The notes under the pieces are model-generated. The model was given only the letters and a program-made list of their open reading frames with translations, had not been told where the DNA came from and ran no database searches. A DNA stretch of 64,000 nt, taken from positions 1-64,000 of IMG/VR virus record IMGVR_UViG_3300007734_000748. The stretch is one strand, 5' to 3'. Below are positions 1 through 64,000 of this stretch, one piece after another. The translations under genes were made by a program, and so were the position numbers. Origin of the DNA: a virus. Numbering within the stretch: position 1 is the stretch's first letter; each line of letters opens with the position of its first letter.

Positions 1-130
1 CCTACAAATCATCAAACTGTTGTCGGCGGTTGAATCATGGTCATATGCAGACAAGCACCGAATGCCCGACTACCTGTATGAGCGGATTGATGAAGCTATG
101 ACACTGTTGGAACAAGAGGTGCTGAAATGA
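1..130 (+). CDS. small phage protein, 3' end only (paralogue of 1285-1431)
   Basis: The window opens inside this gene. The frame beginning at base 2 (CTA CAA ATC) runs to TGA 128-130 and gives 42 visible residues. The DNA is nearly the same as 1300-1431, the end of an intact 48-residue gene, and most differences fall at third codon positions. The two are therefore selected paralogues rather than a fresh duplication. The stop overlaps the next start (ATGA). No function is recognised. Confidence 0.75.
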   Translation, partial: LQIIKLLSAVESWSYADKHRMPDYLYERIDEAMTLLEQEVLK

Positions 131-495
131 CACCACAACAAATTGAAGCAATGAAGCTGGCGCTTGATTTGGCGACCATGCACCACACGGATGACGGATA
201 CGCCGCATTACGAGCGAAGGTAAGGTCTGCCAGCAAAGAAGCATTGGCACAGCCAGAGCAAGAGCCTGTGGCGTGGTTCTCACCATCAGGAAACCTATAC
301 AAAACACGCTTCCATGCCACAGCCAATGGAGAGCAAGTTGTAACACCCCTTTACACATCCCCACCACAGCGCAAGCCGCTGACGCACGAACAACGCTTTG
401 ATGTGCTAACCAAGTTTGAGCCCCACAAACATGAATGGCACGCACCTGCAATCTTGATTGACTTGGTAGAAGCCGCACACGGCATAAAGGAGTGA
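127..495 (+). CDS. hypothetical phage protein with EPVAW / PLT modules
   Basis: 122 residues. The middle reads QPEQEPVAWFSPSG, followed by RKPLTHEQRFDVL and a C-terminal VEAAHGIKE. This three-part layout is common in small proteins of phages of Burkholderiales, and no activity is known for it. The start codon overlaps the preceding stop as ATGA. The C-terminal tail recurs in the next two genes, so the group looks built from shuffled modules. Confidence 0.8.
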   Translation: MTPQQIEAMKLALDLATMHHTDDGYAALRAKVRSASKEALAQPEQEPVAWFSPSGNLYKTRFHATANGEQVVTPLYTSPPQRKPLTHEQRFDVLTKFEPHKHEWHAPAILIDLVEAAHGIKE

Positions 496-497
496 GC

Positions 498-665
498 ATG
501 AGTGAAATCAAAACTGAGATCAAACAAAACCCTGACGGCAGTTACACGATTACCGATGCACATTCAACGGCTGACATTGTTCGTTGGTTGCTGACACAAG
601 ACACAAAAGAAACAATCAGGTATTTACTTGATGAAGCCGCACACGACATAAAGGGGGGAGCATGA
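498..665 (+). CDS. small hypothetical protein ending in EAAHDIK
   Basis: 55 residues, beginning MSEIKTEIKQNPDGSY. ATG 498 lies just after the previous stop and behind AAGGAGTGAGC, a good ribosome site. It ends DEAAHDIKGGA, where a GGGGGGAG run reads through the usual end of the module. TGA 663-665 overlaps the next ATG at 662. Function unknown. Confidence 0.7.
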   Translation: MSEIKTEIKQNPDGSYTITDAHSTADIVRWLLTQDTKETIRYLLDEAAHDIKGGA

Positions 666-913
666 CAGAAGAGGCAGAACAAATCATGAAGCGTTGCCAA
701 GCTGGTACACGCAACTATGACGAAGCAAACAACTTACACGCTGCTTGCTACGGACTCATTGGAAAGCTGTTGGCACAGCGCAAGCCGCTGACAAACGGCG
801 AAATCTACACGGCATACATCACAGCAACAAACCAGACGCTACGGGCACAAGATGAACGACTTGCATTTGCATTTGCCCGAGCCATTGAAGCCGCACACGA
901 CATAAAGGAGTAA
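662..913 (+). CDS. small hypothetical protein, PLT / EAAHDIKE module
   Basis: 83 residues with the RKPLTNGEIYTAY segment and the tail AIEAAHDIKE, matching the C-terminal half of the 127-495 product. It starts by ATGA overlap with the preceding gene, behind a purine-rich GGGGGGAGC. It is probably translationally coupled. Function unknown. Confidence 0.75.
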   Translation: MTEEAEQIMKRCQAGTRNYDEANNLHAACYGLIGKLLAQRKPLTNGEIYTAYITATNQTLRAQDERLAFAFARAIEAAHDIKE

Positions 914-917
914 CAAA

Positions 918-1142
918 ATGAACAGTGATCAGAAATTTTGGATTTGTATTTGGAGCATGGTGCTGGCGTTCCTAATAACCCTGGCGGTGTGCATCACCAT
1001 CAACAGCCTTGACCGCCGCGACAAGTGGGAAAAGACCGTGAGCAACGGCGCAGACCCGATGGTTACCACCTGTGCTTTGTATCAAGCAGACACCACCGGA
1101 GAAAACGCAATCTGCACAATCTTGGCACAGGGGCGCAAATGA
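918..1142 (+). CDS. small single-pass membrane protein
   Basis: 74 residues. Residues about 6-28 (FWICIWSMVLAFLITLAVCI and following) form one hydrophobic helix, followed by a charged segment (LDRRDKWEK) and a soluble tail with two cysteines. The likely topology is a short N-terminal end, one membrane span and a C-terminal domain. The stop overlaps the next ATG. No family recognised. Confidence 0.7.
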   Translation: MNSDQKFWICIWSMVLAFLITLAVCITINSLDRRDKWEKTVSNGADPMVTTCALYQADTTGENAICTILAQGRK

Positions 1143-1288
1143 AAGCACCACCACCAAGTAAAGAACTGTGCCTGATGATGGCCAAGATTACTTACCCACA
1201 CGATGAAAAGCTCAGTTGGACTTGGCTGTTCGCTTGGGGGTTCCATGAAGCGTATGTTGACGGTTGGTATGAAGGAGTGAAGTTATGA
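1139..1288 (+). CDS. small hypothetical protein
   Basis: 49 residues beginning MKAPPPSKELCLMM. I prefer ATG 1139 over the upstream in-frame start at 1025 because it makes the ATGA overlap that every gene in this train shows, while 1025 would bury it in the preceding gene. Tryptophan-rich centre (LSWTWLFAWGF). Function unknown. Confidence 0.65.
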   Translation: MKAPPPSKELCLMMAKITYPHDEKLSWTWLFAWGFHEAYVDGWYEGVKL

Positions 1289-1431
1289 CAAAAGAACAAG
1301 CCCTACAAATCATCAAATTGCTGTCAGCGGTTGAATCATGGTCATATGCAGACAAACACCGAATGCCTGACTACCTATATGAACGAATTGATGAAGCTAT
1401 AAAAGTGCTGGAACAAGAGGTGCTGAAATGA
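1285..1431 (+). CDS. small hypothetical protein, intact copy of the gene at 1-130
   Basis: 48 residues: MTKEQALQIIKLLSAVESW and onward to LEQEVLK. A GAAGGAGTGAAGTT ribosome site precedes ATG 1285, which overlaps the previous stop. It is the complete version of the truncated gene at the window start, and both are followed by an overlapping ATGACACCA start. Predicted helical, no known domain. Confidence 0.75.
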   Translation: MTKEQALQIIKLLSAVESWSYADKHRMPDYLYERIDEAIKVLEQEVLK

Positions 1432-1580
1432 CACCAGACAAAATGTTCCTGGCACTAATGAGGGCCAAGGGCTACACCGATGAGGACATGAAGATGGTCA
1501 AAGGCAGGTATACCAACGCCAATATGCAAACCCGGTGGCTTTATTTTCGCCTGGGGTGGGAGATGAGGGGCACGACATGA
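1428..1580 (+). CDS. small hypothetical protein
   Basis: 50 residues: MTPDKMFLALMRAKGYTDED and onward to WEMRGTT. ATGA overlaps at both ends place it in the coupled gene train. Its first codons (ATGACACCA) equal those of the gene at 127, which likewise follows a copy of the preceding gene. No function recognised. Confidence 0.65.
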   Translation: MTPDKMFLALMRAKGYTDEDMKMVKGRYTNANMQTRWLYFRLGWEMRGTT

Positions 1581-1753
1581 AAGGCGGCGCAAGACCGGGC
1601 AGTGGGCGCAAACCCACATTGATTGATGAGCGAAGGGCTTTAAGCCTATACAAGCAGGGCGTATCAATGCGGGAAATTGCTGAACGATTTGGTGTGGGTA
1701 TCGAAGTGATTAGGTATTTTTTTAAGAAGCAAAGGAGGCTGGCAAATGGCTGA
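1577..1753 (+). CDS. small helix-turn-helix DNA-binding protein
   Basis: 58 residues from ATG 1577, which overlaps the stop of the preceding gene. It opens with GGARPGSGRKP, a glycine/arginine hook common at the N terminus of phage small DNA-binding proteins. A resolvase-type helix-turn-helix follows (LSLYKQGVSMREIAERFGVG, then IEVIRYFFKKQ). It is probably a transcriptional regulator or recruitment factor; its target is unknown. It is one of three DNA-binding candidates for the repeated palindromes described in the findings. Confidence 0.75.
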   Translation: MKGGARPGSGRKPTLIDERRALSLYKQGVSMREIAERFGVGIEVIRYFFKKQRRLANG

Positions 1754-2018
1754 CATAACTGATTACGCAATGCCCATGATGAGGATTGAAAATTTTTTAC
1801 GGCAGATGCACAATCATCTGCTGGACCGCGAAATGCCTCAGGCCCAAGAACTGTCAATTCAGTTGGTGGCGGAGGCCAGAGTTCTGCAACACACCCTTAA
1901 CCTTATGAAGGAACAAGAAGATGCCTTACGTCAACAAACCACGCCCGTACAAAAAAGAGTACCAACAGCAAGTGGAGCGGGGCGAGCTACCTACACGAAT
2001 GGAGCGGCAGAAAGCTAG
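1746..2018 (+). CDS. hypothetical helical protein
   Basis: 90 residues. The first 60 are helical with acidic and leucine-rich stretches (IQLVAEARVLQHTLNLMKEQE); the tail is low-complexity. It overlaps the HTH gene by 8 bases, and its last 98 bases also encode the start of the HNH gene in another frame. The tail may therefore be constrained mainly by the HNH gene. Function unknown. Confidence 0.6.
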   Translation: MADITDYAMPMMRIENFLRQMHNHLLDREMPQAQELSIQLVAEARVLQHTLNLMKEQEDALRQQTTPVQKRVPTASGAGRATYTNGAAES

Positions 2019-2196
2019 GCGGGCAATGGATGCTAAGGGCGTTGACCGTACGGGCAAAGACATTGACCACACCATCCCGCTGTCCAAGGGTGGCACAAAC
2101 GCGCCGAGTAACCTGAAGCTGAAGAAGCCCAGTGCGAACCGGTCGTTCAGCCGCAACAGCGACCACACAGTAAAAGTGAACAAACCGAAAAAATGA
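1921..2196 (+). CDS. HNH-type endonuclease-like protein
   Basis: 91 residues, very basic. The core DIDHTIPLSKGGTNAPSNL (about residues 47-65) matches the HNH signature: Asp-His of the first strand, the P.SKGG loop and the N..NL helix. Compact phage HNH proteins nick DNA and often aid packaging or act as homing enzymes. The usual final H/N is hard to see after a lysine-rich stretch, so activity is uncertain. The ATG follows AAGGAACAAGAAG. Confidence 0.7.
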   Translation: MPYVNKPRPYKKEYQQQVERGELPTRMERQKARRAMDAKGVDRTGKDIDHTIPLSKGGTNAPSNLKLKKPSANRSFSRNSDHTVKVNKPKK

Positions 2197-3578
2197 TTTC
2201 ACAACAATACAAGTGGCCGAGGCCCATGGGCTTCGAGCCATTCGATCACCAAAAGACAACTGCGAATTTCTTGGTCAACAACGGACGGGCGTTTTGTTTT
2301 AACGAACAGGGCACGGGTAAAACCGCTTCCGTCATTTGGGCCGCTGATTACTTGATGACCACAAAGCTCATAAAGCGCGTACTGGTTGTGTGCCCGCTGT
2401 CCATCATGCAGTCAGCATGGCAAAACGACTTGTTCAAGTTTGCCGTTCATCGTTCTGTCGATGTTGCCTATGGCTCTGCTGAGAAGCGCAACAAAATTGC
2501 CAACAGCACCGCTGAGTTTGTGATCATCAACTACGATGGCCTCCCCGCAATTGCACAGGCGGCTATCGACGGGAAGATGTTTGATCTTGTCGTGATTGAT
2601 GAAGCCAACGCCTACAAGAACGTGCAGACCAAACGCTGGAAACTTATGCGTAAGATCATCACCCAGAACACTTGGTTGTGGATGCTGACTGGCACTCCCG
2701 CCGCGCAGTCCCCAGTGGATGCGTATGGGCTGGCCAAACTTTGTGTACCCAACCGCGCACCCTCATTTTTGGGTGACTATCGCGAATCAGTGATGCTCAA
2801 GATTGGCATGTATCGGTGGATGCCCCGGCCCAATGCGGAGCAGATTGTGTTTGACATGCTTCAGCCAGCCATTCGATTTGAGAAATCCCAATGCCTTGAC
2901 TTGCCAGCAGTTACATACACAAGCAGACTTGCGCCTCTTACACCCCAACAGCGCAAGTACTATAAAGAGTTAAAAGACCAGATGCTCATGGAGGCGGCGG
3001 GCGAAGAAATCAGCACGGTCAATGCCGCGTCACGCATGAACAAGCTGCTCCAGATTTCCTGTGGCGCTGTGTACACAGATAGCGGGGCGGTCGTGGACTT
3101 TGATGTATCCAACCGATTACAAGCGGTGGAGGAGGTCATCGACGAGTCGAGCCACAAGGTCTTGATCTTTGTACCGTTCCGTCACACGATTGAGTTGCTC
3201 CAGCGTCATCTGGTGAAGGCCAACATAACCTGCGACGTGATTCATGGCGATGTAACCGTTCGTAATCGCACCGAAATTTTTAAACGTTTTCAAGAAACTC
3301 CGAACCCAAAAGTTCTCGTGATTCAACCTCAAGCGGCATCGCACGGGGTTACCCTAACTGCGGCGGACACCATAATTTGGTACGCTCCAGTCACCTCAAC
3401 TGAGACATACCTTCAGGCCAATGCTCGCATTGATCGGCCCGGTCAGCGCAATGCAATGACAGTGGTGCACATCGAAGGTAGCCCGATTGAGCGCAAGCTG
3501 TACACAATGTTGCAAAACAACATTACGAACCACGAAAAAATTGTGGACTTGTACAAAAAAGAGCTTGAAGAGACTTGA
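2193..3578 (+). CDS. SNF2-family DNA helicase/translocase
   Basis: 461 residues, ATGA overlap with the HNH gene. Superfamily 2 motifs in order: Walker A GTGKT (40-44), Walker B DEAN (137-140), motif III LTGTP (166-170), and in the second RecA domain QPQAASHGVTLTAAD followed by motif VI QANARIDRPGQRN (408-420) with the arginine finger. This is the minimal SNF2 core typical of phage replication/recombination helicases, which move on duplex DNA by ATP hydrolysis. It starts the replication block. Confidence 0.93.
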   Translation: MISQQYKWPRPMGFEPFDHQKTTANFLVNNGRAFCFNEQGTGKTASVIWAADYLMTTKLIKRVLVVCPLSIMQSAWQNDLFKFAVHRSVDVAYGSAEKRNKIANSTAEFVIINYDGLPAIAQAAIDGKMFDLVVIDEANAYKNVQTKRWKLMRKIITQNTWLWMLTGTPAAQSPVDAYGLAKLCVPNRAPSFLGDYRESVMLKIGMYRWMPRPNAEQIVFDMLQPAIRFEKSQCLDLPAVTYTSRLAPLTPQQRKYYKELKDQMLMEAAGEEISTVNAASRMNKLLQISCGAVYTDSGAVVDFDVSNRLQAVEEVIDESSHKVLIFVPFRHTIELLQRHLVKANITCDVIHGDVTVRNRTEIFKRFQETPNPKVLVIQPQAASHGVTLTAADTIIWYAPVTSTETYLQANARIDRPGQRNAMTVVHIEGSPIERKLYTMLQNNITNHEKIVDLYKKELEET

Positions 3579-3602
3579 CAAAGTCTAAATAACCCATATA
3601 CT
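3575..3602 (+). promoter_or_regulatory. sigma70-type promoter with dyad over the -35 box
   Basis: TTGACA at 3575-3580 and TATACT at 3597-3602, spacing 16. The -35 lies inside an inverted repeat, AGACTT-GACA-AAGTCT (3571-3586), which could be an operator. It overlaps the end of the helicase gene and would start about 17 bases before ATG 3626. The same extended -35 box occurs at 50686 and 57705. Confidence 0.75.
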
Positions 3603-3625
3603 ACCCTTTCACTTCAGGAGAAAAA

Positions 3626-4027
3626 ATGGAAATAACTTCCGTAGATAAACTGTCGGAGCAGTACATCAAACTGCGTACCGAGCGAGAGATACTCAAGGAA
3701 AAATTTAACGCCGCTGATGGAGAACTCACGGCACAAATGGATGCCATTGAGTCCCAGCTTTTGGATGTGCTTAATGCAGCACAAACCAGCAGCATGTCAA
3801 CCGACTCAGCCGTGGTAATGCGCCGCGTTACTAAGCGGTACAACCCAACCAACTGGGATGCCATCTATCAGTTAGTTGACAAACACAAGGCTTATGGCCT
3901 TTTGTTCAAGCGTGTGCATGACCAAAACATGAGCACGTTTTTAGAGGAACATCCAGATGAGTACCCCGCTGGTCTGAATGTTGATAGTCGTTACACGGTG
4001 GTTGTTCGCCGTAAGTCATCTGTTTAA
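3626..4027 (+). CDS. hypothetical coiled-coil protein of the replication block
   Basis: 133 residues with an excellent ribosome site (CAGGAGAAAAA). Residues 5-55 are heptad-like and charged (LSEQYIKLRTEREILKEK), followed by a globular part ending DSRYTVVVRRK. Similar proteins usually sit just before the zinc-containing gene that follows here in podoviruses and myoviruses, but no role is established. It is first in the transcript from the 3575 promoter. Confidence 0.8.
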   Translation: MEITSVDKLSEQYIKLRTEREILKEKFNAADGELTAQMDAIESQLLDVLNAAQTSSMSTDSAVVMRRVTKRYNPTNWDAIYQLVDKHKAYGLLFKRVHDQNMSTFLEEHPDEYPAGLNVDSRYTVVVRRKSSV

Positions 4028-4042
4028 TCAAGGAGAAAAATC

Positions 4043-4909
4043 ATGTCCAATGTTTCCACTTTCAATGAGAACCTGCCCGCCCACTTGCAAAACGTCAAGC
4101 TGGACGATTTCACTAAAGCTTTTGCCAACTCTGGCGGCAGCGTAAAGCGCATTACCCTGCGCGGGCGTGTCTTCCGCCTCATCGACGGCGGCAAAGAAAT
4201 CGCTAAAAACACTGACCCCTTTATGGACGTTGTGATTGTCAATGGCAGCCGCACGGTGCAGAAGTCTTATTACGCCGCTGAGTACAACCCCGATGAGACC
4301 TCCGTGCCTGATTGCTGGTCCAGTGATGGTGAGCGTCCTGACGCGGATGCTACTGACCCTCAGCATTCACACTGCAAAGAGTGCCCCCAATCTATTAAGG
4401 GTTCGGCTGGTGCTGGTCGTGCGGCGTGCCGTTACTCCATGCGTCTGGCTGTCGTGCTGAGCAACAATATTGGTGGCGACATTTATCAACTGATCCTGCC
4501 CCAAAAGTCATTGTTTGGTCAAGGCGATGTTGACCACATGCCGTTCCTGCAATACGCCAAATATGTGGCGCAGTCAGGCTACAACCTGAACATGCTGTCC
4601 ACCCGGTTGACTTTTGACACTGACAGCGACTTCCCCAAGCTGGTGTTTAATCGGTCTGAGTTTCTTGATAAAGACAACTACGACACCGCCGTAGCCCAAG
4701 GCGAAACGCAAATTGCCATCAATGCTGGCAAACTTAACTTTACCAAGAAGCCTGATACGCCCGCACTTCCAAAGTTGGTTGCACCTCCCGGCTCCGCCGC
4801 CGCTGAGATTGCACCGCCTACAAAGCGGGCAGAGAAGCCCAAGGAGGAAGCGCCCAAGCAAAAGTTGGGGTTGTCCGCGATGATGGACGACTGGGGAGAC
4901 GATAAGTAA
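4043..4909 (+). CDS. putative ssDNA-binding protein (zinc ribbon, acidic tail)
   Basis: 288 residues, SD AAGGAGAAAAATC. The N-terminal part is beta-rich (KRITLRGRVFRLIDGG). Cys91, Cys111, Cys114 and Cys129 form a likely zinc site. After a Pro/Lys-rich linker the protein ends in an acidic aromatic tail, MMDDWGDDK. OB-fold body, zinc and an acidic C-terminal tip are traits of phage single-strand binding proteins such as T4 gp32 and T7 gp2.5, where the tail contacts replisome partners. The family is widespread in phages but usually unnamed. The SSB role is my inference from tail and context. Confidence 0.6.
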   Translation: MSNVSTFNENLPAHLQNVKLDDFTKAFANSGGSVKRITLRGRVFRLIDGGKEIAKNTDPFMDVVIVNGSRTVQKSYYAAEYNPDETSVPDCWSSDGERPDADATDPQHSHCKECPQSIKGSAGAGRAACRYSMRLAVVLSNNIGGDIYQLILPQKSLFGQGDVDHMPFLQYAKYVAQSGYNLNMLSTRLTFDTDSDFPKLVFNRSEFLDKDNYDTAVAQGETQIAINAGKLNFTKKPDTPALPKLVAPPGSAAAEIAPPTKRAEKPKEEAPKQKLGLSAMMDDWGDDK

Positions 4910-5136
4910 TGAAGGGTTACACACTGCAAACTGTACGCCTTAACAGAGACGCGGATGGTAAGTGTGTCGGGGTGCGTCTTGGGCGGTACTGCATCGCCAA
5001 AAACATCCCGGTGACCGACGTGATGGCGTTCTTCGATGTGTCTAAACAGACCGTGTACAACTGGTTTGTTGGGATACATCCACCGAACAAAACACACGAA
5101 AAAACCATTCGCGACTTTTTAGATCGCGTTCTATAA
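4909..5136 (+). CDS. small helix-turn-helix protein
   Basis: 75 residues; TAATG overlap with the preceding gene. Residues about 26-52 (YCIAKNIPVTDVMAFFDVSKQTVYNWFVG) fit a Cro/XRE-like helix-turn-helix with recognition helix SKQTVYNWF. It is followed directly by the long hairpin at 5142-5200. It is probably a regulator of its own operon or a DNA-structuring factor; no target is identified. Confidence 0.75.
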   Translation: MKGYTLQTVRLNRDADGKCVGVRLGRYCIAKNIPVTDVMAFFDVSKQTVYNWFVGIHPPNKTHEKTIRDFLDRVL

Positions 5137-5141
5137 GTTTC

Positions 5142-5200
5142 GGGGGCAACTAGCTCGACGGAGCGAATAGGGTTCCCGTCGACCCCTGTTGCCCCCTTTC
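5142..5200 (+). terminator. two-stem hairpin, probable terminator or leader RNA
   Basis: The outer stem is GGGGGCAAC (5142-5150) with GTTGCCCCC (5188-5196). The inner stem is TCGACGG (5155-5161) with CCGTCGA (5176-5182), and the apical loop is 14 nt. TTTCTATTTT follows. This fits intrinsic termination between the HTH gene and the primase. The long double stem is more elaborate than the other terminators here and could also act as an attenuator or structured leader, since the primase has no obvious promoter of its own. Confidence 0.65.
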
Positions 5201-5225
5201 TATTTTGACGGCGAATGGATTCACA

Positions 5226-8069
5226 ATGGCGGATACTGAATTACTACGGAGCGTAGTACCACAAGAAGACGGGTGGTATTGCGTTGTAGGGTTGCTGGAT
5301 GGGAAACCCCCGATCCAAACATTTCACAAGACTTTACAAGAAGTAGAGCAAGAGGCAGACAGACTTGTCGCCTACCAACGCAACGCATTCTTTGGTTGCG
5401 GTATGTTTAAGACAGAAGATTCTCGCGAAGCGGACAACTGCGGATGGATGAAGTCTTTCTTTCTTGACATTGACTGCGGACCCACCAAAGCTGTACCAGA
5501 CAGATACGGGCGCATCAAAGGCTACATTGACCAAGCCACAGGTATGCAAGCCGTCAAAGATTTATGCAAGGGTCTTGGTTTGCCCAAACCTACCATTGTG
5601 GATTCTGGGCGTGGCTGGCATGTCTATTGGCCGCTGACTGAATCAGTGGAAGTGAGCAAGTGGCTGCCAGTCGCACACACGTTCAAAGCCCGATGCAAAG
5701 AGTTGAACATCATCATCGACCCAGATGTACCAGCAGATGCCGCACGGGTGCTGCGTATACCGGGCACAAAGAATTTCAAGGATGACCCGGCGCATGATGT
5801 CGTGCTGATGCACACCGCAGAGCCAATGACGTTTGAGGACTTTGTTTCCAAGATGGGCCCGATGGTTCAGCCCCGGCCAACGTACATGCCCAAGCAATTG
5901 GATGAATTCACCAAGGCAATGCTGGGCAACAGGCAGTCAAGGTTTCGCACGATCTTTGATAAGACCATGGCGGGCACAGGGTGTGAGCAACTGCGCTACA
6001 TCATGGAGAACCAAGCGGACATTGAGGAACCTTTATGGCGGGCGGGGCTGTCCATTGCCAAGCATTGTGTGGATGCCGAAAAGGCCATACACATTATCTC
6101 CAAACAGCACCCGCAGTACACGCCAGAAGCCACCGAGCGCAAGGCGCAAAGCATCAAGGGGCCCTACACATGCGAAACAATCAATGACTCTCGCCCTGGG
6201 GTATGCGAAAAGTGCATACATTGGGGGAAGTTGAAATCTCCCGTCACGCTAGGGCATGAGATTGCCAAAGCCGAGGAGGGTGCAGTAGTCCCAAAAAAAC
6301 CAACGAAGGCTGACCCGTCGACATCCTTCGTTGTGCCCAAACTCCCGTTTAGATATTTTCGGGGTAAAAACGGCGGCATATACATGCACGTCAAAGAAGG
6401 TGACGGCGACGATGATGGGGCTTCAACCGAGTGTGTGTATGAGTATGACCTGTTTGTGGTCAAACGCCTATATGACCCGACTCATGGCGAGACCATCCTG
6501 ATCCGCCTCACACTGCCGCGTGACGGCACAAAAGAATTTCCGCTGACCACAGTGGACACATTAAGCAAAGAAGAATTTCGGAAGGTCATGTCCTTTCATG
6601 GTGTTTTGGCACACCAGACGCAGATGAACAGCATCTTGTCGTATGTTGTGTCCTGTGCAAAAGAACTACAAGTAGCTCAAGAGGTAGAGATGATGCGACT
6701 GCAATTTGGTTGGACCGATGATGATCAAAAGTTTATTCTTGGCAACCGGGAGATCGGGGCCAATTACAGTAAGTACAGCCCCCCTTCCAAGGCCACGGCG
6801 CACATAGCCGCCGCGCTTCGGCCTGTGGGGTCGTTGGAGGAGTGGAAAAACATCTTCAACGTGTATGGGATGGAGGGGTTTGAGCCTCATGCGTTTGCTC
6901 TTTTCACTGCATTTGGCGCACCGCTGATCAAATTTCTTGGTGTCAAAGGCGGCATCATCAACCTCATAAACAACCGTTCTGGCACAGGCAAGTCAACCAT
7001 CCTCCAGGTTATGAACAGCGTCTGGGGCCACCCCGATGAGTTGATGATCCAGTGGCGGGACACACTGAACGTGAAGCTGCACCGTATGGCTGTGATGTGC
7101 AACCTCCCTTTAGGGGTTGACGAGATCACCAAGATGAGTGGGGACGACTTCTCAGATATGGCGTATAGCGTTACACAAGGAACACCGCGCCGCCGAATGA
7201 AGGCATCTGCGAATGAGGAGCGGGAAGCCCAAGGGTTTTGGGCAACTCTCATGGTGTGCACATCCAACTCCAGCATGACCGATAAGTTGGAGTCCCTCAA
7301 GGCCACCTCAGAAGGCGAGTTGATGCGGCTGATGCAGTACCGAATTGACCCGACCAACAACCTTGACAAACAGGAAGCTAAGCGGATATTTGGCAGATTG
7401 CAGAGTAATTATGGCCACGCGGGCGAGATTTACGCCCAGCATCTGGTGCAGCACTTGGAGGAGATCATCGACACCGCGCTGTACACACAAGCCCGGTTTG
7501 ACAAGCGGGCCAACATTGACACCCGAGAGCGGTTTTGGTCAGCGATTGTGGCGGCAAACATTACTGGCGCAATGGTGGCGCAGAAGCTGGGCCTCCACGA
7601 CATACCGATTAAACCCGTGTATGACTGGATAACCAAAGAAGTCAAGAACATGCAGGTTGCGTCCAAGCTCACCATGGACGACTACGCGGCTGTCATTGGC
7701 GAATTTTTACTTAAGCACAACCAGAACATCCTCATCGTCAACCGCAAAAGTACATCGAAAGCCAACATTGCGGCGACGCCATTGTCTACGCCACGCGGCG
7801 CGATCATCGTGCGTTACGAACCAGACACCGAGCGTATCTTCATCCTGCGGACCGCACTGAAGGAGTTCTGTGTCAACAGGCAGATCACGTTCAATGACCT
7901 GCTGGCCGCGTTGAACAAAGACAAGTCGTTTATAAACAACGTCCGCACCCGTATCGACATTGGCACGGATATGCACGCTCCCCCAGTTGAAGTGCTGGAG
8001 TTTGATGCACTCAAGCTAGGGGTTACCCCTACCGTCCCGACCACCGTACCTGACGACGATGCTGATTGA
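5226..8069 (+). CDS. AEP-type primase / DUF927 helicase fusion
   Basis: 947 residues from ATG 5226; a TTG at 5205 would add seven residues but lies in the hairpin's T-tract. The N-terminal archaeo-eukaryotic primase domain has metal ligands D81 and D83 (FLDIDCG) and H132 (SGRGWHVYW). A PriCT-like middle includes VCEKCIHWGK, perhaps zinc-binding. The C-terminal DUF927-type helicase has Walker A SGTGKST at about residue 584-590. It is expected to make primers and unwind the fork, replacing separate DnaG and DnaB proteins. Neither start has a strong ribosome site. Confidence 0.85.
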   Translation: MADTELLRSVVPQEDGWYCVVGLLDGKPPIQTFHKTLQEVEQEADRLVAYQRNAFFGCGMFKTEDSREADNCGWMKSFFLDIDCGPTKAVPDRYGRIKGYIDQATGMQAVKDLCKGLGLPKPTIVDSGRGWHVYWPLTESVEVSKWLPVAHTFKARCKELNIIIDPDVPADAARVLRIPGTKNFKDDPAHDVVLMHTAEPMTFEDFVSKMGPMVQPRPTYMPKQLDEFTKAMLGNRQSRFRTIFDKTMAGTGCEQLRYIMENQADIEEPLWRAGLSIAKHCVDAEKAIHIISKQHPQYTPEATERKAQSIKGPYTCETINDSRPGVCEKCIHWGKLKSPVTLGHEIAKAEEGAVVPKKPTKADPSTSFVVPKLPFRYFRGKNGGIYMHVKEGDGDDDGASTECVYEYDLFVVKRLYDPTHGETILIRLTLPRDGTKEFPLTTVDTLSKEEFRKVMSFHGVLAHQTQMNSILSYVVSCAKELQVAQEVEMMRLQFGWTDDDQKFILGNREIGANYSKYSPPSKATAHIAAALRPVGSLEEWKNIFNVYGMEGFEPHAFALFTAFGAPLIKFLGVKGGIINLINNRSGTGKSTILQVMNSVWGHPDELMIQWRDTLNVKLHRMAVMCNLPLGVDEITKMSGDDFSDMAYSVTQGTPRRRMKASANEEREAQGFWATLMVCTSNSSMTDKLESLKATSEGELMRLMQYRIDPTNNLDKQEAKRIFGRLQSNYGHAGEIYAQHLVQHLEEIIDTALYTQARFDKRANIDTRERFWSAIVAANITGAMVAQKLGLHDIPIKPVYDWITKEVKNMQVASKLTMDDYAAVIGEFLLKHNQNILIVNRKSTSKANIAATPLSTPRGAIIVRYEPDTERIFILRTALKEFCVNRQITFNDLLAALNKDKSFINNVRTRIDIGTDMHAPPVEVLEFDALKLGVTPTVPTTVPDDDAD

Positions 8070-8301
8070 TGGTGTCAGCTACCACCTCAATTGGAGAGGA
8101 TTCACCGTAGGTAGCTCGTTCTTTGTCCCCTGTTTGGCGGTTGAGGAGGGCAAAGCGCGAATAGAACGCAAAATGAAACGCCTTGGGTTTGCTGTCATCG
8201 TAAAGGTGGTTATTGAAGACGGCGTAAGGGGATTGCGAGTTTGGCGCATAAAGCGTAAACTAGCGGAGCAACACGCAGTTGCTCGTTCTCCTTTGAAGTG
8301 A
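8059..8301 (+). CDS. small basic hypothetical protein
   Basis: 80 residues, overlapping the primase end by 11 bases. Beta-rich start (LIDGVSYHLNWRGFTVGSSFFVP) then strongly basic helices. It is the last gene of the replication transcript before the 8.31 kb terminator. The pattern fits a small nucleic-acid-binding accessory protein, but no family is recognised. Confidence 0.7.
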   Translation: MLIDGVSYHLNWRGFTVGSSFFVPCLAVEEGKARIERKMKRLGFAVIVKVVIEDGVRGLRVWRIKRKLAEQHAVARSPLK

Positions 8302-8307
8302 TTTAAC

Positions 8308-8338
8308 CCCCGCTAGGGCAACTTAGCGGGGTTTTTTT
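8308..8338 (+). terminator. intrinsic terminator closing the replication operon
   Basis: Stem CCCCGCTA (8308-8315) with TAGCGGGG (8324-8331), 8-nt loop, then seven T. The minus-strand late operon ends in the same place: its last stop codon (TAA, 8339-8337) sits in the T-tract. The hairpin therefore separates two convergent transcription units. Confidence 0.9.
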
Positions 8339-11300
8339 AATCCAAGTACGTATGCCTACGCAGCACACCTTCCAGTTTCGGGTCAATGTACAGCCCATGA
8401 TCTGTTTGGCTGGACTTCTTGAGCCGCTCTGTGATTGACTTGGACATGGAGTCCGCAGGGATGAACACAGTGGGGTTCTTGCTGTTGAACTTGTCAATCT
8501 TGTCGTAGGCTTTCTCTACGGTATCTGCGTCATTGGCCATAAAAGCCAGCGCATACAGGTTCAGCAGGTTCTGGCGCTCCTTGAGGATTGCCTGCTCTTG
8601 ACCTTTGATCGTGATGTTGTAGAACTGAATCTCTGCCAACTCTGCGGACCGCAGCCCCAGGGATTGCATGAACAAGTAAAACGGGCCAACCTCCTCCATC
8701 AGCGGGTCACCACGCAAAGTGTTTACGCCTTCGTTGGCATAACGAGCAGCGACGATTGGCTGCTTAATGAACGCTGGCGCAATCGTTTCCAACGCCCGAT
8801 CGGCGTGGCCTTCGTTGTACAGCTTCACGGCCTCTGCCGCATTGACCGCTAGTCCCACGGTAGGACCGAGCAAGTCAACAAGGAGGGATTGCAGTGACTC
8901 AACCTCATCTTGGTTCTTACGGGAATCGCGCAACCACATGTCATCCAGTTTCAAGCGGCTGGCCAAGTCTATGCCAGCGGCATTGCCAATACCACGAGTC
9001 AGCATCGTGCCCACGTTCTTGCCAAAGGTTTCCACAGCCCAGTTGGCAAACTCCAACTCAAACTCAAAGGGCGGCTCGTCATCATCGGCCAGTCCATTGA
9101 CCACAGCGTTGACAATGGATGCCACTGTGGAGAACCCCCAGAGACCAGTTACCCCTGAGAAGATGCCCGCCATGCCCATGGTCCCCACGAACCGGGCACG
9201 AGCTTCACGCCGGTCAGCGGGCGTAGCGCCCTTGAGCATGTTGACCATGTTGTGGGCCAGGAAGAAAGTCATCTGCTGTGGGAACTGCTTGAACTGCAAC
9301 ACCACACGAGCAACCGGATGCTGGAAGTAGCGTGGTTTGTTTGGTGAAGAGTAATCAAACATCGAGCGGTTTGTCGTGTCCTTTGCTTCAGCAATAGACT
9401 CTGCAAACGCCAAATCCTTGTCCGCATAATCTTTGCGCTTTTCCATGGCCAAGCGGAACGCAGACATTGCCATCACCTCGCGGTTAAACCGCTCAGCGTT
9501 GTGGAACAGCGAGGTCAGCATCTCCATACCGCGATGGCGCAGCCCGGTGTAACTTTCCGTGGGGGACGCAGCCAATCCTGATTGGTCATACACCGCTGTG
9601 ATGTCGATAAGCCCGTCAGCCACAAACCGGTCGTACGCAGCCCGCTCTGTCTTACTCATAGACTTGGTGCGGTCCAGGGTGGGGAACATCACGCGGTTAT
9701 CCCGCAGGCGCTCACCGCGCTCAATGTTGAACCCCGTGGCAATGATCTGGCCAGCGGCCGTCTTCATCTGACCCAGCGCCGCCAGCGTTGCTTCCGTGTA
9801 GGACGCTTTGGGATTTGCTTTGACGTACTGCCCGACCAGAGTGGGCAGACCAATGGTCATGCCGCCCAATATGTTGACAATCGCAGACGCAGGGGCGGTC
9901 AAGTACCAGATGAACCCTATGTTGGACAGCAACGAAGGGATGATGCCAATGTCTGTGGGGTTGAGCATCAACTTCAAACGGCGATCCATCTCGGTAACAT
10001 AGTCACTGAGTTCAGTGTTCTCGCGAGACAGTTTTACATCGTATCCTTTATTGACATCAATTCGGTCTTTAAGCTGAATGCGGGCCGCTTCAATCTGCGA
10101 GAACATGTTGGGTGAATGTTCAAAGCGGGCCATCTGATAGGCCATGTGAAAGGACGACGATGCAAAGTTACGCAGCGCATCTTCCGAATAGCCCGCCACA
10201 TTGTTGCGGTGCATAAACTGATTGCGAAAGCTGCGCTCTGGTTGGTTGGCCAAGAACGTCTGATATATGCTGTCTTTTAGGTTTTGCTTTTCTGCGGCAG
10301 AGTTAGCGCCTGTGATATTGGCGCTGTCAATCGCAGCAAAAGACTCTCGCAGGAAGTTGGACTCACGCGCATGCAAGTCCATCTGCTGGGCAAACTCAGA
10401 GCCTTCCTTGACGGTGCTTTCTAATTCTGGGTTCTGGGCAATACGCTGGGCCATATGGATTTCTTTTTGGCCCGCAGACTCAAACATGTAGTACTCACGC
10501 GTCTTGCCCTTACCGATCTGATACCAGAAGCGGCCATGGCGCATCAACGGGAAGTACGGACCCTTGCGTTTGTTCTTTTCAAACTCGTTGCGAATCTCAA
10601 GAATAGTTTGTTCCGACACACCTAGCTGACGCATCTGCGTGACACGCTGGTTCATCAACCCTTTGTATTCTTCGTAACGGCGTTCGTAGAAGTCACGCAC
10701 TTGCCGGTAGATTGCCTTGGCCACAGGGCTTAGTTGGTTCCAATCCTGCAACAGTTGTACGTTTCTGTTGCGCTGATCGGTCGTAGCTTTATCTGGGTCC
10801 ACTTCAGAAATTGTGGCACCGTGCATGACCTTAGCTAACAAACGCGACATATTAGGGTCGGCAGATTGCATACGCTCCCACCGTTTAGATATGTCACCAG
10901 ACTCGCGCAATATATTGTTCTTGCGGGCCAAGAAATCTTCGGCCACCTGAATAAAGTTGTTGACCTGCGGAATCCTGTTACGCACCAGATCAGCTATCTG
11001 ACGCATGGTGAGCATGCCCAATGCAACAGGGCGGCTGCTTGCTTTTGCGCTGTTGTACAAAATGGGGAACGAACCCTTAACTTCTGCCCAAGAGCGTGCA
11101 CTCATAAGGTTGGACAACGAGGTTGGCGTATTTGGCAGGCTACGCGGTACAGGTTTGGCAGCGCCCTTTACAGTCAGACCTTTACGCTCCGTAGCTGGGG
11201 CCAGCCCTTCCAGAGCCATGGGGCCAGCCATCATTGCGTCGGTAGCCTTCATCACTTCAATCAGCACGTCGCTGTCGGTGGTGTTTGGCTTGATGTTGAA

Positions 11301-14300
11301 GATACGCCCAACGGCATTGGTAAAGGTGTTCCACAACGAGAACGGCGCTGCTTGGTAACGAATCTCCCGCAGCAATGCTTGGAACTCTGGGTTGGTCATA
11401 GCCTCGGACACAAATTCGTGCAGGTCTTGCAGCCCGTACAAATTGTCTTCGCTTAGCCCTTCCAACGACAATATGCCCTTGGCGTGGTTGTACAGCTTGA
11501 CCAGTTGGTCATAGCCTTGCCGCTGGATGTCGTTGACCTTATTTAGTTTACCTGTTGTGGGCGTAGCCGCCATCATGTCGATCAGGCGGGCAAGGGCAGC
11601 GTGGAGCGACTCGTGCAACAGGGTATGGTTGTTGAACTGAGAGGCTTTGTTGCCGCCTTCACGCAGAATAACTTCATCAGTGGCCGGGTCGTACATGCCC
11701 GCCCAAGTGAATTGCTTGTCCAGCAGGGCCGTGGTTTCACCCAGAATTTCACGCTGAGCTTCGTTCTTAAACTCATCGTTCAGTCTATCTACGGCGGACA
11801 GGATACCGCCCAACTTCTTGGAGTTGAGGTCCGCAAGAATTGATTTCTTGGTTGCCGCATCCATAGAGGACACTTCAATCATGTCGGAGAGTGCCCGGAC
11901 CTTGGCGTCCAATGCCTCTTTGTCGGCTTTTTTGCCAGACAGCGGTTCAAGGTGATCGCTGCCCACCACCCTGGATTTGGCGGTAAGTCCAGAGTCCAGC
12001 AAGCGGTTTGCAAGCACAGCGTAGTACGGGTTGTTCTTGGCATCAGCCATTAGCTTCAGCGCACCCTTGAGGTCACCCGTCTTTAGCAAGCTTGCGATGG
12101 CTGGGTTGACCTGTGACAACATTTGCACCACAGGCAAGCCTTTGGCGATGGGCTTAAGTTTTGGTGCTCTTGGAACCTTGACCCCGGTGGTTGTTTCTGC
12201 TTTCTGGAGTTTGGCTTGAACCCGCTCCTTACGCAGCACCTCATACTTGGTGATGGCCTCGCTGAACTTCTTGGCTTCGTTGATGTCGCTTTGAAAATCA
12301 GCCACCATGCTCTTGAAAATGGCCTGCGTCTCGCTGTCAAGATTCTTGTTAACCCAATTACGGAAATCAACGGCGTACTTACCGCCTTCGCCCTCATACA
12401 GCGTGTTGGCAGCAACAGATGCTTTCACATCCTTGTCCACTACGGGCAGCTTGTTAAGCTGCTCTGGCGACAGATCAGGTGCAAGTGCTTCAATCTCGGC
12501 TATGGTTTTGCCGTAACGCTGTGATAGGTATGACTGCCACTGCGCCAAATCAGACGCCGCATCGGCCAGCACCTTACCAAAAGAATTCCTGCGTGGGTTG
12601 TCGATATAGTTTTTCGCCGCCAACAAACCCGCTGACAACTCGTCTTTGTAATTACGCAAGTTGTACAGCATCTTCAAAATTGCTGGCAAGCTGCGGTCGG
12701 TGATGAGGTACTCTTCCTCTACGCTGGCAGTGCTGGGTTTACGAGGCTTGCCTTCGCCAGTTTTACCGTGCACTTTGGTGACCATGCGGGCGATGGTCAC
12801 TTTGGAAATATATATACCTTTTTGTATACGGTCTTTGACCTTGCCCGCCGCACCTTCTTTTGTGCCGGGCAGGATGTCAATGTACTTCTTAATCTGTTCG
12901 TTGAACTCCTCCATCCCACGGCGGGTCGTGAGGTCAGGGAGGTTATGGTTTGTGAAGAACCGTGACTGCGCCGCTGCGCTCATGTTAGGCAAATCATTCA
13001 GTGCTTGCTCAAAGTCAGGCATGCCACCCATACGGCTGGCAATGTACTTCAGCATAGCCCGGACACCCCGGCTATATTCCTGGCCTTTGGCAACAATGTC
13101 GTAACTCAGCATGCGCTTGAGCGCCACGCCTTTTAGAGATTCGTGTTTGCTTTGTTCGCTTTCTGTACCAGACTGGGGCAGGATAGCGTCAAAGAAAGCC
13201 GTAAGAAGCTTGCCCTCTTTGGTCTTGGCCACGTTGGCAATACCCAGATCATTTTCAGCTTTGTCGGCCAGCGTTTGTTCAACATCTTCGGTTGTTTCGG
13301 CGCTTACCCTTTCTGCTTCTTTTTCGGGCTGAGCTTCTTTCTTTTCTGCAACCTGACGGCGTTTGTATACGTCTGCGCGTTCAAACTTTACGTCCTCGCC
13401 GTAGTCAGTGACGAGTTGATCTCGCATGCTCTTGGAGACCTCCGTGCCCGCCTCAACCGGACTCATGCCCGGCTCGGTGATCACGTACGAAATTGCTTTA
13501 CCAACAGGTGCTTTTTCTTCACGCTCGGCTTTGGGCGCAGTTTCTTTGGGTTCCGGTTTTGCGGTAAACACGTCTTCAAACGCTTCACCCGACGTAACTT
13601 CGGTGGGTTCTTTCTTTGGTTCTGCACCAAACAAACTCCTTTGCATACCCTTGCGTTCACCGGACAGCAATGCAATCGCTTGGTCGATCGTAGTGGTCTG
13701 GCGGTCAACGTGTTGCCGGGCTAATGTTTCAACATTGGCAACGGCTTCACCAGCAGGTAGTCCAGGGGCTTTTTGTGAAAGTGCCCAAGTCTTGTCGTAT
13801 ACACCAGCAGCCAAATCCTTCAGGAGTTTGGCCTTGCTTCTCTCAAGCACGCGAACAGCTTCTTCGCGGTCCTGGCCCGCCAACGCCAACGCAGACTCCA
13901 CCCGACGCTCAACACTGGGCCCCTTGGTAAACATTTGCGTTTGCATTCCGCGACGCTGGCCAACTTGTTTGAGAGCGCCACGCCCGTCAAACTTGGGGTC
14001 TACCAAGTTATCTACCAACGTGGGGTCAAGGTTACCCAACAGTGGGCTGTTGATCTGCACAAGCGATTGAAGTATCTTTTCAGCGGCCTCGCGTTTTTCT
14101 TTGACGATAAAGTCAAATCTATTTTCAGGCTTGCTCAACGCGTCAATCCGCGCCCGCAGGTCGTCGTACTGTTCTTTGAACTCACCAAACGATTCGGCAG
14201 GAGCCAACTCTGCGACTGGAGCAGCAGGAGGCGGGGTTGGCCTTGCTGGTTTTGCTGTTGGTTTATTTAACTCAACAATCCCAACTTGTTCTTGTGGCGC

Positions 14301-15725
14301 TTCATCTCGCTGGCCGGTAGTACCTTCTATATATGCCTTAGATTGCGTGAAGGGTTTTTGGCCTTGAACATCAGCGCCTGTCTCCACATCCTCAAACAGG
14401 CCCGGAGGCTCCGCAGACGGGGGTGGAGTAAGGTCGGGTTCACCATATTTGGCAGACACAGTTTGGCCAGAAGCAGGCACACGGGTTGCATACTTCTCGA
14501 CTTCGGTTGGGACTAATGCACTGGGTTGCTGTTCTTCTCTTGCAGCAGCGCCTGCAACATCCGCTCCAGCAGGAACCACTCCAGGGGGTCCAGCTTCTCC
14601 AGGTCCTGCGGAGGGTGGCACTGCACTGGTTGCGCCAGCCAGTGGAGCGCCTTCTCCACCTGTTGTACTGATAGGTTGTCCAACATCGGTTGCTTCCTTC
14701 TCCAGTGTGTCTTTGACCCAAGCTGGGACTTCGGTACGCAATAACGCCTGACCCTCTGGCGTGCGCCTAGCTTGGAATGTTTGGGCCGCACCACTATATG
14801 CGCCCATTGGCCCACCAAGCAAGAGGGCTCCACCTGCGGCTTCCAGATATTCTTTGGCGGCTTCGGGGTCTTTAAATGGATCGAGCGCCAGACCCGCCTG
14901 CCACCGCTCCAACACTTGTTGGGTTACCTCTTGCGGCACTTCAAATGCGATACCTGATGCGGTGCCTTTGGCCACAGCTTTCTTGTATGCGTTGGGTTTG
15001 GTCGCGGCTTCAACAATTTCAAGCGCGGCTTTTTCAGCGGCAGCTTTGCCCTCTATACCAACCAACTGGCCCAGGGGTTTGAAGAACTTAAACCCAAAAA
15101 TGTCCAACGCGGTTTGACCTGCTGCCGCAGTCGTTGCAGTCAGCCGGTTGATGTCTTCATAAACTTGGCCTTTTTTGGCCTGCTCTTCTTTTTGACGGGA
15201 GATGTTGTCTGCGATGTACGAGCCAAGTGCAGTCAACCCGTATGCCGCAGTGCCAATTGCTGCGGCGGGCAGAGCGGCAGGAGCCGCCAATGCTGCACCA
15301 GCACCAGCAACCATGGCAGGGGCCATTGACCCCAAGGACGACCCAGCAACTTCTTTAAATTTATCAACCGTTTTACCCAGCGCAGTGCCATACGCACCTT
15401 GTTTGAACGCGTCGCCAATCTCGCTGAATTCGGTCTGTTTATAAACATCACCAGCTTCTTTTTTGGCCCGTGCCAGTTCATCGGTAGCAGCTTTTTGATC
15501 CCCCAGCCCGGTGAACAACTGCGCTGTTGGTAGGGCTGTGGTAACGCGTTCTTTTAGCGCAGAACCAAAAGACCCGAAGAACCCGCCTGACTCAGTGGGT
15601 TCGGGCTTCGCGGGTTCTCCAACTGGAGTACCACCAAACTGAGAAGCAAGCGCAGCGTAGTCTACGCCTTGCTTAGATGGAGCGGGGACACCCCCAAACT
15701 CGGCTGCAAGTTTGGCGTAGTCCAT
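8337..15725 (-). CDS. giant polyvalent internal virion (ejection) protein with metallopeptidase motif
   Basis: 2462 residues, last gene of the late transcript. The N terminus has two DYAxLAxxFGG repeats, then a hydrophobic Ala/Gly-rich segment (about 120-175) that could insert in membranes. The centre has a zinc-peptidase motif, H1371-E-S-L-H1375. PLMRHGRFW near residue 1725 fits the PLxRFG-type polyvalent-protein domain. The C-terminal third contains membrane-like segments. Such multidomain proteins are packaged and injected with phage DNA, like T7 gp16 or phage DarB-type proteins, to cross the envelope and disarm the host. No transglycosylase domain is evident. TAATG coupling links it to the 637-residue protein upstream. 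Confidence 0.8.
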   Translation of the reverse strand: MDYAKLAAEFGGVPAPSKQGVDYAALASQFGGTPVGEPAKPEPTESGGFFGSFGSALKERVTTALPTAQLFTGLGDQKAATDELARAKKEAGDVYKQTEFSEIGDAFKQGAYGTALGKTVDKFKEVAGSSLGSMAPAMVAGAGAALAAPAALPAAAIGTAAYGLTALGSYIADNISRQKEEQAKKGQVYEDINRLTATTAAAGQTALDIFGFKFFKPLGQLVGIEGKAAAEKAALEIVEAATKPNAYKKAVAKGTASGIAFEVPQEVTQQVLERWQAGLALDPFKDPEAAKEYLEAAGGALLLGGPMGAYSGAAQTFQARRTPEGQALLRTEVPAWVKDTLEKEATDVGQPISTTGGEGAPLAGATSAVPPSAGPGEAGPPGVVPAGADVAGAAAREEQQPSALVPTEVEKYATRVPASGQTVSAKYGEPDLTPPPSAEPPGLFEDVETGADVQGQKPFTQSKAYIEGTTGQRDEAPQEQVGIVELNKPTAKPARPTPPPAAPVAELAPAESFGEFKEQYDDLRARIDALSKPENRFDFIVKEKREAAEKILQSLVQINSPLLGNLDPTLVDNLVDPKFDGRGALKQVGQRRGMQTQMFTKGPSVERRVESALALAGQDREEAVRVLERSKAKLLKDLAAGVYDKTWALSQKAPGLPAGEAVANVETLARQHVDRQTTTIDQAIALLSGERKGMQRSLFGAEPKKEPTEVTSGEAFEDVFTAKPEPKETAPKAEREEKAPVGKAISYVITEPGMSPVEAGTEVSKSMRDQLVTDYGEDVKFERADVYKRRQVAEKKEAQPEKEAERVSAETTEDVEQTLADKAENDLGIANVAKTKEGKLLTAFFDAILPQSGTESEQSKHESLKGVALKRMLSYDIVAKGQEYSRGVRAMLKYIASRMGGMPDFEQALNDLPNMSAAAQSRFFTNHNLPDLTTRRGMEEFNEQIKKYIDILPGTKEGAAGKVKDRIQKGIYISKVTIARMVTKVHGKTGEGKPRKPSTASVEEEYLITDRSLPAILKMLYNLRNYKDELSAGLLAAKNYIDNPRRNSFGKVLADAASDLAQWQSYLSQRYGKTIAEIEALAPDLSPEQLNKLPVVDKDVKASVAANTLYEGEGGKYAVDFRNWVNKNLDSETQAIFKSMVADFQSDINEAKKFSEAITKYEVLRKERVQAKLQKAETTTGVKVPRAPKLKPIAKGLPVVQMLSQVNPAIASLLKTGDLKGALKLMADAKNNPYYAVLANRLLDSGLTAKSRVVGSDHLEPLSGKKADKEALDAKVRALSDMIEVSSMDAATKKSILADLNSKKLGGILSAVDRLNDEFKNEAQREILGETTALLDKQFTWAGMYDPATDEVILREGGNKASQFNNHTLLHESLHAALARLIDMMAATPTTGKLNKVNDIQRQGYDQLVKLYNHAKGILSLEGLSEDNLYGLQDLHEFVSEAMTNPEFQALLREIRYQAAPFSLWNTFTNAVGRIFNIKPNTTDSDVLIEVMKATDAMMAGPMALEGLAPATERKGLTVKGAAKPVPRSLPNTPTSLSNLMSARSWAEVKGSFPILYNSAKASSRPVALGMLTMRQIADLVRNRIPQVNNFIQVAEDFLARKNNILRESGDISKRWERMQSADPNMSRLLAKVMHGATISEVDPDKATTDQRNRNVQLLQDWNQLSPVAKAIYRQVRDFYERRYEEYKGLMNQRVTQMRQLGVSEQTILEIRNEFEKNKRKGPYFPLMRHGRFWYQIGKGKTREYYMFESAGQKEIHMAQRIAQNPELESTVKEGSEFAQQMDLHARESNFLRESFAAIDSANITGANSAAEKQNLKDSIYQTFLANQPERSFRNQFMHRNNVAGYSEDALRNFASSSFHMAYQMARFEHSPNMFSQIEAARIQLKDRIDVNKGYDVKLSRENTELSDYVTEMDRRLKLMLNPTDIGIIPSLLSNIGFIWYLTAPASAIVNILGGMTIGLPTLVGQYVKANPKASYTEATLAALGQMKTAAGQIIATGFNIERGERLRDNRVMFPTLDRTKSMSKTERAAYDRFVADGLIDITAVYDQSGLAASPTESYTGLRHRGMEMLTSLFHNAERFNREVMAMSAFRLAMEKRKDYADKDLAFAESIAEAKDTTNRSMFDYSSPNKPRYFQHPVARVVLQFKQFPQQMTFFLAHNMVNMLKGATPADRREARARFVGTMGMAGIFSGVTGLWGFSTVASIVNAVVNGLADDDEPPFEFELEFANWAVETFGKNVGTMLTRGIGNAAGIDLASRLKLDDMWLRDSRKNQDEVESLQSLLVDLLGPTVGLAVNAAEAVKLYNEGHADRALETIAPAFIKQPIVAARYANEGVNTLRGDPLMEEVGPFYLFMQSLGLRSAELAEIQFYNITIKGQEQAILKERQNLLNLYALAFMANDADTVEKAYDKIDKFNSKNPTVFIPADSMSKSITERLKKSSQTDHGLYIDPKLEGVLRRHTYLD

Positions 15726-17638
15726 TAGCCACCTATTTTTTGTTTGAAGGCATCAGCTTCGGCCTGAGAATTAAATTGGTATGTTTTTCCGTCCGGCGCA
15801 GAAACAGTAAACTGCCCACCGCCGCCTTCAGCTCCCATTTCTTTACGCACTTGGTCCGCAATCTTTTTACGGCGTGCAACAAGCTCTGCTTCTTTGTCTG
15901 GTTTTAGGTTACCGCTTTGAAGTTGGGCGTCTATCATAGCGGTGCGTTTGCTAATCGCATCCTGTATTGCTTTGCTGTCTTTTGTTGACGTATCCTGTCC
16001 CTCATACTTGACCCCGCCAACGGCTGCACGCACTCTGGCTTCATCCGCCAAGAATGCGTCTGCTGCTTTCTGGCCGTTGGCCCCCAATATGCGGCGGTAT
16101 TCAGCGCCAACGCGCTCTGATTCGCTGGGCTTGGTAAGGCCCGCTCTGGTAGCGGCAGCATGAATGTTGGCAACTTGCAAAGAAGTGAGGTTGCTCATGC
16201 CTGTTGTTGTCAACTGTGTAGCAGCTTGCAGCCCCTGCCCAGAAGCAGTGGCCTTAGTCGTCATGATTGACTTCTCAAGGTCAACTTCAGCCTTCTTGTA
16301 GTCAGCTTGAGCCTTACGTTCTTCCTCACGGGCCCGGATAATATCCGAAGCTCTTCCGCTACGAACTGCCTCATCAGCTTTCTCAACCGCATCTTTCAAT
16401 GCATCTTCGGCTTTGGAGAACGCAAGTTTGGCTTCACGCTCACGTTTGAGTTGACTTGAGTACTCGCCAGCCGCGCCAGCAATAGCGCCGGGGCGTATGC
16501 CCGCACGAATCATGTCGATCACATCTTCAGAAGTGCTGGGGCGAGACTGTTCAAACTCTTGGCGCATGTTGGCGATCTGCTCACGGCGGTTTTTACCGTA
16601 AGTGCCAACACCAGTGAGGTCTTGTATTTTGGCTTGCTCCGCTGCAATCTCTTCAATAGAGCGCGTGGTCGGCGCAGCTTTTCCATACGCAGCCCTAATT
16701 CCTGCTTCATCAACTTGCGGCGTCAGTTTTTGGGCTAACGCGCCAACACCTTGGTCTAAACCAGGAGCGGCAGCGGCAGGACGTGGTGCAGCGGCAGCGG
16801 GACGTGGAGCGGCAGGGGCAGCGGCAGAAACAGGAGCAGCGGTGGGAGCAGCAGCAGGAGGTGACGGCGCAGCAACCGGCGCAGCAGGAGCAGCGGTTGG
16901 GCTGGGTGCGGTGGTATCTGGAGCCTCGTCAAAACGCATGGGTGTGGGTGTAGGACGGGACACCACAGAACTGAGCAGTCTTCCAATCCCCCCAACAATA
17001 TCCGGACGTGCAGGTGGCTTGCCCATCCCAACAGTGGCTTCCGTATCTTCGCTGTCTTTAGCAGCGGCTCGTTCTGCGGCCAACGCTTTTGCGCGCGCTT
17101 CTGCGCCGAGCTTACGCATCTCTAATTCATTCTCAAGCTTTTCGCGTTCTTCTTTTGTCAAAGGTTTTTCTTTGCCCAACTCTACGCGGCTGCCTGTTTC
17201 ACCTGAAAACGACACAATGCCACCGGGGGCAAAGTCAAACATGCGGGGGTCAACACGAGCGTGCATCAGCCCACCACCCGCTGCCATCTGCGTTTCTGCT
17301 TCAGGCTGCATCTGTGGCTGGGGTACATTCTCTGGGACAGGCATAGCTTGCGGAGCAGCTTGAGCCATTTGTTGGGCGGCTTGTTGTTGCTGCCCGCCAC
17401 GAAGCGCCATGATCCCGGCAGCTTGTTCAATCTTGTCTTTGACTGTGCCTTGGGGTGGTTGCGCGGGTTTATTGCTCGCCATCTCCTGCTTCATCTGCTC
17501 CAAACGACCCAACGCCATGTAGCGGGGGATTTGTGGGTTAGCCCCATTGGCCAGCGCCATCAAATATTTGATGGAATCAGGTGAAGGAGGCAAAGAAGCT
17601 AATTCAGCTTGTGCCTTAAAGGGACTGAGTGCATTCAT
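15725..17638 (-). CDS. probable internal virion protein, Ala/Pro-rich
   Basis: 637 residues. Long helical stretches flank an Ala/Pro-rich low-complexity linker (AAPRPAAAAPRPAAAAPG, about 280-300). The C terminus FTVSAPDGKTYQFNSQAEA followed by DAFKQKIG is a short module typical of phage virion proteins next to giant ejection proteins. It sits directly before the 2462-residue gene with overlapping stop and start, so the two probably form an ejection complex. Function is inferred from position and composition only. Confidence 0.7.
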   Translation of the reverse strand: MNALSPFKAQAELASLPPSPDSIKYLMALANGANPQIPRYMALGRLEQMKQEMASNKPAQPPQGTVKDKIEQAAGIMALRGGQQQQAAQQMAQAAPQAMPVPENVPQPQMQPEAETQMAAGGGLMHARVDPRMFDFAPGGIVSFSGETGSRVELGKEKPLTKEEREKLENELEMRKLGAEARAKALAAERAAAKDSEDTEATVGMGKPPARPDIVGGIGRLLSSVVSRPTPTPMRFDEAPDTTAPSPTAAPAAPVAAPSPPAAAPTAAPVSAAAPAAPRPAAAAPRPAAAAPGLDQGVGALAQKLTPQVDEAGIRAAYGKAAPTTRSIEEIAAEQAKIQDLTGVGTYGKNRREQIANMRQEFEQSRPSTSEDVIDMIRAGIRPGAIAGAAGEYSSQLKREREAKLAFSKAEDALKDAVEKADEAVRSGRASDIIRAREEERKAQADYKKAEVDLEKSIMTTKATASGQGLQAATQLTTTGMSNLTSLQVANIHAAATRAGLTKPSESERVGAEYRRILGANGQKAADAFLADEARVRAAVGGVKYEGQDTSTKDSKAIQDAISKRTAMIDAQLQSGNLKPDKEAELVARRKKIADQVRKEMGAEGGGGQFTVSAPDGKTYQFNSQAEADAFKQKIGG

Positions 17639-18447
17639 TTTGGAATAACCCCTAATTTTTGCAGCAACGCATAGGTATCAGCCCCTGCGGCAGAATACTG
17701 CTGACCAGAAGTCATTCCCTGCGGTACATTTGCAACAGTAGAAATTGGTAAACCCTGCAACATGGATTGTTGAAACTGCAACTGCTTCATTGGGAAATCA
17801 CGTTGCTGTAAGAACTCGTTGTAGTCAGCGGTCACACCTTGCTGCTCAAGCCCTTGCTGTTGCTGGCCTATATTGCTCATCAATGACGCAACCCCTTGGG
17901 CCTGCCCTTGCTCAGTATTAAATTGCTGTCGACCTGTGTCAAACGCATTAGCGTACCCGGCTCCAATGGCTTTGTTTTGCTCCATCGCCATATTGCGTTG
18001 GGTTTCAGCATCCATGATAGCTTGCCGACCACCGCCAAACGCGCCCGCTTGAGTAAGTTTGCCAGCATTTCCCAGTTGCGTAATTTGGGCTTGCCTACGC
18101 ATTTCCTCCAACTGGGGGTTAAGCACGTTTTGCAAATACGGATTCATATACTGCGCGGCTATGCCCGTGCCGCCCGTAGGTTGGCCACCCGCACCTGCGG
18201 TGGGAGCGCCTGCGTTAGTAAAGCTTTGCCCTAAGGTAGAAGGCAGAGTTAGGCCACCAATACCGCTAAACAGATTTTGTTGGATCTGACCGGGGCCAGC
18301 AGTCAACGGGCCTTGGTACGTTTGGTACGGTGACTCCGCCAATGCTTGGGTTTTACCCAGCATCCCAGTTACATACGGGCCAGCCCACTCAGAAAGAGTG
18401 GATGTGTTTGCCGCGCCGCCCGTTGGAGATGTTGAAGTTCCTGCCAT
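17635..18447 (-). CDS. glutamine-rich virion-associated hypothetical protein
   Basis: 270 residues, Gly/Gln/Ala-rich (GGRQAIMDAETQRNMAMEQN), with GPYVTGMLGKTQALAESPYQ near the N terminus. Overlaps the next gene's start (ATGA). Proteins with this opening occur in many environmental podovirus contigs between the tail and ejection-protein genes. A structural or internal-core role is inferred. Confidence 0.7.
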   Translation of the reverse strand: MAGTSTSPTGGAANTSTLSEWAGPYVTGMLGKTQALAESPYQTYQGPLTAGPGQIQQNLFSGIGGLTLPSTLGQSFTNAGAPTAGAGGQPTGGTGIAAQYMNPYLQNVLNPQLEEMRRQAQITQLGNAGKLTQAGAFGGGRQAIMDAETQRNMAMEQNKAIGAGYANAFDTGRQQFNTEQGQAQGVASLMSNIGQQQQGLEQQGVTADYNEFLQQRDFPMKQLQFQQSMLQGLPISTVANVPQGMTSGQQYSAAGADTYALLQKLGVIPK

Positions 18448-18456
18448 GATTGCCCC

Positions 18457-19347
18457 TTAACTTGGAAGATACTTGTCTGCCTTGGTATTGGCAGCGACAT
18501 TTTTAATACTCTTTTTACGAGCGTTCTGGATACGGTCCATCATCGCGTAAAGCTTACGCGCCCCTGCTTCAGAAGAGCCGTTACCAATCTCAGAAACAAT
18601 TCGTGCAGGAATGACAAACTCCCCATCTGCAAGGCGTGCAGGTTGCTTCCCCCCAATAGTAGCAGGGATCGAGTCAGATACACCATCTCCGGGACCTTTT
18701 AGCATACGCCCGCCGTCTGAGTAACCGCCCAGCGTAGAAATTCCCCCGCCCGCCGCTTTGGCCACAGGTACTTGTTGCGCCGCAATATTTTTGGCTTCTT
18801 GGCGCTGGCCCGTCAATGCCGCACCTGCCGCAGAAGGAGCCACGTATTGTGTTGGCGTGAAGTAAGTACGCCCACCTTGGCCGGGGCGGTAATTTGTGGT
18901 GTCACCCAGTGGCACTTGTTGGCGAGTGGCAACTAGACTGGGTATACCGCCCTGGTATCCTTTATACACACCCTGCTGTGTATCTTGGCCCGTTAACCCC
19001 AAACTTTTACCCGCCGCTGCTAAAGCAGCTACACCCAACATTTGCCCAGCAACTCCGTACTTGCTGTTGCCCGAAAGGACATCTTTGGCAAGCTGTCCAC
19101 CCGCGTTAATGGCTTTGAGCCAGTCAGGTGGTTCGGCCCATTTACCAGTTGTTGGATCCAGCCCAGGATTGATTAAGCCCGTTTTAGGGTCAAAGGAATA
19201 GTCTCCGGGGTCTACCCCGCCATAGTCATTGCCCGTATTACCCGTAGTGGGTGGCGTTGGTTCAACAGGAGAAGGATTGTCCACGGGATCGTCTTCCCAA
19301 TAATAGGAAGGCGTGCCGTCGTCTTCGTATAAAACTTTATATCCCAT
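18457..19347 (-). CDS. hypothetical virion protein with DGEFVIPARIVSEIG motif
   Basis: 296 residues from ATG 19347 (MGYKVLYEDDG), preceded by GGAAAGGTTTGAT; the earlier in-frame ATG at 19362 lies in the upstream gene. The C-terminal third carries LADGEFVIPARIVSEIGNGS, then SSEAGARKLYAMMDRI, a motif recurring in phage tail/ejection clusters. The middle is Gly-rich with YxxGxGGRTYFTPTQY. No enzymatic residues seen. Confidence 0.7.
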   Translation of the reverse strand: MGYKVLYEDDGTPSYYWEDDPVDNPSPVEPTPPTTGNTGNDYGGVDPGDYSFDPKTGLINPGLDPTTGKWAEPPDWLKAINAGGQLAKDVLSGNSKYGVAGQMLGVAALAAAGKSLGLTGQDTQQGVYKGYQGGIPSLVATRQQVPLGDTTNYRPGQGGRTYFTPTQYVAPSAAGAALTGQRQEAKNIAAQQVPVAKAAGGGISTLGGYSDGGRMLKGPGDGVSDSIPATIGGKQPARLADGEFVIPARIVSEIGNGSSEAGARKLYAMMDRIQNARKKSIKNVAANTKADKYLPS

Positions 19348-19348
19348 A

Positions 19349-21709
19349 TCAAACCTTTCCAAGTATCTTTAACAGCTCTTCTCGTGAAGTGGGGTCACCC
19401 TCACCACCTAGAATCTTTGCCAACATTGACGCAACGTCATTTTCCTTCGGATTACCTTGCGGTGCAAGGGCTGAAGCTGGCTGGGGCTTGGTCAAGTCCA
19501 ACAAATCTGGTCCGTGCAACAACGGATTACTCTGCACCAATTGCCCTTGCTCATCTGTCTTTTGGGGCGTGCTGTTAAAAACTTGATTTAGCGGTTTGGT
19601 TGGATCAACGTATTTAGGTTCTTCCAGCAGCGGATTACTCTGCACCAATTGCCCTTGCGCGTCCATTTTTTGAGGTGTGCTGGAGAAGTCTTTCCCGCCG
19701 TAGAACACTTTGGCCAACTCAGGCGTGACTGTCTGGTAAGTCACTGGAGCTTGCTGTTGCTGCCCAAAAAGTGCGCCAAGAATGTCGGGTTCTTTTGGTG
19801 TAGTCGGCGTAGTCGGCGTAGTCGGCGTAGCCGGTTTTTTGGATGGGTTAGTTGGTGCAACTGACGGTATTTTGTTACGCCAAGGAAGTGTTGGGTTGTC
19901 AATTGGCTCGCAAGCCCCCGTGCCTACGTTAAAGAGATAACCCTCGGGGCACGGATCAATTGGTTCGCAGGTTTGCGTCTCTGTGTTGAACAGGTAACCT
20001 TCCGGGCAAACATCAAACTCCTCATCAAGCACGCACTTGCTGCCGTCCCAGTGCCAACCTTCGGCACAATTCTCTGGGCCATCGTCATCCATTACGCACT
20101 TGCTACCGTCCCAGTGCCAACCTTCGGCGCAACCCTCTGGGCCGTCTATTGGCTCTTTATCATCTATTGGAACGCATGTTTTAGATGCAAAATCATATAC
20201 ATAGCCTTCTTGACAGTCTTCAGGCTTTTCAGGCGGCTCTTCGTCGTCGGGCACGCACATGCTGCCGTCCCAGTGCCAACCTTCGGCGCAGGGGTCAGGT
20301 GTTGGCTCAGGTGGCGGCTCAGGTGGCGGCTCAGGTGGCGGCTCAGGTGGCGGCTCAGGTGGCGGCTCAGGTGGCGGCTTAGGGGTTGGAGTGGGCTGCG
20401 TAGCCTTTGTGTCATTTACAAAAGTATCAAATTCTTTGTTGAAGGTGTTTCTATCCGTGTACCAAATAAATTTGTTGAGTTCGTCAGCCGTAGCTTCCCG
20501 GCCAAACTCTTTTTGGATTCTTGCATTTGCATCAATGCCGTTTGCAACAGCGCCAAGTCCGGCAGAAATAGCTGCCTGTAGCGTGGCAGCGTCTATCTGT
20601 TTTCCGGATTTACCTTGCAGGTTTGTAACAACAGCGGCATTAAAAACTTTCTGTATGGGTTTTGGAAGATCAGCAAAACCAGAAATTGCCCCAGCAGCGG
20701 CGTTCACGCCCGCTTGAATGCCGCCGTCAATAAAAGCTTTACCAACGTCTTTGCCGTACAGTCCTTGGATAACTGAGTTGGTTCCTGCGCCGGTTAAAAT
20801 AGTTTTTGCAACTGCGTTTGTGTCTACGGGAAGCGCCCAGTTTATCCCTTGAGTAACTAAATCTCCAACTTTGCCCGCTGCATAAATTTTGGCTAAATCA
20901 ACAACACCTTGTTCAAGATTACCTGTTGTCAGTGCGTTAATAGTTGCAGCTGTGGCGGCTGAAGACGTAGCATAAGTAGCCCCCAAACCGCTCCCTGGGG
21001 CTATAACTTCTAGCACGATCGGCATGAGCGCGTTAACTGTTGGGAGACCCGCCCTCAGTCTATCTGCCAACCACCCTTGCAGGTAATACTCGTACCCTCT
21101 TGTTCCTGCGTACCTTGAGTTGCCATCAATAAATTGTTGGCTAACCATTTGATCGCTAAGCTTAACTGGGTTTGATACATAAGCTATTGAGTTAAGCGCC
21201 CAATCAGGTGCAGCAGTAGGTTTACCAATTCCTACAATTGCGGGGTTGTCTCCATCTATGACGTAACTACTTGCAAGGATTGACGGGTAATCCCCCGTAC
21301 CAATAATTCCAGCGGCCTGTGCGTCAGATTTACTCCATACAAAGCCATCAGTCCCACCAATATTGGTTTGTGCGGCATTTTTAAATGTGTTAGGGCCGAG
21401 AAAAGCTTTGTTATACAGCTGCCTTCCATCACTAACCACACCCCTGTTGACAAAATCTCGCGGCACAAAATAGTAAGAGTTACCATCTACGCCAGTCAAT
21501 GCTTGCCCACCGACAAAGTCCCCATAAAGAACTGAAGGGCTACCCCCCAGCGTAGTTGGGGTGACATCGGCGTTTAGATATTTGGCGCTTTCAGCAGTTT
21601 TTGTTTTTGCTATTTCTTTTTCTCTGGCTGCCGCTTCTTGGGCGGCTTTTTCCCGTTCAGCCCTTTGAGATGCCTCATATTCTTGAAAAAGTCTACTAAA
21701 ATTTCCCAT
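19349..21709 (-). CDS. repeat-bearing virion protein with Cys-pair modules
   Basis: 786 residues. The N-terminal 60 are a charged coiled coil (EKAAQEAAAREKEIAKTK), followed by a roughly 350-residue globular part. Then comes a PEPP linker (about residues 444-467) and six Cys-pair units between about 474 and 605. Three read C-AEGWHWDGS-x-C and three C-(Q/P)EGY-x8-9-C, separated by acidic prolines. The C-terminal region holds two copies of a STPQK-x-D-x-QGQLVQSNPLL unit. The Cys units suggest small disulfide- or zinc-stabilised binding knobs on an exposed spike. No exact family is recognised. Confidence 0.75.
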   Translation of the reverse strand: MGNFSRLFQEYEASQRAEREKAAQEAAAREKEIAKTKTAESAKYLNADVTPTTLGGSPSVLYGDFVGGQALTGVDGNSYYFVPRDFVNRGVVSDGRQLYNKAFLGPNTFKNAAQTNIGGTDGFVWSKSDAQAAGIIGTGDYPSILASSYVIDGDNPAIVGIGKPTAAPDWALNSIAYVSNPVKLSDQMVSQQFIDGNSRYAGTRGYEYYLQGWLADRLRAGLPTVNALMPIVLEVIAPGSGLGATYATSSAATAATINALTTGNLEQGVVDLAKIYAAGKVGDLVTQGINWALPVDTNAVAKTILTGAGTNSVIQGLYGKDVGKAFIDGGIQAGVNAAAGAISGFADLPKPIQKVFNAAVVTNLQGKSGKQIDAATLQAAISAGLGAVANGIDANARIQKEFGREATADELNKFIWYTDRNTFNKEFDTFVNDTKATQPTPTPKPPPEPPPEPPPEPPPEPPPEPPPEPTPDPCAEGWHWDGSMCVPDDEEPPEKPEDCQEGYVYDFASKTCVPIDDKEPIDGPEGCAEGWHWDGSKCVMDDDGPENCAEGWHWDGSKCVLDEEFDVCPEGYLFNTETQTCEPIDPCPEGYLFNVGTGACEPIDNPTLPWRNKIPSVAPTNPSKKPATPTTPTTPTTPKEPDILGALFGQQQQAPVTYQTVTPELAKVFYGGKDFSSTPQKMDAQGQLVQSNPLLEEPKYVDPTKPLNQVFNSTPQKTDEQGQLVQSNPLLHGPDLLDLTKPQPASALAPQGNPKENDVASMLAKILGGEGDPTSREELLKILGKV
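20310..20381 (-). repeat. 12-bp tandem repeat, six copies
   Basis: Plus-strand unit GGTGGCGGCTCA, six consecutive copies (the last ends CTTA). On the coding minus strand it encodes repeating Pro-Glu-Pro-Pro. It lies within the 786-residue virion gene and is a site for slippage that would change linker length. Confidence 0.95.
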
Positions 21710-22092
21710 TACAGCACCACCTCTGCTCTGTATGTACGGTACTGTCCGCCGTCAATTCTTTCGACTATATATGGCACATTAATCCATTTGTAAATGTTCA
21801 TGAGCTTGAGATTGTCAAAGTATGTCTCAGCCTTTTTGAAGCCTTCCTTGGACATGCAATCCAAGAACTCACGCAGATTAGATGCAAACTTCGTCCAGTG
21901 CTCTGCATTTGCTGGATGCCACTCGACCACATCGTCCTTGGGTATTACGGTGAACAAGGTGTTGCCAATCTTCTTGATCTGTCCCTTGGCGTCAAAAAGC
22001 ATCGTGCCAACGTAGTAGCCATCCAACATGGACATGTTTTCGTCGTAGTTGTTTGCCAGATCAACGGCAAGGATCTCTTTAATTTCCATCAT
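21709..22092 (-). CDS. hypothetical small structural or assembly protein
   Basis: 127 residues (126 if the second ATG of ATGATG is used; either overlaps the preceding stop). Compact alpha/beta composition, with WHPANAEHWTKFASNLREFL and a C-terminal GGQYRTYRAEVVL strand. No motif recognised. It lies between the C1q-like protein and the 786-residue spike-like protein. Confidence 0.7.
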   Translation of the reverse strand: MMEIKEILAVDLANNYDENMSMLDGYYVGTMLFDAKGQIKKIGNTLFTVIPKDDVVEWHPANAEHWTKFASNLREFLDCMSKEGFKKAETYFDNLKLMNIYKWINVPYIVERIDGGQYRTYRAEVVL

Positions 22093-22757
22093 GCCACCGG
22101 TAAAGCTGAAACAAATGAAAGGGTAGCCACAACCGATTGAGTTGATGGCTTGGTGGGAGTGCCAGAGGCGGCGTAGTATTGAATGCTCACATTTGCGCTG
22201 GTGGTTGACCAGTAAATTTGAACATAGTCATTCTCTGCCATTTGCAGGTAATAGTTCCAGCCAATGATGCTGTGAAATGGATCTGCGGGTGTTTTTCTTG
22301 CTGGCATGCCAACTTTGCCAGTTGACCCGGTTATGTCAGCGGAGGATCCCCCATCATTGCCTTGGCGTAGCCAGATAAAAATATCTTGCGGGGCAGTGTC
22401 TGTTGACTGCACCTGGGCACTAAACTGCAGGTTGTATATACCGGCGTTTTCAACCGTTATCTTAGATGAACTGATGCTGACCCCGTTGGTAAAATCCGTG
22501 GTATTGAGCGTCATCAGTGTGGCTGTATTGGCCGTGGTGGTTTGGCTTTGACCGCTGGAGAATGCCCCGTAGGGAAAGTTTATATATTTGCCCCCGGTCG
22601 TGTCCAACAGATTTCCAAATGCGCTATCTATCTGATTGAAATAGATGCGAAGCATGTTGCGGAACTGATCCTCATCCAATTTGACGTAGTTAATAGGAGG
22701 AATGGACAGAGCAGGTGCTCTGAATTTTCGCAGAAATCGGGTAAAAACTGTTGCCAT
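22089..22757 (-). CDS. virion protein with C1q/TNF-like beta-sandwich
   Basis: 222 residues. A short basic N terminus is followed by FRNMLRIYFNQIDSAFGNLL, then a beta-rich domain with the ITVENAGIYNLQFSAQVQST pattern and an aromatic C-terminal strand. This is the usual look of C1q-like jelly-roll domains at phage tail tips or fibres, which trimerise and bind surfaces. Directly follows the gp10-like gene with a shared base. Confidence 0.7.
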   Translation of the reverse strand: MATVFTRFLRKFRAPALSIPPINYVKLDEDQFRNMLRIYFNQIDSAFGNLLDTTGGKYINFPYGAFSSGQSQTTTANTATLMTLNTTDFTNGVSISSSKITVENAGIYNLQFSAQVQSTDTAPQDIFIWLRQGNDGGSSADITGSTGKVGMPARKTPADPFHSIIGWNYYLQMAENDYVQIYWSTTSANVSIQYYAASGTPTKPSTQSVVATLSFVSALPVA

Positions 22758-24874
22758 CAGCGCCTGCCGTCCTGGCGAATGTCAATTCTGGGTGAACCAG
22801 CTTGCCACTGAACACCCAGCGCAGTCGAACGGTACTCCATTGCCATCTGACGGCCACGCACCCTGATGTAAACCTGCCCTGTAAACTCCTCAATGGGGAC
22901 TGTGGCAGTGCGGGTAACGGAGGCGTCACTTGACCCGCCCAGCGACTGAGGCACGTTATACCCAGAACCAGAGTTCTGCATGGGTTTGAGATACATTGTG
23001 ATCTGTGGATTGGTGACGGTTGATCCGCTGAACTTAACATCAGGAAGAACCCGCCACACAAAGCCAAACTTATCCCCATCGTCCACATCAAATTCTGCGG
23101 ATGTGATGAAAGATTCGATTGCCACAGCCGTCCCAGTGGTGTTGTCATCTACGCCAACTTCATGGTTGACCAGATTTTTGTCATAGGTGGCGGCAAGAGG
23201 GTAATCCCTTAAACCAGAATCCAGCCATGCGGTGCGGGCCAAAGATCCGTAATACCAGCAGCCTTGCCCCTGATTTTCAGCATAGTTGTAAATGACATAA
23301 CTATCCACAGTGGTGCTTGTGCCAGAGCAATAGAACCACCAGATCTCATTAAATCCTTCGTTTGTTCCCGAAAATACCTGATCAAACTGTTGCTTGTTGA
23401 TGTTCTCAAAAACATATTGGCGCAGATCACAGTTCAGGGTTTGGGTTGTTCCCTGGTATTTGTAGAACTTATCCACACCCATCCAATAAGCCACGCCATT
23501 GGCGTAGGCAACTGCATTTTCTGATGCAATTGATAAATTATCCCCTACAAGTTGTGAACTCCAAACAATAGGAGCACCCACATATTGGAGTGAATAAAGA
23601 GATGAGTCTGTCCAGGTCAAGATCTCTTGGCGGGCCTGCATGGCTGTGATGATTTGTGAGCCATGAGAGAGCAGCAAGCTACCGGCTTGATTTGTCGCGG
23701 CTGGAGACCAATTCACAACAGATTCCTGATCAGACCAGCGAATCAACATGGGGTTTTGGGTGGTTGAGCCGTAATCATTTGCGCCAAAGGCAAAAACAAA
23801 TCTGCTTACATCAGATACCAAAATATAGTTTTGGATGATTGGCGCGGCAGAGGCATTTGCCAAGCTGGTTATATTTATACCCCTTGATGATACGGATTGA
23901 GTCCCAGATTGTGTTCCGCTGGTATTGATATTTGCCCCGCCATAGGTGGCGGTGAGATTACAGGTTGCTCCAGACGAGTTGGAAACATAGTAGACAGTGC
24001 CCACAGAAAGGCCCGTGGGTAATGCTCCGGTGCTGTTTAGCTGGATTGCTGTTCCATTTGGAACATTACTCAAAGAGGAAAATGTGACCACAGCAGGGCT
24101 TGCAATGGTAATCGTGACCTCAGACGATGCAACACCAATGTTTGCATTCCAGTAATAAATTGGCCCCGCTCTTGGGCCAAATATCAAATCCTGCCCAAAG
24201 TTGTTTTGGCTCCATAACCTTAAGGCATCTGTTTGTGTTTGACCGTTGCCCCATGTTCCATAGCCCCACGGGCCAGTGCCCCACCCCGTCAGGGGAACCG
24301 TGTATGAAGGCCCAGTGTTGATCTGGTACTGGGTAATGACTGTCCCGCCGTGCCCCGTGTCTGAAGCGTTGGCAGTAGCGGACACCGTGATGGTGTAGTT
24401 GTTTATGTCAATGACTGTGACTTGAAACTGGCCGGTCAAAACTGCCGCCGTGATGTTTCCACCAAGGCTGGTTATACCTGCGCCACTATAAGAGACATAG
24501 TCCCCGGTAATGCAGCCGTGGGCTGTATCAGCCACTGCAATAACAGCAGAACTTGTCGTTGCGGTAAATGGGTTGGTAAGAGTTACCGTCTCTCGAATCG
24601 GGGTGATGTCGTTGTAAACACCGCCACGCTCAATGTAAAACTTTAAGTTTGTGCCAACACCCAGCAAGTTTAAACTGCTAAGAGTTACCCAGTTCCACAG
24701 GGATCGGCAAAAGCCGAGAAATGTAGTCGCAGAGATTTGTTGCCAGCCGCCAATCTTCTCAGGAGTGCCTTGGCGAAAACGAATCTTGTCGCAGTCATAC
24801 CAACCATTCTCATTGGTGTAGCGGGTGTTCTCCTTGTTTACACCGGGTCTGAGAGTCAGTTTTTTGAGTGGCAT
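22757..24874 (-). CDS. P22 gp10-like packaged-DNA stabilisation protein
   Basis: 705 residues. The N terminus KKLTLRPGVNKENTRYTNEN and the segment CDKIRFRQGTPEKIGGW match the stabilisation/tail-hub family of P22-like phages, which seals the portal channel after packaging. The middle has an Ig-like insertion and GWGTGPWGYGTWGNG. The C-terminal half has WSDQES and the conserved VDKFYKYQGTTQTL region. Together with the P22-type portal this argues for a podovirus neck. Confidence 0.85.
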   Translation of the reverse strand: MPLKKLTLRPGVNKENTRYTNENGWYDCDKIRFRQGTPEKIGGWQQISATTFLGFCRSLWNWVTLSSLNLLGVGTNLKFYIERGGVYNDITPIRETVTLTNPFTATTSSAVIAVADTAHGCITGDYVSYSGAGITSLGGNITAAVLTGQFQVTVIDINNYTITVSATANASDTGHGGTVITQYQINTGPSYTVPLTGWGTGPWGYGTWGNGQTQTDALRLWSQNNFGQDLIFGPRAGPIYYWNANIGVASSEVTITIASPAVVTFSSLSNVPNGTAIQLNSTGALPTGLSVGTVYYVSNSSGATCNLTATYGGANINTSGTQSGTQSVSSRGINITSLANASAAPIIQNYILVSDVSRFVFAFGANDYGSTTQNPMLIRWSDQESVVNWSPAATNQAGSLLLSHGSQIITAMQARQEILTWTDSSLYSLQYVGAPIVWSSQLVGDNLSIASENAVAYANGVAYWMGVDKFYKYQGTTQTLNCDLRQYVFENINKQQFDQVFSGTNEGFNEIWWFYCSGTSTTVDSYVIYNYAENQGQGCWYYGSLARTAWLDSGLRDYPLAATYDKNLVNHEVGVDDNTTGTAVAIESFITSAEFDVDDGDKFGFVWRVLPDVKFSGSTVTNPQITMYLKPMQNSGSGYNVPQSLGGSSDASVTRTATVPIEEFTGQVYIRVRGRQMAMEYRSTALGVQWQAGSPRIDIRQDGRR

Positions 24875-24882
24875 GATCTACC

Positions 24883-25359
24883 TTATGACAAGAACATGGC
24901 TCGTTCATCGATACGCCGATTTTGCAGCCCTTTGAGTATTTTCCCACCAGCCATGCAATACTTCAAGAGTTCTTCCGCAGCACCCGCTTTATCGCCCCGA
25001 AGCAGCTTTTGACGAAGCGTTGAACGCTGGAGTGTCCCAAGACCGACATTGAAACTAAAGCTAACAAGGCTATCAAACATGCCTTGTGTAAGGGGAACTG
25101 GGCAAAACTGAGCAACTCCACGCTCGAACCTTGCAAGATCAGACCTGAGAATCCCATCGACTTCTTCCTTGGTAAATTGCCTGTTGTCTTCCGGGCGCAG
25201 GGGGACATTCATGCGCTCGGCCATTGGTAGCTTGGCCTGCTCGGGGTACATTACATGGCCCACGCCGATCGTCCAGAGGTTTGCCGGGCAACGATATGGC
25301 TTGTACCGCACCCCTTCATGGTGGCGGATGACCTCGCAAGCCTGGGGGCTGATGTTCAT
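24883..25359 (-). CDS. endolysin, GH24 lysozyme
   Basis: 158 residues from ATG 25359 (MNISPQACEVIRHHEG), which overlaps the holin stop. The longer in-frame start at 25401 would lie inside the holin gene. The catalytic pattern E-x8-C-x5-T of phage lysozymes is intact: E15, C24, T30. No signal peptide or N-terminal anchor, so release across the inner membrane would depend on the holin. It cleaves the MurNAc-GlcNAc bonds of peptidoglycan at lysis. Confidence 0.92.
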   Translation of the reverse strand: MNISPQACEVIRHHEGVRYKPYRCPANLWTIGVGHVMYPEQAKLPMAERMNVPLRPEDNRQFTKEEVDGILRSDLARFERGVAQFCPVPLTQGMFDSLVSFSFNVGLGTLQRSTLRQKLLRGDKAGAAEELLKYCMAGGKILKGLQNRRIDERAMFLS

Positions 25360-25859
25360 TTTTTGAACGCTTGACCGCCAAACCAGAACGACACAATACA
25401 AGCCCAGATGATCTGGGTTTCGTCATCCCACAGATTGTCCAGGGCCACAACAAAATCCACGCCCGTGTGCCAAGCGTAGTAAAAACCAAAGACCTCCACG
25501 AACATGAACATCAGGAACATGCCGTAGGTAATCACAGAGCGGGTTGCGGCCCTCATGTTGATCACCCAGGTACTTGCCCCTTGGCCCAAGGCTATATCGT
25601 GGGCGTAGAGGGCTTGGCGCTCTTGCATGGCGGTCTGGGCATTGGTCACATCTGCGTTGATCTGAATCTGCTCGGTTTGGATGTGCTCAATGCGCTCCTG
25701 GGCCTCCAAGCCAGCCTTTTTGAGGGCCAGTTCACGCTCGGTCTGCATGGCGGCAAGGGCAAGCTCATGTTTCTTGTCTGCCCGGTCTTGGAAAAATTCA
25801 AGGATTTTGGGCAGGCCGCCCATTAGGAAGCTGATTAGGCTGGAGAACAGGGTTAACAT
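25356..25859 (-). CDS. holin, three-TM (GTA-type) family
   Basis: 167 residues from ATG 25859, behind GAGGAAAGAAAAA. An upstream TTG at 25877 is possible but lacks a site of its own. An amphipathic N-terminal helix (LFSSLISFLMGGLPKILEFF), a long charged coil, then hydrophobic spans at about 110-130 (ITYGMFLMFMFVEVFGFYYA) and 148-165 (IIWACIVSFWFGG). This layout fits the GTA-type three-TM holins. ATGA overlap with the endolysin supports a lysis pair. Confidence 0.8.
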   Translation of the reverse strand: MLTLFSSLISFLMGGLPKILEFFQDRADKKHELALAAMQTERELALKKAGLEAQERIEHIQTEQIQINADVTNAQTAMQERQALYAHDIALGQGASTWVINMRAATRSVITYGMFLMFMFVEVFGFYYAWHTGVDFVVALDNLWDDETQIIWACIVSFWFGGQAFKK

Positions 25860-26145
25860 TTTTTCTTTCCTCTTCAATTTGCTTTCGCAGTTTCTCGGTC
25901 TTTTCCATCTGGGCCTTGGCCTCTCGCTTCACCACCATTGTGTCTACATATAGCATCCCAACCAGCGGGATTACCAACACAAAAACCAGCGCAAACAGAA
26001 TCAAGACAAGTAGGTATCCAATCGACCCCGATGATGAAGATTGATTATCCACATTAGGCATATCAGGTAGGCGACTACGAAAACCACCACCACTGTTTCC
26101 AACACCCTGTCCAGTATCTGATTTTTTAACCTTTGTCGCCGCCAT
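25798..26145 (-). CDS. single-pass membrane protein of the lysis cassette
   Basis: 115 residues. A soluble Ser/Gly-rich N terminus, one strong membrane span (GYLLVLILFALVFVLVIPLV, about 42-62), then a charged coiled coil and a proline-rich end. It overlaps the holin gene by 62 bases and the 189-residue gene upstream by 145 bases in another frame. The span-plus-coil layout resembles an inner-membrane spanin, but no lipoprotein partner with a lipobox is seen, so that role is a guess. Confidence 0.65.
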   Translation of the reverse strand: MAATKVKKSDTGQGVGNSGGGFRSRLPDMPNVDNQSSSSGSIGYLLVLILFALVFVLVIPLVGMLYVDTMVVKREAKAQMEKTEKLRKQIEEERKNVNPVLQPNQLPNGRPAQNP

Positions 26146-26570
26146 GCTTTCATCCGTTTTTCATGCAACTCCCGTGCCGCTTGTTCCGATTTCTGATCCA
26201 ACAGCCGTTGATACTCCTCAACGATTTCCCGCCAGAGATCAGGCATCCCCATCTCCCAGCGCACCATTCTCTCCAAATCGGCATAAAACTGCTTGGTCTG
26301 CCGCAGATACATCACGTTGTCTATGGCTTGTGTGGCTAGATCGTCTTTGATCCCCTTTTTCCTGTTGTCTTCACGCTGAACCTCTGCTTTTTCATGGCTG
26401 GCCTCTAACTCTGCGTGGCCCTTGAAAAAGCTTGAAAGGGCTGTACCAACCTCACCTGTGATCTTTGACAGATCAGACCCGGTTTTCTTCAGGTCTTGGT
26501 AAACGCTGATGCAGCCCTTGATGCCTTCATATGCCCCTTTGCACAGGGTAAACGCTGTTACTGGGTCAAT
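26001..26570 (-). CDS. C-terminal-anchored membrane protein, apparent ATT start
   Basis: About 189 residues. The frame is open from 26606 to TGA 26003-26001 but has no ATG, GTG or TTG before GTG 26315, which would remove a conserved-looking N-terminal half (DPVTAFTLCKGAYEGIKGC, then SKITGEVGTALSSFFKGHAE). The I-D-P-V-T-A-F opening is where related phage proteins begin. It reads ATT GAC CCA at 26570, with GGAG five bases upstream. The centre has YLRQTKQFYADLERMVRWEM, and one membrane span lies near the C terminus (VLETVVVVFVVAYLICLMW). Its location suggests lysis or membrane association. Confidence 0.65.
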   Translation of the reverse strand: MDPVTAFTLCKGAYEGIKGCISVYQDLKKTGSDLSKITGEVGTALSSFFKGHAELEASHEKAEVQREDNRKKGIKDDLATQAIDNVMYLRQTKQFYADLERMVRWEMGMPDLWREIVEEYQRLLDQKSEQAARELHEKRMKAWRRQRLKNQILDRVLETVVVVFVVAYLICLMWIINLHHRGRLDTYLS

Positions 26571-26722
26571 GGCTGCTCCGCTACGGTCTCTGGTGGCACT
26601 TGAGGGTCAGCCTGTTCCTTGATGTGCAACATCAAAGCCATTGCATTGGTCTTGGCTGGGAGTTCCCCCAAAGCCCCAAGGATCATGTTTACAGCGTCAA
26701 TTGGCAGTTCCAGTTTTATCAT
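26558..26722 (-). CDS. small hypothetical protein
   Basis: 54 residues: MIKLELPIDAVNMILGALGE followed by LPAKTNAMALMLHIK and an acidic tail ending EQPLTQ. ATG 26722 overlaps the stop of the fibre gene (ATGA). TAA 26560-26558 lies just after the putative ATT start of the next gene. Short proteins of this LELPxxAVNxxLxxLGxLP type are frequent beside phage fibre and lysis genes; role unknown. Confidence 0.75.
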   Translation of the reverse strand: MIKLELPIDAVNMILGALGELPAKTNAMALMLHIKEQADPQVPPETVAEQPLTQ

Positions 26723-27993
26723 TTGTTCTCCAAAGCAGTGATACGGTCGGTGAGTGATTGAATGATGACTTGTTGTTCTTGAATTGCCGCTGTTAACAGC
26801 GGAATAAGCTCCGTGTATCTAATAGTTAAATAGGCAGTAGCGTCCTCAGTATCAGGCATTACAAACTCGTCAACAGCCTCAGGTAATACGGATTGAACGC
26901 TTTGTGCAGATATGCCAACGCAAGGCTTTTTGTTTTCGTCAGATTTCCATGTGAACTTGATTGGCTCAAGTTGTGCTATCGAAGACAAAGCATCAACAAA
27001 ACCGCCTGTTACATCTTTAAGTCGAATATCAGAATACGACGACCAAGAAGTTGCTCCAGAAGTTACTTGTACTCCGCCACTACCTGCCTGTGCAACAATA
27101 TTTGCCGACCCTAATCCAGATGGGGTAAATTTAATCCATGCCTGCCCACCACCGCTAGCATAATTGCCTTCAGTTCCAGCGCACATCCCAACGGACTTGC
27201 TTCCGCTAAATGTAGCCAAAACACCCCCATCGGTGTTATCAAATACACCCAAACGAATAGTCCCCTTAACCACTTGGAAACCAGACGAACTTCCAGCTCC
27301 ACCAGATATTACTGACGTGCTTCCCACCAGCAAGTTACCGCTGGAGTCGAATGTCATTCCAGCTGTTGATTCAGTTCCTTTGAAAAACGCATGACCGCCA
27401 GTTGCTTCTGTGCGGTATTTGTTCATGCCCGTGCCAGCGTTGTGGGCAACAGAGCCGTAATATGTTTCGTTGTTTGAAAAAACAATCTGCTTGTTTACAT
27501 CAGAACTAAATACATTCAAGCGTGCAGCAGAAACAGTTGTAGTGCCAAGCTGCAAGTTGCTACTTGCATTCAAAGTCATCGCCTGATTCCAAGTAATGTT
27601 ACTTCCTGCTGTGCCTGAAGTTATATTGAACCAACGATGCGCCCCACTTGATTGGTCGTATTGAGAAGCAACTCCAGTTGCTGCATACTTCCATCCAGAG
27701 TTGTAATAACAATTGGCGAAAAAAACAGGTTGTCCAGCAGCTCCAGCAAGCCCCGTTCCAGCAGCGCCAAGCTCAAACGCTTTGAAAATAGTCCAAGTGC
27801 TAGGCGTAACACCCACACCCACATTACCGCTAGCATCCTTTATCAAGCCGCCGTTGCCCACATTGAGCGTGTCTGTGCTGGCATCCCCCAATATGGTGTT
27901 GCCTGTGGTGGTCAGGTTAACAAGCGTTTCTGTGCCTGTGTTTGTCAGGCCCGGGGTGGTTATGCCCGTTGTGCCGTCTAGTACGATGCTCAT
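26719..27993 (-). CDS. tail fibre with S74 intramolecular chaperone
   Basis: 424 residues. The N-terminal part is repetitive beta structure (TTGITTPGLTNTGTETLVNL). The middle has the DSSGNLLVGS repeat also found in the next gene. The C terminus, from SDIRLKDVTGGFVDALSSI onward, is a peptidase_S74 chaperone domain ending in a coiled coil (SLTDRITALENK). Such domains trimerise the fibre and then cut themselves off. First of three S74 proteins in this locus, counted from the lysis side. Confidence 0.88.
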   Translation of the reverse strand: MSIVLDGTTGITTPGLTNTGTETLVNLTTTGNTILGDASTDTLNVGNGGLIKDASGNVGVGVTPSTWTIFKAFELGAAGTGLAGAAGQPVFFANCYYNSGWKYAATGVASQYDQSSGAHRWFNITSGTAGSNITWNQAMTLNASSNLQLGTTTVSAARLNVFSSDVNKQIVFSNNETYYGSVAHNAGTGMNKYRTEATGGHAFFKGTESTAGMTFDSSGNLLVGSTSVISGGAGSSSGFQVVKGTIRLGVFDNTDGGVLATFSGSKSVGMCAGTEGNYASGGGQAWIKFTPSGLGSANIVAQAGSGGVQVTSGATSWSSYSDIRLKDVTGGFVDALSSIAQLEPIKFTWKSDENKKPCVGISAQSVQSVLPEAVDEFVMPDTEDATAYLTIRYTELIPLLTAAIQEQQVIIQSLTDRITALENK

Positions 27994-28504
27994 GCTGATG
28001 CTCCTTTAAGCGCCGCTACATCGGCTTGCAGTTGGGTGATGAGGGCTTGTTGTTCTTGGACATATTTGATAAGCGATGGAACAAGTTTTGAATAATCAAC
28101 GCCCCAATAATCATTTTCTGTTTTTGCTGCACAAACAGCTTCTGGTGCAACTTCAATTAATTCTTGAGCAATAACACCAAATTTTTGATGCTCCCCAGTT
28201 ACCCAATCAAACTCACGAATTTTAATGGCTTCAATTTTTTCTTTTGCAGAACCAGCATCAACAATGTTTGTTTTTAGACGCACATCAGAGCCTGATGTGT
28301 AGCTAACAGTAGTTGCCCCTGTGTGCTCAATTCTTCCAGCAGTAGCGCCAGTTGAGTTTGTAAAGAGTATGTAATATAAGTCGTTTGTTGCGCTTGTTTC
28401 TTTGATGGTCATGCCTTGATTTGAAGCTGAACTTGCAGAAATTGATATTTTTCCATCGTTATTTTTAGTCGTAGTCCCCACCAGCAAGTTACCGCTGGAG
28501 TCGA
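27323..28504 (-). repeat. 28-bp identical block shared by adjacent fibre genes (27323-27350 and 28477-28504)
   Basis: The same 28 bases (start CCCACCAGCAAG, end TGGAGTCGA) occur in the same reading frame in the two neighbouring S74 fibre genes and encode SSGNLLVG. Further matching stretches occur (for example CACTAGGCGTAACACCCA-like blocks near 27800 and 28925). They mark gene duplication or recombination between fibres. Confidence 0.9.
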
Positions 28505-29183
28505 TACGGGCACGTTCGTTGCTATTGGTAATAAAAGCCAAATAGTCAGCACTAGTCGTTCCAAGCTGCAAAAAACCAGAACCGTTCTTAATAGTTTTTG
28601 CGCCACCAGTAACTTCAATGTCTCCGCTAACGACAAGACGGCTTGAACCGCTTGTAGTTCCAACCAATAAATTCCCACTAGCATCAAGCGTCATTGCTTG
28701 GGTGAAGGTGATTGCGTTACCTGCTGTGCCGGATGGGGCGTTGTACCAATTATGAACTCCAGATGTAATGTCATATCTTGCAGCGGAACTGGTAGTTAAA
28801 TATGTCCAACCACCGCCTGAATTTCTGTACGAATTTGAAGAGAGTTCAAGTAAATTTGATTCTGTTCTTCCAGAAATACCCGCTGTACTTCCAAGTTGTA
28901 TAGACCGATAAACGCTATTCCAAGCACTAGGCGTAACACCCAATCCCAAGTTACTACCATCAAACACCAACGCACTACCCGTAGTCAGCACTTTGGAGCC
29001 ATCAAGATAGGCCACACCATTGGCTGTGCCACCTGAGTATGTAGGCTGGTTGGTGAACGATACCGCTTGGCTTGCGTCAATGGAGATTGCTGTGGTTCCG
29101 TCAGTTTGGATGTTTAAAACGCCCGAAGTGTCAGCGGTCGTGACTACCCCGGCAGATGTGGATGCGTTGATTGTTGATGGCAT
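27990..29183 (-). CDS. tail fibre with S74 intramolecular chaperone (second)
   Basis: 397 residues, ATGA overlap with the following fibre. The shaft is beta-repeat (AVSFTNQPTYSGGTANGVAY; two DSSGNLLVGT copies plus one DASGNLLVGT). The C-terminal S74 domain starts SDVRLKTNIVDAGSAKEKI, includes FGVIAQELIEVAPEAV and ends in a coiled coil (QLQADVAALKG). A paralogue of the 26719-27993 product with a different chaperone subtype. Probably a receptor-binding fibre variant. Confidence 0.88.
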   Translation of the reverse strand: MPSTINASTSAGVVTTADTSGVLNIQTDGTTAISIDASQAVSFTNQPTYSGGTANGVAYLDGSKVLTTGSALVFDGSNLGLGVTPSAWNSVYRSIQLGSTAGISGRTESNLLELSSNSYRNSGGGWTYLTTSSAARYDITSGVHNWYNAPSGTAGNAITFTQAMTLDASGNLLVGTTSGSSRLVVSGDIEVTGGAKTIKNGSGFLQLGTTSADYLAFITNSNERARIDSSGNLLVGTTTKNNDGKISISASSASNQGMTIKETSATNDLYYILFTNSTGATAGRIEHTGATTVSYTSGSDVRLKTNIVDAGSAKEKIEAIKIREFDWVTGEHQKFGVIAQELIEVAPEAVCAAKTENDYWGVDYSKLVPSLIKYVQEQQALITQLQADVAALKGASA

Positions 29184-29498
29184 TTATGCGCTCCAAGGAA
29201 GAGGGGTGTTCTGTGGGCTGACAGGCGGGGTGATCATGCTGTTCAACTGACCTTGTACACATGCCTGTGCGCTTGCAATCTGTTCAGCGGGAATCCAACC
29301 AATGACCGTGGCTTCAGTGAGTTGGTCGTAGGGGATGAATTCCGGGCCTTGCTGGCTGGTGAATTGGGTGTTGCCGCCGATGAATGCGGTGTATTCCCCG
29401 TCCACGCCCGTGACTTGCCACAAAGCATTGACCACATAGTTTGGATCGGGCTGTTGCAAGGTATACATGGCCGTGATGGCCGTGGTGAAGGTGGTCAT
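29184..29498 (-). CDS. small fibre-associated hypothetical protein
   Basis: 104 residues with the pattern QPDPNYVVNALWQVTGVDGE, then YTAFIGGNTQF and a proline-rich end. This small type is frequent beside S74 fibres in environmental phages, and a role as fibre assembly or tip factor is plausible but unproven. It fills the space between two fibre genes with only four bases of overlap or gap on each side. Confidence 0.75.
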   Translation of the reverse strand: MTTFTTAITAMYTLQQPDPNYVVNALWQVTGVDGEYTAFIGGNTQFTSQQGPEFIPYDQLTEATVIGWIPAEQIASAQACVQGQLNSMITPPVSPQNTPLPWSA

Positions 29499-30772
29499 GC
29501 TGATGCTCCGTTGATTTGGGCTTTGAGGCTGTCAACCTCTGCTTTGAGTTCTTGGATGGATTTGACAAGAACAGGAATCAAAGTGTCTTTGGAAACTCCC
29601 AATGATTTTTTTGCTCTTTCCAGTTGAGTGTCATTGTCATTAAATTCAATTTCTTCACCAGTTACAGCTTCAGGAATGACCTCACGCAACTCTTGAGCAA
29701 CAAAACCAATTTCATTTTTTTCGTTTGTTGTGTTGTCATATCTTCGTGGTTTTAGTTGCATTACTGCATCAAGGCCGTAATTAATATCAACAATGTTTTC
29801 TTTTATACGCCTATCCGACACAAAAACCCAAGACGTACCGCCTTGAGCCATGTAAACATAAGTTGTGTTACTAAATAAATACCAATTTGTATTGGATGCC
29901 TCCATATTCCAATACTGAGTTTGCGAACTATTTCTCCAAAGGAATGCGCCACAGGTTGTAGAACTTGTGCCAACCAAAGACCAATAATATGAACCAGCGT
30001 TATACAAACGCGGATTCCCATCTCCATCAGACAGCACGATGTAGTTGTTTGCTGTGCGAATGTCTAAGCCGCCATAGTTGCCATCGTAACGGCCAAGAAT
30101 AGTGTTTTTAGTGCCGCTTGTAATTACGTTGCCTGCGCCGTAGCCAATAAAACAGTTGTAGCCACCAGTAGTGCTATACCCAGCATAACGACCCACAAAA
30201 GTATTTTGCCCGTTTGTTGTTGCGCTGTAACCAGCGTTTTGACCAATGTAGACGCTCTCAGCCCCAGTAGTATTGCTATACCCAGCCTGATAACCTACAG
30301 CAGTGTTGTTTGAGGCGGTGGTGTTGGAGAGAAGTGCGGAACGACCAATTGCGGTATTGAAGTTTCCGGTTGTGTTTAAAGCCAAAGCGGATACGCCAAG
30401 AGCTGTGTTTTCAGAGCCGCCATTGTTGGCGTTCATGGCGTTATAGCCAACAGCCGTATTTAGGCTTGATGATGTATTTGAGGCAAGCGTCAAAGCGCCA
30501 ATAGCAGTATTGGTAGAGCCACTCGTATTAGCCGCCAAAGCACTAGCACCCACCGCAGTGTTGGTGGACACAGCACCTGCGCCTTTGCCAACTGTCAGGC
30601 CGCTGATGGTTGCGTCACTGGTTGTGGTGACCGTAGTAAACGATGGCGAACCACCCGTCACAGCCATCGTTCCCGATGCTGAAGGTAGCGTCACAGTCAC
30701 AGAACCTGCGGCTGAAGGGGCTTGCAGGGTAACACTCCCTGACACATCGCCTGAAATTACAACACTTGACAT
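29495..30772 (-). CDS. tail fibre with NTAVG beta-roll repeats and S74 chaperone
   Basis: 425 residues. From about residue 70 to 230 it has some ten units of 14-25 residues with the core NTAVGxxAL / NTAIGxxSL, like the left-handed beta-roll of trimeric-autotransporter heads and many phage adhesins. The C-terminal S74 domain begins SDRRIKENIVDINYGLDAVM and ends in a coiled coil. Probably a host-recognition fibre whose repeat number can vary. Confidence 0.88.
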   Translation of the reverse strand: MSSVVISGDVSGSVTLQAPSAAGSVTVTLPSASGTMAVTGGSPSFTTVTTTSDATISGLTVGKGAGAVSTNTAVGASALAANTSGSTNTAIGALTLASNTSSSLNTAVGYNAMNANNGGSENTALGVSALALNTTGNFNTAIGRSALLSNTTASNNTAVGYQAGYSNTTGAESVYIGQNAGYSATTNGQNTFVGRYAGYSTTGGYNCFIGYGAGNVITSGTKNTILGRYDGNYGGLDIRTANNYIVLSDGDGNPRLYNAGSYYWSLVGTSSTTCGAFLWRNSSQTQYWNMEASNTNWYLFSNTTYVYMAQGGTSWVFVSDRRIKENIVDINYGLDAVMQLKPRRYDNTTNEKNEIGFVAQELREVIPEAVTGEEIEFNDNDTQLERAKKSLGVSKDTLIPVLVKSIQELKAEVDSLKAQINGASA

Positions 30773-30787
30773 ATTAAATCCTTTGTA

Positions 30788-31690
30788 TCACAAAACGACC
30801 CAGCGTGAGCCACTGGAAACCGTAACGGCTGCACCACTCGCCACCGTGATTGGCCCTGCTGATGAACCAGAATACCCCGCCGCAATGGTGTAGCTGGTCG
30901 ATACCGTCAGGCTGTTCACCACAATCCCGTTGCTTGCCACTGGCACTCTGGCTTGAAGCTCACCAGTGGATGGTTTGTACAGCAAATAAGCGTTGCCTGT
31001 GTACAGGTTCTCTGCCGTGCCTGTTGTTGCCCCAGCAAATACTGGGTACAGATTGCTTGCGGTGCTGGTGTCATTACTGAGAGCCGATCCACCAATTGAT
31101 TTCCAAGCTGGAGATGCCCCGCTGTAGCCTTCAAACTGGTTGGTGGTACTGTTGTACCGCATCATGCCCGTTGCGGGGCTTCCAGGTTGTTGAGCCGTGG
31201 TTCCTTTGCTGATTAGCAATGCACCCGTGGAGGTGAAGCTGGAATCAGCCGTTGCGGTCAGGGTGGTAAATGTTGCCGCCCCGTTGGTGTTGCTCACCTT
31301 AACAAAGTCACTGCCGTTCCACGCACAAACTGCATATTCATTGGCAACGATGGTGACCCCGGTGGTTGGGCCTACCCCTACCAGCTTTATGCTCTGAGTG
31401 CTGCCGGTCTTGTTGATGACAATGTATATCTTGGACTGAGCCGGGGCCGTGATGGTGCGGGTAACCGTGCCACTGGCCGTCCATAGGATGATTGCTTGTC
31501 GCGCCTGATTGGATGCAAGGGTGGTGGTGCTGAGTGTTACATCTGCATCAGTTGTCAGCGTGGTCGTGCCTGCAACAGCAGTGTCCAGCAGCGAGGTGAT
31601 GCTGTTGTTGACCGTATCGCCCCATGTGCCACTCAACTCTCCCGTGACCGGAAGAGCCAAACCCAATAGTGATGTTGCTGCTGTCGTCAT
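30788..31690 (-). CDS. tail fibre / tail tip protein
   Basis: 300 residues. The N terminus TSLLGLALPVTGELSGTWGD is a common opening of phage fibre or tail-tip proteins. GMMRYNSTTNQFEGYSGASP, centrally, is the typical beta-hairpin of fibre knobs. It lacks an S74 tail. The region is Thr/Ser-rich and beta-structured, consistent with an extended virion appendage. Confidence 0.8.
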   Translation of the reverse strand: MTTAATSLLGLALPVTGELSGTWGDTVNNSITSLLDTAVAGTTTLTTDADVTLSTTTLASNQARQAIILWTASGTVTRTITAPAQSKIYIVINKTGSTQSIKLVGVGPTTGVTIVANEYAVCAWNGSDFVKVSNTNGAATFTTLTATADSSFTSTGALLISKGTTAQQPGSPATGMMRYNSTTNQFEGYSGASPAWKSIGGSALSNDTSTASNLYPVFAGATTGTAENLYTGNAYLLYKPSTGELQARVPVASNGIVVNSLTVSTSYTIAAGYSGSSAGPITVASGAAVTVSSGSRWVVL

Positions 31691-31699
31691 GTTTAAACC

Positions 31700-32641
31700 T
31701 CAAGTTACGACTTCTTCCCAAGCTGGACTCTGCTCATCTTGAACATTTCCCCAGCCGGGTGTCTGCGGGTTGTTGATATTTTGCCACGATGCGGTCTGTG
31801 TGTCATCTATGATCTTCCAGTAGACGGCAATCACATCGCCAACTGATCCTGTTGCGTTTACACCGGTTAAGGCCAGCGTTCTTGCAGCAATTGATACAGA
31901 CCCAACTGCCGCATCTGCCGACACCCCGGACAAGGCAATCGACACCTCTTTGATAACTGTGCCAACTTCTCCTGCGGCTGTGTTTGGCAAGAGAGGAACA
32001 ATGACACCGCCCGGGTAACCAAAACCCAAAACGCCAGGGAGTTCAATATCTGCGCTCTGAACAACTGTGCCAACATCTCCTGCTGCTGAAACACCTGTTA
32101 AAGCTTTGTTCTTGTCTGCCGCAACAGTTCCAACTTCACCAGAAGCCAAAACGCCCGTTAGAGCTACCGACATGGCCGGAACAACTGACCCAGCAGCACC
32201 TGAGGCTAAATTGCCCGCCAGTTCAATATCTTTGCCAGGAGCAAGCGATCCAACCGATCCAGACGCTAAAACACCTGTCAACGCCTTGGTAAGGGTAACC
32301 CCTACATCGCCAACATAGCCATATGCAACATCGCCGTCTTCGCCTTCGGATGTGCTGGGAGCCATTGTCCCAACCGCACCAGAGGCCAAAACCCCCGATA
32401 TGGCTATTTCTCTGTCTGCCGATACCGTTCCAACAGCGCCTGAGGCGGTGGCTCCTGTCAGGGCCACGGCCATGGTTGGCACAACAGTGCCAACTTCCCC
32501 AGCCGCCGTTACACCAGCAAGCTGAAACGCTTTTTCAAACGCAACTGTGCCAACGGCCCCGGTTGCATCATCCCCGGTGAGGATGGTTTCGCCGTTGCCC
32601 CAAGTGCCGTAGCCCCAAGCGCCAACGCCCCACCCGGCCAT
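31700..32641 (-). CDS. tandem-repeat virion protein (about 21-residue VGTV repeats)
   Basis: 313 residues. It opens AGWGVGAWGYGTWGNGE, then has about eleven units of 19-23 residues with the core ALTGVxASGxVGTV. It ends in three short W-centred repeats (TASWQNI, TPGWGNV, SPAWEEV). The regular spacing suggests a beta-solenoid or rod. The aromatic-Gly opening also occurs in the gp10-like protein, hinting at a shared docking surface. Confidence 0.75.
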   Translation of the reverse strand: MAGWGVGAWGYGTWGNGETILTGDDATGAVGTVAFEKAFQLAGVTAAGEVGTVVPTMAVALTGATASGAVGTVSADREIAISGVLASGAVGTMAPSTSEGEDGDVAYGYVGDVGVTLTKALTGVLASGSVGSLAPGKDIELAGNLASGAAGSVVPAMSVALTGVLASGEVGTVAADKNKALTGVSAAGDVGTVVQSADIELPGVLGFGYPGGVIVPLLPNTAAGEVGTVIKEVSIALSGVSADAAVGSVSIAARTLALTGVNATGSVGDVIAVYWKIIDDTQTASWQNINNPQTPGWGNVQDEQSPAWEEVVT

Positions 32642-32652
32642 GATCTACCCCT

Positions 32653-33129
32653 TTAGGTGGTAGCCAAGCGCAACAGAGCAGTCGAAGTCGTGTTGGAAGG
32701 CATCGTCAAGGTGAAGGTTCCAGCAGTGATTGTCTGGGAGCCAAAGGTGTGGACACTGACCGCCTTGTTGCTTTGTGTTGAGTTATAGATTAACACCGCA
32801 TCAAACGCCGTGGACAAAGTCACCGTGGTGTAAGTGATTGATGCCGAAGGAGTCCAATACGCCACGCCAGCAGTAGCCGAAGAGTTCGTGGAGGCTGGAA
32901 CAGTGGCATTGGTTACCGTTACGCCGCCAGCAGAGTAGTTTGTGCCAGTTACTTCGCCAGTGGCCGTATAGGCCGTAGTGGAGGCATTGATCGTGGCTGA
33001 AGTTAGATACAAAGCCGCTTTAAACGTGTCAGCCGTGGTAGCTGCACGAACTGGAGCAACGCCAAAGTTGTGGGTTGCGGTCAGCACTTCGCCTAAAAAC
33101 GAAGTGGTCATTGCTTGTGTGTTTGCCAT
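32653..33129 (-). CDS. virion hypothetical protein, paralogue of 33331-33747
   Basis: 158 residues. Shares with the 138-residue protein the order TTSFxxxx, FKAALY, a TATGEV-(x)-G(T/Y) strand, ALIYNS and a C-terminal MPSNTTSTALLRL. The beta-rich pattern indicates a small structural domain, perhaps a decoration or fibre-base protein. Good separate start; 20 bases from the next gene. Confidence 0.75.
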   Translation of the reverse strand: MANTQAMTTSFLGEVLTATHNFGVAPVRAATTADTFKAALYLTSATINASTTAYTATGEVTGTNYSAGGVTVTNATVPASTNSSATAGVAYWTPSASITYTTVTLSTAFDAVLIYNSTQSNKAVSVHTFGSQTITAGTFTLTMPSNTTSTALLRLATT

Positions 33130-33139
33130 GATGTTTCCT

Positions 33140-33334
33140 TTAGCCTATAGATGCGGCTTCAGCGCCAGCAAAAACTGGCATTTTCTTTAACTGAACATGA
33201 ACGGAACGGTGAACCAATTCACCCTCCAGCCAATACTCAACCCAGGTGGTCAATTCATTGTCATTGTCCACGGTTCCCTCTCGCTTTTCAAGCAGGGAAT
33301 CGTCCATTTCGCCTTTGGTGGTCGTGACTATCAA
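33140..33334 (-). CDS. small hypothetical protein
   Basis: 64 residues, acidic N-terminal half (MDDSLLEKREGTVDNDNE) and a strand-rich middle (TTWVEYWLEGELVHRSVHVQ). ATGA overlap with the stop of the upstream gene. No family recognised; it sits between two paralogous structural genes. Confidence 0.65.
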   Translation of the reverse strand: MIVTTTKGEMDDSLLEKREGTVDNDNELTTWVEYWLEGELVHRSVHVQLKKMPVFAGAEAASIG

Positions 33335-33747
33335 TTTGAACTCCTGATCAGTGCTGTGGTTGATGTGTTGGCTGGCATTGTGATTAAGAAGGTGGTGACT
33401 GATGTCTTGTCTGACCCAAAGTCCAGCACTGCCACCGATTTGTCACCCTTGCTTGAGTTGTAGATCAAAGCACACCGGGCCGTCAGGGCCGCTGTCCAAG
33501 ATACATTGTCAAACCCCACATATGCCGTAGACCCAGATGTGCTGACCGTGATCCCGGTCATTGTCGCCCCGCCAGCGGTGTATCCCGTGGCAGACACCTC
33601 ATTGGTGCTGCTGTAAACGGTGGTATCAGCGTTTAAATTAGCATTGGCCGTGTACAGGGCAATCTTGATCACATCCGTGGTCAAGTCATGGATGCCTTGA
33701 TAAAGCTGCGCTTTAAAGCTGGTGGTCTGGGTTTGGACAATACTCAC
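33331..33747 (-). CDS. virion hypothetical protein, paralogue of 32653-33129
   Basis: 138 residues: TTSFKAQLYQGIHDLTTDVI at the start, then KIALYTANANLNADTTVYS, SATGYTAGG, CALIYNSSKGDKS and MPANTSTTALIRSS. This order is often seen in short phage structural proteins near the connectors. Stop and start overlaps on both sides show tight coupling. Confidence 0.75.
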   Translation of the reverse strand: MSIVQTQTTSFKAQLYQGIHDLTTDVIKIALYTANANLNADTTVYSSTNEVSATGYTAGGATMTGITVSTSGSTAYVGFDNVSWTAALTARCALIYNSSKGDKSVAVLDFGSDKTSVTTFLITMPANTSTTALIRSSN

Positions 33748-34403
33748 GATACAGAGACCCTCACCTGACCATCACGGTAAGCATCCATACGCTGTTTGCC
33801 GTCACCCAAGTTCTTGAGCAGAGCAATTGATTGGACATACCGATCATTGACCAGCTTGACCATATCAGGCTCACCCTTCATGTAGGTGTAAGCCTCGCAC
33901 AGAGTCCCATACAACAGCGCAGAATCAAAGTTGTCGCCCAACCAAGTGGTTGAAGCAGTCACAATGGATTCCGGGTAGTAGTAATAATGAAGCTCAGTGG
34001 AATACTGAACATCTGGAGTTGGACCAAGAATAAACGACAGTTCATTGACATTGGTGGATTGGGGGCCAAAGATGGCGTAATGCTTGGGCGTACCCGTTGT
34101 GGCCGGGTTGGGGTATGCATCCCGCATGAAGTTCACATCCTTGTTGAGCAAGTAGATGTAGCTTCCACCACCATTTGGGTAAACGGCAATCGAATACACA
34201 GACAGAAAATCATCCGGGCATGACAAGTACTTATTGCCAGACGTGATTGTCCCCGTCACGTTCTTACGCAAGTTTGCAATCTGAACCGTGTTGTATATAC
34301 GCTGTTCAGCCTGCTTGATCATTGTGTTCATGTCCGTTGTATTGAACGTGTTTTCACAATAATCGCTGACCGCGACTACAAGCTGGGCGTAAGTCATTGC
34401 CAT
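33744..34403 (-). CDS. phage adaptor (head-tail connector) protein
   Basis: 219 residues. The pattern TYAQLVVAVSDYCENTFNTT, then NTMIKQAEQRIYNTVQIANL, SCPDDFLSVYSIAV and LLYGTLCEAYTYMKGEPDMV is that of the phage adaptor family that binds beneath the portal and forms the first ring of the tail neck. The mainly helical ends and beta-rich middle agree. Located with other neck genes. Confidence 0.8.
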   Translation of the reverse strand: MAMTYAQLVVAVSDYCENTFNTTDMNTMIKQAEQRIYNTVQIANLRKNVTGTITSGNKYLSCPDDFLSVYSIAVYPNGGGSYIYLLNKDVNFMRDAYPNPATTGTPKHYAIFGPQSTNVNELSFILGPTPDVQYSTELHYYYYPESIVTASTTWLGDNFDSALLYGTLCEAYTYMKGEPDMVKLVNDRYVQSIALLKNLGDGKQRMDAYRDGQVRVSVS

Positions 34404-34410
34404 AGAAACC

Positions 34411-34662
34411 TCAACCCATTGGGCCTCTGGACATCACACCTTTGGTGGCCGCGCCAGCACCACGCATTTTGATGCCGCTGGTCTTGACTTCGTCATTGAT
34501 GCCAATGCTTACGCCATCCATAGGGGTCCAATCCGCTTTACGGCTAATTGGGTCTTTGGGGCGCATGGCAACACCGGGCTTGCCGTCCATGGTGTGGGGT
34601 TGAGCGTAGACGCTGGCAGAACCAACTTCTTTACCCATCATCTTTTTGCTGAATGTAGCCAT
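34411..34662 (-). CDS. small hypothetical virion-region protein
   Basis: 83 residues, Gly/Met/Lys-rich: ATFSKKMMGKEVGSASVYAQ and KTSGIKMRGAGAATKGVMSR. Start shares one base with the preceding stop (TAATG). It is the first of a family of short basic proteins spread through 34-38 kb; I know no function. Confidence 0.75.
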   Translation of the reverse strand: MATFSKKMMGKEVGSASVYAQPHTMDGKPGVAMRPKDPISRKADWTPMDGVSIGINDEVKTSGIKMRGAGAATKGVMSRGPMG

Positions 34663-34838
34663 TATTTGCTCCCAGATTTCTGGTTCATCGCACGAGAAAG
34701 ATTTTTCCCGTATTTTTTACGATCCATGCTGGTGGGGCCACCCTTTTTCATGCCTTTGGCATGCATGCGGGATTCGTGGCCTTTGACAGCCTTGTTGGCT
34801 TCGGTGTCGGCAATTGCCTTGACTTGCTTCTTGTCCAT
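34662..34838 (-). CDS. small lysine-rich protein
   Basis: 58 residues beginning MDKKQVKAIADTEANKAVKG and containing MHAKGMKKGGPTSMDRKK. ATG 34838 follows TTAGGAGCAAAC, a good ribosome site, and TAA overlaps the next ATG. The strong net positive charge suggests nucleic-acid or capsid-interior binding; no family evidence. Confidence 0.75.
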   Translation of the reverse strand: MDKKQVKAIADTEANKAVKGHESRMHAKGMKKGGPTSMDRKKYGKNLSRAMNQKSGSK

Positions 34839-34846
34839 GTTTGCTC

Positions 34847-35236
34847 CTAAGTTACGCTTACCGTTACTGTACCAACACTTGTCGTTGCCACCAAGTAGTT
34901 TGGCGTTAAATCCACATCAAAGAAGCTAGACCCGCCCACCGGTCTCCAGCCCCATTGAATATCTCTTGACCCGCCAGACGGGTATCCATCCACGTTAATA
35001 CCCGAAGTCACATAGGTCGTATCTGGACGCGGTTGACGAACTGCTTGAGGATCATCCACCGGATACATGCCCAACTGTAACTGCGGTTGGTCTGGGTCCC
35101 AGCATTCTGGGCACACCTTGATCTGGAACAGCTTGGTCTTAATGACCTCGTTCTTAAGCTGTTTGAGTTTAAAACGCTGCCCGCACCGATCGCACTCGGC
35201 AATTGAAAACTTGCCAGAGGAAAACCGATTACCCAT
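34847..35236 (-). CDS. zinc-ribbon structural protein
   Basis: 129 residues. CDRCGQRFKLKQL near the N terminus and CPECWDP about 27 residues later make a CxxC...CxxC zinc ribbon. A short beta domain with a repetitive TTSVGTVTVSVT end follows. Widespread in connectors of environmental podoviruses; probably a neck or head-completion component. Shares a base with the upstream gene. Confidence 0.7.
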   Translation of the reverse strand: MGNRFSSGKFSIAECDRCGQRFKLKQLKNEVIKTKLFQIKVCPECWDPDQPQLQLGMYPVDDPQAVRQPRPDTTYVTSGINVDGYPSGGSRDIQWGWRPVGGSSFFDVDLTPNYLVATTSVGTVTVSVT

Positions 35237-36168
35237 TACGGAGTGCTCCCCCCAATAAAGGCTTGTCTGGGCACTAAGCGGATTGCCGCTTTCTCATGAT
35301 CTTCACCTGCGGCAAGGTTGAATTGCTCGTCATAGACCGCTTTTAGCATGTCCATGCGTCCTTGCAGTTCAGGAACTTTCATCGCAATGTAGTACGCCAA
35401 GCCCGCCACAACACAAGGCAGGAAACGGAAATTCATGTCAGCAGTCTCTACGCCAGCACCAGCGTCTTGAACGCGACGCATTCGGTAGTAGACAAATTCG
35501 TACGAGGTAGACCCATCAGGGGTTGGCCACACAGTCACAGCGGGTAGCTGGGGCACATAGACGGCTGTTGAGGCGGTGTGAGCCGCTGCCGTGGTGTTGT
35601 TTTGCCCGCGAAACACGCTGTTCAGAGTATTCCCGGAAATATAGCCGTAGTACATGGTCTCGTTGTTCAGCTTGATGTAGCCAGATGATGCGAGTCCTAC
35701 AACAGAACTTAGGGTAACAGTAGTATCTGTACTAGAAATTGAGGTTGCCAATGTCAATGTGGTTGAACCGGTCTCACCAGATAGACGCTGAATCCAGACC
35801 TGAATAGGCCGGGCTTGGGTTAATTTGTTGGGAATCGTGGCATAAGTAGAAACACTAATACGCGTGATGGACAGGTCAGCTTGGGTAGTGGCGCTGTTAC
35901 CGCCCGTGCGAATCACATGATCCAACAAGTCAATAGTATCCAATGGCAGCGGATAAGTATTCAATCCCTGCACCAGCGGGAAAGACCCAGCCTCAATCGT
36001 CCACATGTTTAGGCCACGATTGGCCCACTCAATGGTCATCAGGTTCATGGATCTGCGTGCGGTACGCAAATCGTAACCAGAACGCATTTCACGGCCAGCC
36101 CTCTCCCACGCTTCCTCAGCAATCTCCGTGAAGTCAGGGTTGAACAATGTAGCGCCGGTTGTGGTCAT
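35236..36168 (-). CDS. putative tail/neck structural protein
   Basis: 310 residues. The helical N terminus (TEIAEEAWERAGREMRSGYD; RTARRSMNLMTIEWANRGLN) is a common signature of podovirus connector proteins. An inserted Ig-like or hairpin domain (TVTLSSVVGLASSGYIKLNN) follows, then a C-terminal YEFVYYRMRRVQDAG. The first half is analogous to tail tubular protein A-type gatekeepers. A connector role is inferred from position and layout. Confidence 0.75.
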   Translation of the reverse strand: MTTTGATLFNPDFTEIAEEAWERAGREMRSGYDLRTARRSMNLMTIEWANRGLNMWTIEAGSFPLVQGLNTYPLPLDTIDLLDHVIRTGGNSATTQADLSITRISVSTYATIPNKLTQARPIQVWIQRLSGETGSTTLTLATSISSTDTTVTLSSVVGLASSGYIKLNNETMYYGYISGNTLNSVFRGQNNTTAAAHTASTAVYVPQLPAVTVWPTPDGSTSYEFVYYRMRRVQDAGAGVETADMNFRFLPCVVAGLAYYIAMKVPELQGRMDMLKAVYDEQFNLAAGEDHEKAAIRLVPRQAFIGGSTP

Positions 36169-36398
36169 CTAAATCCTGCCGTTTTCTTTGCTATTGCTTT
36201 GGGTTGAGCCACAAACTGTTTACCCGCCGCCTTACCTTTTCGTTTGGCCTTGGTGGTTGCTGCGTACTCGGCAGGAGACAAAGACTTGATTGCCGCTTCA
36301 GGTAAGTATCGCTCACCTGTTTTTGACGAAGGCTTTCCCGACTTGGTACGCCATTTCTGGTCGCCCCAGTTTTTCAGGGAAGTCTGCGGTGCTTTCAA
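36165..36398 (-). CDS. small basic protein with SLKNWGDQKWRT motif
   Basis: 77 residues: SLKNWGDQKWRTKSGKPSSK, then GERYLPEAAIKSLSPAEYA and a Lys/Ala-rich tail. The order fits a small phage family often called DUF5872-like and found close to its neighbour at 36395. The basic tail suggests DNA contact inside the head; unproven. ATGA overlaps on both sides. Confidence 0.75.
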   Translation of the reverse strand: MKAPQTSLKNWGDQKWRTKSGKPSSKTGERYLPEAAIKSLSPAEYAATTKAKRKGKAAGKQFVAQPKAIAKKTAGFR

Positions 36399-36670
36399 TC
36401 TTTGTATCCCCCACCTGCGGCCTTGTACTTCTTGGCTACCAACTGTGCTTTACGGGCGGACCATTTTCCAGCGCCTGTCCCTTGTGTAGCTGCGGCCTTT
36501 ACTTGAGACACAATCTTCTTGCGAAGACCGGGTTTGGTGTAGTTTCCAGCCGCATTTACCGTTCCACCTTCTTTGTACTCGGTAAAATCGGTGTCATCTC
36601 GTCGTGCTTTTCGCACGCCTTTAGGCATCTTGGACGGGTTAATATCACCCATGCCACGGCTGGACATCAT
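36395..36670 (-). CDS. DUF5872-like small basic protein
   Basis: 91 residues (90 from the second ATG). The core GNYTKPGLRKKIVSQVKAAA, then GTGAGKWSARKAQLVAKKYK, is a recurrent phage module. It binds no recognised cofactor. It shares a coupled start/stop with each neighbour and is one of six short basic genes between the neck and capsid blocks. Confidence 0.8.
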   Translation of the reverse strand: MMSSRGMGDINPSKMPKGVRKARRDDTDFTEYKEGGTVNAAGNYTKPGLRKKIVSQVKAAATQGTGAGKWSARKAQLVAKKYKAAGGGYKD

Positions 36671-36978
36671 ACAAACTTACCCCGAGTTTTACCGCGCTCA
36701 GCACAGCCATCAGCACGGCTGGAAGCGGTCATACCACCCTTTTTATAGGTGTCGCCCATCGCGTTTGTACGTGAAGCTTGGTCAACACGAGCAGCGGATT
36801 CAGCAGCGTCAGACTTAATTTTGTCTACCTCCGCACGCGTGAACCCCATACGCCCAGACTCTTTTTTTAGCTTACCAAACGTTGTGTCAGCTTCGGGCAT
36901 GGCTTTGTTATAAGCCTTCTCAGCCTTCTTTGACGCTTTATCTTCCGCTACATCTTCCGGGGTCATGTATTTAGGCAT
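36667..36978 (-). CDS. small basic protein with RADG...KGKT tail
   Basis: 103 residues, a charged helical N-terminal two-thirds, then KKGGMTASSRADGCAERGKT. The C-terminal GGxTxSxRADGxAxKGKT motif recurs in the next upstream gene. This motif is typical of environmental phage head-region proteins and has no assigned role. ATGA coupling to the DUF5872-like gene. Confidence 0.75.
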   Translation of the reverse strand: MPKYMTPEDVAEDKASKKAEKAYNKAMPEADTTFGKLKKESGRMGFTRAEVDKIKSDAAESAARVDQASRTNAMGDTYKKGGMTASSRADGCAERGKTRGKFV

Positions 36979-36988
36979 AATTTACCTT

Positions 36989-37366
36989 TCAGCAGGCCAT
37001 GCCGCCCTTGTTCATTTTGATTTGTTTGGCTTTGGTTTTGCCCTTTTGGGCAATGCCGTCAGCCGAACGAGTAAAGCCGCCAGCAGCCATTTTCTTGGCT
37101 GCGCCGCCGCGTTTCATGCCCATCATCTCGGCTTTTTCATGCTTGACCATAGAAGCAGGAGCGCCTTTTTTCTTCATAAAGGCCACTTCTTTACCAACCA
37201 TCGCTTTAGATTCTTTCATGTCACCACCTCGTGAGAATGTTTTGCCTTTATCGGCGTTGCTGAACTCTTTTCCCACGGACTGTGGGACTCCTGCCTTCTT
37301 GGCGAACGATGGATTGTGAGCCACCGCCTCCATGAATCTGTGTTGCTTTGCGCTATGAGAGGGCAC
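36989..37366 (-). CDS. small basic protein with RSADGIAQKGKT tail
   Basis: 125 residues: PSHSAKQHRFMEAVAHNPSF at the start (a common phage opening), several MKKKG/MKRGG segments, then GGFTRSADGIAQKGKTKAKQ. Lysine-, glycine- and methionine-rich. The tail matches the preceding entry, so the two are distant paralogues. Probably virion-associated; function unknown. Confidence 0.75.
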   Translation of the reverse strand: MPSHSAKQHRFMEAVAHNPSFAKKAGVPQSVGKEFSNADKGKTFSRGGDMKESKAMVGKEVAFMKKKGAPASMVKHEKAEMMGMKRGGAAKKMAAGGFTRSADGIAQKGKTKAKQIKMNKGGMAC

Positions 37367-37601
37367 TTCGCTGCTCCTTCATAAACATGTCGATCTTGGT
37401 TTCCAACCGGTCCAACCGGTCTATGATTCGATTGATGTCTGTGTGCAAATCTACTTTGGTTACGTATTCTCTGGCAATTTCTTCGCGGGTGCGATTGAGC
37501 AAAATTTGAAGGCGATTGATCTCCTCAGACTTCTCCCGCAAAGACCAGCCTAACACCCCCAAAAAGGCTGTCAGAACCATGTTCCAGAGAGTTATCTCCA
37601 T
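37353..37601 (-). CDS. membrane-anchored coiled-coil protein
   Basis: 82 residues. One N-terminal membrane span (LWNMVLTAFLGVLGWSL), then a continuous coiled coil (SEEINRLQILLNRTREEI; INRIIDRLDRLETKIDMFM). The layout resembles short phage DUF2730-type or spanin-like proteins. Overlaps its downstream gene by 14 bases. It could act at the membrane late in infection. Confidence 0.7.
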   Translation of the reverse strand: MEITLWNMVLTAFLGVLGWSLREKSEEINRLQILLNRTREEIAREYVTKVDLHTDINRIIDRLDRLETKIDMFMKEQRSALS

Positions 37602-37602
37602 G

Positions 37603-37848
37603 TCAGCACTTCCAAGCCCGCAGGCTTTTGTTAATACGTGAATCCGGGTCTTTGGCCGTCTTGGCGCTGGTCAGCTTCTTCTTCATGCCTTCCATCCTGG
37701 CGCAAAAAGAGTCGCGCCTGCTGCCGCCCTCTGGCTGTGGAGGCTTCAGATTCATCCCTTGCTTTTTTGCAGAGGCTCGGCCTTTGGCGTTCAAGCCACC
37801 ACTGGGATTCTTGCCTTCTTTGCGTTGCCATGCTGGTGACTTAGCCAT
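37603..37848 (-). CDS. DUF6321-like small basic protein
   Basis: 81 residues. AWQRKEGKNPSGGLNAKGRA followed by PEGGSRRDSFCARMEGMKKK and the end SRINKSLRAWKC is a very recognisable phage family of unknown role, usually near capsid genes. Basic throughout with three cysteine or tryptophan landmarks. The N terminus overlaps the glycosyltransferase stop by 8 bases. Confidence 0.82.
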   Translation of the reverse strand: MAKSPAWQRKEGKNPSGGLNAKGRASAKKQGMNLKPPQPEGGSRRDSFCARMEGMKKKLTSAKTAKDPDSRINKSLRAWKC

Positions 37849-38584
37849 TTGCCACTTTCAAGTGCAGTTTTGCATGCTCCTTGAGGAGCGGCTGCAAAGC
37901 GTCTTGCTCAAAGTTACGGGTGAACTCTTGTGTGCCGATGTGCGGCAGGCTGATCATTGGGTCGAGGTAAATCTTGTACCCGTGCTCTCTGGCCCTGCGG
38001 CAGAACAAGTAGTCTTCCCCGATATAGTTGCCATCCACAATTGCAAAATCAAAGACAGCATATTCGTCTTCGCCTTCACCATCACCCTTGTACTTCCACT
38101 CAGGATGAGCCGCAATCATGGATTCAATGACATGGCGGCGAATGAGCATAAAGCCCGTTGCCACGCTTTCAACCCGCATCAAACCGTTTTCATCAAACTC
38201 CAACTGGTTGTTTTCATCCAGGTAAAAGTCTAGAAAAAACTTGGCATCTGTTGCCCTGCGGGGGTATGTTCCAGCCACAACATCCCGGTCGGTGGACAAG
38301 GCCAAAAGGCGGGTTACCGCCTCAACATTGATGACCACATCAGCATCCACAAACAGCAGATCAGTGCAATCTGACTCCATAAAGTTGGCAACCAGCTTGT
38401 TCCGGGCTTTTGTGATGATTGAGCATCCAGACAGGTGTACCAAATGAATCTGGACGCCCATTCTGTCCAACTTGGGGACGAGTTGCGCTATGGCAAAACA
38501 GGTCTTGATGTTGACCTTGCCATCGTAACAAGGGATTGCAAGCATAAGCTTGCGACCCACCAAGTTGAAACTCTTATCAGCCAT
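37841..38584 (-). CDS. GT-A type glycosyltransferase
   Basis: 247 residues from ATG 38584 (MADKSFNLVGRKLMLAIPCY), overlapping the preceding stop; ten upstream in-frame residues lie inside that gene. Features: nucleotide-binding IPCYDGKVN start, ITKARNKLVANFM, the DxD metal motif LLFVDADVVI (about residue 84-86), and a second acidic motif IGEDYLFCRRAREHG. Expected to transfer a sugar from a nucleotide-sugar. Being in the late block, it may glycosylate virion protein rather than DNA or host surface, but the acceptor is unknown. Confidence 0.85.
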   Translation of the reverse strand: MADKSFNLVGRKLMLAIPCYDGKVNIKTCFAIAQLVPKLDRMGVQIHLVHLSGCSIITKARNKLVANFMESDCTDLLFVDADVVINVEAVTRLLALSTDRDVVAGTYPRRATDAKFFLDFYLDENNQLEFDENGLMRVESVATGFMLIRRHVIESMIAAHPEWKYKGDGEGEDEYAVFDFAIVDGNYIGEDYLFCRRAREHGYKIYLDPMISLPHIGTQEFTRNFEQDALQPLLKEHAKLHLKVANG

Positions 38585-38858
38585 AAAACACCACGGCGGT
38601 CGTTGATGCACCAACTACTGCGGAAATATTTGTTGCACATTTAATCCCTTCGCCAGGGAAAAGAATGTAAATAGATCCCGCCGCCGCTGGTGCGGTGAAT
38701 GAGAACATAGCAGTTCCACCTGTTCCATCATTTAATACAACCGTTGCACCAGAGGCATAGCTAATTGATATGCCTTTAATGCGTGCTGGGCCATTAAAAA
38801 TGGTGGTCGTTGCCCCGGCTGCGGCTGCGCCTGATTTAACGTCAGTTTGCATTCCCAT
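38577..38858 (-). CDS. small head-decoration-like protein
   Basis: 93 residues from ATG 38858, seven bases behind AGGAG. Entirely beta-rich (TTTIFNGPARIKGISISYAS; FSFTAPAAAGSIYILFPGEG). Proteins of this size and composition next to capsid genes often decorate the capsid or form head fibres. A terminator-like hairpin stands immediately upstream. Confidence 0.7.
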   Translation of the reverse strand: MGMQTDVKSGAAAAGATTTIFNGPARIKGISISYASGATVVLNDGTGGTAMFSFTAPAAAGSIYILFPGEGIKCATNISAVVGASTTAVVFYG

Positions 38859-38870
38859 AATCAATCTCCT

Positions 38871-38893
38871 AAAAATCGGGGGCCGAAGCCCCC
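38871..38893 (-). terminator. UUCG-type intrinsic terminator (late strand)
   Basis: On the minus strand GGGGGC-TTCG-GCCCCC is followed by GATTTTT. It lies between the 172-residue gene and the 93-residue decoration-like gene and probably lowers expression of downstream genes relative to the capsid block. Confidence 0.8.
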
Positions 38894-38901
38894 TGGATCA
38901 A

Positions 38902-39420
38902 TTAAGCGGATGCTGGGAACTGCGAACCGTTAGAGTCAGCAACAACATACACCACAGTGTATTGAACCGTACCAGCGGTGACTGCGGCAACCGTGGGGGT
39001 CATGGTAGCAACCACCTTCACATCGGTTGGGCCAACACCAATTCCGTTGGGGGAGGCAGTTGATGTAGCGCCACACCAAGCGGCCAATGCAGCATTGGTT
39101 GTAGCCAAACGACCTGCGGAGGTCACATCAGTAGATGTCCAATATTTATTGGCGGTCGTGCCATCGCCCAATTGCATATTGGCGGCAGTAGAGCCGGTAA
39201 AGGCCACCAACGTATCAACAAAGATGCTTAGGATTTGTGCGCCAGCAGGCAACACAGCAATCGTGTCAGTGGTAGCTGAAGCAGCTTGACCAGCATAATT
39301 CTTTTTGAAGGTTTGAGAAACAACGGTTGCGCCGCAGTTTTCAATCGTGCCGACAGTGGTGCCGGTGGTGTTACGGATAGTGCCAAGCAGCCAGGGGCCA
39401 AGATGAGTTGCGAATCCCAT
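38902..39420 (-). CDS. virion structural protein near the capsid gene
   Basis: 172 residues, beta- and Thr-rich: GFATHLGPWLLGTIRNTTGT, FVDTLVAFTGSTAANMQLGD and a strand VQYTVVYVVADSNGS at the end. Flanked on both sides by terminator hairpins, so it may be made as a discrete message. Likely a capsid decoration or major accessory protein; no family named. Confidence 0.7.
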   Translation of the reverse strand: MGFATHLGPWLLGTIRNTTGTTVGTIENCGATVVSQTFKKNYAGQAASATTDTIAVLPAGAQILSIFVDTLVAFTGSTAANMQLGDGTTANKYWTSTDVTSAGRLATTNAALAAWCGATSTASPNGIGVGPTDVKVVATMTPTVAAVTAGTVQYTVVYVVADSNGSQFPASA

Positions 39421-39542
39421 GTTTAAATCTCCATGCGTTAAAGTGTATCAATCTTGCATGACAGTCAGCCGGGACTGTTTGATACACCGGTTCTCCCGGA
39501 TTGCAGCCAATATATCATGCTTTTTAAGGGCGTGCAACAAAT

Positions 39543-39565
39543 AAAAAGGGCCCCCGAAGGGGCCC
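39543..39565 (-). terminator. UUCG-type intrinsic terminator after the major capsid gene
   Basis: Minus strand GGGCCCC-TTCG-GGGGCCC followed by TTTTTATTT. A seven-pair G/C stem with a UUCG tetraloop makes it one of the strongest hairpins in the window. It would give excess capsid mRNA over downstream genes if read-through is partial. The 39421-39603 gap otherwise shows no gene. Confidence 0.9.
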
Positions 39566-39603
39566 TAGTGGTAGGCCAGTCACCTCTACCGTTCTGGGAT
39601 TTA

Positions 39604-40515
39604 TCAAGACGAACCGGGTGATCCGAAGATGCCCAGAGGGTCTGACACGCCGAAGCTATAACGCTCACGAGCTTTATAGCGGACGTTTCCGGTGTCGAAG
39701 TCTCCATCCATTTTTGTGTCCAGAGGCATACGCACAAAGTGCTTCAGCCCGTTAGGCACATCAGTAGACAGGAACCAAGCATTGGTGTCGGTCAAGTAGT
39801 GGTTGACAGTGTAGCCCTGGGGGATAGAGCCGTTGTTCTTCAACGCGTTGACGTCGTTGTCGGTCGTGCCAACACGCAATTCGGTCTCCAGGAGACGAGT
39901 TGCGACGAACATCAGAGCAGGAGGAACAATCAACTTCTTGGGCTTGGCTGCGATCAACAAGCCACGCTCGTCCGTCCACGCAGCGATCTGAATGACTGCG
40001 TTTTCCAACGAAGTCTCATTCAAGTCAGCGGCGGTAGCCGGGCGATTGCTGTTGGTGCCACCAGAGATCAACGGGTGGGCAGTAGAGCACAAGCTCACAC
40101 CGTCACCGTAAGTCACCGTGGTATTGAACGCTTGGTTCAACACATAGGCGGCTTTGACCTGCTTGGTATACGCCATACCACGGGCCAACGACTTGGTGTA
40201 TCGGCTGGACAACGAGTCATACAAGTTGTCTTCGATTGCTTCTTCCGTGATGGAGAAGCCCATGGCGATGGTTTCGTGGTTGTAGCGAGCAGTCCATGCT
40301 TCCTGGGCATTGTCGTACTGGATCGCAGAACCTTCGTTCTTGACCGGTGCGGCAGAGAAGCCAGAAAGTTTGGTCTCTTCCTCGAAGGAACGCTCAGAAG
40401 TCTCGGTTTCGTAGATTTCTTTGTGCTCTTCAGGGTAGGTCGCATACTGCAAGCCGAACAAAGCGTTCAGGCCGGGAAGCAGTTCTTTAAGTAGTTGTGC
40501 GCGTGAAATTGCCAT
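39604..40515 (-). CDS. major capsid protein
   Basis: 303 residues. Position two genes after the scaffold-like and decoration genes, followed by a strong terminator. Sequence: a charged N-terminal arm (YPEEHKEIYETETSERSFEE), then KNEGSAIQYDNAQEAWTARY and IAMGFSITEEAIEDN. A spine-helix region (YTKSLARGMAYTKQVKAAYV) and CSTAHPLISGGTNSN follow, with a C-terminal KARERYSFGVSDPLGIFG. The last motif and PLISGG are typical of environmental HK97-fold capsid proteins. No N-terminal scaffold domain, so scaffolding is separate. Confidence 0.9.
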   Translation of the reverse strand: MAISRAQLLKELLPGLNALFGLQYATYPEEHKEIYETETSERSFEEETKLSGFSAAPVKNEGSAIQYDNAQEAWTARYNHETIAMGFSITEEAIEDNLYDSLSSRYTKSLARGMAYTKQVKAAYVLNQAFNTTVTYGDGVSLCSTAHPLISGGTNSNRPATAADLNETSLENAVIQIAAWTDERGLLIAAKPKKLIVPPALMFVATRLLETELRVGTTDNDVNALKNNGSIPQGYTVNHYLTDTNAWFLSTDVPNGLKHFVRMPLDTKMDGDFDTGNVRYKARERYSFGVSDPLGIFGSPGSS

Positions 40516-40525
40516 TTCTTACTCC

Positions 40526-41122
40526 TTAAACACCAGTGGTGTTGTTGTATTGGTGAGTGTTGATTTTCACCAACAGTTCGGTGTAAGTGTCGGCTGCGGT
40601 AGCAGTCTCGGGCACAACATCGATCACACGGATTGGAATGGTGGAGGTAGTGCCAGCACCGGTCAGGGTCACAGCAAAAGCAGAGTCACCAGTGGTGGTG
40701 CTGCCAGCGTTGAGAACCAGAGCCAAGTTGGAGCCAACTACGGTACGACCTGCGGAACTCATGGTAGTGCCAGAAGACACAACGGCAACCTTGAACAGGG
40801 CCATGGGGTCATCCACAACATACGCATAAGCGAGGTTGGTCGAAGTGCTTGCCAAAGCGGGGATATATTGGCCCTGAACGGTTTGACCGCTAGAGTTCAC
40901 ATATTGACCGCCGACACACACGCCGACAATTGCACCAGAGTTGGTGGTGGAGGAAACGACCAGATACCCGGTGCTATCAATTGCCACGGTGTCGCCAAAG
41001 AAAACGGCGGTGGCAAAGGCGGCAGCAACAGGGATCTGTCGGAAAGCACCAGCGTACGGCTTACCATCAATTGAATTGATGGGCTTTAGGCCGTAGGGTG
41101 CGGAGACAGTGGGGTAAGCCAT
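40526..41122 (-). CDS. capsid decoration / stabilising protein
   Basis: 198 residues: MAYPTVSAPYGLKPINSIDG at the N terminus, then beta-rich small-residue sequence with repeats of SSGTT/AGTT type. This opening is frequent in proteins encoded next to capsid genes, where members bind the outside of the shell. Only ten bases from the capsid gene, so the two are co-translated in high amounts. Confidence 0.78.
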   Translation of the reverse strand: MAYPTVSAPYGLKPINSIDGKPYAGAFRQIPVAAAFATAVFFGDTVAIDSTGYLVVSSTTNSGAIVGVCVGGQYVNSSGQTVQGQYIPALASTSTNLAYAYVVDDPMALFKVAVVSSGTTMSSAGRTVVGSNLALVLNAGSTTTGDSAFAVTLTGAGTTSTIPIRVIDVVPETATAADTYTELLVKINTHQYNNTTGV

Positions 41123-41139
41123 TGAAAGACTCCTAAAAT

Positions 41140-41607
41140 TTAAGAACCAGAACCGAAAGCTCGTCCCTTAGTCACTGTTGAGCGGCGCTCATTAAACAGC
41201 GGCATGCGGGCATCGCTCTCGCGCATGTAGGTGTTGTCTACCGAATCAATCTGCGAATCAGTAATTTTTTGGAAATACTCATTGCGTTGACCGACAAACT
41301 CCACCGGGGTTTTACAGAGGATGAGTCCACCTACTTCGATCGCATCTTTGTACCGGCTATTGGGTTCGGCAAAAAGCTGCGCCTCGGGGTGATCCGAAGC
41401 CTTTACAGGCTCCCAGCCCTCGCGGAATTTTGAAGACACATTCTTGGCATCAGCTTGGCCCATCATGCTGGTACGAATCCAGCGAAACGCGTAGCCCGGC
41501 TCTTCGTCAACTTCGGGTAGAAGTTCAGCGGGTGCCCATTTGGTCACTGGGCGCACTTCGCGAGCACGAGATTCGAGTTCACGACTAAGTTTGTTCTGTT
41601 CTGCCAT
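41140..41607 (-). CDS. hypothetical head-region protein
   Basis: 155 residues: AEQNKLSRELESRAREVRPV at the start, GYAFRWIRTSMMGQADAKNV, FREGWEPVKASDHPEAQLF and GLILCKTPVEFVGQRNEYF. This is a conserved phage protein that commonly lies between scaffold and capsid genes. The soluble alpha/beta composition suggests an assembly factor. No enzyme motif seen. Confidence 0.75.
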   Translation of the reverse strand: MAEQNKLSRELESRAREVRPVTKWAPAELLPEVDEEPGYAFRWIRTSMMGQADAKNVSSKFREGWEPVKASDHPEAQLFAEPNSRYKDAIEVGGLILCKTPVEFVGQRNEYFQKITDSQIDSVDNTYMRESDARMPLFNERRSTVTKGRAFGSGS

Positions 41608-41609
41608 GT

Positions 41610-42578
41610 TTATTTCCTCATTTCTTCCGCAACCTTACGAGCATAGAGTTCCAAAGGAATTCCAAGCCGCTTGGCGATATTCACCTGCGACGGGCTAAGC
41701 ACGATTTTTTTAGATGCAGTGCTGCGCGTTGCGGGTGCAACAACATTTGCTTTCGGGCGCTGAGAAGAGTTAGCTTCAGCGGGCTCGTCAGACGCAAATT
41801 TATCCGAGAACCTTTGGCGAATCTCTCCGTTGAGTTTTTTGTAATACTCATCCGAAGTAGGGTCAACACCATCTTCCAAAACCAGCTTTTCATGCAACGC
41901 GAGAGCATAGCTGGTCATTAGCCGGTCTTTTCCAAACCATGGATTCCTGGCTTGCCAAGCGTCCACTTTAGGATCAGACGGTGCTTCCCGCGTGAGTTGT
42001 TTGGTTTGTACATCAACCTCGCTCGTTTGTAAAGGGGTAGGCTTAAAATTACTTACCCGGTCCGCACGAATCTTGGCAGTAGTCAGATTCTCCTGGGCTT
42101 CCACAAGCCGGTCGGAGTCTCCTGACTCATATGCTTCCTTGTAGGCACGCTTGGCTGCTTCAACTTCGCTGGCAACCACTCGTTTTGCCTGCTCAAGTAG
42201 TGCTTCCTGGTTAGTATTTAGCGATCCTTTGAGTTTTTTATTCTCATCTACGACCGCTTGCGCCAACCGCAAAGCCTCTTCTTTCTCACGAAAAGCCGCT
42301 TCTTTTGCCCGGCGTTCGTCGTGATAGCCACGCCCCAAATGAGCCAAACGCTCTTTAAGTCGTTTGTCGGTGTATTTAGACAGTTCTTCTTCCGTTACTG
42401 CCTCGGGGGGAACATCTAGCGGCTTGCGGCCTCTGTCCCCCTCTGGCGTATCGTCAACAATCTCTATCTCAGGCTCAGCTACAACAACCCCAGACTCTTC
42501 CAAGTCTTTTGTTGCCTTTGTTTCGGCCTCTTCTTTTTCGTCCGGAAACTCGAACGTAGTTTTTTCAAATTCAGGCAT
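41610..42578 (-). CDS. capsid scaffolding-like protein
   Basis: 322 residues. Highly acidic N-terminal third, long coiled-coil middle (EEALRLAQAVVDENKKLKGS; AKRVVASEVEAAKRAYKEAY), and a basic C terminus with a short helix-turn-helix-like end (LSPSQVNIAKRLGIPLELYA). The acidic start, coil and basic capsid-binding end are the hallmark of phage scaffolds. Position between portal and capsid genes agrees. Confidence 0.78.
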   Translation of the reverse strand: MPEFEKTTFEFPDEKEEAETKATKDLEESGVVVAEPEIEIVDDTPEGDRGRKPLDVPPEAVTEEELSKYTDKRLKERLAHLGRGYHDERRAKEAAFREKEEALRLAQAVVDENKKLKGSLNTNQEALLEQAKRVVASEVEAAKRAYKEAYESGDSDRLVEAQENLTTAKIRADRVSNFKPTPLQTSEVDVQTKQLTREAPSDPKVDAWQARNPWFGKDRLMTSYALALHEKLVLEDGVDPTSDEYYKKLNGEIRQRFSDKFASDEPAEANSSQRPKANVVAPATRSTASKKIVLSPSQVNIAKRLGIPLELYARKVAEEMRK

Positions 42579-42588
42579 GAGTTACTCC

Positions 42589-42990
42589 TTATGCACGGGA
42601 AATACCACGCGGGTCTTGAACCACAGCTTCGACCGAGTCATCGTTGATGATGCGGAACTCTTTACCGTGAATCTTGATCCGTGTACCAGTGTTGGGTCTA
42701 ACCAACACAAAGTCCCCTGTCTTGCAGGACGCGCCACTGGGGAACCGCTTTTCATCTTTGTACGCATCAGGCCCCATCTTGACGACATACAGCACAGGAG
42801 AGAGGACCTCCTCGTAGTGCAGCGTCTGACTGGCTTTCACTATGCCGCTGTCGTAAGACTCGTCAATTTCAGGTAAAACACACAGAAGATGGAAGGTGGC
42901 GGGGTCAGGTACCTGCCGTGCTTTCTCTTCAGCCGTTTCGGGAAGGACAGTTGATGTTGCACCGTCTTGGCTTACGAGGATTTCACTCAT
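42589..42990 (-). CDS. phage GroES-like co-chaperonin
   Basis: 133 residues. The C-terminal 100 align by eye with GroES: LLCVLPEIDESYDSGIV covers the first strand and mobile loop (host GroES ...GGIV), then VVKMGPDA (GEVLAVGNG) and CKTGDFVLVRPNTGTRIKI (VKVGDIVIF...). GKEFRIINDDSVEAVV then matches NEEVLIMSESDILAIV. Such Gp31-type proteins cap host GroEL to fold large capsid proteins. Located between portal and scaffold genes, exactly where a capsid folding aid would be expected. The roughly 24-residue N-terminal extension is unusual. Confidence 0.85.
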   Translation of the reverse strand: MSEILVSQDGATSTVLPETAEEKARQVPDPATFHLLCVLPEIDESYDSGIVKASQTLHYEEVLSPVLYVVKMGPDAYKDEKRFPSGASCKTGDFVLVRPNTGTRIKIHGKEFRIINDDSVEAVVQDPRGISRA

Positions 42991-43174
42991 TGTCTAATTG
43001 CTCCATTCGTTTAGCGAAGTCTTGAAGTGTCAAGTTGGCGTGGTCAAGACCTCGAATCACCCCCACCAACTCTCGGTACTCAGCGTAGTCTTTAGCCGCG
43101 CCCGTACAAAGCCTGTCTACCGCCTGCTGGCGGTATTCGTCGTTTTGCTTTTTAAGAAACTCTATTTCTGTCAT
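42983..43174 (-). CDS. small coiled-coil hypothetical protein
   Basis: 63 residues, mostly helical and charged: TEIEFLKKQNDEYRQQAVDR and LTLQDFAKRMEQLDNE. Overlaps both neighbours by a few bases. A frequent small partner between portal and downstream head genes; role unknown. Confidence 0.72.
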   Translation of the reverse strand: MTEIEFLKKQNDEYRQQAVDRLCTGAAKDYAEYRELVGVIRGLDHANLTLQDFAKRMEQLDNE

Positions 43175-45684
43175 TCAGTAGCCCTCGGTTGTGGAGTCTG
43201 CGCTTGTTGTGCTGCAAGAGCCGCTTGTTGCCGTGCCACCTGCTCGGCGTGAGTTAACTTCTGGCGGTGGACCATGTCTTTGTGACGCAAGTCCTGCTGT
43301 TTTTGTGCAGCCATCAGCCCCATGTTCATGCGCTTGGCCTCCATCTCCTGCTGCGCCCGCGCCGCTGCAATAGCCGGGTTCTCACCCTGCTTGCTGGCCA
43401 TCTCCTGCTGCTTGATCTGCAACTCTTGTGCTTTAAGCTGCAACTCACCTTGCACCTTGGCGGCACGCGTTTGAGCTTCTTGCTGCTTGATCTGCAACTC
43501 AGCTTGCTGCATCTGGATGATCGGGTCCTGCGCCATCTGCTGGTTCTTCTGCTGCTGCGCCATGGCCATGTTCTGCTGGAGCAACTGAGTGGACGCCTGC
43601 GCCACAAGCTGTGACAACTGAACCTCTACTTCCTCAGGCAACTGTTCGTTGGGTTTGGGCAACGGAACACCCAACTGCTCTTCAATCTTCTTACGGTACG
43701 CATACGCCAAGTGCTCAGCAATGTGCGCCTGAATGGCACCCATCATCTGCTGCGCCATCGGGTTCTGCCCCATCTGTTGAGCAATCATCGGGTCCTGCAT
43801 AAACGTCGAGTGCGCCGCAATGTGCGCATCGTGATCCTGGTATATAAACGCCTTGGTTGGCTCGCCATTCAGGAACGCCATGTTCTCGCTGATCGGGTCA
43901 CGCGGTGTCTGGTCGTCCTCAATCGGAACCAACTTCTCCGCGTTCTTAACCCCCAGCACCTCAATCATTTGTCTGTGCAGGTTAGGCAGGTTGTATATCT
44001 GCGGAGCTTGCTGCGCCAACTGGATCACAGCCTGATACTGCATGATCCGCTGAGCCATCGTGCTGCTGTTGGGGTCACTGACTGGAATGACCTCCACCAT
44101 GTCATAGTCTTCTTGCTTGGCGGACGCGTCCCCCGTCTCAGGCTCATAGTCATACTGACTCGGAGTGTTGTCCCTGATGATGGCCTTGAGTATCTTGAAC
44201 TCTTGCTTCATCGAGTTATGCACGCGGGCTTGGACAGCACCCATGATCTTTAACTGCCGCTCAAGCAACGCCAGCGTTGTGCCAACAGGTGCTTGGGCAC
44301 TCATATCACTGACCTTCATGTCGGCAATAGAACCCAGACGACGACCCTCATCAGTGATCTGATTGAGCAGTGCCATCAATACTTGGCTCGGCTCCTTATA
44401 GGGCAGAGTCATGATGTTGTCTTTGATGCTCCCAGAGGGGACATCCACATCTCTGAACTCTCCTGGGGCGATCGGAGTGTCATCTCCCTTAACCCTTAAA
44501 CCCCTAGATTTAAGACCCCCCGGCAAATTGCTTAAAGTGCCAGCATCCACCAACTGCCGGATAAGACTTGTGCCAGCGCGGGCGTAACCCCCAATAATGT
44601 GAATGAGCCCCATGCCATACGCCCCGAATCCGGGGATATAGTCATACTGCACCAGATGCTGACGCTTTTGGTAATTCTCATCACTCTCTTCCCAGTTACG
44701 ATAGATCGCCAATACCTCTTGCGTACCCTTGTCAATCGTCACAATGTAGGGAACAGCTACTTCATCCTCATCCTCATACCCTTTGAGGTTCCAATCCACC
44801 TGAATCTCATACACCTGATACCGGTCGTCATCGGTGACTGAGTAGCCCTGCTCTTCGGCTTTCTTCTTCTCCACATCTGTGTGGTTCATCACCGGCTCAC
44901 CCAGATCAATATCTCGGTAGAACCCAGCTACTTGCAGCTTCTTGATGTCATTTTTGGTTTTACGCATGACGTGAGTCACACGCTCAGCCATCCGCGCACC
45001 ACTCGACCCGTAAGGAATAATCACATCCTCTGCGGGCACAAAGATCGAAGTCTGCCGCCCCAAGCCCGGATCAAAATACACTTTTTTGAACGCCGAGCCC
45101 GCAAGTCCCAAGTTAAACAACATGCGTTCGTGCTCTGGCCGGTACTCGGGCATCTCCTCGGTCAGCTTGAAGTTCATGTCATCCTGAACCCGCTGCGCCG
45201 CTTGCTCTTTCAGTTTATCTATAGCACCGATGATTTCTGTTTTGACAGGACCCTGTGCCGGAAACGTCTCAGTGATAGTCTCACTCTGAAACCTAATCGC
45301 AGCTTCCGTAAGAACCGTTGAATATACTCCGCAAGCCCCGTTCCAAGGTTCTGTTCTTTCTTCATACTTAGTCCCTAGTACTTCAAGACCTTTTACATAC
45401 GTCTCAGTCCAATCCTTGCGACTAGCAATATCTGCATCTACCAACTCAAGCAAATCACTGGCCAAATTCGCCAGTTCACTAGCATCCATTTCTTCCGCAA
45501 GATTCGCACCAAACTCGCCTTTTTCCCTCTCATCTTCCGGCTCAATAACTATCTCCATACTGCCATCACTTAACGTGACTGAGTCAGGATTTTCAATCTC
45601 AATCTCCAGATCGGGCTCCATGCTCTCCACCCCTAAACCTATAGGGGCTGCATATATACCCTTGTCCATCATGTTCGTTGCCAT
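43171..45684 (-). CDS. portal protein, P22 gp1-like
   Basis: 837 residues. An acidic N-terminal 90 residues precedes the portal core (DIASRKDWTETYVKGLEVLG; EPWNGACGVYSTVLTEAAIR; AGSAFKKVYFDP; PAEDVIIPYG). The C-terminal 150 residues are a Gln-rich coiled coil (QQAELQIKQQEAQTRAAKVQ), typical of the long barrel of P22-type portals. It makes the dodecameric channel for packaging and ejection. ATGA overlap with the small gene downstream. Confidence 0.92.
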   Translation of the reverse strand: MATNMMDKGIYAAPIGLGVESMEPDLEIEIENPDSVTLSDGSMEIVIEPEDEREKGEFGANLAEEMDASELANLASDLLELVDADIASRKDWTETYVKGLEVLGTKYEERTEPWNGACGVYSTVLTEAAIRFQSETITETFPAQGPVKTEIIGAIDKLKEQAAQRVQDDMNFKLTEEMPEYRPEHERMLFNLGLAGSAFKKVYFDPGLGRQTSIFVPAEDVIIPYGSSGARMAERVTHVMRKTKNDIKKLQVAGFYRDIDLGEPVMNHTDVEKKKAEEQGYSVTDDDRYQVYEIQVDWNLKGYEDEDEVAVPYIVTIDKGTQEVLAIYRNWEESDENYQKRQHLVQYDYIPGFGAYGMGLIHIIGGYARAGTSLIRQLVDAGTLSNLPGGLKSRGLRVKGDDTPIAPGEFRDVDVPSGSIKDNIMTLPYKEPSQVLMALLNQITDEGRRLGSIADMKVSDMSAQAPVGTTLALLERQLKIMGAVQARVHNSMKQEFKILKAIIRDNTPSQYDYEPETGDASAKQEDYDMVEVIPVSDPNSSTMAQRIMQYQAVIQLAQQAPQIYNLPNLHRQMIEVLGVKNAEKLVPIEDDQTPRDPISENMAFLNGEPTKAFIYQDHDAHIAAHSTFMQDPMIAQQMGQNPMAQQMMGAIQAHIAEHLAYAYRKKIEEQLGVPLPKPNEQLPEEVEVQLSQLVAQASTQLLQQNMAMAQQQKNQQMAQDPIIQMQQAELQIKQQEAQTRAAKVQGELQLKAQELQIKQQEMASKQGENPAIAAARAQQEMEAKRMNMGLMAAQKQQDLRHKDMVHRQKLTHAEQVARQQAALAAQQAQTPQPRATE

Positions 45685-45693
45685 TTTGTACCC

Positions 45694-47247
45694 TTAGTAA
45701 AACACCGCGTTACGGCGGCGGAAGTATTTCTGTTCTTCCGGTTCATCAGTAGGCAATCTTAGGAATCCCCCCTGGCGGAAGCGCATCAGCGCAAGAGTGG
45801 TAGCATCAACTAAGTCGTCATGCTCGCCCGACGGAAACGCTGCTATTTCATCGACCAATTCCTCAGCCCAAGCAGTCCGTGGCACCCACACCTTACCTGA
45901 CGCAATTATGTCCGAGACAGAGTTCAAACGAGCAATTTTGTCCTGGCCCCTACTAGGCGTGTACTCCTGCACCGGAATCCCCATCGCCCGTAGTTCATAA
46001 ATCAGCGGTGCCCCTGTCGCCTTCTTCTCGACAATCACACTATCAGGCTCCCACTCTTCGTACTCGTTGAACACATCCTTTTTAAGCTGCACCCACTCAA
46101 CCCGTTTCTTGTACGTATTGAGCAATATGATGTTAGGCAGACTGTGGTCCTCGTCGTTATAGAAAACCCCCCACGTCGTGCCCGCTGAATAGTCGGCACG
46201 TTGGGTCTTTTCAAACGCAGTATCCCACGACTGGAGTATGTACTCACATTGTGGCGGACGCTCTTGATCCCACCATTTCCACCAGTCTCGTTTCACAATC
46301 GCAGACTCGTTACCAATCGGGTTCTGCTGATACTGCGCCTGCCACTTACTATTGGGCAGTTCCGTTCTAAGAGCTTCAAGTTCCCCCAGCGACCAGAACT
46401 CTGGCCATAGTGGGTTGCCCGAGGGCATGATGGCAGGAAACTCAATCACTTCCCACTGCTCACCACCCCTGTTATGGGCCGCTTTCAGCACCTGACCGGT
46501 CAAATCCCGCTGCGCCCACCGCGTCATAACGATCACAATTGCCCCGCCCGGCTGCAAACGCTGCCTTGGGCCGGAGGTATACCACTCGTACACCTTATCG
46601 AACACTTCTGGGTTACTTGCGGCCAGTGCAGCTTCCTGTTCTGAGTGCGGATCATCAATAATCAGCACATTTGCACCCTTTCCGGTTACAGTTCCGCCGA
46701 CTCCAATGGCAAAATAATCGCCCCCTTTGCTGGTATTCCACCGTCCAGCGGCTTTGGAGTCTTGTTGAAGCGTCAATTCCGGAAAAATCTCGCGGTAGAC
46801 CTCCGTATCGACCAAATTTCGCACTTTTCGGCCAAAACCAACGGCCAATTCGCCCGTATTTGAGCTTTGTATAATCTTTTTGTTAGGGTATTTACCTAGA
46901 AACCATGCTGGCAAGAGGTAACTTGCGAACTCTGACTTGGTATGGCGAGGCGGCATGTTGATGATGAGCCGCTTGCACTCGCCCCGCGCGACCCGCTCGA
47001 ACGCTTGGGCCATAATCTTGTGGTGACGCCCGCTGATGAACTCTGGCCACACTCTCTCGACAAACCCCATGAACGTATTTCGGGCACGTTCCTTCTCCAG
47101 CATCTTCTCGCGGCGCTCCAAGTCTTGGAGAATCACCATCTTTTTAGAGTCGGGCAGTTTATCTAGCTGCGCCAGCAGCATTTTGAACTCGGGGTCAAGA
47201 ATGTCGGATTGTTGTTCACGCACCGGCACTCTCCTGAGGTGGTTCAT
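45694..47247 (-). CDS. terL: terminase large subunit
   Basis: 517 residues. ATPase: MPPRHTKS Walker A (98-105) and VLIIDD Walker B (194-199), then the coupling region IVIVMTRWAQRDLTGQ. The C-terminal RNase H-like nuclease has SWDTAF, VEKKATG and HDDLVDA acidic motifs. It pumps DNA into the capsid through the portal and cuts the concatemer. The start overlaps the small-subunit gene by 32 bases, the usual terS-terL arrangement. Confidence 0.95.
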   Translation of the reverse strand: MNHLRRVPVREQQSDILDPEFKMLLAQLDKLPDSKKMVILQDLERREKMLEKERARNTFMGFVERVWPEFISGRHHKIMAQAFERVARGECKRLIINMPPRHTKSEFASYLLPAWFLGKYPNKKIIQSSNTGELAVGFGRKVRNLVDTEVYREIFPELTLQQDSKAAGRWNTSKGGDYFAIGVGGTVTGKGANVLIIDDPHSEQEAALAASNPEVFDKVYEWYTSGPRQRLQPGGAIVIVMTRWAQRDLTGQVLKAAHNRGGEQWEVIEFPAIMPSGNPLWPEFWSLGELEALRTELPNSKWQAQYQQNPIGNESAIVKRDWWKWWDQERPPQCEYILQSWDTAFEKTQRADYSAGTTWGVFYNDEDHSLPNIILLNTYKKRVEWVQLKKDVFNEYEEWEPDSVIVEKKATGAPLIYELRAMGIPVQEYTPSRGQDKIARLNSVSDIIASGKVWVPRTAWAEELVDEIAAFPSGEHDDLVDATTLALMRFRQGGFLRLPTDEPEEQKYFRRRNAVFY

Positions 47248-47971
47248 CGGGCGGGGTGATTCCCCTGGCCACCTCTATATCTTCAATCAGAGTCGTCTCG
47301 CGCTCAAGCCCCAGCACTTTGTCGACGTCGATCTCAAGAGTGGGCACATCCACGGCATGCAGCCGCATCATTTTCCTAATCTTGTCTTTGATCGCTTCGT
47401 CCAGATCAGACACGTTGTTGTACGTGACTGTGATCTCAGTCTTTTCGGAGAACAGCCCAACGTCTGAAATCTTACCCAACATCTCAGCGGCTTTGATCTC
47501 AATACGCGGGTCTCCGCAACCGGCCAAATCTAGCAGCTTGTTAGTCACTACTAATCTAAGCTCCGCTGCGTCTGCAACGAACTGACTGTTGTATTCTTGC
47601 AGCATCGTGCCGATTCGCTCGGCGACGGACACTCGCTCAAGAAGAGAGGAATTCTTAGGAGGCTTAGCTTCTTTGAGGGGTCTGGTTCTTGGACGACCGA
47701 CGCCTCTTTTGGGCACAGCCTCTACGCCCGTTGATCCCTCTACTTCCATCGCGTCTCTATATTCCCGCTCTGCCCGCTTTGCAAAGTCTTGAAATACAGC
47801 ATCCGCGTCCGCTTGGTCCGTGGGGGATTCTTCGTATTGGGCACCAAGCCCTTTCAACACAGCGGCGGTGTTGGCAGCGATCTGCATGTTTTCGCGCAGA
47901 GTCGGAGCTTCCTCGGGTTCAGTACTCTCAGGGTACGGAACCGTCTTGTCGGGATCGATGTAAAGAGTCAT
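47216..47971 (-). CDS. terS: terminase small subunit
   Basis: 251 residues from ATG 47971 (MTLYIDPDKTVPYPESTEPE); an earlier in-frame ATG at 48016 adds 15 residues. Neither has a convincing ribosome site. Acidic N terminus, AT-hook-like RGVGRPRTRPLKEAKPP, then a helical oligomerisation region (GDPRIEIKAAEMLGKISDVG; LFSEKTEITVTYNN). This matches the terminase small-subunit type of environmental podoviruses. It should recognise the packaging site and stimulate TerL. First gene of the late operon. Confidence 0.8.
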   Translation of the reverse strand: MTLYIDPDKTVPYPESTEPEEAPTLRENMQIAANTAAVLKGLGAQYEESPTDQADADAVFQDFAKRAEREYRDAMEVEGSTGVEAVPKRGVGRPRTRPLKEAKPPKNSSLLERVSVAERIGTMLQEYNSQFVADAAELRLVVTNKLLDLAGCGDPRIEIKAAEMLGKISDVGLFSEKTEITVTYNNVSDLDEAIKDKIRKMMRLHAVDVPTLEIDVDKVLGLERETTLIEDIEVARGITPPDEPPQESAGA

Positions 47972-48203
47972 GGAGGAAAAAGGCACTCCAAAAAGATGGG
48001 CGGAGTGTAGCAGCATGGAACCAGAAAAACAAGGGGGGGGTCTTCTGCAAAAAATATATGGGGGTGGGGGGTCGGAAAAATAAAAAGTGACGGGGGGTGT
48101 TTTTAATTTTTAAACACCCACTGAGCAAAACACTGTGTACGTTCGCGTGACGCACCGTGTTCTCCAATTTGGGGGGTGCCACCACGGTGGGTCCGGCGCG
48201 GGC

Positions 48204-48266
48204 GTCGTTTTTTGGAGTAGCGTATCCGGAGCGCGGTCGTTTTGTTTTGAAGTAGCGTAGTCGGAG
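48204..48266. repeat. imperfect direct repeat in the divergent region
   Basis: Two copies, 48204-48231 and 48236-48266, share GTCGTTTT-(T/G)TTT(T)G(A/G)AGTAGCGTA-(T/G)-(C)CGGAG. They are tandem, only four bases apart, and just upstream of the plus-strand gene. They could be paired protein-binding sites. Confidence 0.6.
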
Positions 48267-48380
48267 AAGATCGCGCCAGATTTTTCCATCCTGTGCTTTG
48301 GAATACGCTGTGGAGATTCAACCCTTTTCTGGTGGTTCCTTTATAGTTTAACCATGGACAGCGAGATTGGCTGGACATCG

Positions 48381-48409
48381 GGAATTGTCGACAGCGTGTC
48401 GATTATTCC
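48381..48409 (+). promoter_or_regulatory. 29-bp interrupted palindrome, copy 1
   Basis: GGAATTG, TCGACA, spacer GCG, TGTCGA, TTATTCC. Both arm sets pair fully (TCGACA/TGTCGA and GGAAT/ATTCC). It ends 41 bases before ATG 48451. Confidence 0.8.
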
Positions 48410-48450
48410 TGTGCCGATATTGGCAAGCCTCTTAACTTGGAGATTAAATC

Positions 48451-49098
48451 ATGGCTCAGCAAAACTCTGTTGCGATCGCATCGGCCATCGCAGTGCAAAC
48501 CATTGGCGGCGTCCCTGCTGTCGAATTGCAACAAACCATCTTCGCCATTGGTGAAGAAACCTTGGCGGCTGAAACCGCGATGGCTCGCGGCAAAGAAGCG
48601 CTCGATGTGCTCGATTCCAATTTGCATGACATTGTGAAGGGTTTGCCCTACACTGAATTTATGCTGGTGCGCGACTTCCACAAAGCGGGCGCGATTGACA
48701 AGGGCAAATCGGATGACGCGGCGCAGAAAATCTGGGAGCGTCAAATCAATCGGATCGGCTCGACATTTGACTTCGTCAAGCCCAAGTCAGAGTCGAAAGA
48801 CGCTGAGCGCAAAGCGGCGGCAAAGGCGGCTGAGATCGCCAAGCTGGCTGAGTTCGGCGATGGCGAGTTGGATGACCTCAAAGCTGGCTTACTGGCAAAG
48901 GGTGACGCCAAGTCGTTGCGCGAAGCGTTGAAACTCAACAAAGAAATCGAGCGGCGCAATGCTACGGAATTGGAAGCGGCGAAAGCTCAGCGCAAAGCGA
49001 TCAGCGACAAACTGATTGCCCGCGTCAAAGAGTTGACCAAAGCGGGCACGGAAGATGCTGATGCGCTGTTGATCTCGGCTCTGCAAATGCTGAGCTAA
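48451..49098 (+). CDS. hypothetical helical protein, first gene of right early block
   Basis: 215 residues, SD TTGGAG. A globular N terminus (VAIASAIAVQTIGGVPAVEL) is followed by LHDIVKGLPYTEFMLVRDFH, a conserved-looking helix, and then a long Ala/Lys/Glu-rich coiled coil to the C terminus. Repeated alanine and the AEIAKLAEFGDGELDDLKAG segment suggest an oligomeric scaffold. It is transcribed alone: palindrome copy 1 lies upstream and a strong terminator directly downstream. Function unknown. Confidence 0.78.
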   Translation: MAQQNSVAIASAIAVQTIGGVPAVELQQTIFAIGEETLAAETAMARGKEALDVLDSNLHDIVKGLPYTEFMLVRDFHKAGAIDKGKSDDAAQKIWERQINRIGSTFDFVKPKSESKDAERKAAAKAAEIAKLAEFGDGELDDLKAGLLAKGDAKSLREALKLNKEIERRNATELEAAKAQRKAISDKLIARVKELTKAGTEDADALLISALQMLS

Positions 49099-49104
49099 AT
49101 CTTG

Positions 49105-49126
49105 GGGGGCTTCGGCCCCCTTTTTT
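49105..49126 (+). terminator. intrinsic terminator (UUCG loop)
   Basis: GGGGGC-TTCG-GCCCCC followed by TTTTTT, seven bases after the stop of the 215-residue gene. Confidence 0.93.
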
Positions 49127-49197
49127 CTTCGCCCGCGTTGCCCGCTGATCTTCGATCGGCTGGCGGCGCGGGCTTTGAAGCCAGTTCCTGTCCGAGC

Positions 49198-49531
49198 AAC
49201 GGGGTAGCCTATGCTTGCTTATAGGTATCTATCAACTTTGCTGCCCAAAGAACAAGCTGGGCGGGCGGTGTGAACGGGGTAGCCACGCTCTTCTTTGTAT
49301 ACCAGTTCTCTTGGAAACGGGGTAGCCTGGAATAGTCGACAAAGTGTCGGTTTCTCCGGGGCGTCAAGACCGCCTCGACCGCTCGGCAAGTGCCCGGCGG
49401 GTCTAGTTTTCAAAACGGGCGATGCTAACCTGACACAAAAGCCAGAAACGGGCGACGCTTTCCCACGCAAATCCCGCATAGTTTGTTGCCATAAAACCAC
49501 GGCGATACTCTATAAAACCACGGGCGATGCA
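49198..49531 (+). repeat. array of short ACGGGG/ACGGGC direct repeats
   Basis: AACGGGGTAGCC occurs at 49198, 49273 and 49316. The related ACGGGC-GAYGC occurs near 49415, 49448 and 49520, with a shorter ACGGCGATAC at 49499. In one frame these read NGVA and TGDA, which is why a false-looking 110-residue reading frame spans them. No gene is supported here. The pattern recalls repeat-based immunity or sRNA regions of P4-like elements, an inference only. Confidence 0.6.
49329..49357 (+). promoter_or_regulatory. 29-bp interrupted palindrome, copy 2
   Basis: GGAATAG, TCGACA, AAG, TGTCGG, TTTCTCC; two mismatches in pairing. It lies immediately after the third AACGGGGTAGCC repeat, in a region without genes. 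Confidence 0.75.
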
Positions 49532-49693
49532 CCCGCCATTTCCCCCACTCCACCTCGCAACGCCTTCAATAAGCCTGCAGGAAGCCTCTTCTGGAGGGAC
49601 ACATATTGCACAGGTCTCTTACATTAAAAATCCAGCCCGATTTTCGCAAGTCCTTGTTTTTGTTCTCTTTATTTATTTATAATAATAATATAA

Positions 49694-49840
49694 TAATAGA
49701 TGTTATGTGTTGTCGCTATTTTCTGTACCAGTGAGAGGTTCCGTGATTTCCCCCCCGCCAAGCCCGACCACCTCGCCACCCCAACTTTTGACCCCCCTCC
49801 TCTAGGTACAAAAAAGAGCGACAACACATAACATCTATTA
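49694..49840. repeat. 36-nt-arm inverted repeat beside an AT-rich tract
   Basis: Left arm 49694-49729 (TAATAGATGTTATGTG...) is the reverse complement of 49805-49840 with two mismatches. The 75-base centre is pyrimidine-rich. The left arm directly follows an AT-only-like tract (about 49665-49700, TTTATTTATTTATAATAATA...). Candidate replication origin, mobile-element end pair or long hairpin RNA. The whole 49099-49942 gap has no supported gene. Confidence 0.85.
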
Positions 49841-49881
49841 CATTATCCTCAAAAACGGGGTAAACACTAGGGTTTTGGGGC

Positions 49882-49911
49882 TTGATTAAATAAGAGATGT
49901 GTGCATATAAT
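49882..49911 (+). promoter_or_regulatory. sigma70 promoter for the HNH-like gene
   Basis: TTGATT at 49882-49887, 18-base spacer, perfect TATAAT at 49906-49911. Start would fall near 49918, 25 bases before ATG 49943, which has AAAGGA. Confidence 0.8.
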
Positions 49912-49942
49912 GTCCCTCCACAGCACTTTTTAAAGGACCCCT

Positions 49943-50653
49943 ATGTCACGCACGCCCAAGTACAAGAACGCAGACGACCTCTTCGCCAACTGCAGGCAGG
50001 TCAACGACTGCCTCATCTGGCCCCAAACCTCCAGCACCCTCTCCACCCCGACCTTCTCACCCATGTCCACGCTGGCGATGAAGTTCAACACCACCAGCAT
50101 CGTCAGGGTCACCTTCACCCTATGTCGACACATCCCGTCTCGCGGTCGCTTGGTCCGGTGTTGCGATCAACCCTACTGCATCAACCCTTACCACTATGTT
50201 GAAGCCACGGCGATTCGCAAGAAGCGCCTCAAGAACGGACAGCCCAATGCTTTGCTTCCTGATCAGGAAGGTGTCCGCGATCTGATCGCACCATCGGAAG
50301 AGGAACTGCGGGCGATGCGGCCAAAGGACCCCGACTTACTTATCATGCTTGCGAACTCTGCCCTCACAGCGGGCTACGATGGCCGGGGCATCCTCAACGG
50401 GCGCGGCGTGTTCACCGCCCTCAAAGCACCCAAGTACGCCGACCCCAACAAACCGTTGCTTGTCATACGCCGCCGCGAAGAGCCGCCAAAGAAAGCCTCG
50501 ACATTCGTTGACCCAATCACGCCCGAGATGGAGACAGAAAAAGAAGGCTTCCTTGGCCCGTACTTCGACATGCTCATGGCCAAGAAGAAAGAAAAGGAGC
50601 GAATTGCGGCCCAGGGTTATCCCGACCCCATAGATGGCCGAAATGACCGTTGA
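49943..50653 (+). CDS. HNH-like zinc-finger endonuclease homologue
   Basis: 236 residues, SD AAAGGA. The first 90 residues have CRQVNDCLIWP, then CRHIPSRGRLVRCCDQPYCI and NPYHYVEAT. This C..P.C.NP.H cluster is the treble-clef zinc site of phage HNH nucleases, although the usual first His is a Cys (RCCDQ). The C-terminal 130 residues are basic, charged and unrelated to known folds. It may be a nuclease or only a DNA-binding derivative. Confidence 0.68.
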   Translation: MSRTPKYKNADDLFANCRQVNDCLIWPQTSSTLSTPTFSPMSTLAMKFNTTSIVRVTFTLCRHIPSRGRLVRCCDQPYCINPYHYVEATAIRKKRLKNGQPNALLPDQEGVRDLIAPSEEELRAMRPKDPDLLIMLANSALTAGYDGRGILNGRGVFTALKAPKYADPNKPLLVIRRREEPPKKASTFVDPITPEMETEKEGFLGPYFDMLMAKKKEKERIAAQGYPDPIDGRNDR

Positions 50654-50685
50654 GCGGAATCAGGTGCCAAAACGCGGAGAGGGAC

Positions 50686-50714
50686 TTGACAAAGTCTAAT
50701 TAGTGTGTTAGAAT
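50686..50714 (+). promoter_or_regulatory. sigma70 promoter of the MoxR-VWA block
   Basis: TTGACA at 50686-50691, 17-base spacer, TAGAAT at 50709-50714. It shares ACTTGACAAAGTCTAA with the 3575 promoter, including dyad GACTT/AAGTC across the -35. Palindrome copy 3 lies about 50 bases downstream, in the leader. Confidence 0.85.
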
Positions 50715-50767
50715 GTACTTTGTACATTTGGGATAGCGCACGGATGTACAGGGGTTTTTCTGCCCTC

Positions 50768-50796
50768 GGAGTTTTCGACATGGTGTCGATTTCTCC
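50768..50796 (+). promoter_or_regulatory. 29-bp interrupted palindrome, copy 3
   Basis: GGAGTTT, TCGACA, TGG, TGTCGA, TTTCTCC. The outer arms are GGAG with CTCC, that is, both changed relative to copy 1. It lies in the leader of the 50686 transcript, 27 bases before ATG 50824. Confidence 0.8.
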
Positions 50797-50823
50797 AGTC
50801 CCTCAACCTTTATTGGAGTTTGT

Positions 50824-50910
50824 ATGAATCTCTCAGACCGCGTAACACGCGTTGTGTTTCTGCTGGCACTTGTGGTGCTGGCCCTTGATCTCATGGTGTG
50901 GCGGGCATGA
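50824..50910 (+). CDS. 28-residue membrane micro-protein
   Basis: MNLSDRVTRVVFLLALVVLA then LDLMVWRA: a basic start and one membrane helix. SD TTGGAG precedes it, and TGA overlaps the next ATG. First gene of the 50686 transcript. Translation looks likely because of the ribosome site and coupling; function unknown. Confidence 0.65.
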   Translation: MNLSDRVTRVVFLLALVVLALDLMVWRA

Positions 50911-51182
50911 CTCCCCATACTAGAGAATCAGTTGACGCTGTGGCAGCACGCGTCGACTACGACTGGCGCATGTGTCCCCGTTGCGGGGACGATGTGCATG
51001 TAGAGCGTTGGAACCTCGGTTTCAAACTCTGCTTATTCTGTGGCCAAGAGGCCGCAGAGGCTGATCGCGCATCCTGGTGCGTAGTGCAAACATACGGCAA
51101 GGGGCCGTATATGCTGGTGACCCAAGCGTCTGCACCCCAGACGCTGAAAGACACCAATCAGAAAAACACCCGTTCGGAGTAA
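50907..51182 (+). CDS. small zinc-ribbon protein
   Basis: 91 residues from ATG 50907 (ATGA overlap); an in-frame GTG at 50898 is less likely. MCPRCGDDVHVERWNLGFKL then CLFCGQEA forms a CxxC...CxxC zinc ribbon, with a flexible tail. Such ribbons bind nucleic acid or protein partners. Followed by palindrome copy 4. Confidence 0.72.
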   Translation: MTPHTRESVDAVAARVDYDWRMCPRCGDDVHVERWNLGFKLCLFCGQEAAEADRASWCVVQTYGKGPYMLVTQASAPQTLKDTNQKNTRSE

Positions 51183-51204
51183 TCGACACGGTGTCGATTT
51201 CTCC
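51176..51204 (+). promoter_or_regulatory. 29-bp interrupted palindrome, copy 4
   Basis: GGAGTAA, TCGACA, CGG, TGTCGA, TTTCTCC; GGAG/CTCC outer pairing. Starts in the end of the zinc-ribbon gene and stops 41 bases before ATG 51246. Confidence 0.8.
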
Positions 51205-51245
51205 TGTATCTCACTATATAAACCTTCACTTTCAAGGAAACGAAA

Positions 51246-52322
51246 ATGTCAGACATTAACTTCAACCGCCGCGTGGACCATGACGAGGCCGTGGCCATTC
51301 TCCTCAATTCGGGTGGCAACTCCGTGCACCTGCGGGGCGAGCCGGGCGTGGGCAAGACGGCCATTCAGGATGTGCTGGTCGCCAAGACCGGATACCACAA
51401 GGTCTACATTGACGGGCCTAACACCGATGTGGGTCAAGCGGGCATGCCCATCCCCAACCACGACAAGCGCATCTTGGACTTCTACCCAGCGGGCAGTTTC
51501 AAACTGCACCTGAACGAGCCGTGCGTGATCATGATTGACGAGTGGACCAAGACCGACGACTATGTCCGCAATACCCTGCACCCGTTGTTGCACGAGCGTC
51601 GCCTTGGCGACTACAACCTGCACCCCGACACCATCGTGTTCACCACGGGCAACATGGACGGCGATGGCGTGGGTGACTCGGTCAAGAAGCACACCGTCAA
51701 CCGCCAGACATGGCTCACATACATGAAACCGACTGCGGCCAAGTGGTTGGTGTGGGCGGGCAACGCGGACATTGCGCCAGAGGTTATGGCCTGGGTCAAG
51801 GAGTACGAGCACTGCATGCACAGCTACATGGACGGCGGGCAGAAAGACAACCCGTATATCTTCAACCCAACCAATGCGGCGCAGACCAGCTTCGTGTCGC
51901 CGCGCTCGCTGGAGAAGGCGTCACGCTGGGTGAAGGTGCGCAATCAGTTGACAGAGAACAGCTTGATTGCCTGTCTTGACGGCACACTGGGTATCGCAGG
52001 CAGTCGTGACTTGCAGGCGTACATCAGCTTGTCCGATCAACTCCCGACCCGTGAGGCGATTGAGAACTCGCCCGAATCGGTGGTCATGCCCACCAGCCCC
52101 GCCGCCTTGTGCATCTTGGCGTTCAAGGGCGTGGCCGTTGTGACCCGTGACACCTACGCGGCGTGGATGAGGTTCGTTCGGCGCATGCCCAAAGAGACCC
52201 AAGCTGTATTCATTAACAGCTTACTGGAGGTGCGTGAGAAGAAGCAGTGGGCCATGTCTCACCCCTCGTTCGTCACCTGGGCCCGCGAGAACCAGTACAT
52301 GTTTGCTGGCCTCAAGGGATAA
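51246..52322 (+). CDS. MoxR-type AAA+ ATPase
   Basis: 358 residues, SD AAGGAAACG. Walker A GEPGVGKT (31-38), pore/substrate loop GQAGMPIPNH, Walker B VIMIDEW (94-99), sensor 1 VFTTGN (131-136). The layout is that of MoxR/CobS-like AAA+ chaperones, which form hexamers and work with VWA-domain partners to remodel a target or insert metal. Its VWA partner is encoded three genes on. CobS-like phage proteins are known in T4-like cyanophages. Confidence 0.87.
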   Translation: MSDINFNRRVDHDEAVAILLNSGGNSVHLRGEPGVGKTAIQDVLVAKTGYHKVYIDGPNTDVGQAGMPIPNHDKRILDFYPAGSFKLHLNEPCVIMIDEWTKTDDYVRNTLHPLLHERRLGDYNLHPDTIVFTTGNMDGDGVGDSVKKHTVNRQTWLTYMKPTAAKWLVWAGNADIAPEVMAWVKEYEHCMHSYMDGGQKDNPYIFNPTNAAQTSFVSPRSLEKASRWVKVRNQLTENSLIACLDGTLGIAGSRDLQAYISLSDQLPTREAIENSPESVVMPTSPAALCILAFKGVAVVTRDTYAAWMRFVRRMPKETQAVFINSLLEVREKKQWAMSHPSFVTWARENQYMFAGLKG

Positions 52323-52345
52323 ATCGACAACTTGTCTAAAACTCC
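52317..52345 (+). promoter_or_regulatory. 29-bp interrupted palindrome, copy 5 (degenerate)
   Basis: GGATAAA, TCGACA, ACT, TGTCTA, AAACTCC. Starts in the stop region of the AAA+ gene, ends ten bases before ATG 52356. Its CTCC is directly followed by GGAG, the ribosome site of the next gene. Weakest copy of the family. Confidence 0.6.
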
Positions 52346-52355
52346 GGAGAAACAA

Positions 52356-52634
52356 ATGACTAAAGTAAAGAAAGCATCCTTCAACGAAGTGTATGCAAGC
52401 TGGAAGATTCTGCGTAGCGGGTTTGACCGCATGGAGAAGGATATTCTCATCCTCATGCGTCACGCCGATGCGACACCCGAGCAACTGATGGAGGCTCATG
52501 CTCTGTATCAGGATTCGTACAAACGCATATGCGCCATGCAGGACAAGCTGATTGAGAGATCAGCGGGCTCGTTCATGCTGGACAGGTACTTCAACACGCC
52601 TGTGTCACTGGCTGAACCGAGGGAGACTGTATGA
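52356..52634 (+). CDS. small helical hypothetical protein
   Basis: 92 residues from ATG 52356 behind CCGGAGAAACAA (an upstream TTG at 52332 lies in the palindrome). Predicted helical bundle: FNEVYASWKILRSGFDRMEK; EQLMEAHALYQDSYKRICAM. Ends at the ATGA start of the next gene. May belong to the AAA+ / VWA complex by position only. Confidence 0.72.
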   Translation: MTKVKKASFNEVYASWKILRSGFDRMEKDILILMRHADATPEQLMEAHALYQDSYKRICAMQDKLIERSAGSFMLDRYFNTPVSLAEPRETV

Positions 52635-52840
52635 CTGACACCGAAACACTACTGGTGCTGGGGAACTGCGTGATGGTGGGGCTCTATGCCTACGAGCGGG
52701 CGAGGCTGTCCTTCTTCAAGCGAGCCCTTATCGCGTTAATGGAAGCGGTTCAAGAAGCTGCCGACAAAAAAGGTTCGTTCACCCGAACGACCGATGGAAG
52801 TATTCAATTCAAGGAGATCAAAAATGCTGGTAATAAGTAA
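52631..52840 (+). CDS. small protein with hydrophobic N terminus
   Basis: 69 residues. TLLVLGNCVMVGLYAYERAR may be a membrane helix, followed by an amphipathic helix and a polar tail. ATGA overlap with the preceding gene; its end overlaps the VWA gene's ribosome site and start. Function unknown. Confidence 0.68.
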   Translation: MTDTETLLVLGNCVMVGLYAYERARLSFFKRALIALMEAVQEAADKKGSFTRTTDGSIQFKEIKNAGNK

Positions 52841-54113
52841 GCCGACGGCCAAGCCCAAGCTGGCCGCAGAGAAGCGCATTGAGGTGGTGCATGTGTCCCT
52901 CATGCAGGACAAGCGGTTCGCCCTGTTCGCTGGCCTGTTCATGGTGGGCAAGACGAGCGTGGATGACACGACCCCCACTGCCAGGACCAACGGGCGTGAC
53001 GCTACCTACGGGCGGGCGTTCGTGGACTCGCTGACTGACAAGGAGTTAGCCTTTCTTGTCATGCACGAGAACATGCACAAGTGTTACCGCCATCTCACTA
53101 CATGGCGTAACCTGTACGACGACAACCATTCGTTGGCCAACGTCGCATGTGATCATGTCATCAACCTCCAGCTTGAGGCGATGGACCCCAACGAGACAAT
53201 GCTCGTGCATCCCCGTGACAAGGTGACGGGCAAGCGGATGGGTGCGCACGACCCACGCTTCACGGACATGGATGCGCGGCAGGTCTACGACATTCTCAAG
53301 GAAGAGTGCAAGGGCGGGCGTAAAGGGCGCGGCGGTGGCGGCGAGCCTTCCGATGGGCAGGGCGAGCCAGGGGATGGGAATGATCGACAAGGTGTCGATG
53401 GTTCCGGGCTTGACGAGCACGATTGGGAAGGTGCACAGGACGGGCTTAGCGAGGGCGAGAAGAAACAGCTTGAGCGTGACATCGACCAAGCCCTGCGCCA
53501 AGGCGGCATCTACGCGGGCAAGATGGGTGGACAAATGTCCCGTGAGATCGGTGAGTTGCTCACACCCAGGGTTGACTGGCGTGAGGTGGTGCGGGTGTTT
53601 GTCAAGACACACTTGCGCGATCGTCAGGCTCCGTCATGGCGCAAGGCGCACCGCAACTATCTGTGGCAGGACATCATCCTACCCAGCGTGATAGGTAAGC
53701 GGGTCAAGCATCTTGTGCTGGCGATGGATACTTCTGGCTCTGTGGTAGGCGATCTGCTCACCATGTTCCTGAGCGAGTTCAATAAGGTCGTAACGGATAC
53801 GAATCCCGAGCGGGTTGATGTACTGTACTGGGACACCGATGTCGCAGGGCATGAGACCTACAAGGGTGCAGACAAGAAGTCCATCGTGCATCAGACCAAC
53901 CCCAAGGGTGGGGGTGGCACGGACCCTGACTGCGTACCTGTGTTCATGCAAGAGCATGAGCTAACGCCTGATGTGCTTGTGATTCTCTCTGATGGGTACA
54001 TGAGCAGTAATCCGGCGAAGTGGGCGGGCGTGACATGCCCTGTCCTGTGGTGCATTATTGGTAGCAAAAGCTTTACCCCTCCAGTGGGTCAGCTTGTCAA
54101 CATTAAGGATTGA
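52824..54113 (+). CDS. VWA-domain putative metallopeptidase (DUF2201-like)
   Basis: 429 residues from ATG 52824 behind AAGGAGATCAAAA. N-terminal zinc-peptidase-like motif H81-E-N-M-H85; a Gly/acidic linker (KGRGGGGEPSDGQGEPGDGN); C-terminal VWA domain with MIDAS start D302-T-S-G-S306. This matches the DUF2201 architecture, which pairs with MoxR-type ATPases. The ATPase encoded upstream probably loads or drives it. Substrate unknown. Palindrome copy 6 lies within the linker-coding region. Confidence 0.85.
   Translation: MLVISKPTAKPKLAAEKRIEVVHVSLMQDKRFALFAGLFMVGKTSVDDTTPTARTNGRDATYGRAFVDSLTDKELAFLVMHENMHKCYRHLTTWRNLYDDNHSLANVACDHVINLQLEAMDPNETMLVHPRDKVTGKRMGAHDPRFTDMDARQVYDILKEECKGGRKGRGGGGEPSDGQGEPGDGNDRQGVDGSGLDEHDWEGAQDGLSEGEKKQLERDIDQALRQGGIYAGKMGGQMSREIGELLTPRVDWREVVRVFVKTHLRDRQAPSWRKAHRNYLWQDIILPSVIGKRVKHLVLAMDTSGSVVGDLLTMFLSEFNKVVTDTNPERVDVLYWDTDVAGHETYKGADKKSIVHQTNPKGGGGTDPDCVPVFMQEHELTPDVLVILSDGYMSSNPAKWAGVTCPVLWCIIGSKSFTPPVGQLVNIKD
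53387..53415 (+). promoter_or_regulatory. 29-bp interrupted palindrome, copy 6 (inside the VWA gene)
   Basis: GGAATGA, TCGACA, AGG, TGTCGA, TGGTTCC; GGAA/TTCC outer pairing. It is the only copy well inside a coding region, in the low-complexity linker that tolerates sequence constraint. Confidence 0.75.
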
Positions 54114-54115
54114 TC

Positions 54116-54367
54116 ATGGACGATGACAAAGTAATACTGAAGATCAGTGGCAACTTGTTTTATCTGGACATGACCGAGGCTCTCGCGGTTGCGAAGGTCT
54201 TGTGTAGCGTGTCGCGCATCAAGGAGATGCGGATAGCCGAGGATTGGGGGAGTGTGATGAGCGGCCCTGAACTTGATTCGGTGAGTATCCAGCCCATGAC
54301 CGCGCACTATTGGTTGCAGTTGGAGACCAACCGCAAGATCAAGGAAGAAAGAGAGGCGAAAAAATGA
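54116..54367 (+). CDS. small hypothetical protein
   Basis: 83 residues from ATG 54116, behind AAGGATTGATC. DKVILKISGNLFYLDMTEAL opens an alpha/beta fold; the end is a charged helix (NRKIKEEREAKK). Coupled by ATGA to the next gene. No family recognised. Confidence 0.72.
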   Translation: MDDDKVILKISGNLFYLDMTEALAVAKVLCSVSRIKEMRIAEDWGSVMSGPELDSVSIQPMTAHYWLQLETNRKIKEEREAKK

Positions 54368-54519
54368 CACCGGGTAACTACAACATCAACCTCAACAGGG
54401 AGACCTTTGAGTTGTTGCAGAAGGTGCGCGATGACCTTGGCGTGAAGCTGGGGTTTGAGCCTACCTACGGGCAGGTGGTACGCCATCTGATTAGTATGTA
54501 CAACACAGCAGTGGGGTAA
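54364..54519 (+). CDS. ribbon-helix-helix DNA-binding protein
   Basis: 51 residues from ATG 54364 (ATGA overlap; the longer in-frame start at 54310 lies in the preceding gene). A strand YNINLNRETF is followed by two helices (ELLQKVRDDLGVKL; TYGQVVRHLISMY), the pattern of Arc/MetJ-type regulators that bind palindromic operators as dimers. The only such gene within the palindrome-bearing region, so a natural candidate regulator. Confidence 0.68.
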   Translation: MTPGNYNINLNRETFELLQKVRDDLGVKLGFEPTYGQVVRHLISMYNTAVG

Positions 54520-54525
54520 ATCGTC

Positions 54526-54732
54526 ATGCCTTTAGTTGTTTTAGGTAAAGGGATAGTTGACTATCAACGACCCAACGAACAGGAACTTCCCAAGATTGGG
54601 AGTCTTGTCTGCATGAATGAAATCGTGCAGTCTCAGCATCGGCGTGCGCAGATAGCTCAGCTATCTATCAGCATGTCTCTTATTCAAGAAGTGTATCTTC
54701 ACAAGGAGAATCAAAATGGCTTACGGGTATAG
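54526..54732 (+). CDS. small hypothetical protein
   Basis: 68 residues: PLVVLGKGIVDYQRPNEQEL, then LPKIGSLVCMNEIVQSQHRR and a helical end. Weak ribosome site (GGGGTAAATCGTC), so probably translated by coupling. Overlaps the next start by 17 bases. No domain recognised. Confidence 0.6.
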   Translation: MPLVVLGKGIVDYQRPNEQELPKIGSLVCMNEIVQSQHRRAQIAQLSISMSLIQEVYLHKENQNGLRV

Positions 54733-55789
54733 CAGTTACAACACAGCGGGCGTGCCGCACCTCAAGAGTTTCTCGCAAGCGAAGCACAGGTACGAGCAGA
54801 CCAAGCCCATCAAAGGGCATCCACAAAGCGTTAGGCCATTCGGGGTACGCCGTTACCACAAGATGGCGAGCATCTCGATGCCCGACGCAGACACGGTCAA
54901 CCTGGAGTACTACGGGAAAACTCTCGTGCAGTGGCGGTCGGACAACACCTACACGGTCTATCGTCCGGTGCATGCCAGCGCGTATGTACCAGACAACACC
55001 AGCCAGTATGTGCCCGAGGGGGCATTCGGTTGGAAGCATGGCGAAATATATGTGACGCTGAAGGGTGGCAAAGAGTACTTCTTCCCAGATGGAGGCAAGC
55101 TGGAGTTTCAAGTGACGGGCAACCACCACCTGTTGCTCAACAAGCCTGTGGCCTACGCTACCCGCACGAACAGGAATGTGGCGATGAAGATCATGGCTAA
55201 GTACCAGCCCTTCATGGATTGGTTGCAGGTCGTGGCGGGCGTGAAGCGTCATGTCGACATGGATGAAGCGCAGGAAGCGTGCGATCGACTTCGGCGGCTT
55301 GCCGATGTTCCCTCTGAGGAATCCTTTGACAAAGCAATACGAAACACTGAACCACGCTCTACCTCTGAAGCATGGACGCTGTATGGCGAGCGGCGTAACG
55401 CTTGCTACCTCCCGTTCCGGGGGGCCAATTCGCGCTATTCCTACACCCACTTCCACCGCCCAAGCTGTGAGTTGATTGACTCGTGGCTTACGGACGAGAA
55501 CGCGGAGAATTGGGTGCAAGCTATGTATGTCATCGCACGGCATCAGGGTCAGCACTTGCACTTTAGGGATGTAGGTGGCGCGTACAGGCACACGAAAACT
55601 ATTCTGCCCGTTAACAAGGCAGTGGAGTTTCTCAGGGCGTTGACTTCATTCCTGCACAGGGACGAGGTGTTCACCCGTGAGCGTCTACCTGACGGGCAGT
55701 TACCCACCAGGACCAACCTCAACTTCTTTCACGAGATTCACATTCGCAACCTCGGAACAATCGACAAAGTGTCGAAGATTCCTAACTAA
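54716..55789 (+). CDS. hypothetical protein of the MoxR-VWA block
   Basis: 357 residues, SD AAGGAGAATCAAA. The first 170 residues are beta-rich with aromatic repeats (YYGKTLVQWRSDNTYTVYRP; VYRPVHASAYVPDNTSQYVP; GGKEYFFPDGGKLEFQVTGN); the second half is helical (AMKIMAKYQPFMDWLQVVAG; DEAQEACDRLRRLADVPSEE). No catalytic pattern is obvious. It is part of a contiguous set with the AAA+, VWA and DUF3150-like genes. Its last codons are palindrome copy 7. Confidence 0.75.
   Translation: MAYGYSSYNTAGVPHLKSFSQAKHRYEQTKPIKGHPQSVRPFGVRRYHKMASISMPDADTVNLEYYGKTLVQWRSDNTYTVYRPVHASAYVPDNTSQYVPEGAFGWKHGEIYVTLKGGKEYFFPDGGKLEFQVTGNHHLLLNKPVAYATRTNRNVAMKIMAKYQPFMDWLQVVAGVKRHVDMDEAQEACDRLRRLADVPSEESFDKAIRNTEPRSTSEAWTLYGERRNACYLPFRGANSRYSYTHFHRPSCELIDSWLTDENAENWVQAMYVIARHQGQHLHFRDVGGAYRHTKTILPVNKAVEFLRALTSFLHRDEVFTRERLPDGQLPTRTNLNFFHEIHIRNLGTIDKVSKIPN
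55754..55782 (+). promoter_or_regulatory. 29-bp interrupted palindrome, copy 7
   Basis: GGAACAA, TCGACA, AAG, TGTCGA, AGATTCC; GGAA/TTCC outer pairing. It encodes the C terminus GTIDKVSKIP of the 357-residue protein and stops 19 bases before ATG 55802. Confidence 0.8.
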
Positions 55790-55801
55790 CTGGAGAACAC
55801 C

Positions 55802-56686
55802 ATGACACAGAATACGATCATTCACACCGCCCCGGCGGTATCCCTTGCATCCATGGCCATGCTGGTCGAACTGCGTATCAGCACATGGACAGCGCGTAAG
55901 CGTGACAACGAGACCACGATGGAGGTCAACACTTCCAAGGAAGCTGACCAAGACTCTGGCTCTGTCTACAAGTATCTGATGGCGGGCAGTGACCACCTCA
56001 AGAAGATTGAGAAGTACGCGGCCAAGTGCCGTGCGTGGAACGGGACGCAGACCCTGCCTTGGATGAAGGGTATCGGGCTGTTACCGATGGAGAATTTCTT
56101 TCACTATCGGGGTCAGCTCGGTACGATGGAATCCAATTTCTACGCATTGGTTGACGCTTTTATCGCGGAGTACCCCAAACTCAAGAACGATCAGGCGTTC
56201 AGGCTGGGCAAGTACTACCGCGCTGAAGAGTTTCCCGATGTGGAGACCTTGCCGCGCAGGTTCAAGTTTGAGTACAACTTTCTCCCTGTTCCAGAGAAGG
56301 GGGATTTCCGCATCCGCTGCGAAGAAAAAGTCCGCGCTGATCTGGCTGAGCAGTACGAGAAGATGTACAACGCCAAGCTGGCTGACGCTATGCGTGACCC
56401 ATGGGAGAGACTGCATGCACTGTTGACCAAGATGAGCACCACTCTGACCGACAGGGATGATGGCGAGCGGAAGATATTCCGCGACTCAATCGTGACCAAT
56501 GCGGCAGGTATGTGTGACCTGCTGACGCGGCTCAATGTGACGAAGGACCCAGAGCTTGAGAAGGCTCGCCGTATGCTGGAGCAAGCGATAGCGGGCTTTG
56601 ACCCGAAGGACCTGCGTGGCAGTGACGGCGCTCGTGTCGAGTTGAAGTCCAGCGTTGATGACATCCTCAGCAAATTTAACTGGTAA
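55802..56686 (+). CDS. DUF3150-like protein of the MoxR-VWA block
   Basis: 294 residues, SD CTGGAGAACACC. The order of segments (LVELRISTWTARKRDNE; TLPWMKGIGLLPMENFF; FKFEYNFLPVPEKGDFRIR; FRDSIVTNAAGMCDLLTRLN; DLRGSDGARVELKSSVDDIL) fits the DUF3150 family, which in other phages lies beside MoxR/CobS-type ATPases. It is likely a substrate adaptor or structural partner of the ATPase/VWA pair. The name is from memory of the family pattern, not a search. Confidence 0.72.
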   Translation: MTQNTIIHTAPAVSLASMAMLVELRISTWTARKRDNETTMEVNTSKEADQDSGSVYKYLMAGSDHLKKIEKYAAKCRAWNGTQTLPWMKGIGLLPMENFFHYRGQLGTMESNFYALVDAFIAEYPKLKNDQAFRLGKYYRAEEFPDVETLPRRFKFEYNFLPVPEKGDFRIRCEEKVRADLAEQYEKMYNAKLADAMRDPWERLHALLTKMSTTLTDRDDGERKIFRDSIVTNAAGMCDLLTRLNVTKDPELEKARRMLEQAIAGFDPKDLRGSDGARVELKSSVDDILSKFNW

Positions 56687-56693
56687 GGAAAAA

Positions 56694-57587
56694 ATGATGC
56701 AACTAGCAAACGTAATTATCAAAGACGGGTATGTCATGGACCCCATGCTGGCAGAGTTGGTAACTCCGCTGGCCTTGGCCATGCCATCCTATACATTCAC
56801 CACGCGGACCATGGACGACACACAGTTTGTGCACTACTCGTACGCCGTCACCTTAAAGGCTCGTTCGGTGCAAGCACCAGAGGGCAAGAGGTTTATGCGT
56901 AAACTGTTTGTGTTCTGTGAAGACGAGAACATGGGGGAGTTGTTGGTGGACTCTAGGTACAGCCGTAGTAGATCGGGCTCTGATTGGGTGTGGGAGATCA
57001 GGTGCTGGCGCATAGAAAACGAGCGAGGCTCGCGTAACACCACCAAGACTACCAAACTTGATGTAGCCAAGCGTGTGGTCAAGAAATACTTCTTGCCCAA
57101 AGGTTTGGACGAGGTGCTGGCAAATTCTGAAACTGTCCTGTACGACTTCGATCGGGCTTTAGGTCGTCTGGCGCATGACATATCACGCAGTAATCTGCTT
57201 AAGAATCTTTCGGACTTGCAGGAGTATGTCTATCATCAGTTGATGGGGCAGGAGATACCTATCCAGCTTAAACAGCGGGTGGAAACTAAGATGACTTCGG
57301 ACAAGTACCATAAGGCAATGGGTGAATTTAATCTGGCCGCGTCTATGGATGTCAGGAAAGACAGGCTACTTGTCATACGGCACAAGGGCGGGTACTTGTA
57401 CAAGGAACCTGTGGTTCGGGGGTCGGCCCTGACCGAAATGGTTACTATGTTCCAGTCGTTTGAAGAACTACCTAGTCTGTGGCAAGACAGGCTGGCGGTG
57501 CTACAACTGATGGAAGATGAAGAGGTCGTGCGTGATGTAGGCTACAGGCACAACGACACGCACTTCGTGATACTAACTAACCCATAA
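56694..57587 (+). CDS. hypothetical protein, end of the MoxR-VWA operon
   Basis: 297 residues from ATG 56694 (or 56697) behind AAGGAAAAA. N-terminal alpha/beta part with VHYSYAVTLKARSVQAPEGK, helical middle and KDRLLVIRHKGGYLYKEPVV near the end. Not recognised. A strong terminator follows, so it closes the transcript that starts at 50686. Confidence 0.75.
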   Translation: MMQLANVIIKDGYVMDPMLAELVTPLALAMPSYTFTTRTMDDTQFVHYSYAVTLKARSVQAPEGKRFMRKLFVFCEDENMGELLVDSRYSRSRSGSDWVWEIRCWRIENERGSRNTTKTTKLDVAKRVVKKYFLPKGLDEVLANSETVLYDFDRALGRLAHDISRSNLLKNLSDLQEYVYHQLMGQEIPIQLKQRVETKMTSDKYHKAMGEFNLAASMDVRKDRLLVIRHKGGYLYKEPVVRGSALTEMVTMFQSFEELPSLWQDRLAVLQLMEDEEVVRDVGYRHNDTHFVILTNP

Positions 57588-57600
57588 CCTGCTACTCTTT

Positions 57601-57625
57601 GACCCGCTTCGGCGGGTCTTTTTTT
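57601..57625 (+). terminator. intrinsic terminator (UUCG loop)
   Basis: GACCCGC-TTCG-GCGGGTC followed by seven T, 13 bases after the stop of the preceding gene. Separates the MoxR-VWA operon from the polymerase operon. Confidence 0.95.
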
Positions 57626-57629
57626 GCCC

Positions 57630-57658
57630 GGAATTATCGACAACGTGTCGAAGATTCC
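57630..57658 (+). promoter_or_regulatory. 29-bp interrupted palindrome, copy 8
   Basis: GGAATTA, TCGACA, ACG, TGTCGA, AGATTCC; fully paired GGAAT/ATTCC and TCGACA/TGTCGA. Lies between the terminator and the next promoter, about 47 bases upstream of the -35. Confidence 0.8.
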
Positions 57659-57704
57659 CAAACCCTATTAGTGTTTCTCCCTATAAAATATTTCTGTTGG
57701 GCAC

Positions 57705-57733
57705 TTGACATAGTCCAACAAGCCCCGTATATT
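57705..57733 (+). promoter_or_regulatory. sigma70 promoter, apparently leaderless
   Basis: TTGACA at 57705-57710, 17-base spacer, TATATT at 57728-57733. The ATG of the VRR-NUC gene is at 57740, where transcription should begin, so the mRNA would have little or no leader. It shares ACTTGACA-(T)-AGTC-(C)-AA with the other two promoters of this type. Confidence 0.82.
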
Positions 57734-57739
57734 CTGGGC

Positions 57740-58072
57740 ATGGCATTAACTCCAGAACGAAAAGTAAAAGACCTAGTGGTGGCCCAGCTTAAAGCTCGTG
57801 GCGCGTACTACTTCTTCCCCGCAAGCAACGGCTTCGGGCGCATGGGCATACCCGACATCATCGTGTGTCACCATGGTAGCTTCATCGCCATAGAATGTAA
57901 AGCGGGTAAGGGAAAAACCACACGGCTCCAAGACCGTGAATTGGATAACATAAATAAAGCGGGCGGGGTGGCCATAGTCATCAACGAGACCAACATCGCA
58001 TTGGTCACCCGTATTCTCACTTCAAAGGAAACAAACCATGCTGGAAAAGCTACTGCGCCTCCCACTCCCTGA
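57740..58072 (+). CDS. VRR-NUC domain nuclease
   Basis: 110 residues from ATG 57740; the longer open frame from 57599 runs through the terminator and promoter. Core: VKDLVVAQLKARGAYYFFPA, then GRMGIPDIIVCHHGSFIAIE and CKAG, giving D39, E52 and K54 of a PD-(D/E)XK fold. Stand-alone VRR-NUC proteins act as structure-specific nucleases, for example on Holliday junctions, so it may process replication intermediates before packaging. Confidence 0.88.
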   Translation: MALTPERKVKDLVVAQLKARGAYYFFPASNGFGRMGIPDIIVCHHGSFIAIECKAGKGKTTRLQDRELDNINKAGGVAIVINETNIALVTRILTSKETNHAGKATAPPTP

Positions 58073-58454
58073 CCAAATCAAGGCCGTCATTGAGAAGATT
58101 GAGTCTCTTGATGAGACCAGTTCCCCTAACAGAATCTCCAACTGGGCTCTTAATTCGGAATCTACGCTGACCAGATACGAACGCTGGGCGATCAAACGCG
58201 CTCTGCGTAAACGGGCGAGGGTTGCGACTCTGTGTGAGGCCATGACGCTCGTGATAACTCCTGAGCCTACCGTTGGTGAATACCTCACGGGCGTTGTGGA
58301 GGGAGAATACAGAGTACAACCGCGATCTAGATTTGACACCACCAAAAGCACAATAGTTAGCGCCCCCGGTGAAAATTACGATACTCTCTCACGCAAGTTT
58401 ATTTCGGTTTTCCCCAAATGTTTGGGACGCGCAAGTGATCACACTGGACTTTGA
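58038..58454 (+). CDS. small basic hypothetical protein
   Basis: 138 residues, SD AAAGGAAACAAACC. Helical and basic (LTRYERWAIKRALRKRARVA) with LEKLLRLPLPDQIKAVIEKI at the start. Overlaps the nuclease end by 35 bases and the polymerase start by 20. The basic helices suggest nucleic-acid binding; no family known. Confidence 0.68.
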   Translation: MLEKLLRLPLPDQIKAVIEKIESLDETSSPNRISNWALNSESTLTRYERWAIKRALRKRARVATLCEAMTLVITPEPTVGEYLTGVVEGEYRVQPRSRFDTTKSTIVSAPGENYDTLSRKFISVFPKCLGRASDHTGL

Positions 58455-60264
58455 AACCTTTTACAGCCGTGAGTTTTCCCTGACGAAACTCACGGTCGAG
58501 GAGTATGTGCGTGACCCGCAGTTCCAGGTGATTGGCGTGGCGGTCAAGGTGAATGACGAACCTACGCAGTGGTTTTCCGGGGACCTGGGGGAAACGGCTG
58601 AGTGGTTGGCGCAGTTTGAATGGCGCAACCACTTCGTGTTAGCCCATAACGCAATGTTTGATGCGGCCATCCTGACCTGGGTCTTTGGCCAAAAACCCAA
58701 GGCGTGGCTGGATACGTTGTCTATGGCTCGTGCCATGTTTGGCACACAGGTGGGTGGTAGCTTGCGGGCGTTGGCTGAGCACTTCGGGTTGGGTGCCAAG
58801 GGCACTGAGGTGGAAGATGCTAAAGGGTTTCGACGCGAGGACTTTACCCCCGAACACTTGGCGTCCTATGGTGAGTACTGCAAAAACGACGTCGAGTTGA
58901 CCTACAAGCTTTTTAAGGAAATGGACTACAGCTTCCCGGTCGTTGAGAAGCGCCTGATCGACATAACCATCCGCATGTTCAGCGACCCCTTGCTGGAGGT
59001 CAACACCGAGAAGTTGGAGGCGCACCTAACAGGCGTGCGTGAGCGAAAGGCCAAACTGTTTGAAGAAGCCAACATTACCAAAGAAATCCTCAACAGCAGT
59101 GCAAAATTTGCAGAGTTATTGGGTAAGTATGTCCCACCCCCGGTAAAAGTCAGCCCCTCCAACCCAGAAAAAGTGGTTTTTGCGTTCGCCAAAAGCGACC
59201 CAGAGTTTGTGGCGATGCTGGACCACCCCAATGAGATCGTGCAAGCCCTTGTTGCGGCACGGCTGGGGGCCAAGTCTACGCTGGAGGAGACCCGGACCGA
59301 GCGGTTTATCGCCATTTCCCGCAGGGGGCACATCGGTGGGGCATTACGGCGTTTGCCTATTCCGTTGAAATACTACGCCGCGCACACTGGGCGGTGGGGC
59401 GGGTCTGACAAGGTCAACCTCCAGAATTTACCTAGCCGTGGGTCTGAGGGTGGCAAGTTGAAGCGGTGCATTGAAGCCCCTCGCGGGCATGTCATCGTCG
59501 ACTGCGACTCGTCTCAGATTGAGGCCCGTGTCTTGGCGTGGCTGGCCGGGGAACGTCAGGTTCTTGAGTTGTTTGCCCGCAAAGAGGATGTGTACTCGTA
59601 CATGGCCAGGGCCATCTACGGAATTCTTGACGAAGACCCAGTAACTCCCGATCAGCGATTTATAGGTAAAACCACGGTTCTTGGCGCAGGGTACGGGATG
59701 GGAGCGGTCAAGTTCCAGATGCAGTTGAAGAACATGGGCAAAGACCTGGACTTGGACACCTGCAAATACATCATCCGCAGATACCGCGCATCCAATGTCC
59801 GTATCTCTACGTGGTGGAACCACTTGAACGTGGTGCTGGAAAAAATGATTCACAACAAGGTTGCGGAAGTTGATAAACCCGGATTGATGGAGTTGACCCC
59901 GTTCACGGGCATCGCCCTACCCAATGGCCTACACCTCAACTACCCAGAGTTGCGCCGCACTACGAATGGCGAGTTCACTTACATGACCCGGCAGGGTGTC
60001 AACAGGATATACGGCGGCAAGGTGGCTGAAAACCTGTGTCAAGCCATTGCCCGTTGCATCATCGGTGAGCAGATGATTCAGATTGAGAAGAAATACCGCG
60101 TAGTTCTGACCGTCCACGACGCCATAGCCTGTGTTGTACCGGAGGACGAAGCGCAAGAGGCGAGAGCCCACATAGAGCAGTGCATGCGGACACCCCCGGC
60201 CTGGGCCGTGGGGTTGCCCCTAAATTGTGAGTCAGGCATGGCTCGTAACTACGGAGATTGTTAA
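58435..60264 (+). CDS. family A DNA polymerase with 3'-5' exonuclease
   Basis: 609 residues from GTG 58435, which has GGGA seven bases upstream and gives the usual opening ITLDFETFY. An alternative GTG at 58369 has no ribosome site. Exonuclease: D5 and E7 (DFETF), HNAMFDAAIL, YCKNDVELTYKL. Polymerase: motif A D358-S-S-Q-I-E, motif B R408-x3-K412-x7-Y420-G, motif C H561-D562. All catalytic residues are intact. It is the replicative polymerase, working with the primase/helicase at 5.2 kb. Confidence 0.95.
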   Translation: MITLDFETFYSREFSLTKLTVEEYVRDPQFQVIGVAVKVNDEPTQWFSGDLGETAEWLAQFEWRNHFVLAHNAMFDAAILTWVFGQKPKAWLDTLSMARAMFGTQVGGSLRALAEHFGLGAKGTEVEDAKGFRREDFTPEHLASYGEYCKNDVELTYKLFKEMDYSFPVVEKRLIDITIRMFSDPLLEVNTEKLEAHLTGVRERKAKLFEEANITKEILNSSAKFAELLGKYVPPPVKVSPSNPEKVVFAFAKSDPEFVAMLDHPNEIVQALVAARLGAKSTLEETRTERFIAISRRGHIGGALRRLPIPLKYYAAHTGRWGGSDKVNLQNLPSRGSEGGKLKRCIEAPRGHVIVDCDSSQIEARVLAWLAGERQVLELFARKEDVYSYMARAIYGILDEDPVTPDQRFIGKTTVLGAGYGMGAVKFQMQLKNMGKDLDLDTCKYIIRRYRASNVRISTWWNHLNVVLEKMIHNKVAEVDKPGLMELTPFTGIALPNGLHLNYPELRRTTNGEFTYMTRQGVNRIYGGKVAENLCQAIARCIIGEQMIQIEKKYRVVLTVHDAIACVVPEDEAQEARAHIEQCMRTPPAWAVGLPLNCESGMARNYGDC

Positions 60265-60944
60265 TGGCGAATATCACATGGTCTTACAGCAGTTTGTCGC
60301 TGTATCAACAGTGCCCTAAGAAGTACTACCACCTCAGAGTGGCAAAGGACATCAAAGAGCCGCTCAGCGAGGCGATCACTTTTGGGAACACGATTCACAA
60401 GGTGGCTGAAGAATACGTGAGTAAAGGGATTCCTGTTCCAGAGAAATATAAAGAAATTGAACCAGCCTTAGAGAGTATCCGCAACATGCAGGGTGAGAAG
60501 CTGTGCGAGAACAAGCTGGGCTTGACCGCAGACCTCAAGCCGTGCGGGTTCTTCGACAAGGGCGTGTGGTGGCGCGGCATAGCCGACATCATCATCTTGC
60601 AGGGCGACAAGGCGCTGACCATCGACTACAAGACGGGCAAGTCGAGCAAGTACGCCGATCTCAAACAGTTGGAGGTGCTGTCACTGGCTATCTTTAAGCA
60701 TTTTCCACAGGTTAAAAAAGTCAAAGCGGGCTTGATGTTCCTGTTCGCTGATGACTTTGTAAAGGCTGATTACCACTCGGACGCACAAGATGAGTTGTGG
60801 GGTCCGTGGGTTTCAGATGTTGGGCAGTTGCAGTCGTCCGTCGAAAACAAAGTATGGAACGCAAAGCCCAATTTCACCTGCCGGGGGTGGTGCCCGGTTG
60901 TTTCATGTGTTCACAACGAAGGAGTTAAAAATGGCAACAGCTAA
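60264..60944 (+). CDS. RecB/Cas4-like PD-(D/E)XK nuclease
   Basis: 226 residues, TAATG overlap with the polymerase; SD CGGAG. Motifs: YSSLSLYQQCPKKYYHLRV opening, H45 in GNTIHK, D108 in GIADIIIL, D121-Y-K123 in TIDYKTGK, Q135 in LKQLEVL. The C terminus has C-x3-C-x4-C (FTCRGWCPVVSC), maybe an iron-sulfur or zinc remnant as in Cas4/AddB. Probably a 5'-3' exonuclease in recombination-dependent replication or host DNA degradation. Confidence 0.88.
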   Translation: MANITWSYSSLSLYQQCPKKYYHLRVAKDIKEPLSEAITFGNTIHKVAEEYVSKGIPVPEKYKEIEPALESIRNMQGEKLCENKLGLTADLKPCGFFDKGVWWRGIADIIILQGDKALTIDYKTGKSSKYADLKQLEVLSLAIFKHFPQVKKVKAGLMFLFADDFVKADYHSDAQDELWGPWVSDVGQLQSSVENKVWNAKPNFTCRGWCPVVSCVHNEGVKNGNS

Positions 60945-61497
60945 AAAAGCAAAGAAGGTATCTCGTGCATCCCTGATGCGTCAATATTACAACGGCAACC
61001 CAAATGCCACACCTGTGGAGGTAGCGAAGAAATTCAAAACTTCGTATCAGGTTGCGTATATGGTTAAGCGGTCGATGCAACCGAAGAAACTTGTGCTGAC
61101 CGCAACAGAAGCGGCTGTCGCAAACAAACTGGGTATAACCAGCAAGGTCTACGCTGAGCATAAAGCACGCGCAGGGAAATTTAAACCGGTAGCAGTGTTA
61201 TCAAGCAATAAGTCCATCACGGACACGATTCGGTCGTTGGGTGGCCCAACAGACGAGGAGATGATGAATGCACCGCCAAAGGCTGACCCGGTAAATCATC
61301 CCACCCATTACAAGATAGGTGGTATTGAGACCATCGACTTTATTGAGGCAAAAGGTTTGGGCTATCACCTCGGTAACGTAGTGAAGTACATAACCAGAGC
61401 GGGGCACAAAGGCACGACCAATGGTCTTGAAGACTTAAAGAAGGCGCAGTGGTATCTCAACCGGGCCATTGAAAAGAACGAAAACTCAACAAAGTAA
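60931..61497 (+). CDS. DUF3310-domain protein with basic HTH-like N terminus
   Basis: 188 residues from ATG 60931 (SD GAAGGAG), 14-base overlap with the nuclease. The N-terminal 80 residues are basic with an HTH-like segment (TPVEVAKKFKTSYQVAYMVK). The C terminus DPVNHPTHYKIGGIETIDFI, then GNVVKYITRAGHKG and KKAQWYLNRAIE is the DUF3310 phage domain, often discussed as nucleotide-metabolism related but unproven. The N-terminal DNA-binding fusion is less common. Confidence 0.85.
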   Translation: MATAKKAKKVSRASLMRQYYNGNPNATPVEVAKKFKTSYQVAYMVKRSMQPKKLVLTATEAAVANKLGITSKVYAEHKARAGKFKPVAVLSSNKSITDTIRSLGGPTDEEMMNAPPKADPVNHPTHYKIGGIETIDFIEAKGLGYHLGNVVKYITRAGHKGTTNGLEDLKKAQWYLNRAIEKNENSTK

Positions 61498-61499
61498 TC

Positions 61500-61757
61500 A
61501 TGAAAAAACTTAACCACCCATATCACACCCTTTTGACCAGGGCACAGCAAGACATCTTAAGAGAGGCGGCGTCATCTGAACGATTGGATTTTATTGAACG
61601 TGCGATAGAAACCGTAAGAGGTTTAACGCCCGATAAATTCTTTATGGATGATGACGTAGAGGCGTTGCGCAACAGAGTGTTCTACGATGAACCAACCCCT
61701 GGCGGCAAGCCCTTGCAAATAGCGGGGTTCCTTCGCCCTGCACCCAAGCGTTTGTAA
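61500..61757 (+). CDS. small hypothetical protein
   Basis: 85 residues, helical N-terminal part (LLTRAQQDILREAASSERLD) and proline-rich end. Two-base gaps separate it from both neighbours; ribosome sites are weak and coupling is likely. No family recognised. Confidence 0.7.
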   Translation: MKKLNHPYHTLLTRAQQDILREAASSERLDFIERAIETVRGLTPDKFFMDDDVEALRNRVFYDEPTPGGKPLQIAGFLRPAPKRL

Positions 61758-61759
61758 CT

Positions 61760-61963
61760 ATGAAAGCAATCCTTGAATTCACGTACCCCGAAGATCAGGA
61801 CAGACTGCGGCACGCGCTCAATGGGGGTAAAGCTATCGGTGCATTGATAGACATTCAGATGGCGGTGCGCAGTCACTTCAAGCATGACGCTAACCCGGCG
61901 GATGTTTTGGAGATGGTCAAAGAACTCACTAACACAGCACTCGCAGAGTGCGGGGAGGAGTGA
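61760..61963 (+). CDS. small hypothetical protein
   Basis: 67 residues: KAILEFTYPEDQDRLRHALN and VLEMVKELTNTALAECGEE. A compact alpha/beta protein often seen next to DUF3310 genes in phages. TGATG overlap with the next gene. Function unknown. Confidence 0.75.
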   Translation: MKAILEFTYPEDQDRLRHALNGGKAIGALIDIQMAVRSHFKHDANPADVLEMVKELTNTALAECGEE

Positions 61964-62085
61964 TGGAAACAGTTGTGACTGTTTTTCTGCTGGGTGCGCT
62001 GTGTGTGGCAGTCGCAGGGCTGGTGCTGTACGCGCTCTCAGAGATTTGGTTCTGGATGGATGAGAACGACCGGAGGAATAGATGA
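61963..62085 (+). CDS. 40-residue membrane protein
   Basis: METVVTVFLLGALCVAVAGL, then VLYALSEIWFWMDENDRRNR: one membrane helix and a charged C terminus. Strong ribosome site GGGGAGGAG; TGATG and ATGA overlaps on both sides. Function unknown. Confidence 0.72.
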   Translation: METVVTVFLLGALCVAVAGLVLYALSEIWFWMDENDRRNR

Positions 62086-62318
62086 AACCATACGGATATG
62101 CCCGCAAGGATGGTGAGGGGTTGTTCATCTATGGTGAGCACCAATTTCAAAACGCAATGGGCGCTGAACTTGTACCTGTGTACTTGCACCCAAAGGAATG
62201 GGTTGGGCTGACGGATGAGGAAATTTGGACTGTTTTGCAATTCAGGGGATACAGCACGGACACAATTGAAATTGCTAAAGCAATTGAAGCCAAACTCAAG
62301 GAGAAGAACCATGGCTGA
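62082..62318 (+). CDS. small protein with WVGLTDEEI...AIEAKLKEKN module
   Basis: 78 residues, SD CGGAGGAATAG. The N-terminal part has KPYGYARKDGEGLFIYGEHQ, and the C-terminal half carries the module EWVGLTDEEIW...AKAIEAKLKEKN shared with the next two genes. The common N-terminal type reports a small beta domain; no activity known. Confidence 0.75.
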   Translation: MKPYGYARKDGEGLFIYGEHQFQNAMGAELVPVYLHPKEWVGLTDEEIWTVLQFRGYSTDTIEIAKAIEAKLKEKNHG

Positions 62319-62541
62319 CTGCCCAACCTGTGAATACCACAAGAACCGCGCCGCCAGATGGCGGGCCGAAGCCTACAAGCAAGCCGGGCACGATGTGATT
62401 GAACTGCCTTGGGTTGGGCTGACGAATGAGGAGATTATTGATGTGCTTCACCCGTTGGTCATGGCCGACATGTCAGATGAGGCGACTGACTACGAGATTG
62501 CCAGAGCCATCGAAGCCAAACTCAAGGAGAAGAACACATGA
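62311..62541 (+). CDS. small Cys-pair protein with WVGLT module
   Basis: 76 residues from ATG 62311. N-terminal CPTCEYHKNRAARWRAEAYK (CxxC), then WVGLTNEEIIDVLHPL and the tail AIEAKLKEKNT. SD AAGGAGAAGAACC lies inside the repeated tail of the preceding gene, so the repeat doubles as the next gene's ribosome site. Confidence 0.75.
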   Translation: MADCPTCEYHKNRAARWRAEAYKQAGHDVIELPWVGLTNEEIIDVLHPLVMADMSDEATDYEIARAIEAKLKEKNT

Positions 62542-62798
62542 CAGAGCGATTGATTGCAAAGCTGGACAGGCTTGGCGCTGAAGCTGGCATAAAAGAAATG
62601 ACCCCTGAGATATACCGATTTGCACAGCTATTGAACGATGACAAGCTGAAGCAGTGGGATGAGTGGAGGGCCAATCGGGAATGGGTTGGGCTGACAAACG
62701 ATGAGGTCAACAACTTTGCTGCGGGATGCCATTTGGGTAAGTCTGTACAAGGTGCTATCTACGAAGCCGAAGCCAAACTCAAGGAGAAGAATACATGA
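62538..62798 (+). CDS. small protein with WVGLT module
   Basis: 86 residues: TERLIAKLDRLGAEAGIKEM, then REWVGLTNDEVNNFAAGCHL and the tail YEAEAKLKEKNT. Third consecutive gene with the module; its ribosome site again comes from the AAGGAGAAGAA of the preceding tail. Function unknown. Confidence 0.75.
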   Translation: MTERLIAKLDRLGAEAGIKEMTPEIYRFAQLLNDDKLKQWDEWRANREWVGLTNDEVNNFAAGCHLGKSVQGAIYEAEAKLKEKNT

Positions 62799-63127
62799 GT
62801 GATCTTGATCGCAAAGTGGCACAAGCGATGGGACTCAAAAGCGTAAACAACTGTGAGGAATGGAGCAATTCAAATATGAAAGACCCAGAAGACGAAGCGT
62901 TCGAGGAGTTGGCCCTAAAGCAAGGCCAATGGCATCACGAATCAGGCTGGCGCAAGAAACAGATTGCCCACATGGATGTGCATAGCCACCCCGCAGAGTT
63001 TGTACACCTGCACCGCAACGACACCATTGAAGAGGTAGCGAAGGAGTTGGAAACAAAATTCACAGGGCCGTTCGGTCGTGACACTGTGCAGAGTTTTGCA
63101 ACATTTGTTAGGAGCATGAAGAAATGA
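62795..63127 (+). CDS. hypothetical protein
   Basis: 110 residues; starts in the third AAGGAGAAGAATAC tail (ATGA overlap). Histidine-rich centre (QWHHESGWRKKQIAHMDVHS; HPAEFVHLHRNDTI) might bind metal. C-terminal helix TVQSFATFVRSMKK. No family recognised. Confidence 0.7.
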   Translation: MSDLDRKVAQAMGLKSVNNCEEWSNSNMKDPEDEAFEELALKQGQWHHESGWRKKQIAHMDVHSHPAEFVHLHRNDTIEEVAKELETKFTGPFGRDTVQSFATFVRSMKK

Positions 63128-63288
63128 CATACATATTGATGCTATGGACAACGGTGGCTTGCGGTCAGTTGTTTTGTAAAGATGACTGGAGGCAGTTGGG
63201 TGTGTTTGGTAGTGAAGCACTTTGCGTAAGTGCGGCACAGCAACTAAACCTCAAAGAACGCTACCGCTGTGTAAGCGTGGGGAGATGA
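63124..63288 (+). CDS. small protein with signal-like N terminus
   Basis: 54 residues: MTYILMLWTTVACGQLFCKD, then LGVFGSEALCVSAAQQLNLK and a CVSVGR end. Hydrophobic start and four cysteines suggest an exported or membrane-linked product. The pattern (short hydrophobic start, F-x-S-E-A-x-C-x-x-A-A) recurs in the gene cut by the window end, so the two may be paralogues. ATGA overlap upstream. Confidence 0.65.
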   Translation: MTYILMLWTTVACGQLFCKDDWRQLGVFGSEALCVSAAQQLNLKERYRCVSVGR

Positions 63289-63292
63289 AGCG

Positions 63293-63451
63293 ATGAATAA
63301 AAAGGAAAGAGCGTATCTGTACATACTCATTACGCCGTTTGTCGTTGGAGCGGCGTTTGAATTCTTGCCGCTTTGGGTGGCATGGCCTATCGCACTTCTG
63401 GGGGCAATGACTTGGTTTGGTTCTTGCGCCCTATTAGCACAGGAGAAGTGA
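63293..63451 (+). CDS. small two-helix membrane protein
   Basis: 52 residues: a charged start (NKKERAYLYILI), then two hydrophobic stretches around TPFVVGAAFEFLPLWVAWPI and ALLGAMTWFGSCALLA. Probably a small inner-membrane protein. Ribosome site GGGGAGATGAAGCG. Confidence 0.68.
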   Translation: MNKKERAYLYILITPFVVGAAFEFLPLWVAWPIALLGAMTWFGSCALLAQEK

Positions 63452-63454
63452 AGC

Positions 63455-63706
63455 ATGACACGAGATGAAATTATTTTGATGGCAGACGCATCTGGCATAT
63501 CGCTATACGGCATGGGCAAAGACAGGGCCAAGTTTATCCACTACCTTGAAGCCTTTGCCAAGTTGGTGGCAGAGGCAGAGCGTGAGGCGTGTGCAAAGTT
63601 GTGTGATTCAACCATCCACGATTCATACATTGAGGGCTACACGGGGCATAGACATAGCGCTAGACGAGAATGCGCCGCCGCCATCCGAGCAAAGGGACAA
63701 GCATGA
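63455..63706 (+). CDS. small phage protein, AEREACAKLCD family
   Basis: 83 residues with FAKLVAEAEREACAKLCDST and a C-terminal ARRECAAAIRAKGQ, a layout common in phages of Burkholderiales. Helical with paired cysteines. Role unknown. ATGA overlap with the next gene. Confidence 0.78.
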   Translation: MTRDEIILMADASGISLYGMGKDRAKFIHYLEAFAKLVAEAEREACAKLCDSTIHDSYIEGYTGHRHSARRECAAAIRAKGQA

Positions 63707-63873
63707 GCGACTTTCCATCCGGCTTTGGCTTAGCGCCAATCAAAAGAGAGGGCAGTGTTGCTGACCCTGATGAATTCACTTGGGAGTGTCAGTGCGAAGC
63801 CTGTGCGCTCAAGTACCAAAAATGGAAAGAACGGTTTGACCTTCAACAAAAAGAACTGAGAGGCGAGAAATGA
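63703..63873 (+). CDS. small Cys-rich hypothetical protein
   Basis: 56 residues from ATG 63703 (MSDFPSGFGLAPIKREG; an in-frame start at 63670 is inside the preceding gene). ECQCEACALKYQKWKERFDL holds three closely spaced cysteines, maybe a zinc site, then a charged helix. Confidence 0.7.
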   Translation: MSDFPSGFGLAPIKREGSVADPDEFTWECQCEACALKYQKWKERFDLQQKELRGEK

Positions 63874-64000
63874 GTTGGACACTTGTACTTTATATTTTTG
63901 CTGGGGTGTTTGCCAAGGGCGACAGCGTGTCGGTAACGCACATCCCCAACTTCAGGAGCGAGGCCCACTGTGCCGCCGCTGGCAACGCCACCAAGCCGTT
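63870..64000 (+). CDS. small protein with signal-like start, cut by window end
   Basis: 43 visible codons: MSWTLVLYIFAGVFAKGDSV, then IPNFRSEAHCAAAGNATKP, open to base 64000. Similar in plan to the 63124-63288 product. Start overlaps the preceding stop (ATGA). The true end is outside the window. Confidence 0.65.
   Translation, partial: MSWTLVLYIFAGVFAKGDSVSVTHIPNFRSEAHCAAAGNATKP

Follow-up and report, generated by a model that had tools for sequence, protein, structure and literature searches.

A symmetric 29-bp site dispersed through one phage gene block, and a candidate cognate regulator that its sequence types follow

The window, the whole 64,000-nt stretch of phage DNA that was analysed, contains eight 29-bp dyads matching the motif GGAN-N3-TCGACA-N3-TGTCGA-N3-NTCC. 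All of them lie in one 9.3-kb block that encodes a 215-aa protein, here called w48451, followed by AAA, VWA and DUF3150-like genes. The cumulative GC-skew minimum, at about 48-52 kb, corresponds to the start of this block, and an Rfam search of the window returned no family. The features of the block are as follows.

48381..48409, no strand: site 1 (slot A), 29-bp dyad 5' of w48451; slot kept in relatives
48451..49098, + strand: w48451, 215 aa, first gene of the block; candidate cognate DNA-binding regulator
49104..49121, + strand: terminator-like hairpin and T run, 3' of w48451
49329..49357, no strand: site 2 (slot B2), within a long conserved non-coding region
50686..50714, + strand: sigma70-like promoter TTGACA-17-TAGAAT, with site 3 at about +47
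50768..50796, no strand: site 3 (slot C), 5' of a small ORF
51176..51204, no strand: site 4 (slot D); AAA start codon 41 nt downstream
51246..52322, + strand: AAA ATPase, phrog_1297
52317..52345, no strand: site 5 (slot E), degraded; contains the AAA stop codon
52824..54113, + strand: DUF2201 metallopeptidase/VWA protein, phrog_1314
53377..53405, no strand: site 6 (slot F), within the VWA linker
54364..54519, + strand: ribbon-helix-helix-like (RHH) protein, 51 aa
54716..55789, + strand: block protein, 357 aa, family unknown
55754..55782, no strand: site 7 (slot H), last codons of 54716-55789; DUF3150-like start 19 nt on
55802..56686, + strand: DUF3150-like protein (Pfam match below the curated cut-off)
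57601..57618, + strand: Rho-independent-terminator-like hairpin, directly 5' of site 8
57630..57658, no strand: site 8 (slot I), terminator on one side and promoter on the other
57705..57733, + strand: sigma70-like promoter TTGACA-17-TATATT, serving the next unit

The eight copies reported by the first-pass annotation are real and non-random. When the core TCGACANNNTGTCGA was searched with up to 2 mismatches, 10 matches were observed compared to 2.06 expected. The two extra matches, at 11567 and 63919, lie outside the block, have 2 mismatches each and lack matching outer arms, in agreement with the earlier statement that the motif is absent elsewhere. A threshold of at least 15 of the 18 fixed bases recovered precisely the eight sites and nothing in 20 dinucleotide shuffles, so random sequence does not carry the motif at equal density. 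The chance that 8 random positions would share one 9.3-kb stretch is about 1 in 1e5, and no further perfect core was found in the 64,768-base record. The inner arms are perfect in six copies and one base off in copies 2 and 5, the latter also having a broken outer pair. Site spacing ranges from 0.4 to 2.4 kb. Two details required correction: copy 6, which does lie inside a coding linker of the VWA gene, starts at 53377 rather than 53387, and while most copies are intergenic as claimed, copies 5 and 7 overlap coding sequence, namely the AAA stop codon and the final codons of the 54716-55789 ORF, respectively. Use of the motif by a host or prophage was considered and rejected, as only 3 single matches were present in 84,980 genomes, which is about the number that chance would give in 257 Gb with 18 bases fixed.

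All copies had also been described as having the same orientation. This description was based on one spacer base, the third, which is G in seven of the eight window sites, whereas the 144 distinct sites from the window and its relatives have G there only 58 times; the first spacer base is C in 45 of the 144. We therefore conclude that the site is a symmetric dyad and that direction is not one of its properties. Moreover, across 141 sites no downstream column at a set distance was conserved, indicating that the sites are not promoter elements.

The exact pattern was found at 50 loci in IMG/VR, 49 of which come from relatives sharing the gene block. Long relatives carry about 6-10 copies, and their sites occupy the same intergenic or intragenic slots as the eight in the window; absence from these positions in related phages, which would have counted against the motif, was thus not observed. 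Searches that were blind to the motif retrieved genomes with other palindromes of the same 29-bp architecture in the same slots. The search with AAA yielded site types II, III and IV, and the search with w48451 added type V together with a distant clade whose palindromes have a 4-base centre. All sites of one genome change type in concert. As relatives retrieved without the motif have different palindromes with the same architecture in the same slots, we conclude that the specificity of a trans-acting factor has diversified. The nearest isolated relatives by TerL (DSL-LC04, HTVC027P and 023Pt_psg01) have no AAA/VWA block in the annotated stretches read.

Site type follows w48451, not the phage backbone. 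In genome G026 both the sites and w48451 are of type II, on a type III-like backbone (TerL 93%, AAA 92% and RHH protein 96-98%, the comparison taking in the genes of its sequenced stretch). When G026 and L085 were compared with type III genomes, identity was 0.88-0.94 for TerL, 0.90-0.92 for AAA, 0.98 for the RHH protein and 0.97 for DUF3150 but 0.40-0.44 for w48451, the latter being closer to its type II counterparts in L080 (0.67) and L093 (0.62). The type II label changes twice on the w48451 tree and five times on each of the AAA and TerL trees. In AU tests a type II clade was rejected on AAA (p 4e-10 for all seven genomes; 4e-87 for the core five) and on TerL (p 1e-5 and 3e-6, respectively). 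The same clade was not rejected on w48451 (p 0.63), for which the held-together tree was better, and grouping L085 with type III on w48451 was rejected (p 6e-4). Partial correlation over all genomes placed w48451 first (-0.74) and TerL second (-0.64), and for this reason our argument is based on the discordant genomes and the trees. One counter-example is L079, which has type II sites but whose w48451 shares just 0.42-0.48 identity with the w48451 of other type II genomes; the type counts for L079, like those for L080, overlap type III at the loose cut-off used. The RHH-like protein was also considered as the specificity determinant. Type II and type III genomes encode versions of it that share 96-98% identity, so it cannot set specificity, and the regulator is probably none of the obvious small DNA-binding proteins that had been put forward as candidates. 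The broader suggestion of one regulator for the AAA+/VWA block gains support from the conserved positions, the concerted change in specificity and the tracking of one protein.

Having established that the sites diverge with w48451, we propose with moderate confidence, on the evidence of sequence comparison, that the 29-bp dyads are dispersed double-stranded DNA operators of an autoregulated w48451 that represses or roadblocks the AAA/VWA block. A symmetric oligomer, probably dimeric and with two contact segments in each subunit, would read the outer GGAN arm as well as the inner hexamer. Site A, immediately 5' of w48451, would provide autoregulation; the others, about one per gene boundary and one within a gene, would allow the bound protein to repress promoters and to act as a roadblock to RNA polymerase throughout the AAA/VWA/DUF3150 block. 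The predicted result is that the level of the block is set, or that the block is shut off later in infection. In this model we infer the binding of w48451 to the sites, repression or roadblocking as its outcome, and the stoichiometry.

Several observations bear on whether the site acts as DNA or RNA. In every genome checked, slot F inside the VWA gene holds a site of the appropriate type, and the encoded peptides and reading frames differ; because this in-gene site is read in different frames, the constraint acts on nucleic acid. An RNA-level reading, which we regard as improbable, is that each site is an mRNA hairpin (4-bp and 6-bp stems, a 3x3 internal loop and a 3-nt loop) that RNase III processes or through which an RNA-binding protein represses translation. 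Many copies do lie 10-41 nt ahead of start codons, complementarity at outer pair 4 is slightly above the within-genome shuffle (142 vs 132.6, p 0.0035), and pairing is avoided between the spacer bases, as expected of an internal loop. However, inner pairs 8, 11 and 13 vary without compensation, the G-U to A-C mismatch ratio in the stems (35:27) is not above that in unpaired spacers (93:62), and the sequence itself, beyond pairing, is uniform within a genome. A sense-strand G-U excess from a first count was discarded, the same ratio being present at unpaired positions. Site 8, which has a terminator before it and the next promoter after it, is placed in a way that suits DNA better than RNA. Among DNA-level alternatives, w48451 could organise, partition or mark replicating DNA from centromere-like, origin-proximal sites, on the model of parS/ParB, phage N15 or KorB sites, with gene control secondary. 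The single cluster near an origin-like feature (the skew minimum), the spacing of the sites, the tolerance of in-gene positions and the location of site 2 in a conserved non-coding stretch are all in keeping with this reading, which we nevertheless consider unlikely: a ParA-type ATPase (PF13614) is absent from 8 records including this one, no ParB family is among the Pfam matches of 32 w48451 orthologues, a divergent transcription boundary coincides with the skew minimum, and the sites prefer gene boundaries of one operon block, which segregation does not require.

There is little to recommend the view that the sites are promoter or activator boxes from which a phage polymerase or an activator starts transcription of the next gene, despite their regular placement 5' of genes and the N4-like nature of the AAA/VWA relatives. 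N4 virion RNA polymerase hairpin promoters are directional, with promoter sequence at a fixed distance from the start. This type of promoter was considered because of the 6-bp stem, the 3-nt loop and the N4-like AAA/VWA genes, and was rejected, as the site is symmetric and has no fixed downstream element. Sites also occur within genes and across a stop codon. Unlike N4, no virion RNA polymerase gene is present; the sole giant protein (2462 aa) matches only LPD39 and DarB-like families. Even harder to credit is a role as recombination or cassette-boundary sequences at which small accessory genes are exchanged. Left edges of gene-content differences fell at most 60 nt from a site in 11 of 35 cases compared to 3.0 at random, but this enrichment is confounded in that differences and sites both fall between genes. 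Only 4 of the 35 right edges did so, no integrase or resolvase was found, and the in-gene site and the concerted change of type would be left unexplained.

The proposed operator array works like known dispersed systems in part. The stoperators of cluster A phages (L5, Bxb1), to which the sites had been likened, are also dispersed, often intergenic copies with one cognate phage protein, here putative, and their consensus varies among subclusters in parallel with the divergence of the repressor (PMC6550527), as motif divergence tracks w48451 here. The analogy therefore holds for layout and co-diversification, but not for the site: L5 stoperators are asymmetric, measure about 13 bp and do not work when inverted, and a two-domain monomer binds them (PMC9283540), whereas ours are 29-bp, symmetric and confined to one 9.3-kb block instead of being spread over a temperate genome. 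Nor did sequence or fold searches link w48451 to the L5 Rep family, and we conclude that the array is not a member of the stoperator class. The SPbeta element SPBRE is another dispersed phage element in which sequence discovery came first and the master regulator, MrpR, was assigned later (PMC10516654); a protein with the tyrosine-recombinase fold binds its 15-bp motif and maintains lysogeny, whereas the w48451 model is all-helical and PF00589 is absent here. The KorB operator sites of plasmid RK2 are dispersed palindromes served by one protein, as is putatively the case here. KorB silences genes (PMC11790492) and is a ParB-family DNA-sliding clamp; w48451 has no ParB-family match and no ParA is present. 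The mechanism proposed here is a LacI-type roadblock, in which RNA polymerase can be halted by a symmetric protein-DNA complex that sits within transcribed DNA (PMC4132739). That work used engineered sites, whereas this array is natural.

Dispersed operators have so far been worked out mainly in plasmids and in phages that are temperate. The putative operators described here belong to a lake-phage clade whose candidate regulator is of no known family, and related phages carry what look like matched but different protein/site pairs, by analogy with rival immunity systems. Genes for integrase, resolvase or plasmid maintenance (PF00589, PF00239 and PF13614) were not found in records that are possibly incomplete, and other routes to lysogeny exist. 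We suggest tentatively, and short of calling it probable, that this is an apparently virulent clade with a new regulator family and several mutually incompatible 29-bp operator groups, as in heteroimmune phages, sites and protein switching together. If so, symmetric roadblock operators would underlie an immunity-like system that does without lysogeny. The array also provides a handle on the unexplained AAA/VWA/DUF3150 gene set that is partly common to N4-like phages. With at least four specificity types on one fixed architecture, nature offers a series in which to study how specificity can shift jointly in a protein and in eight or more dispersed sites, and which bases are read by which residues. 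Searches with w48451 gave no sequence match in Pfam or PDB and no significant fold match with Foldseek, and no DNA-binding family is recognisable in it. Its AF2 model is all-helical (pLDDT 85, pTM 0.46), and a possible helix-turn-helix at about residues 67-106 can be read from the secondary structure. Divergence in residues 87-107 parallels that of the inner hexamer. In residues 108-132, type IV is nearer type I (0.63) than type II (0.43) or III (0.50); types IV and I share the GGAA outer arm, and the type IV backbone is nearer II/III.

Ten matches to TCGACANNNTGTCGA were found in the window when up to two mismatches were allowed, against 2.06 expected from shuffles. Eight of them lay within 48381-57658, each with outer GGAN/NTCC arms three bases away.

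48381, 49329, 50768, 51176, 52317, 53377, 55754 and 57630: 29-bp dyads, copies 1-8
48451-49098 (+): w48451, 215-aa protein, first gene of the AAA/VWA block
50686-50714: sigma70-like promoter
51246-52322 (+): AAA
52824-54113 (+): DUF2201/VWA
54364-54519 (+): ribbon-helix-helix (RHH)-like protein
55802-56686 (+): DUF3150-like
57705-57733: sigma70-like promoter

Exactly eight sites kept at least 15 of 18 fixed bases; 20 dinucleotide shuffles contained none, and eight positions drawn at random would fall within so short a stretch in about 1 in 100,000 trials. The whole 64,768-base record held no further perfect core. These results bear out the eight-copy array of the first-pass annotation and its confinement to one stretch; copy 6, placed there at 53387, starts at 53377. 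Copies 5, 6 and 7 touch coding sequence, and copy 6 does lie in a linker of the VWA gene, as proposed. The common orientation ascribed to all copies did not hold up. Seven of the eight window copies have G as the third spacer base; among 144 distinct sites from the window and relatives, G occurs in 58 and its mirror image, C at the first spacer position, in 45. Apparent direction is therefore a feature of these eight copies and not of the element, which is a symmetric dyad.

Scanning 2.9 million viral contigs with the exact 18-base pattern yielded 50 stretches, 49 of which encode homologues of the window's block or of the adjoining TerL; the remaining one, L039, carries a single site and neither homologue. 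Long relatives carry about 6-10 copies in a single cluster, at the following conserved positions (slots).

Slots kept among relatives
Before w48451
After w48451
Non-coding stretch
Before the small gene that precedes AAA
Upstream of AAA
Overlapping the AAA stop codon
In the linker of the VWA gene
Upstream of, or in, the genes ahead of the DUF3150-like gene
Between a terminator and the next unit's promoter

Two checks had been proposed, on relatives and on host sequence, and both favoured the array: relatives fill the same slots, although some genomes leave some empty, and in 84,980 bacterial and archaeal genomes the motif turned up as three single matches, about the chance number.

Relatives gathered by AAA protein search, in which the motif was not used, carried other palindromes at identical slots. 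Types I-IV share one 29-bp architecture: outer arms of four bases, spacers of three, and inner arms. A motif-blind w48451 search added type V and a distant clade with a four-base centre instead of three.

Site types (outer arm; inner arm)
I (window): GGAA; TCGACA
II: GAAC; CCGACA
III: GAAC; TCGAA
IV: GGAA; CCCTT
V: GAAR; CCGAC

Sites were alike within one genome and between groups all differed together, the signature of a factor that acts in trans, recognises a specific sequence and has changed its specificity; this joint change agrees with the earlier suggestion of one regulator. In the type II relative L080, sites at 4013, 5135, 7658 and 7937 mix TCGACA and CCGACA inner arms, making it a possible intermediate between specificities.

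Comparative sequence strongly supports pairing of the sites with w48451 as candidate regulator. The related genome G026 (L085) has type II sites. Its TerL (88-94%), AAA (90-92%), RHH-like (98%) and DUF3150-like (97%) proteins are close to those of type III genomes; in w48451 it shares 40-44% identity with type III but 62-67% with type II L080 and L093. Judged by these identities, G026 is a natural experiment in which a type III-like backbone carries type II sites and a type II-like w48451. Across 27 genomes, the type II label required two changes on the w48451 tree and five on each of the AAA and TerL trees. In AU tests a type II clade was rejected by AAA and TerL (p ~1e-5 downward) and not by w48451 (p 0.63), which rejected placement of L085 with type III (p 6e-4). 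Residues 108-132 of type IV w48451 resemble type I, with which type IV shares the GGAA outer arm, contrary to a backbone nearer to II and III than to I; residues 87-107 diverge along with the inner hexamer. L079 is a complication, having type II sites yet a w48451 that shares just 42-48% identity with the other type II proteins. The structure model of w48451 is all-helical with moderate global confidence, and the protein matched nothing in PHROG, Pfam or PDB by sequence and nothing significantly by fold. The 51-aa RHH-like protein (54364-54519) is kept in place in most relatives checked; as specificity determinant it was rejected, since it does not track site type.

The copy inside the VWA gene was present with the genome's own type in every genome checked, although the stretch encodes different peptides in different frames (e.g. 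GDGNDRQGVDGSG, GEQTDGESGS and GTKRQSVDMF), which indicates that selection there acts on nucleic acid and not on protein. An RNA-level element is on balance less favoured than a DNA site, because site 8 lies between a terminator and a promoter and site sequence is uniform within a genome. When letters were shuffled among same-genome sites, the variable inner pairs showed no compensation, which also speaks against RNA. Outer pair 4 had a small complementarity excess (142 vs 132.6 shuffled, p 0.0035), and the G-U to A-C mismatch ratio in stems was not above that at unpaired positions. Spacer pairs 5-7 showed a deficit (61 vs 83, 53 vs 77 and 88 vs 101 shuffled), which in an RNA could reflect a required internal loop.

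w48451 is the block's first gene and has a site upstream. Most sites lie inside transcribed units, and for no site was a fixed distance to a start signal found. We infer that a symmetric protein on the DNA sites would repress promoters close by and halt elongation, the latter an effect that LacI has in engineered tests (PMC4132739). The leading alternative is a centromere-like or origin-linked role, with which the GC-skew minimum at the block start is consistent; however, ParA was absent from eight records including the window's, and the sites follow gene boundaries. Lysogenic immunity is not the obvious use, because neither a tyrosine integrase nor a resolvase turned up in eight records, and a related phage, HTVC027P, is described as obligately lytic (PMC12753301).

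Dispersed operators are a known kind. The proposed likeness to L5 stoperators stands for layout and co-diversification, which the array shares with those of cluster A mycobacteriophages (PMC6550527), but not for asymmetry, defining there and missing here, or for the regulator proteins, which are unrelated (PMC9283540). The SPbeta element/MrpR (PMC10516654) and KorB operators (PMC11790492) are similarly dispersed, with different proteins. What is new here is the protein family and the symmetric architecture, with binding and function predicted.

Both sigma70-like promoters are strong and share TTGACANAGTC around -35; this short inverted repeat might serve as a second operator. In 57705-57744, the -10 of the promoter ends 6 nt before the ATG of an ORF whose product starts MALTPERKVKD, which suggests a leaderless mRNA. 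Around site 2, a conserved non-coding stretch (49180-49430; CCAGTTCC...AACGGGGTAGCC ... CTCGNCAAGTG) with repeated words like GGGGTAGCC/GGGCGATGC had no Rfam match and is possibly an origin or structured RNA. The segment 52356-52634 and the small genes after sites 1-3 vary even among relatives with ~97% identity in the genes on either side; the sites thus adjoin variable gene slots. AAA and DUF2201/VWA (51246-54113) are related to N4-like phage proteins (phrog_1297, phrog_1314). TerL is nearest to DSL-LC04 and HTVC027P, in whose annotation, over the stretches read, no AAA/VWA block was found. A 2462-aa protein (8337-15725) matches LPD39 and DarB-like antirestriction proteins and aligns to relatives over part of its length only.
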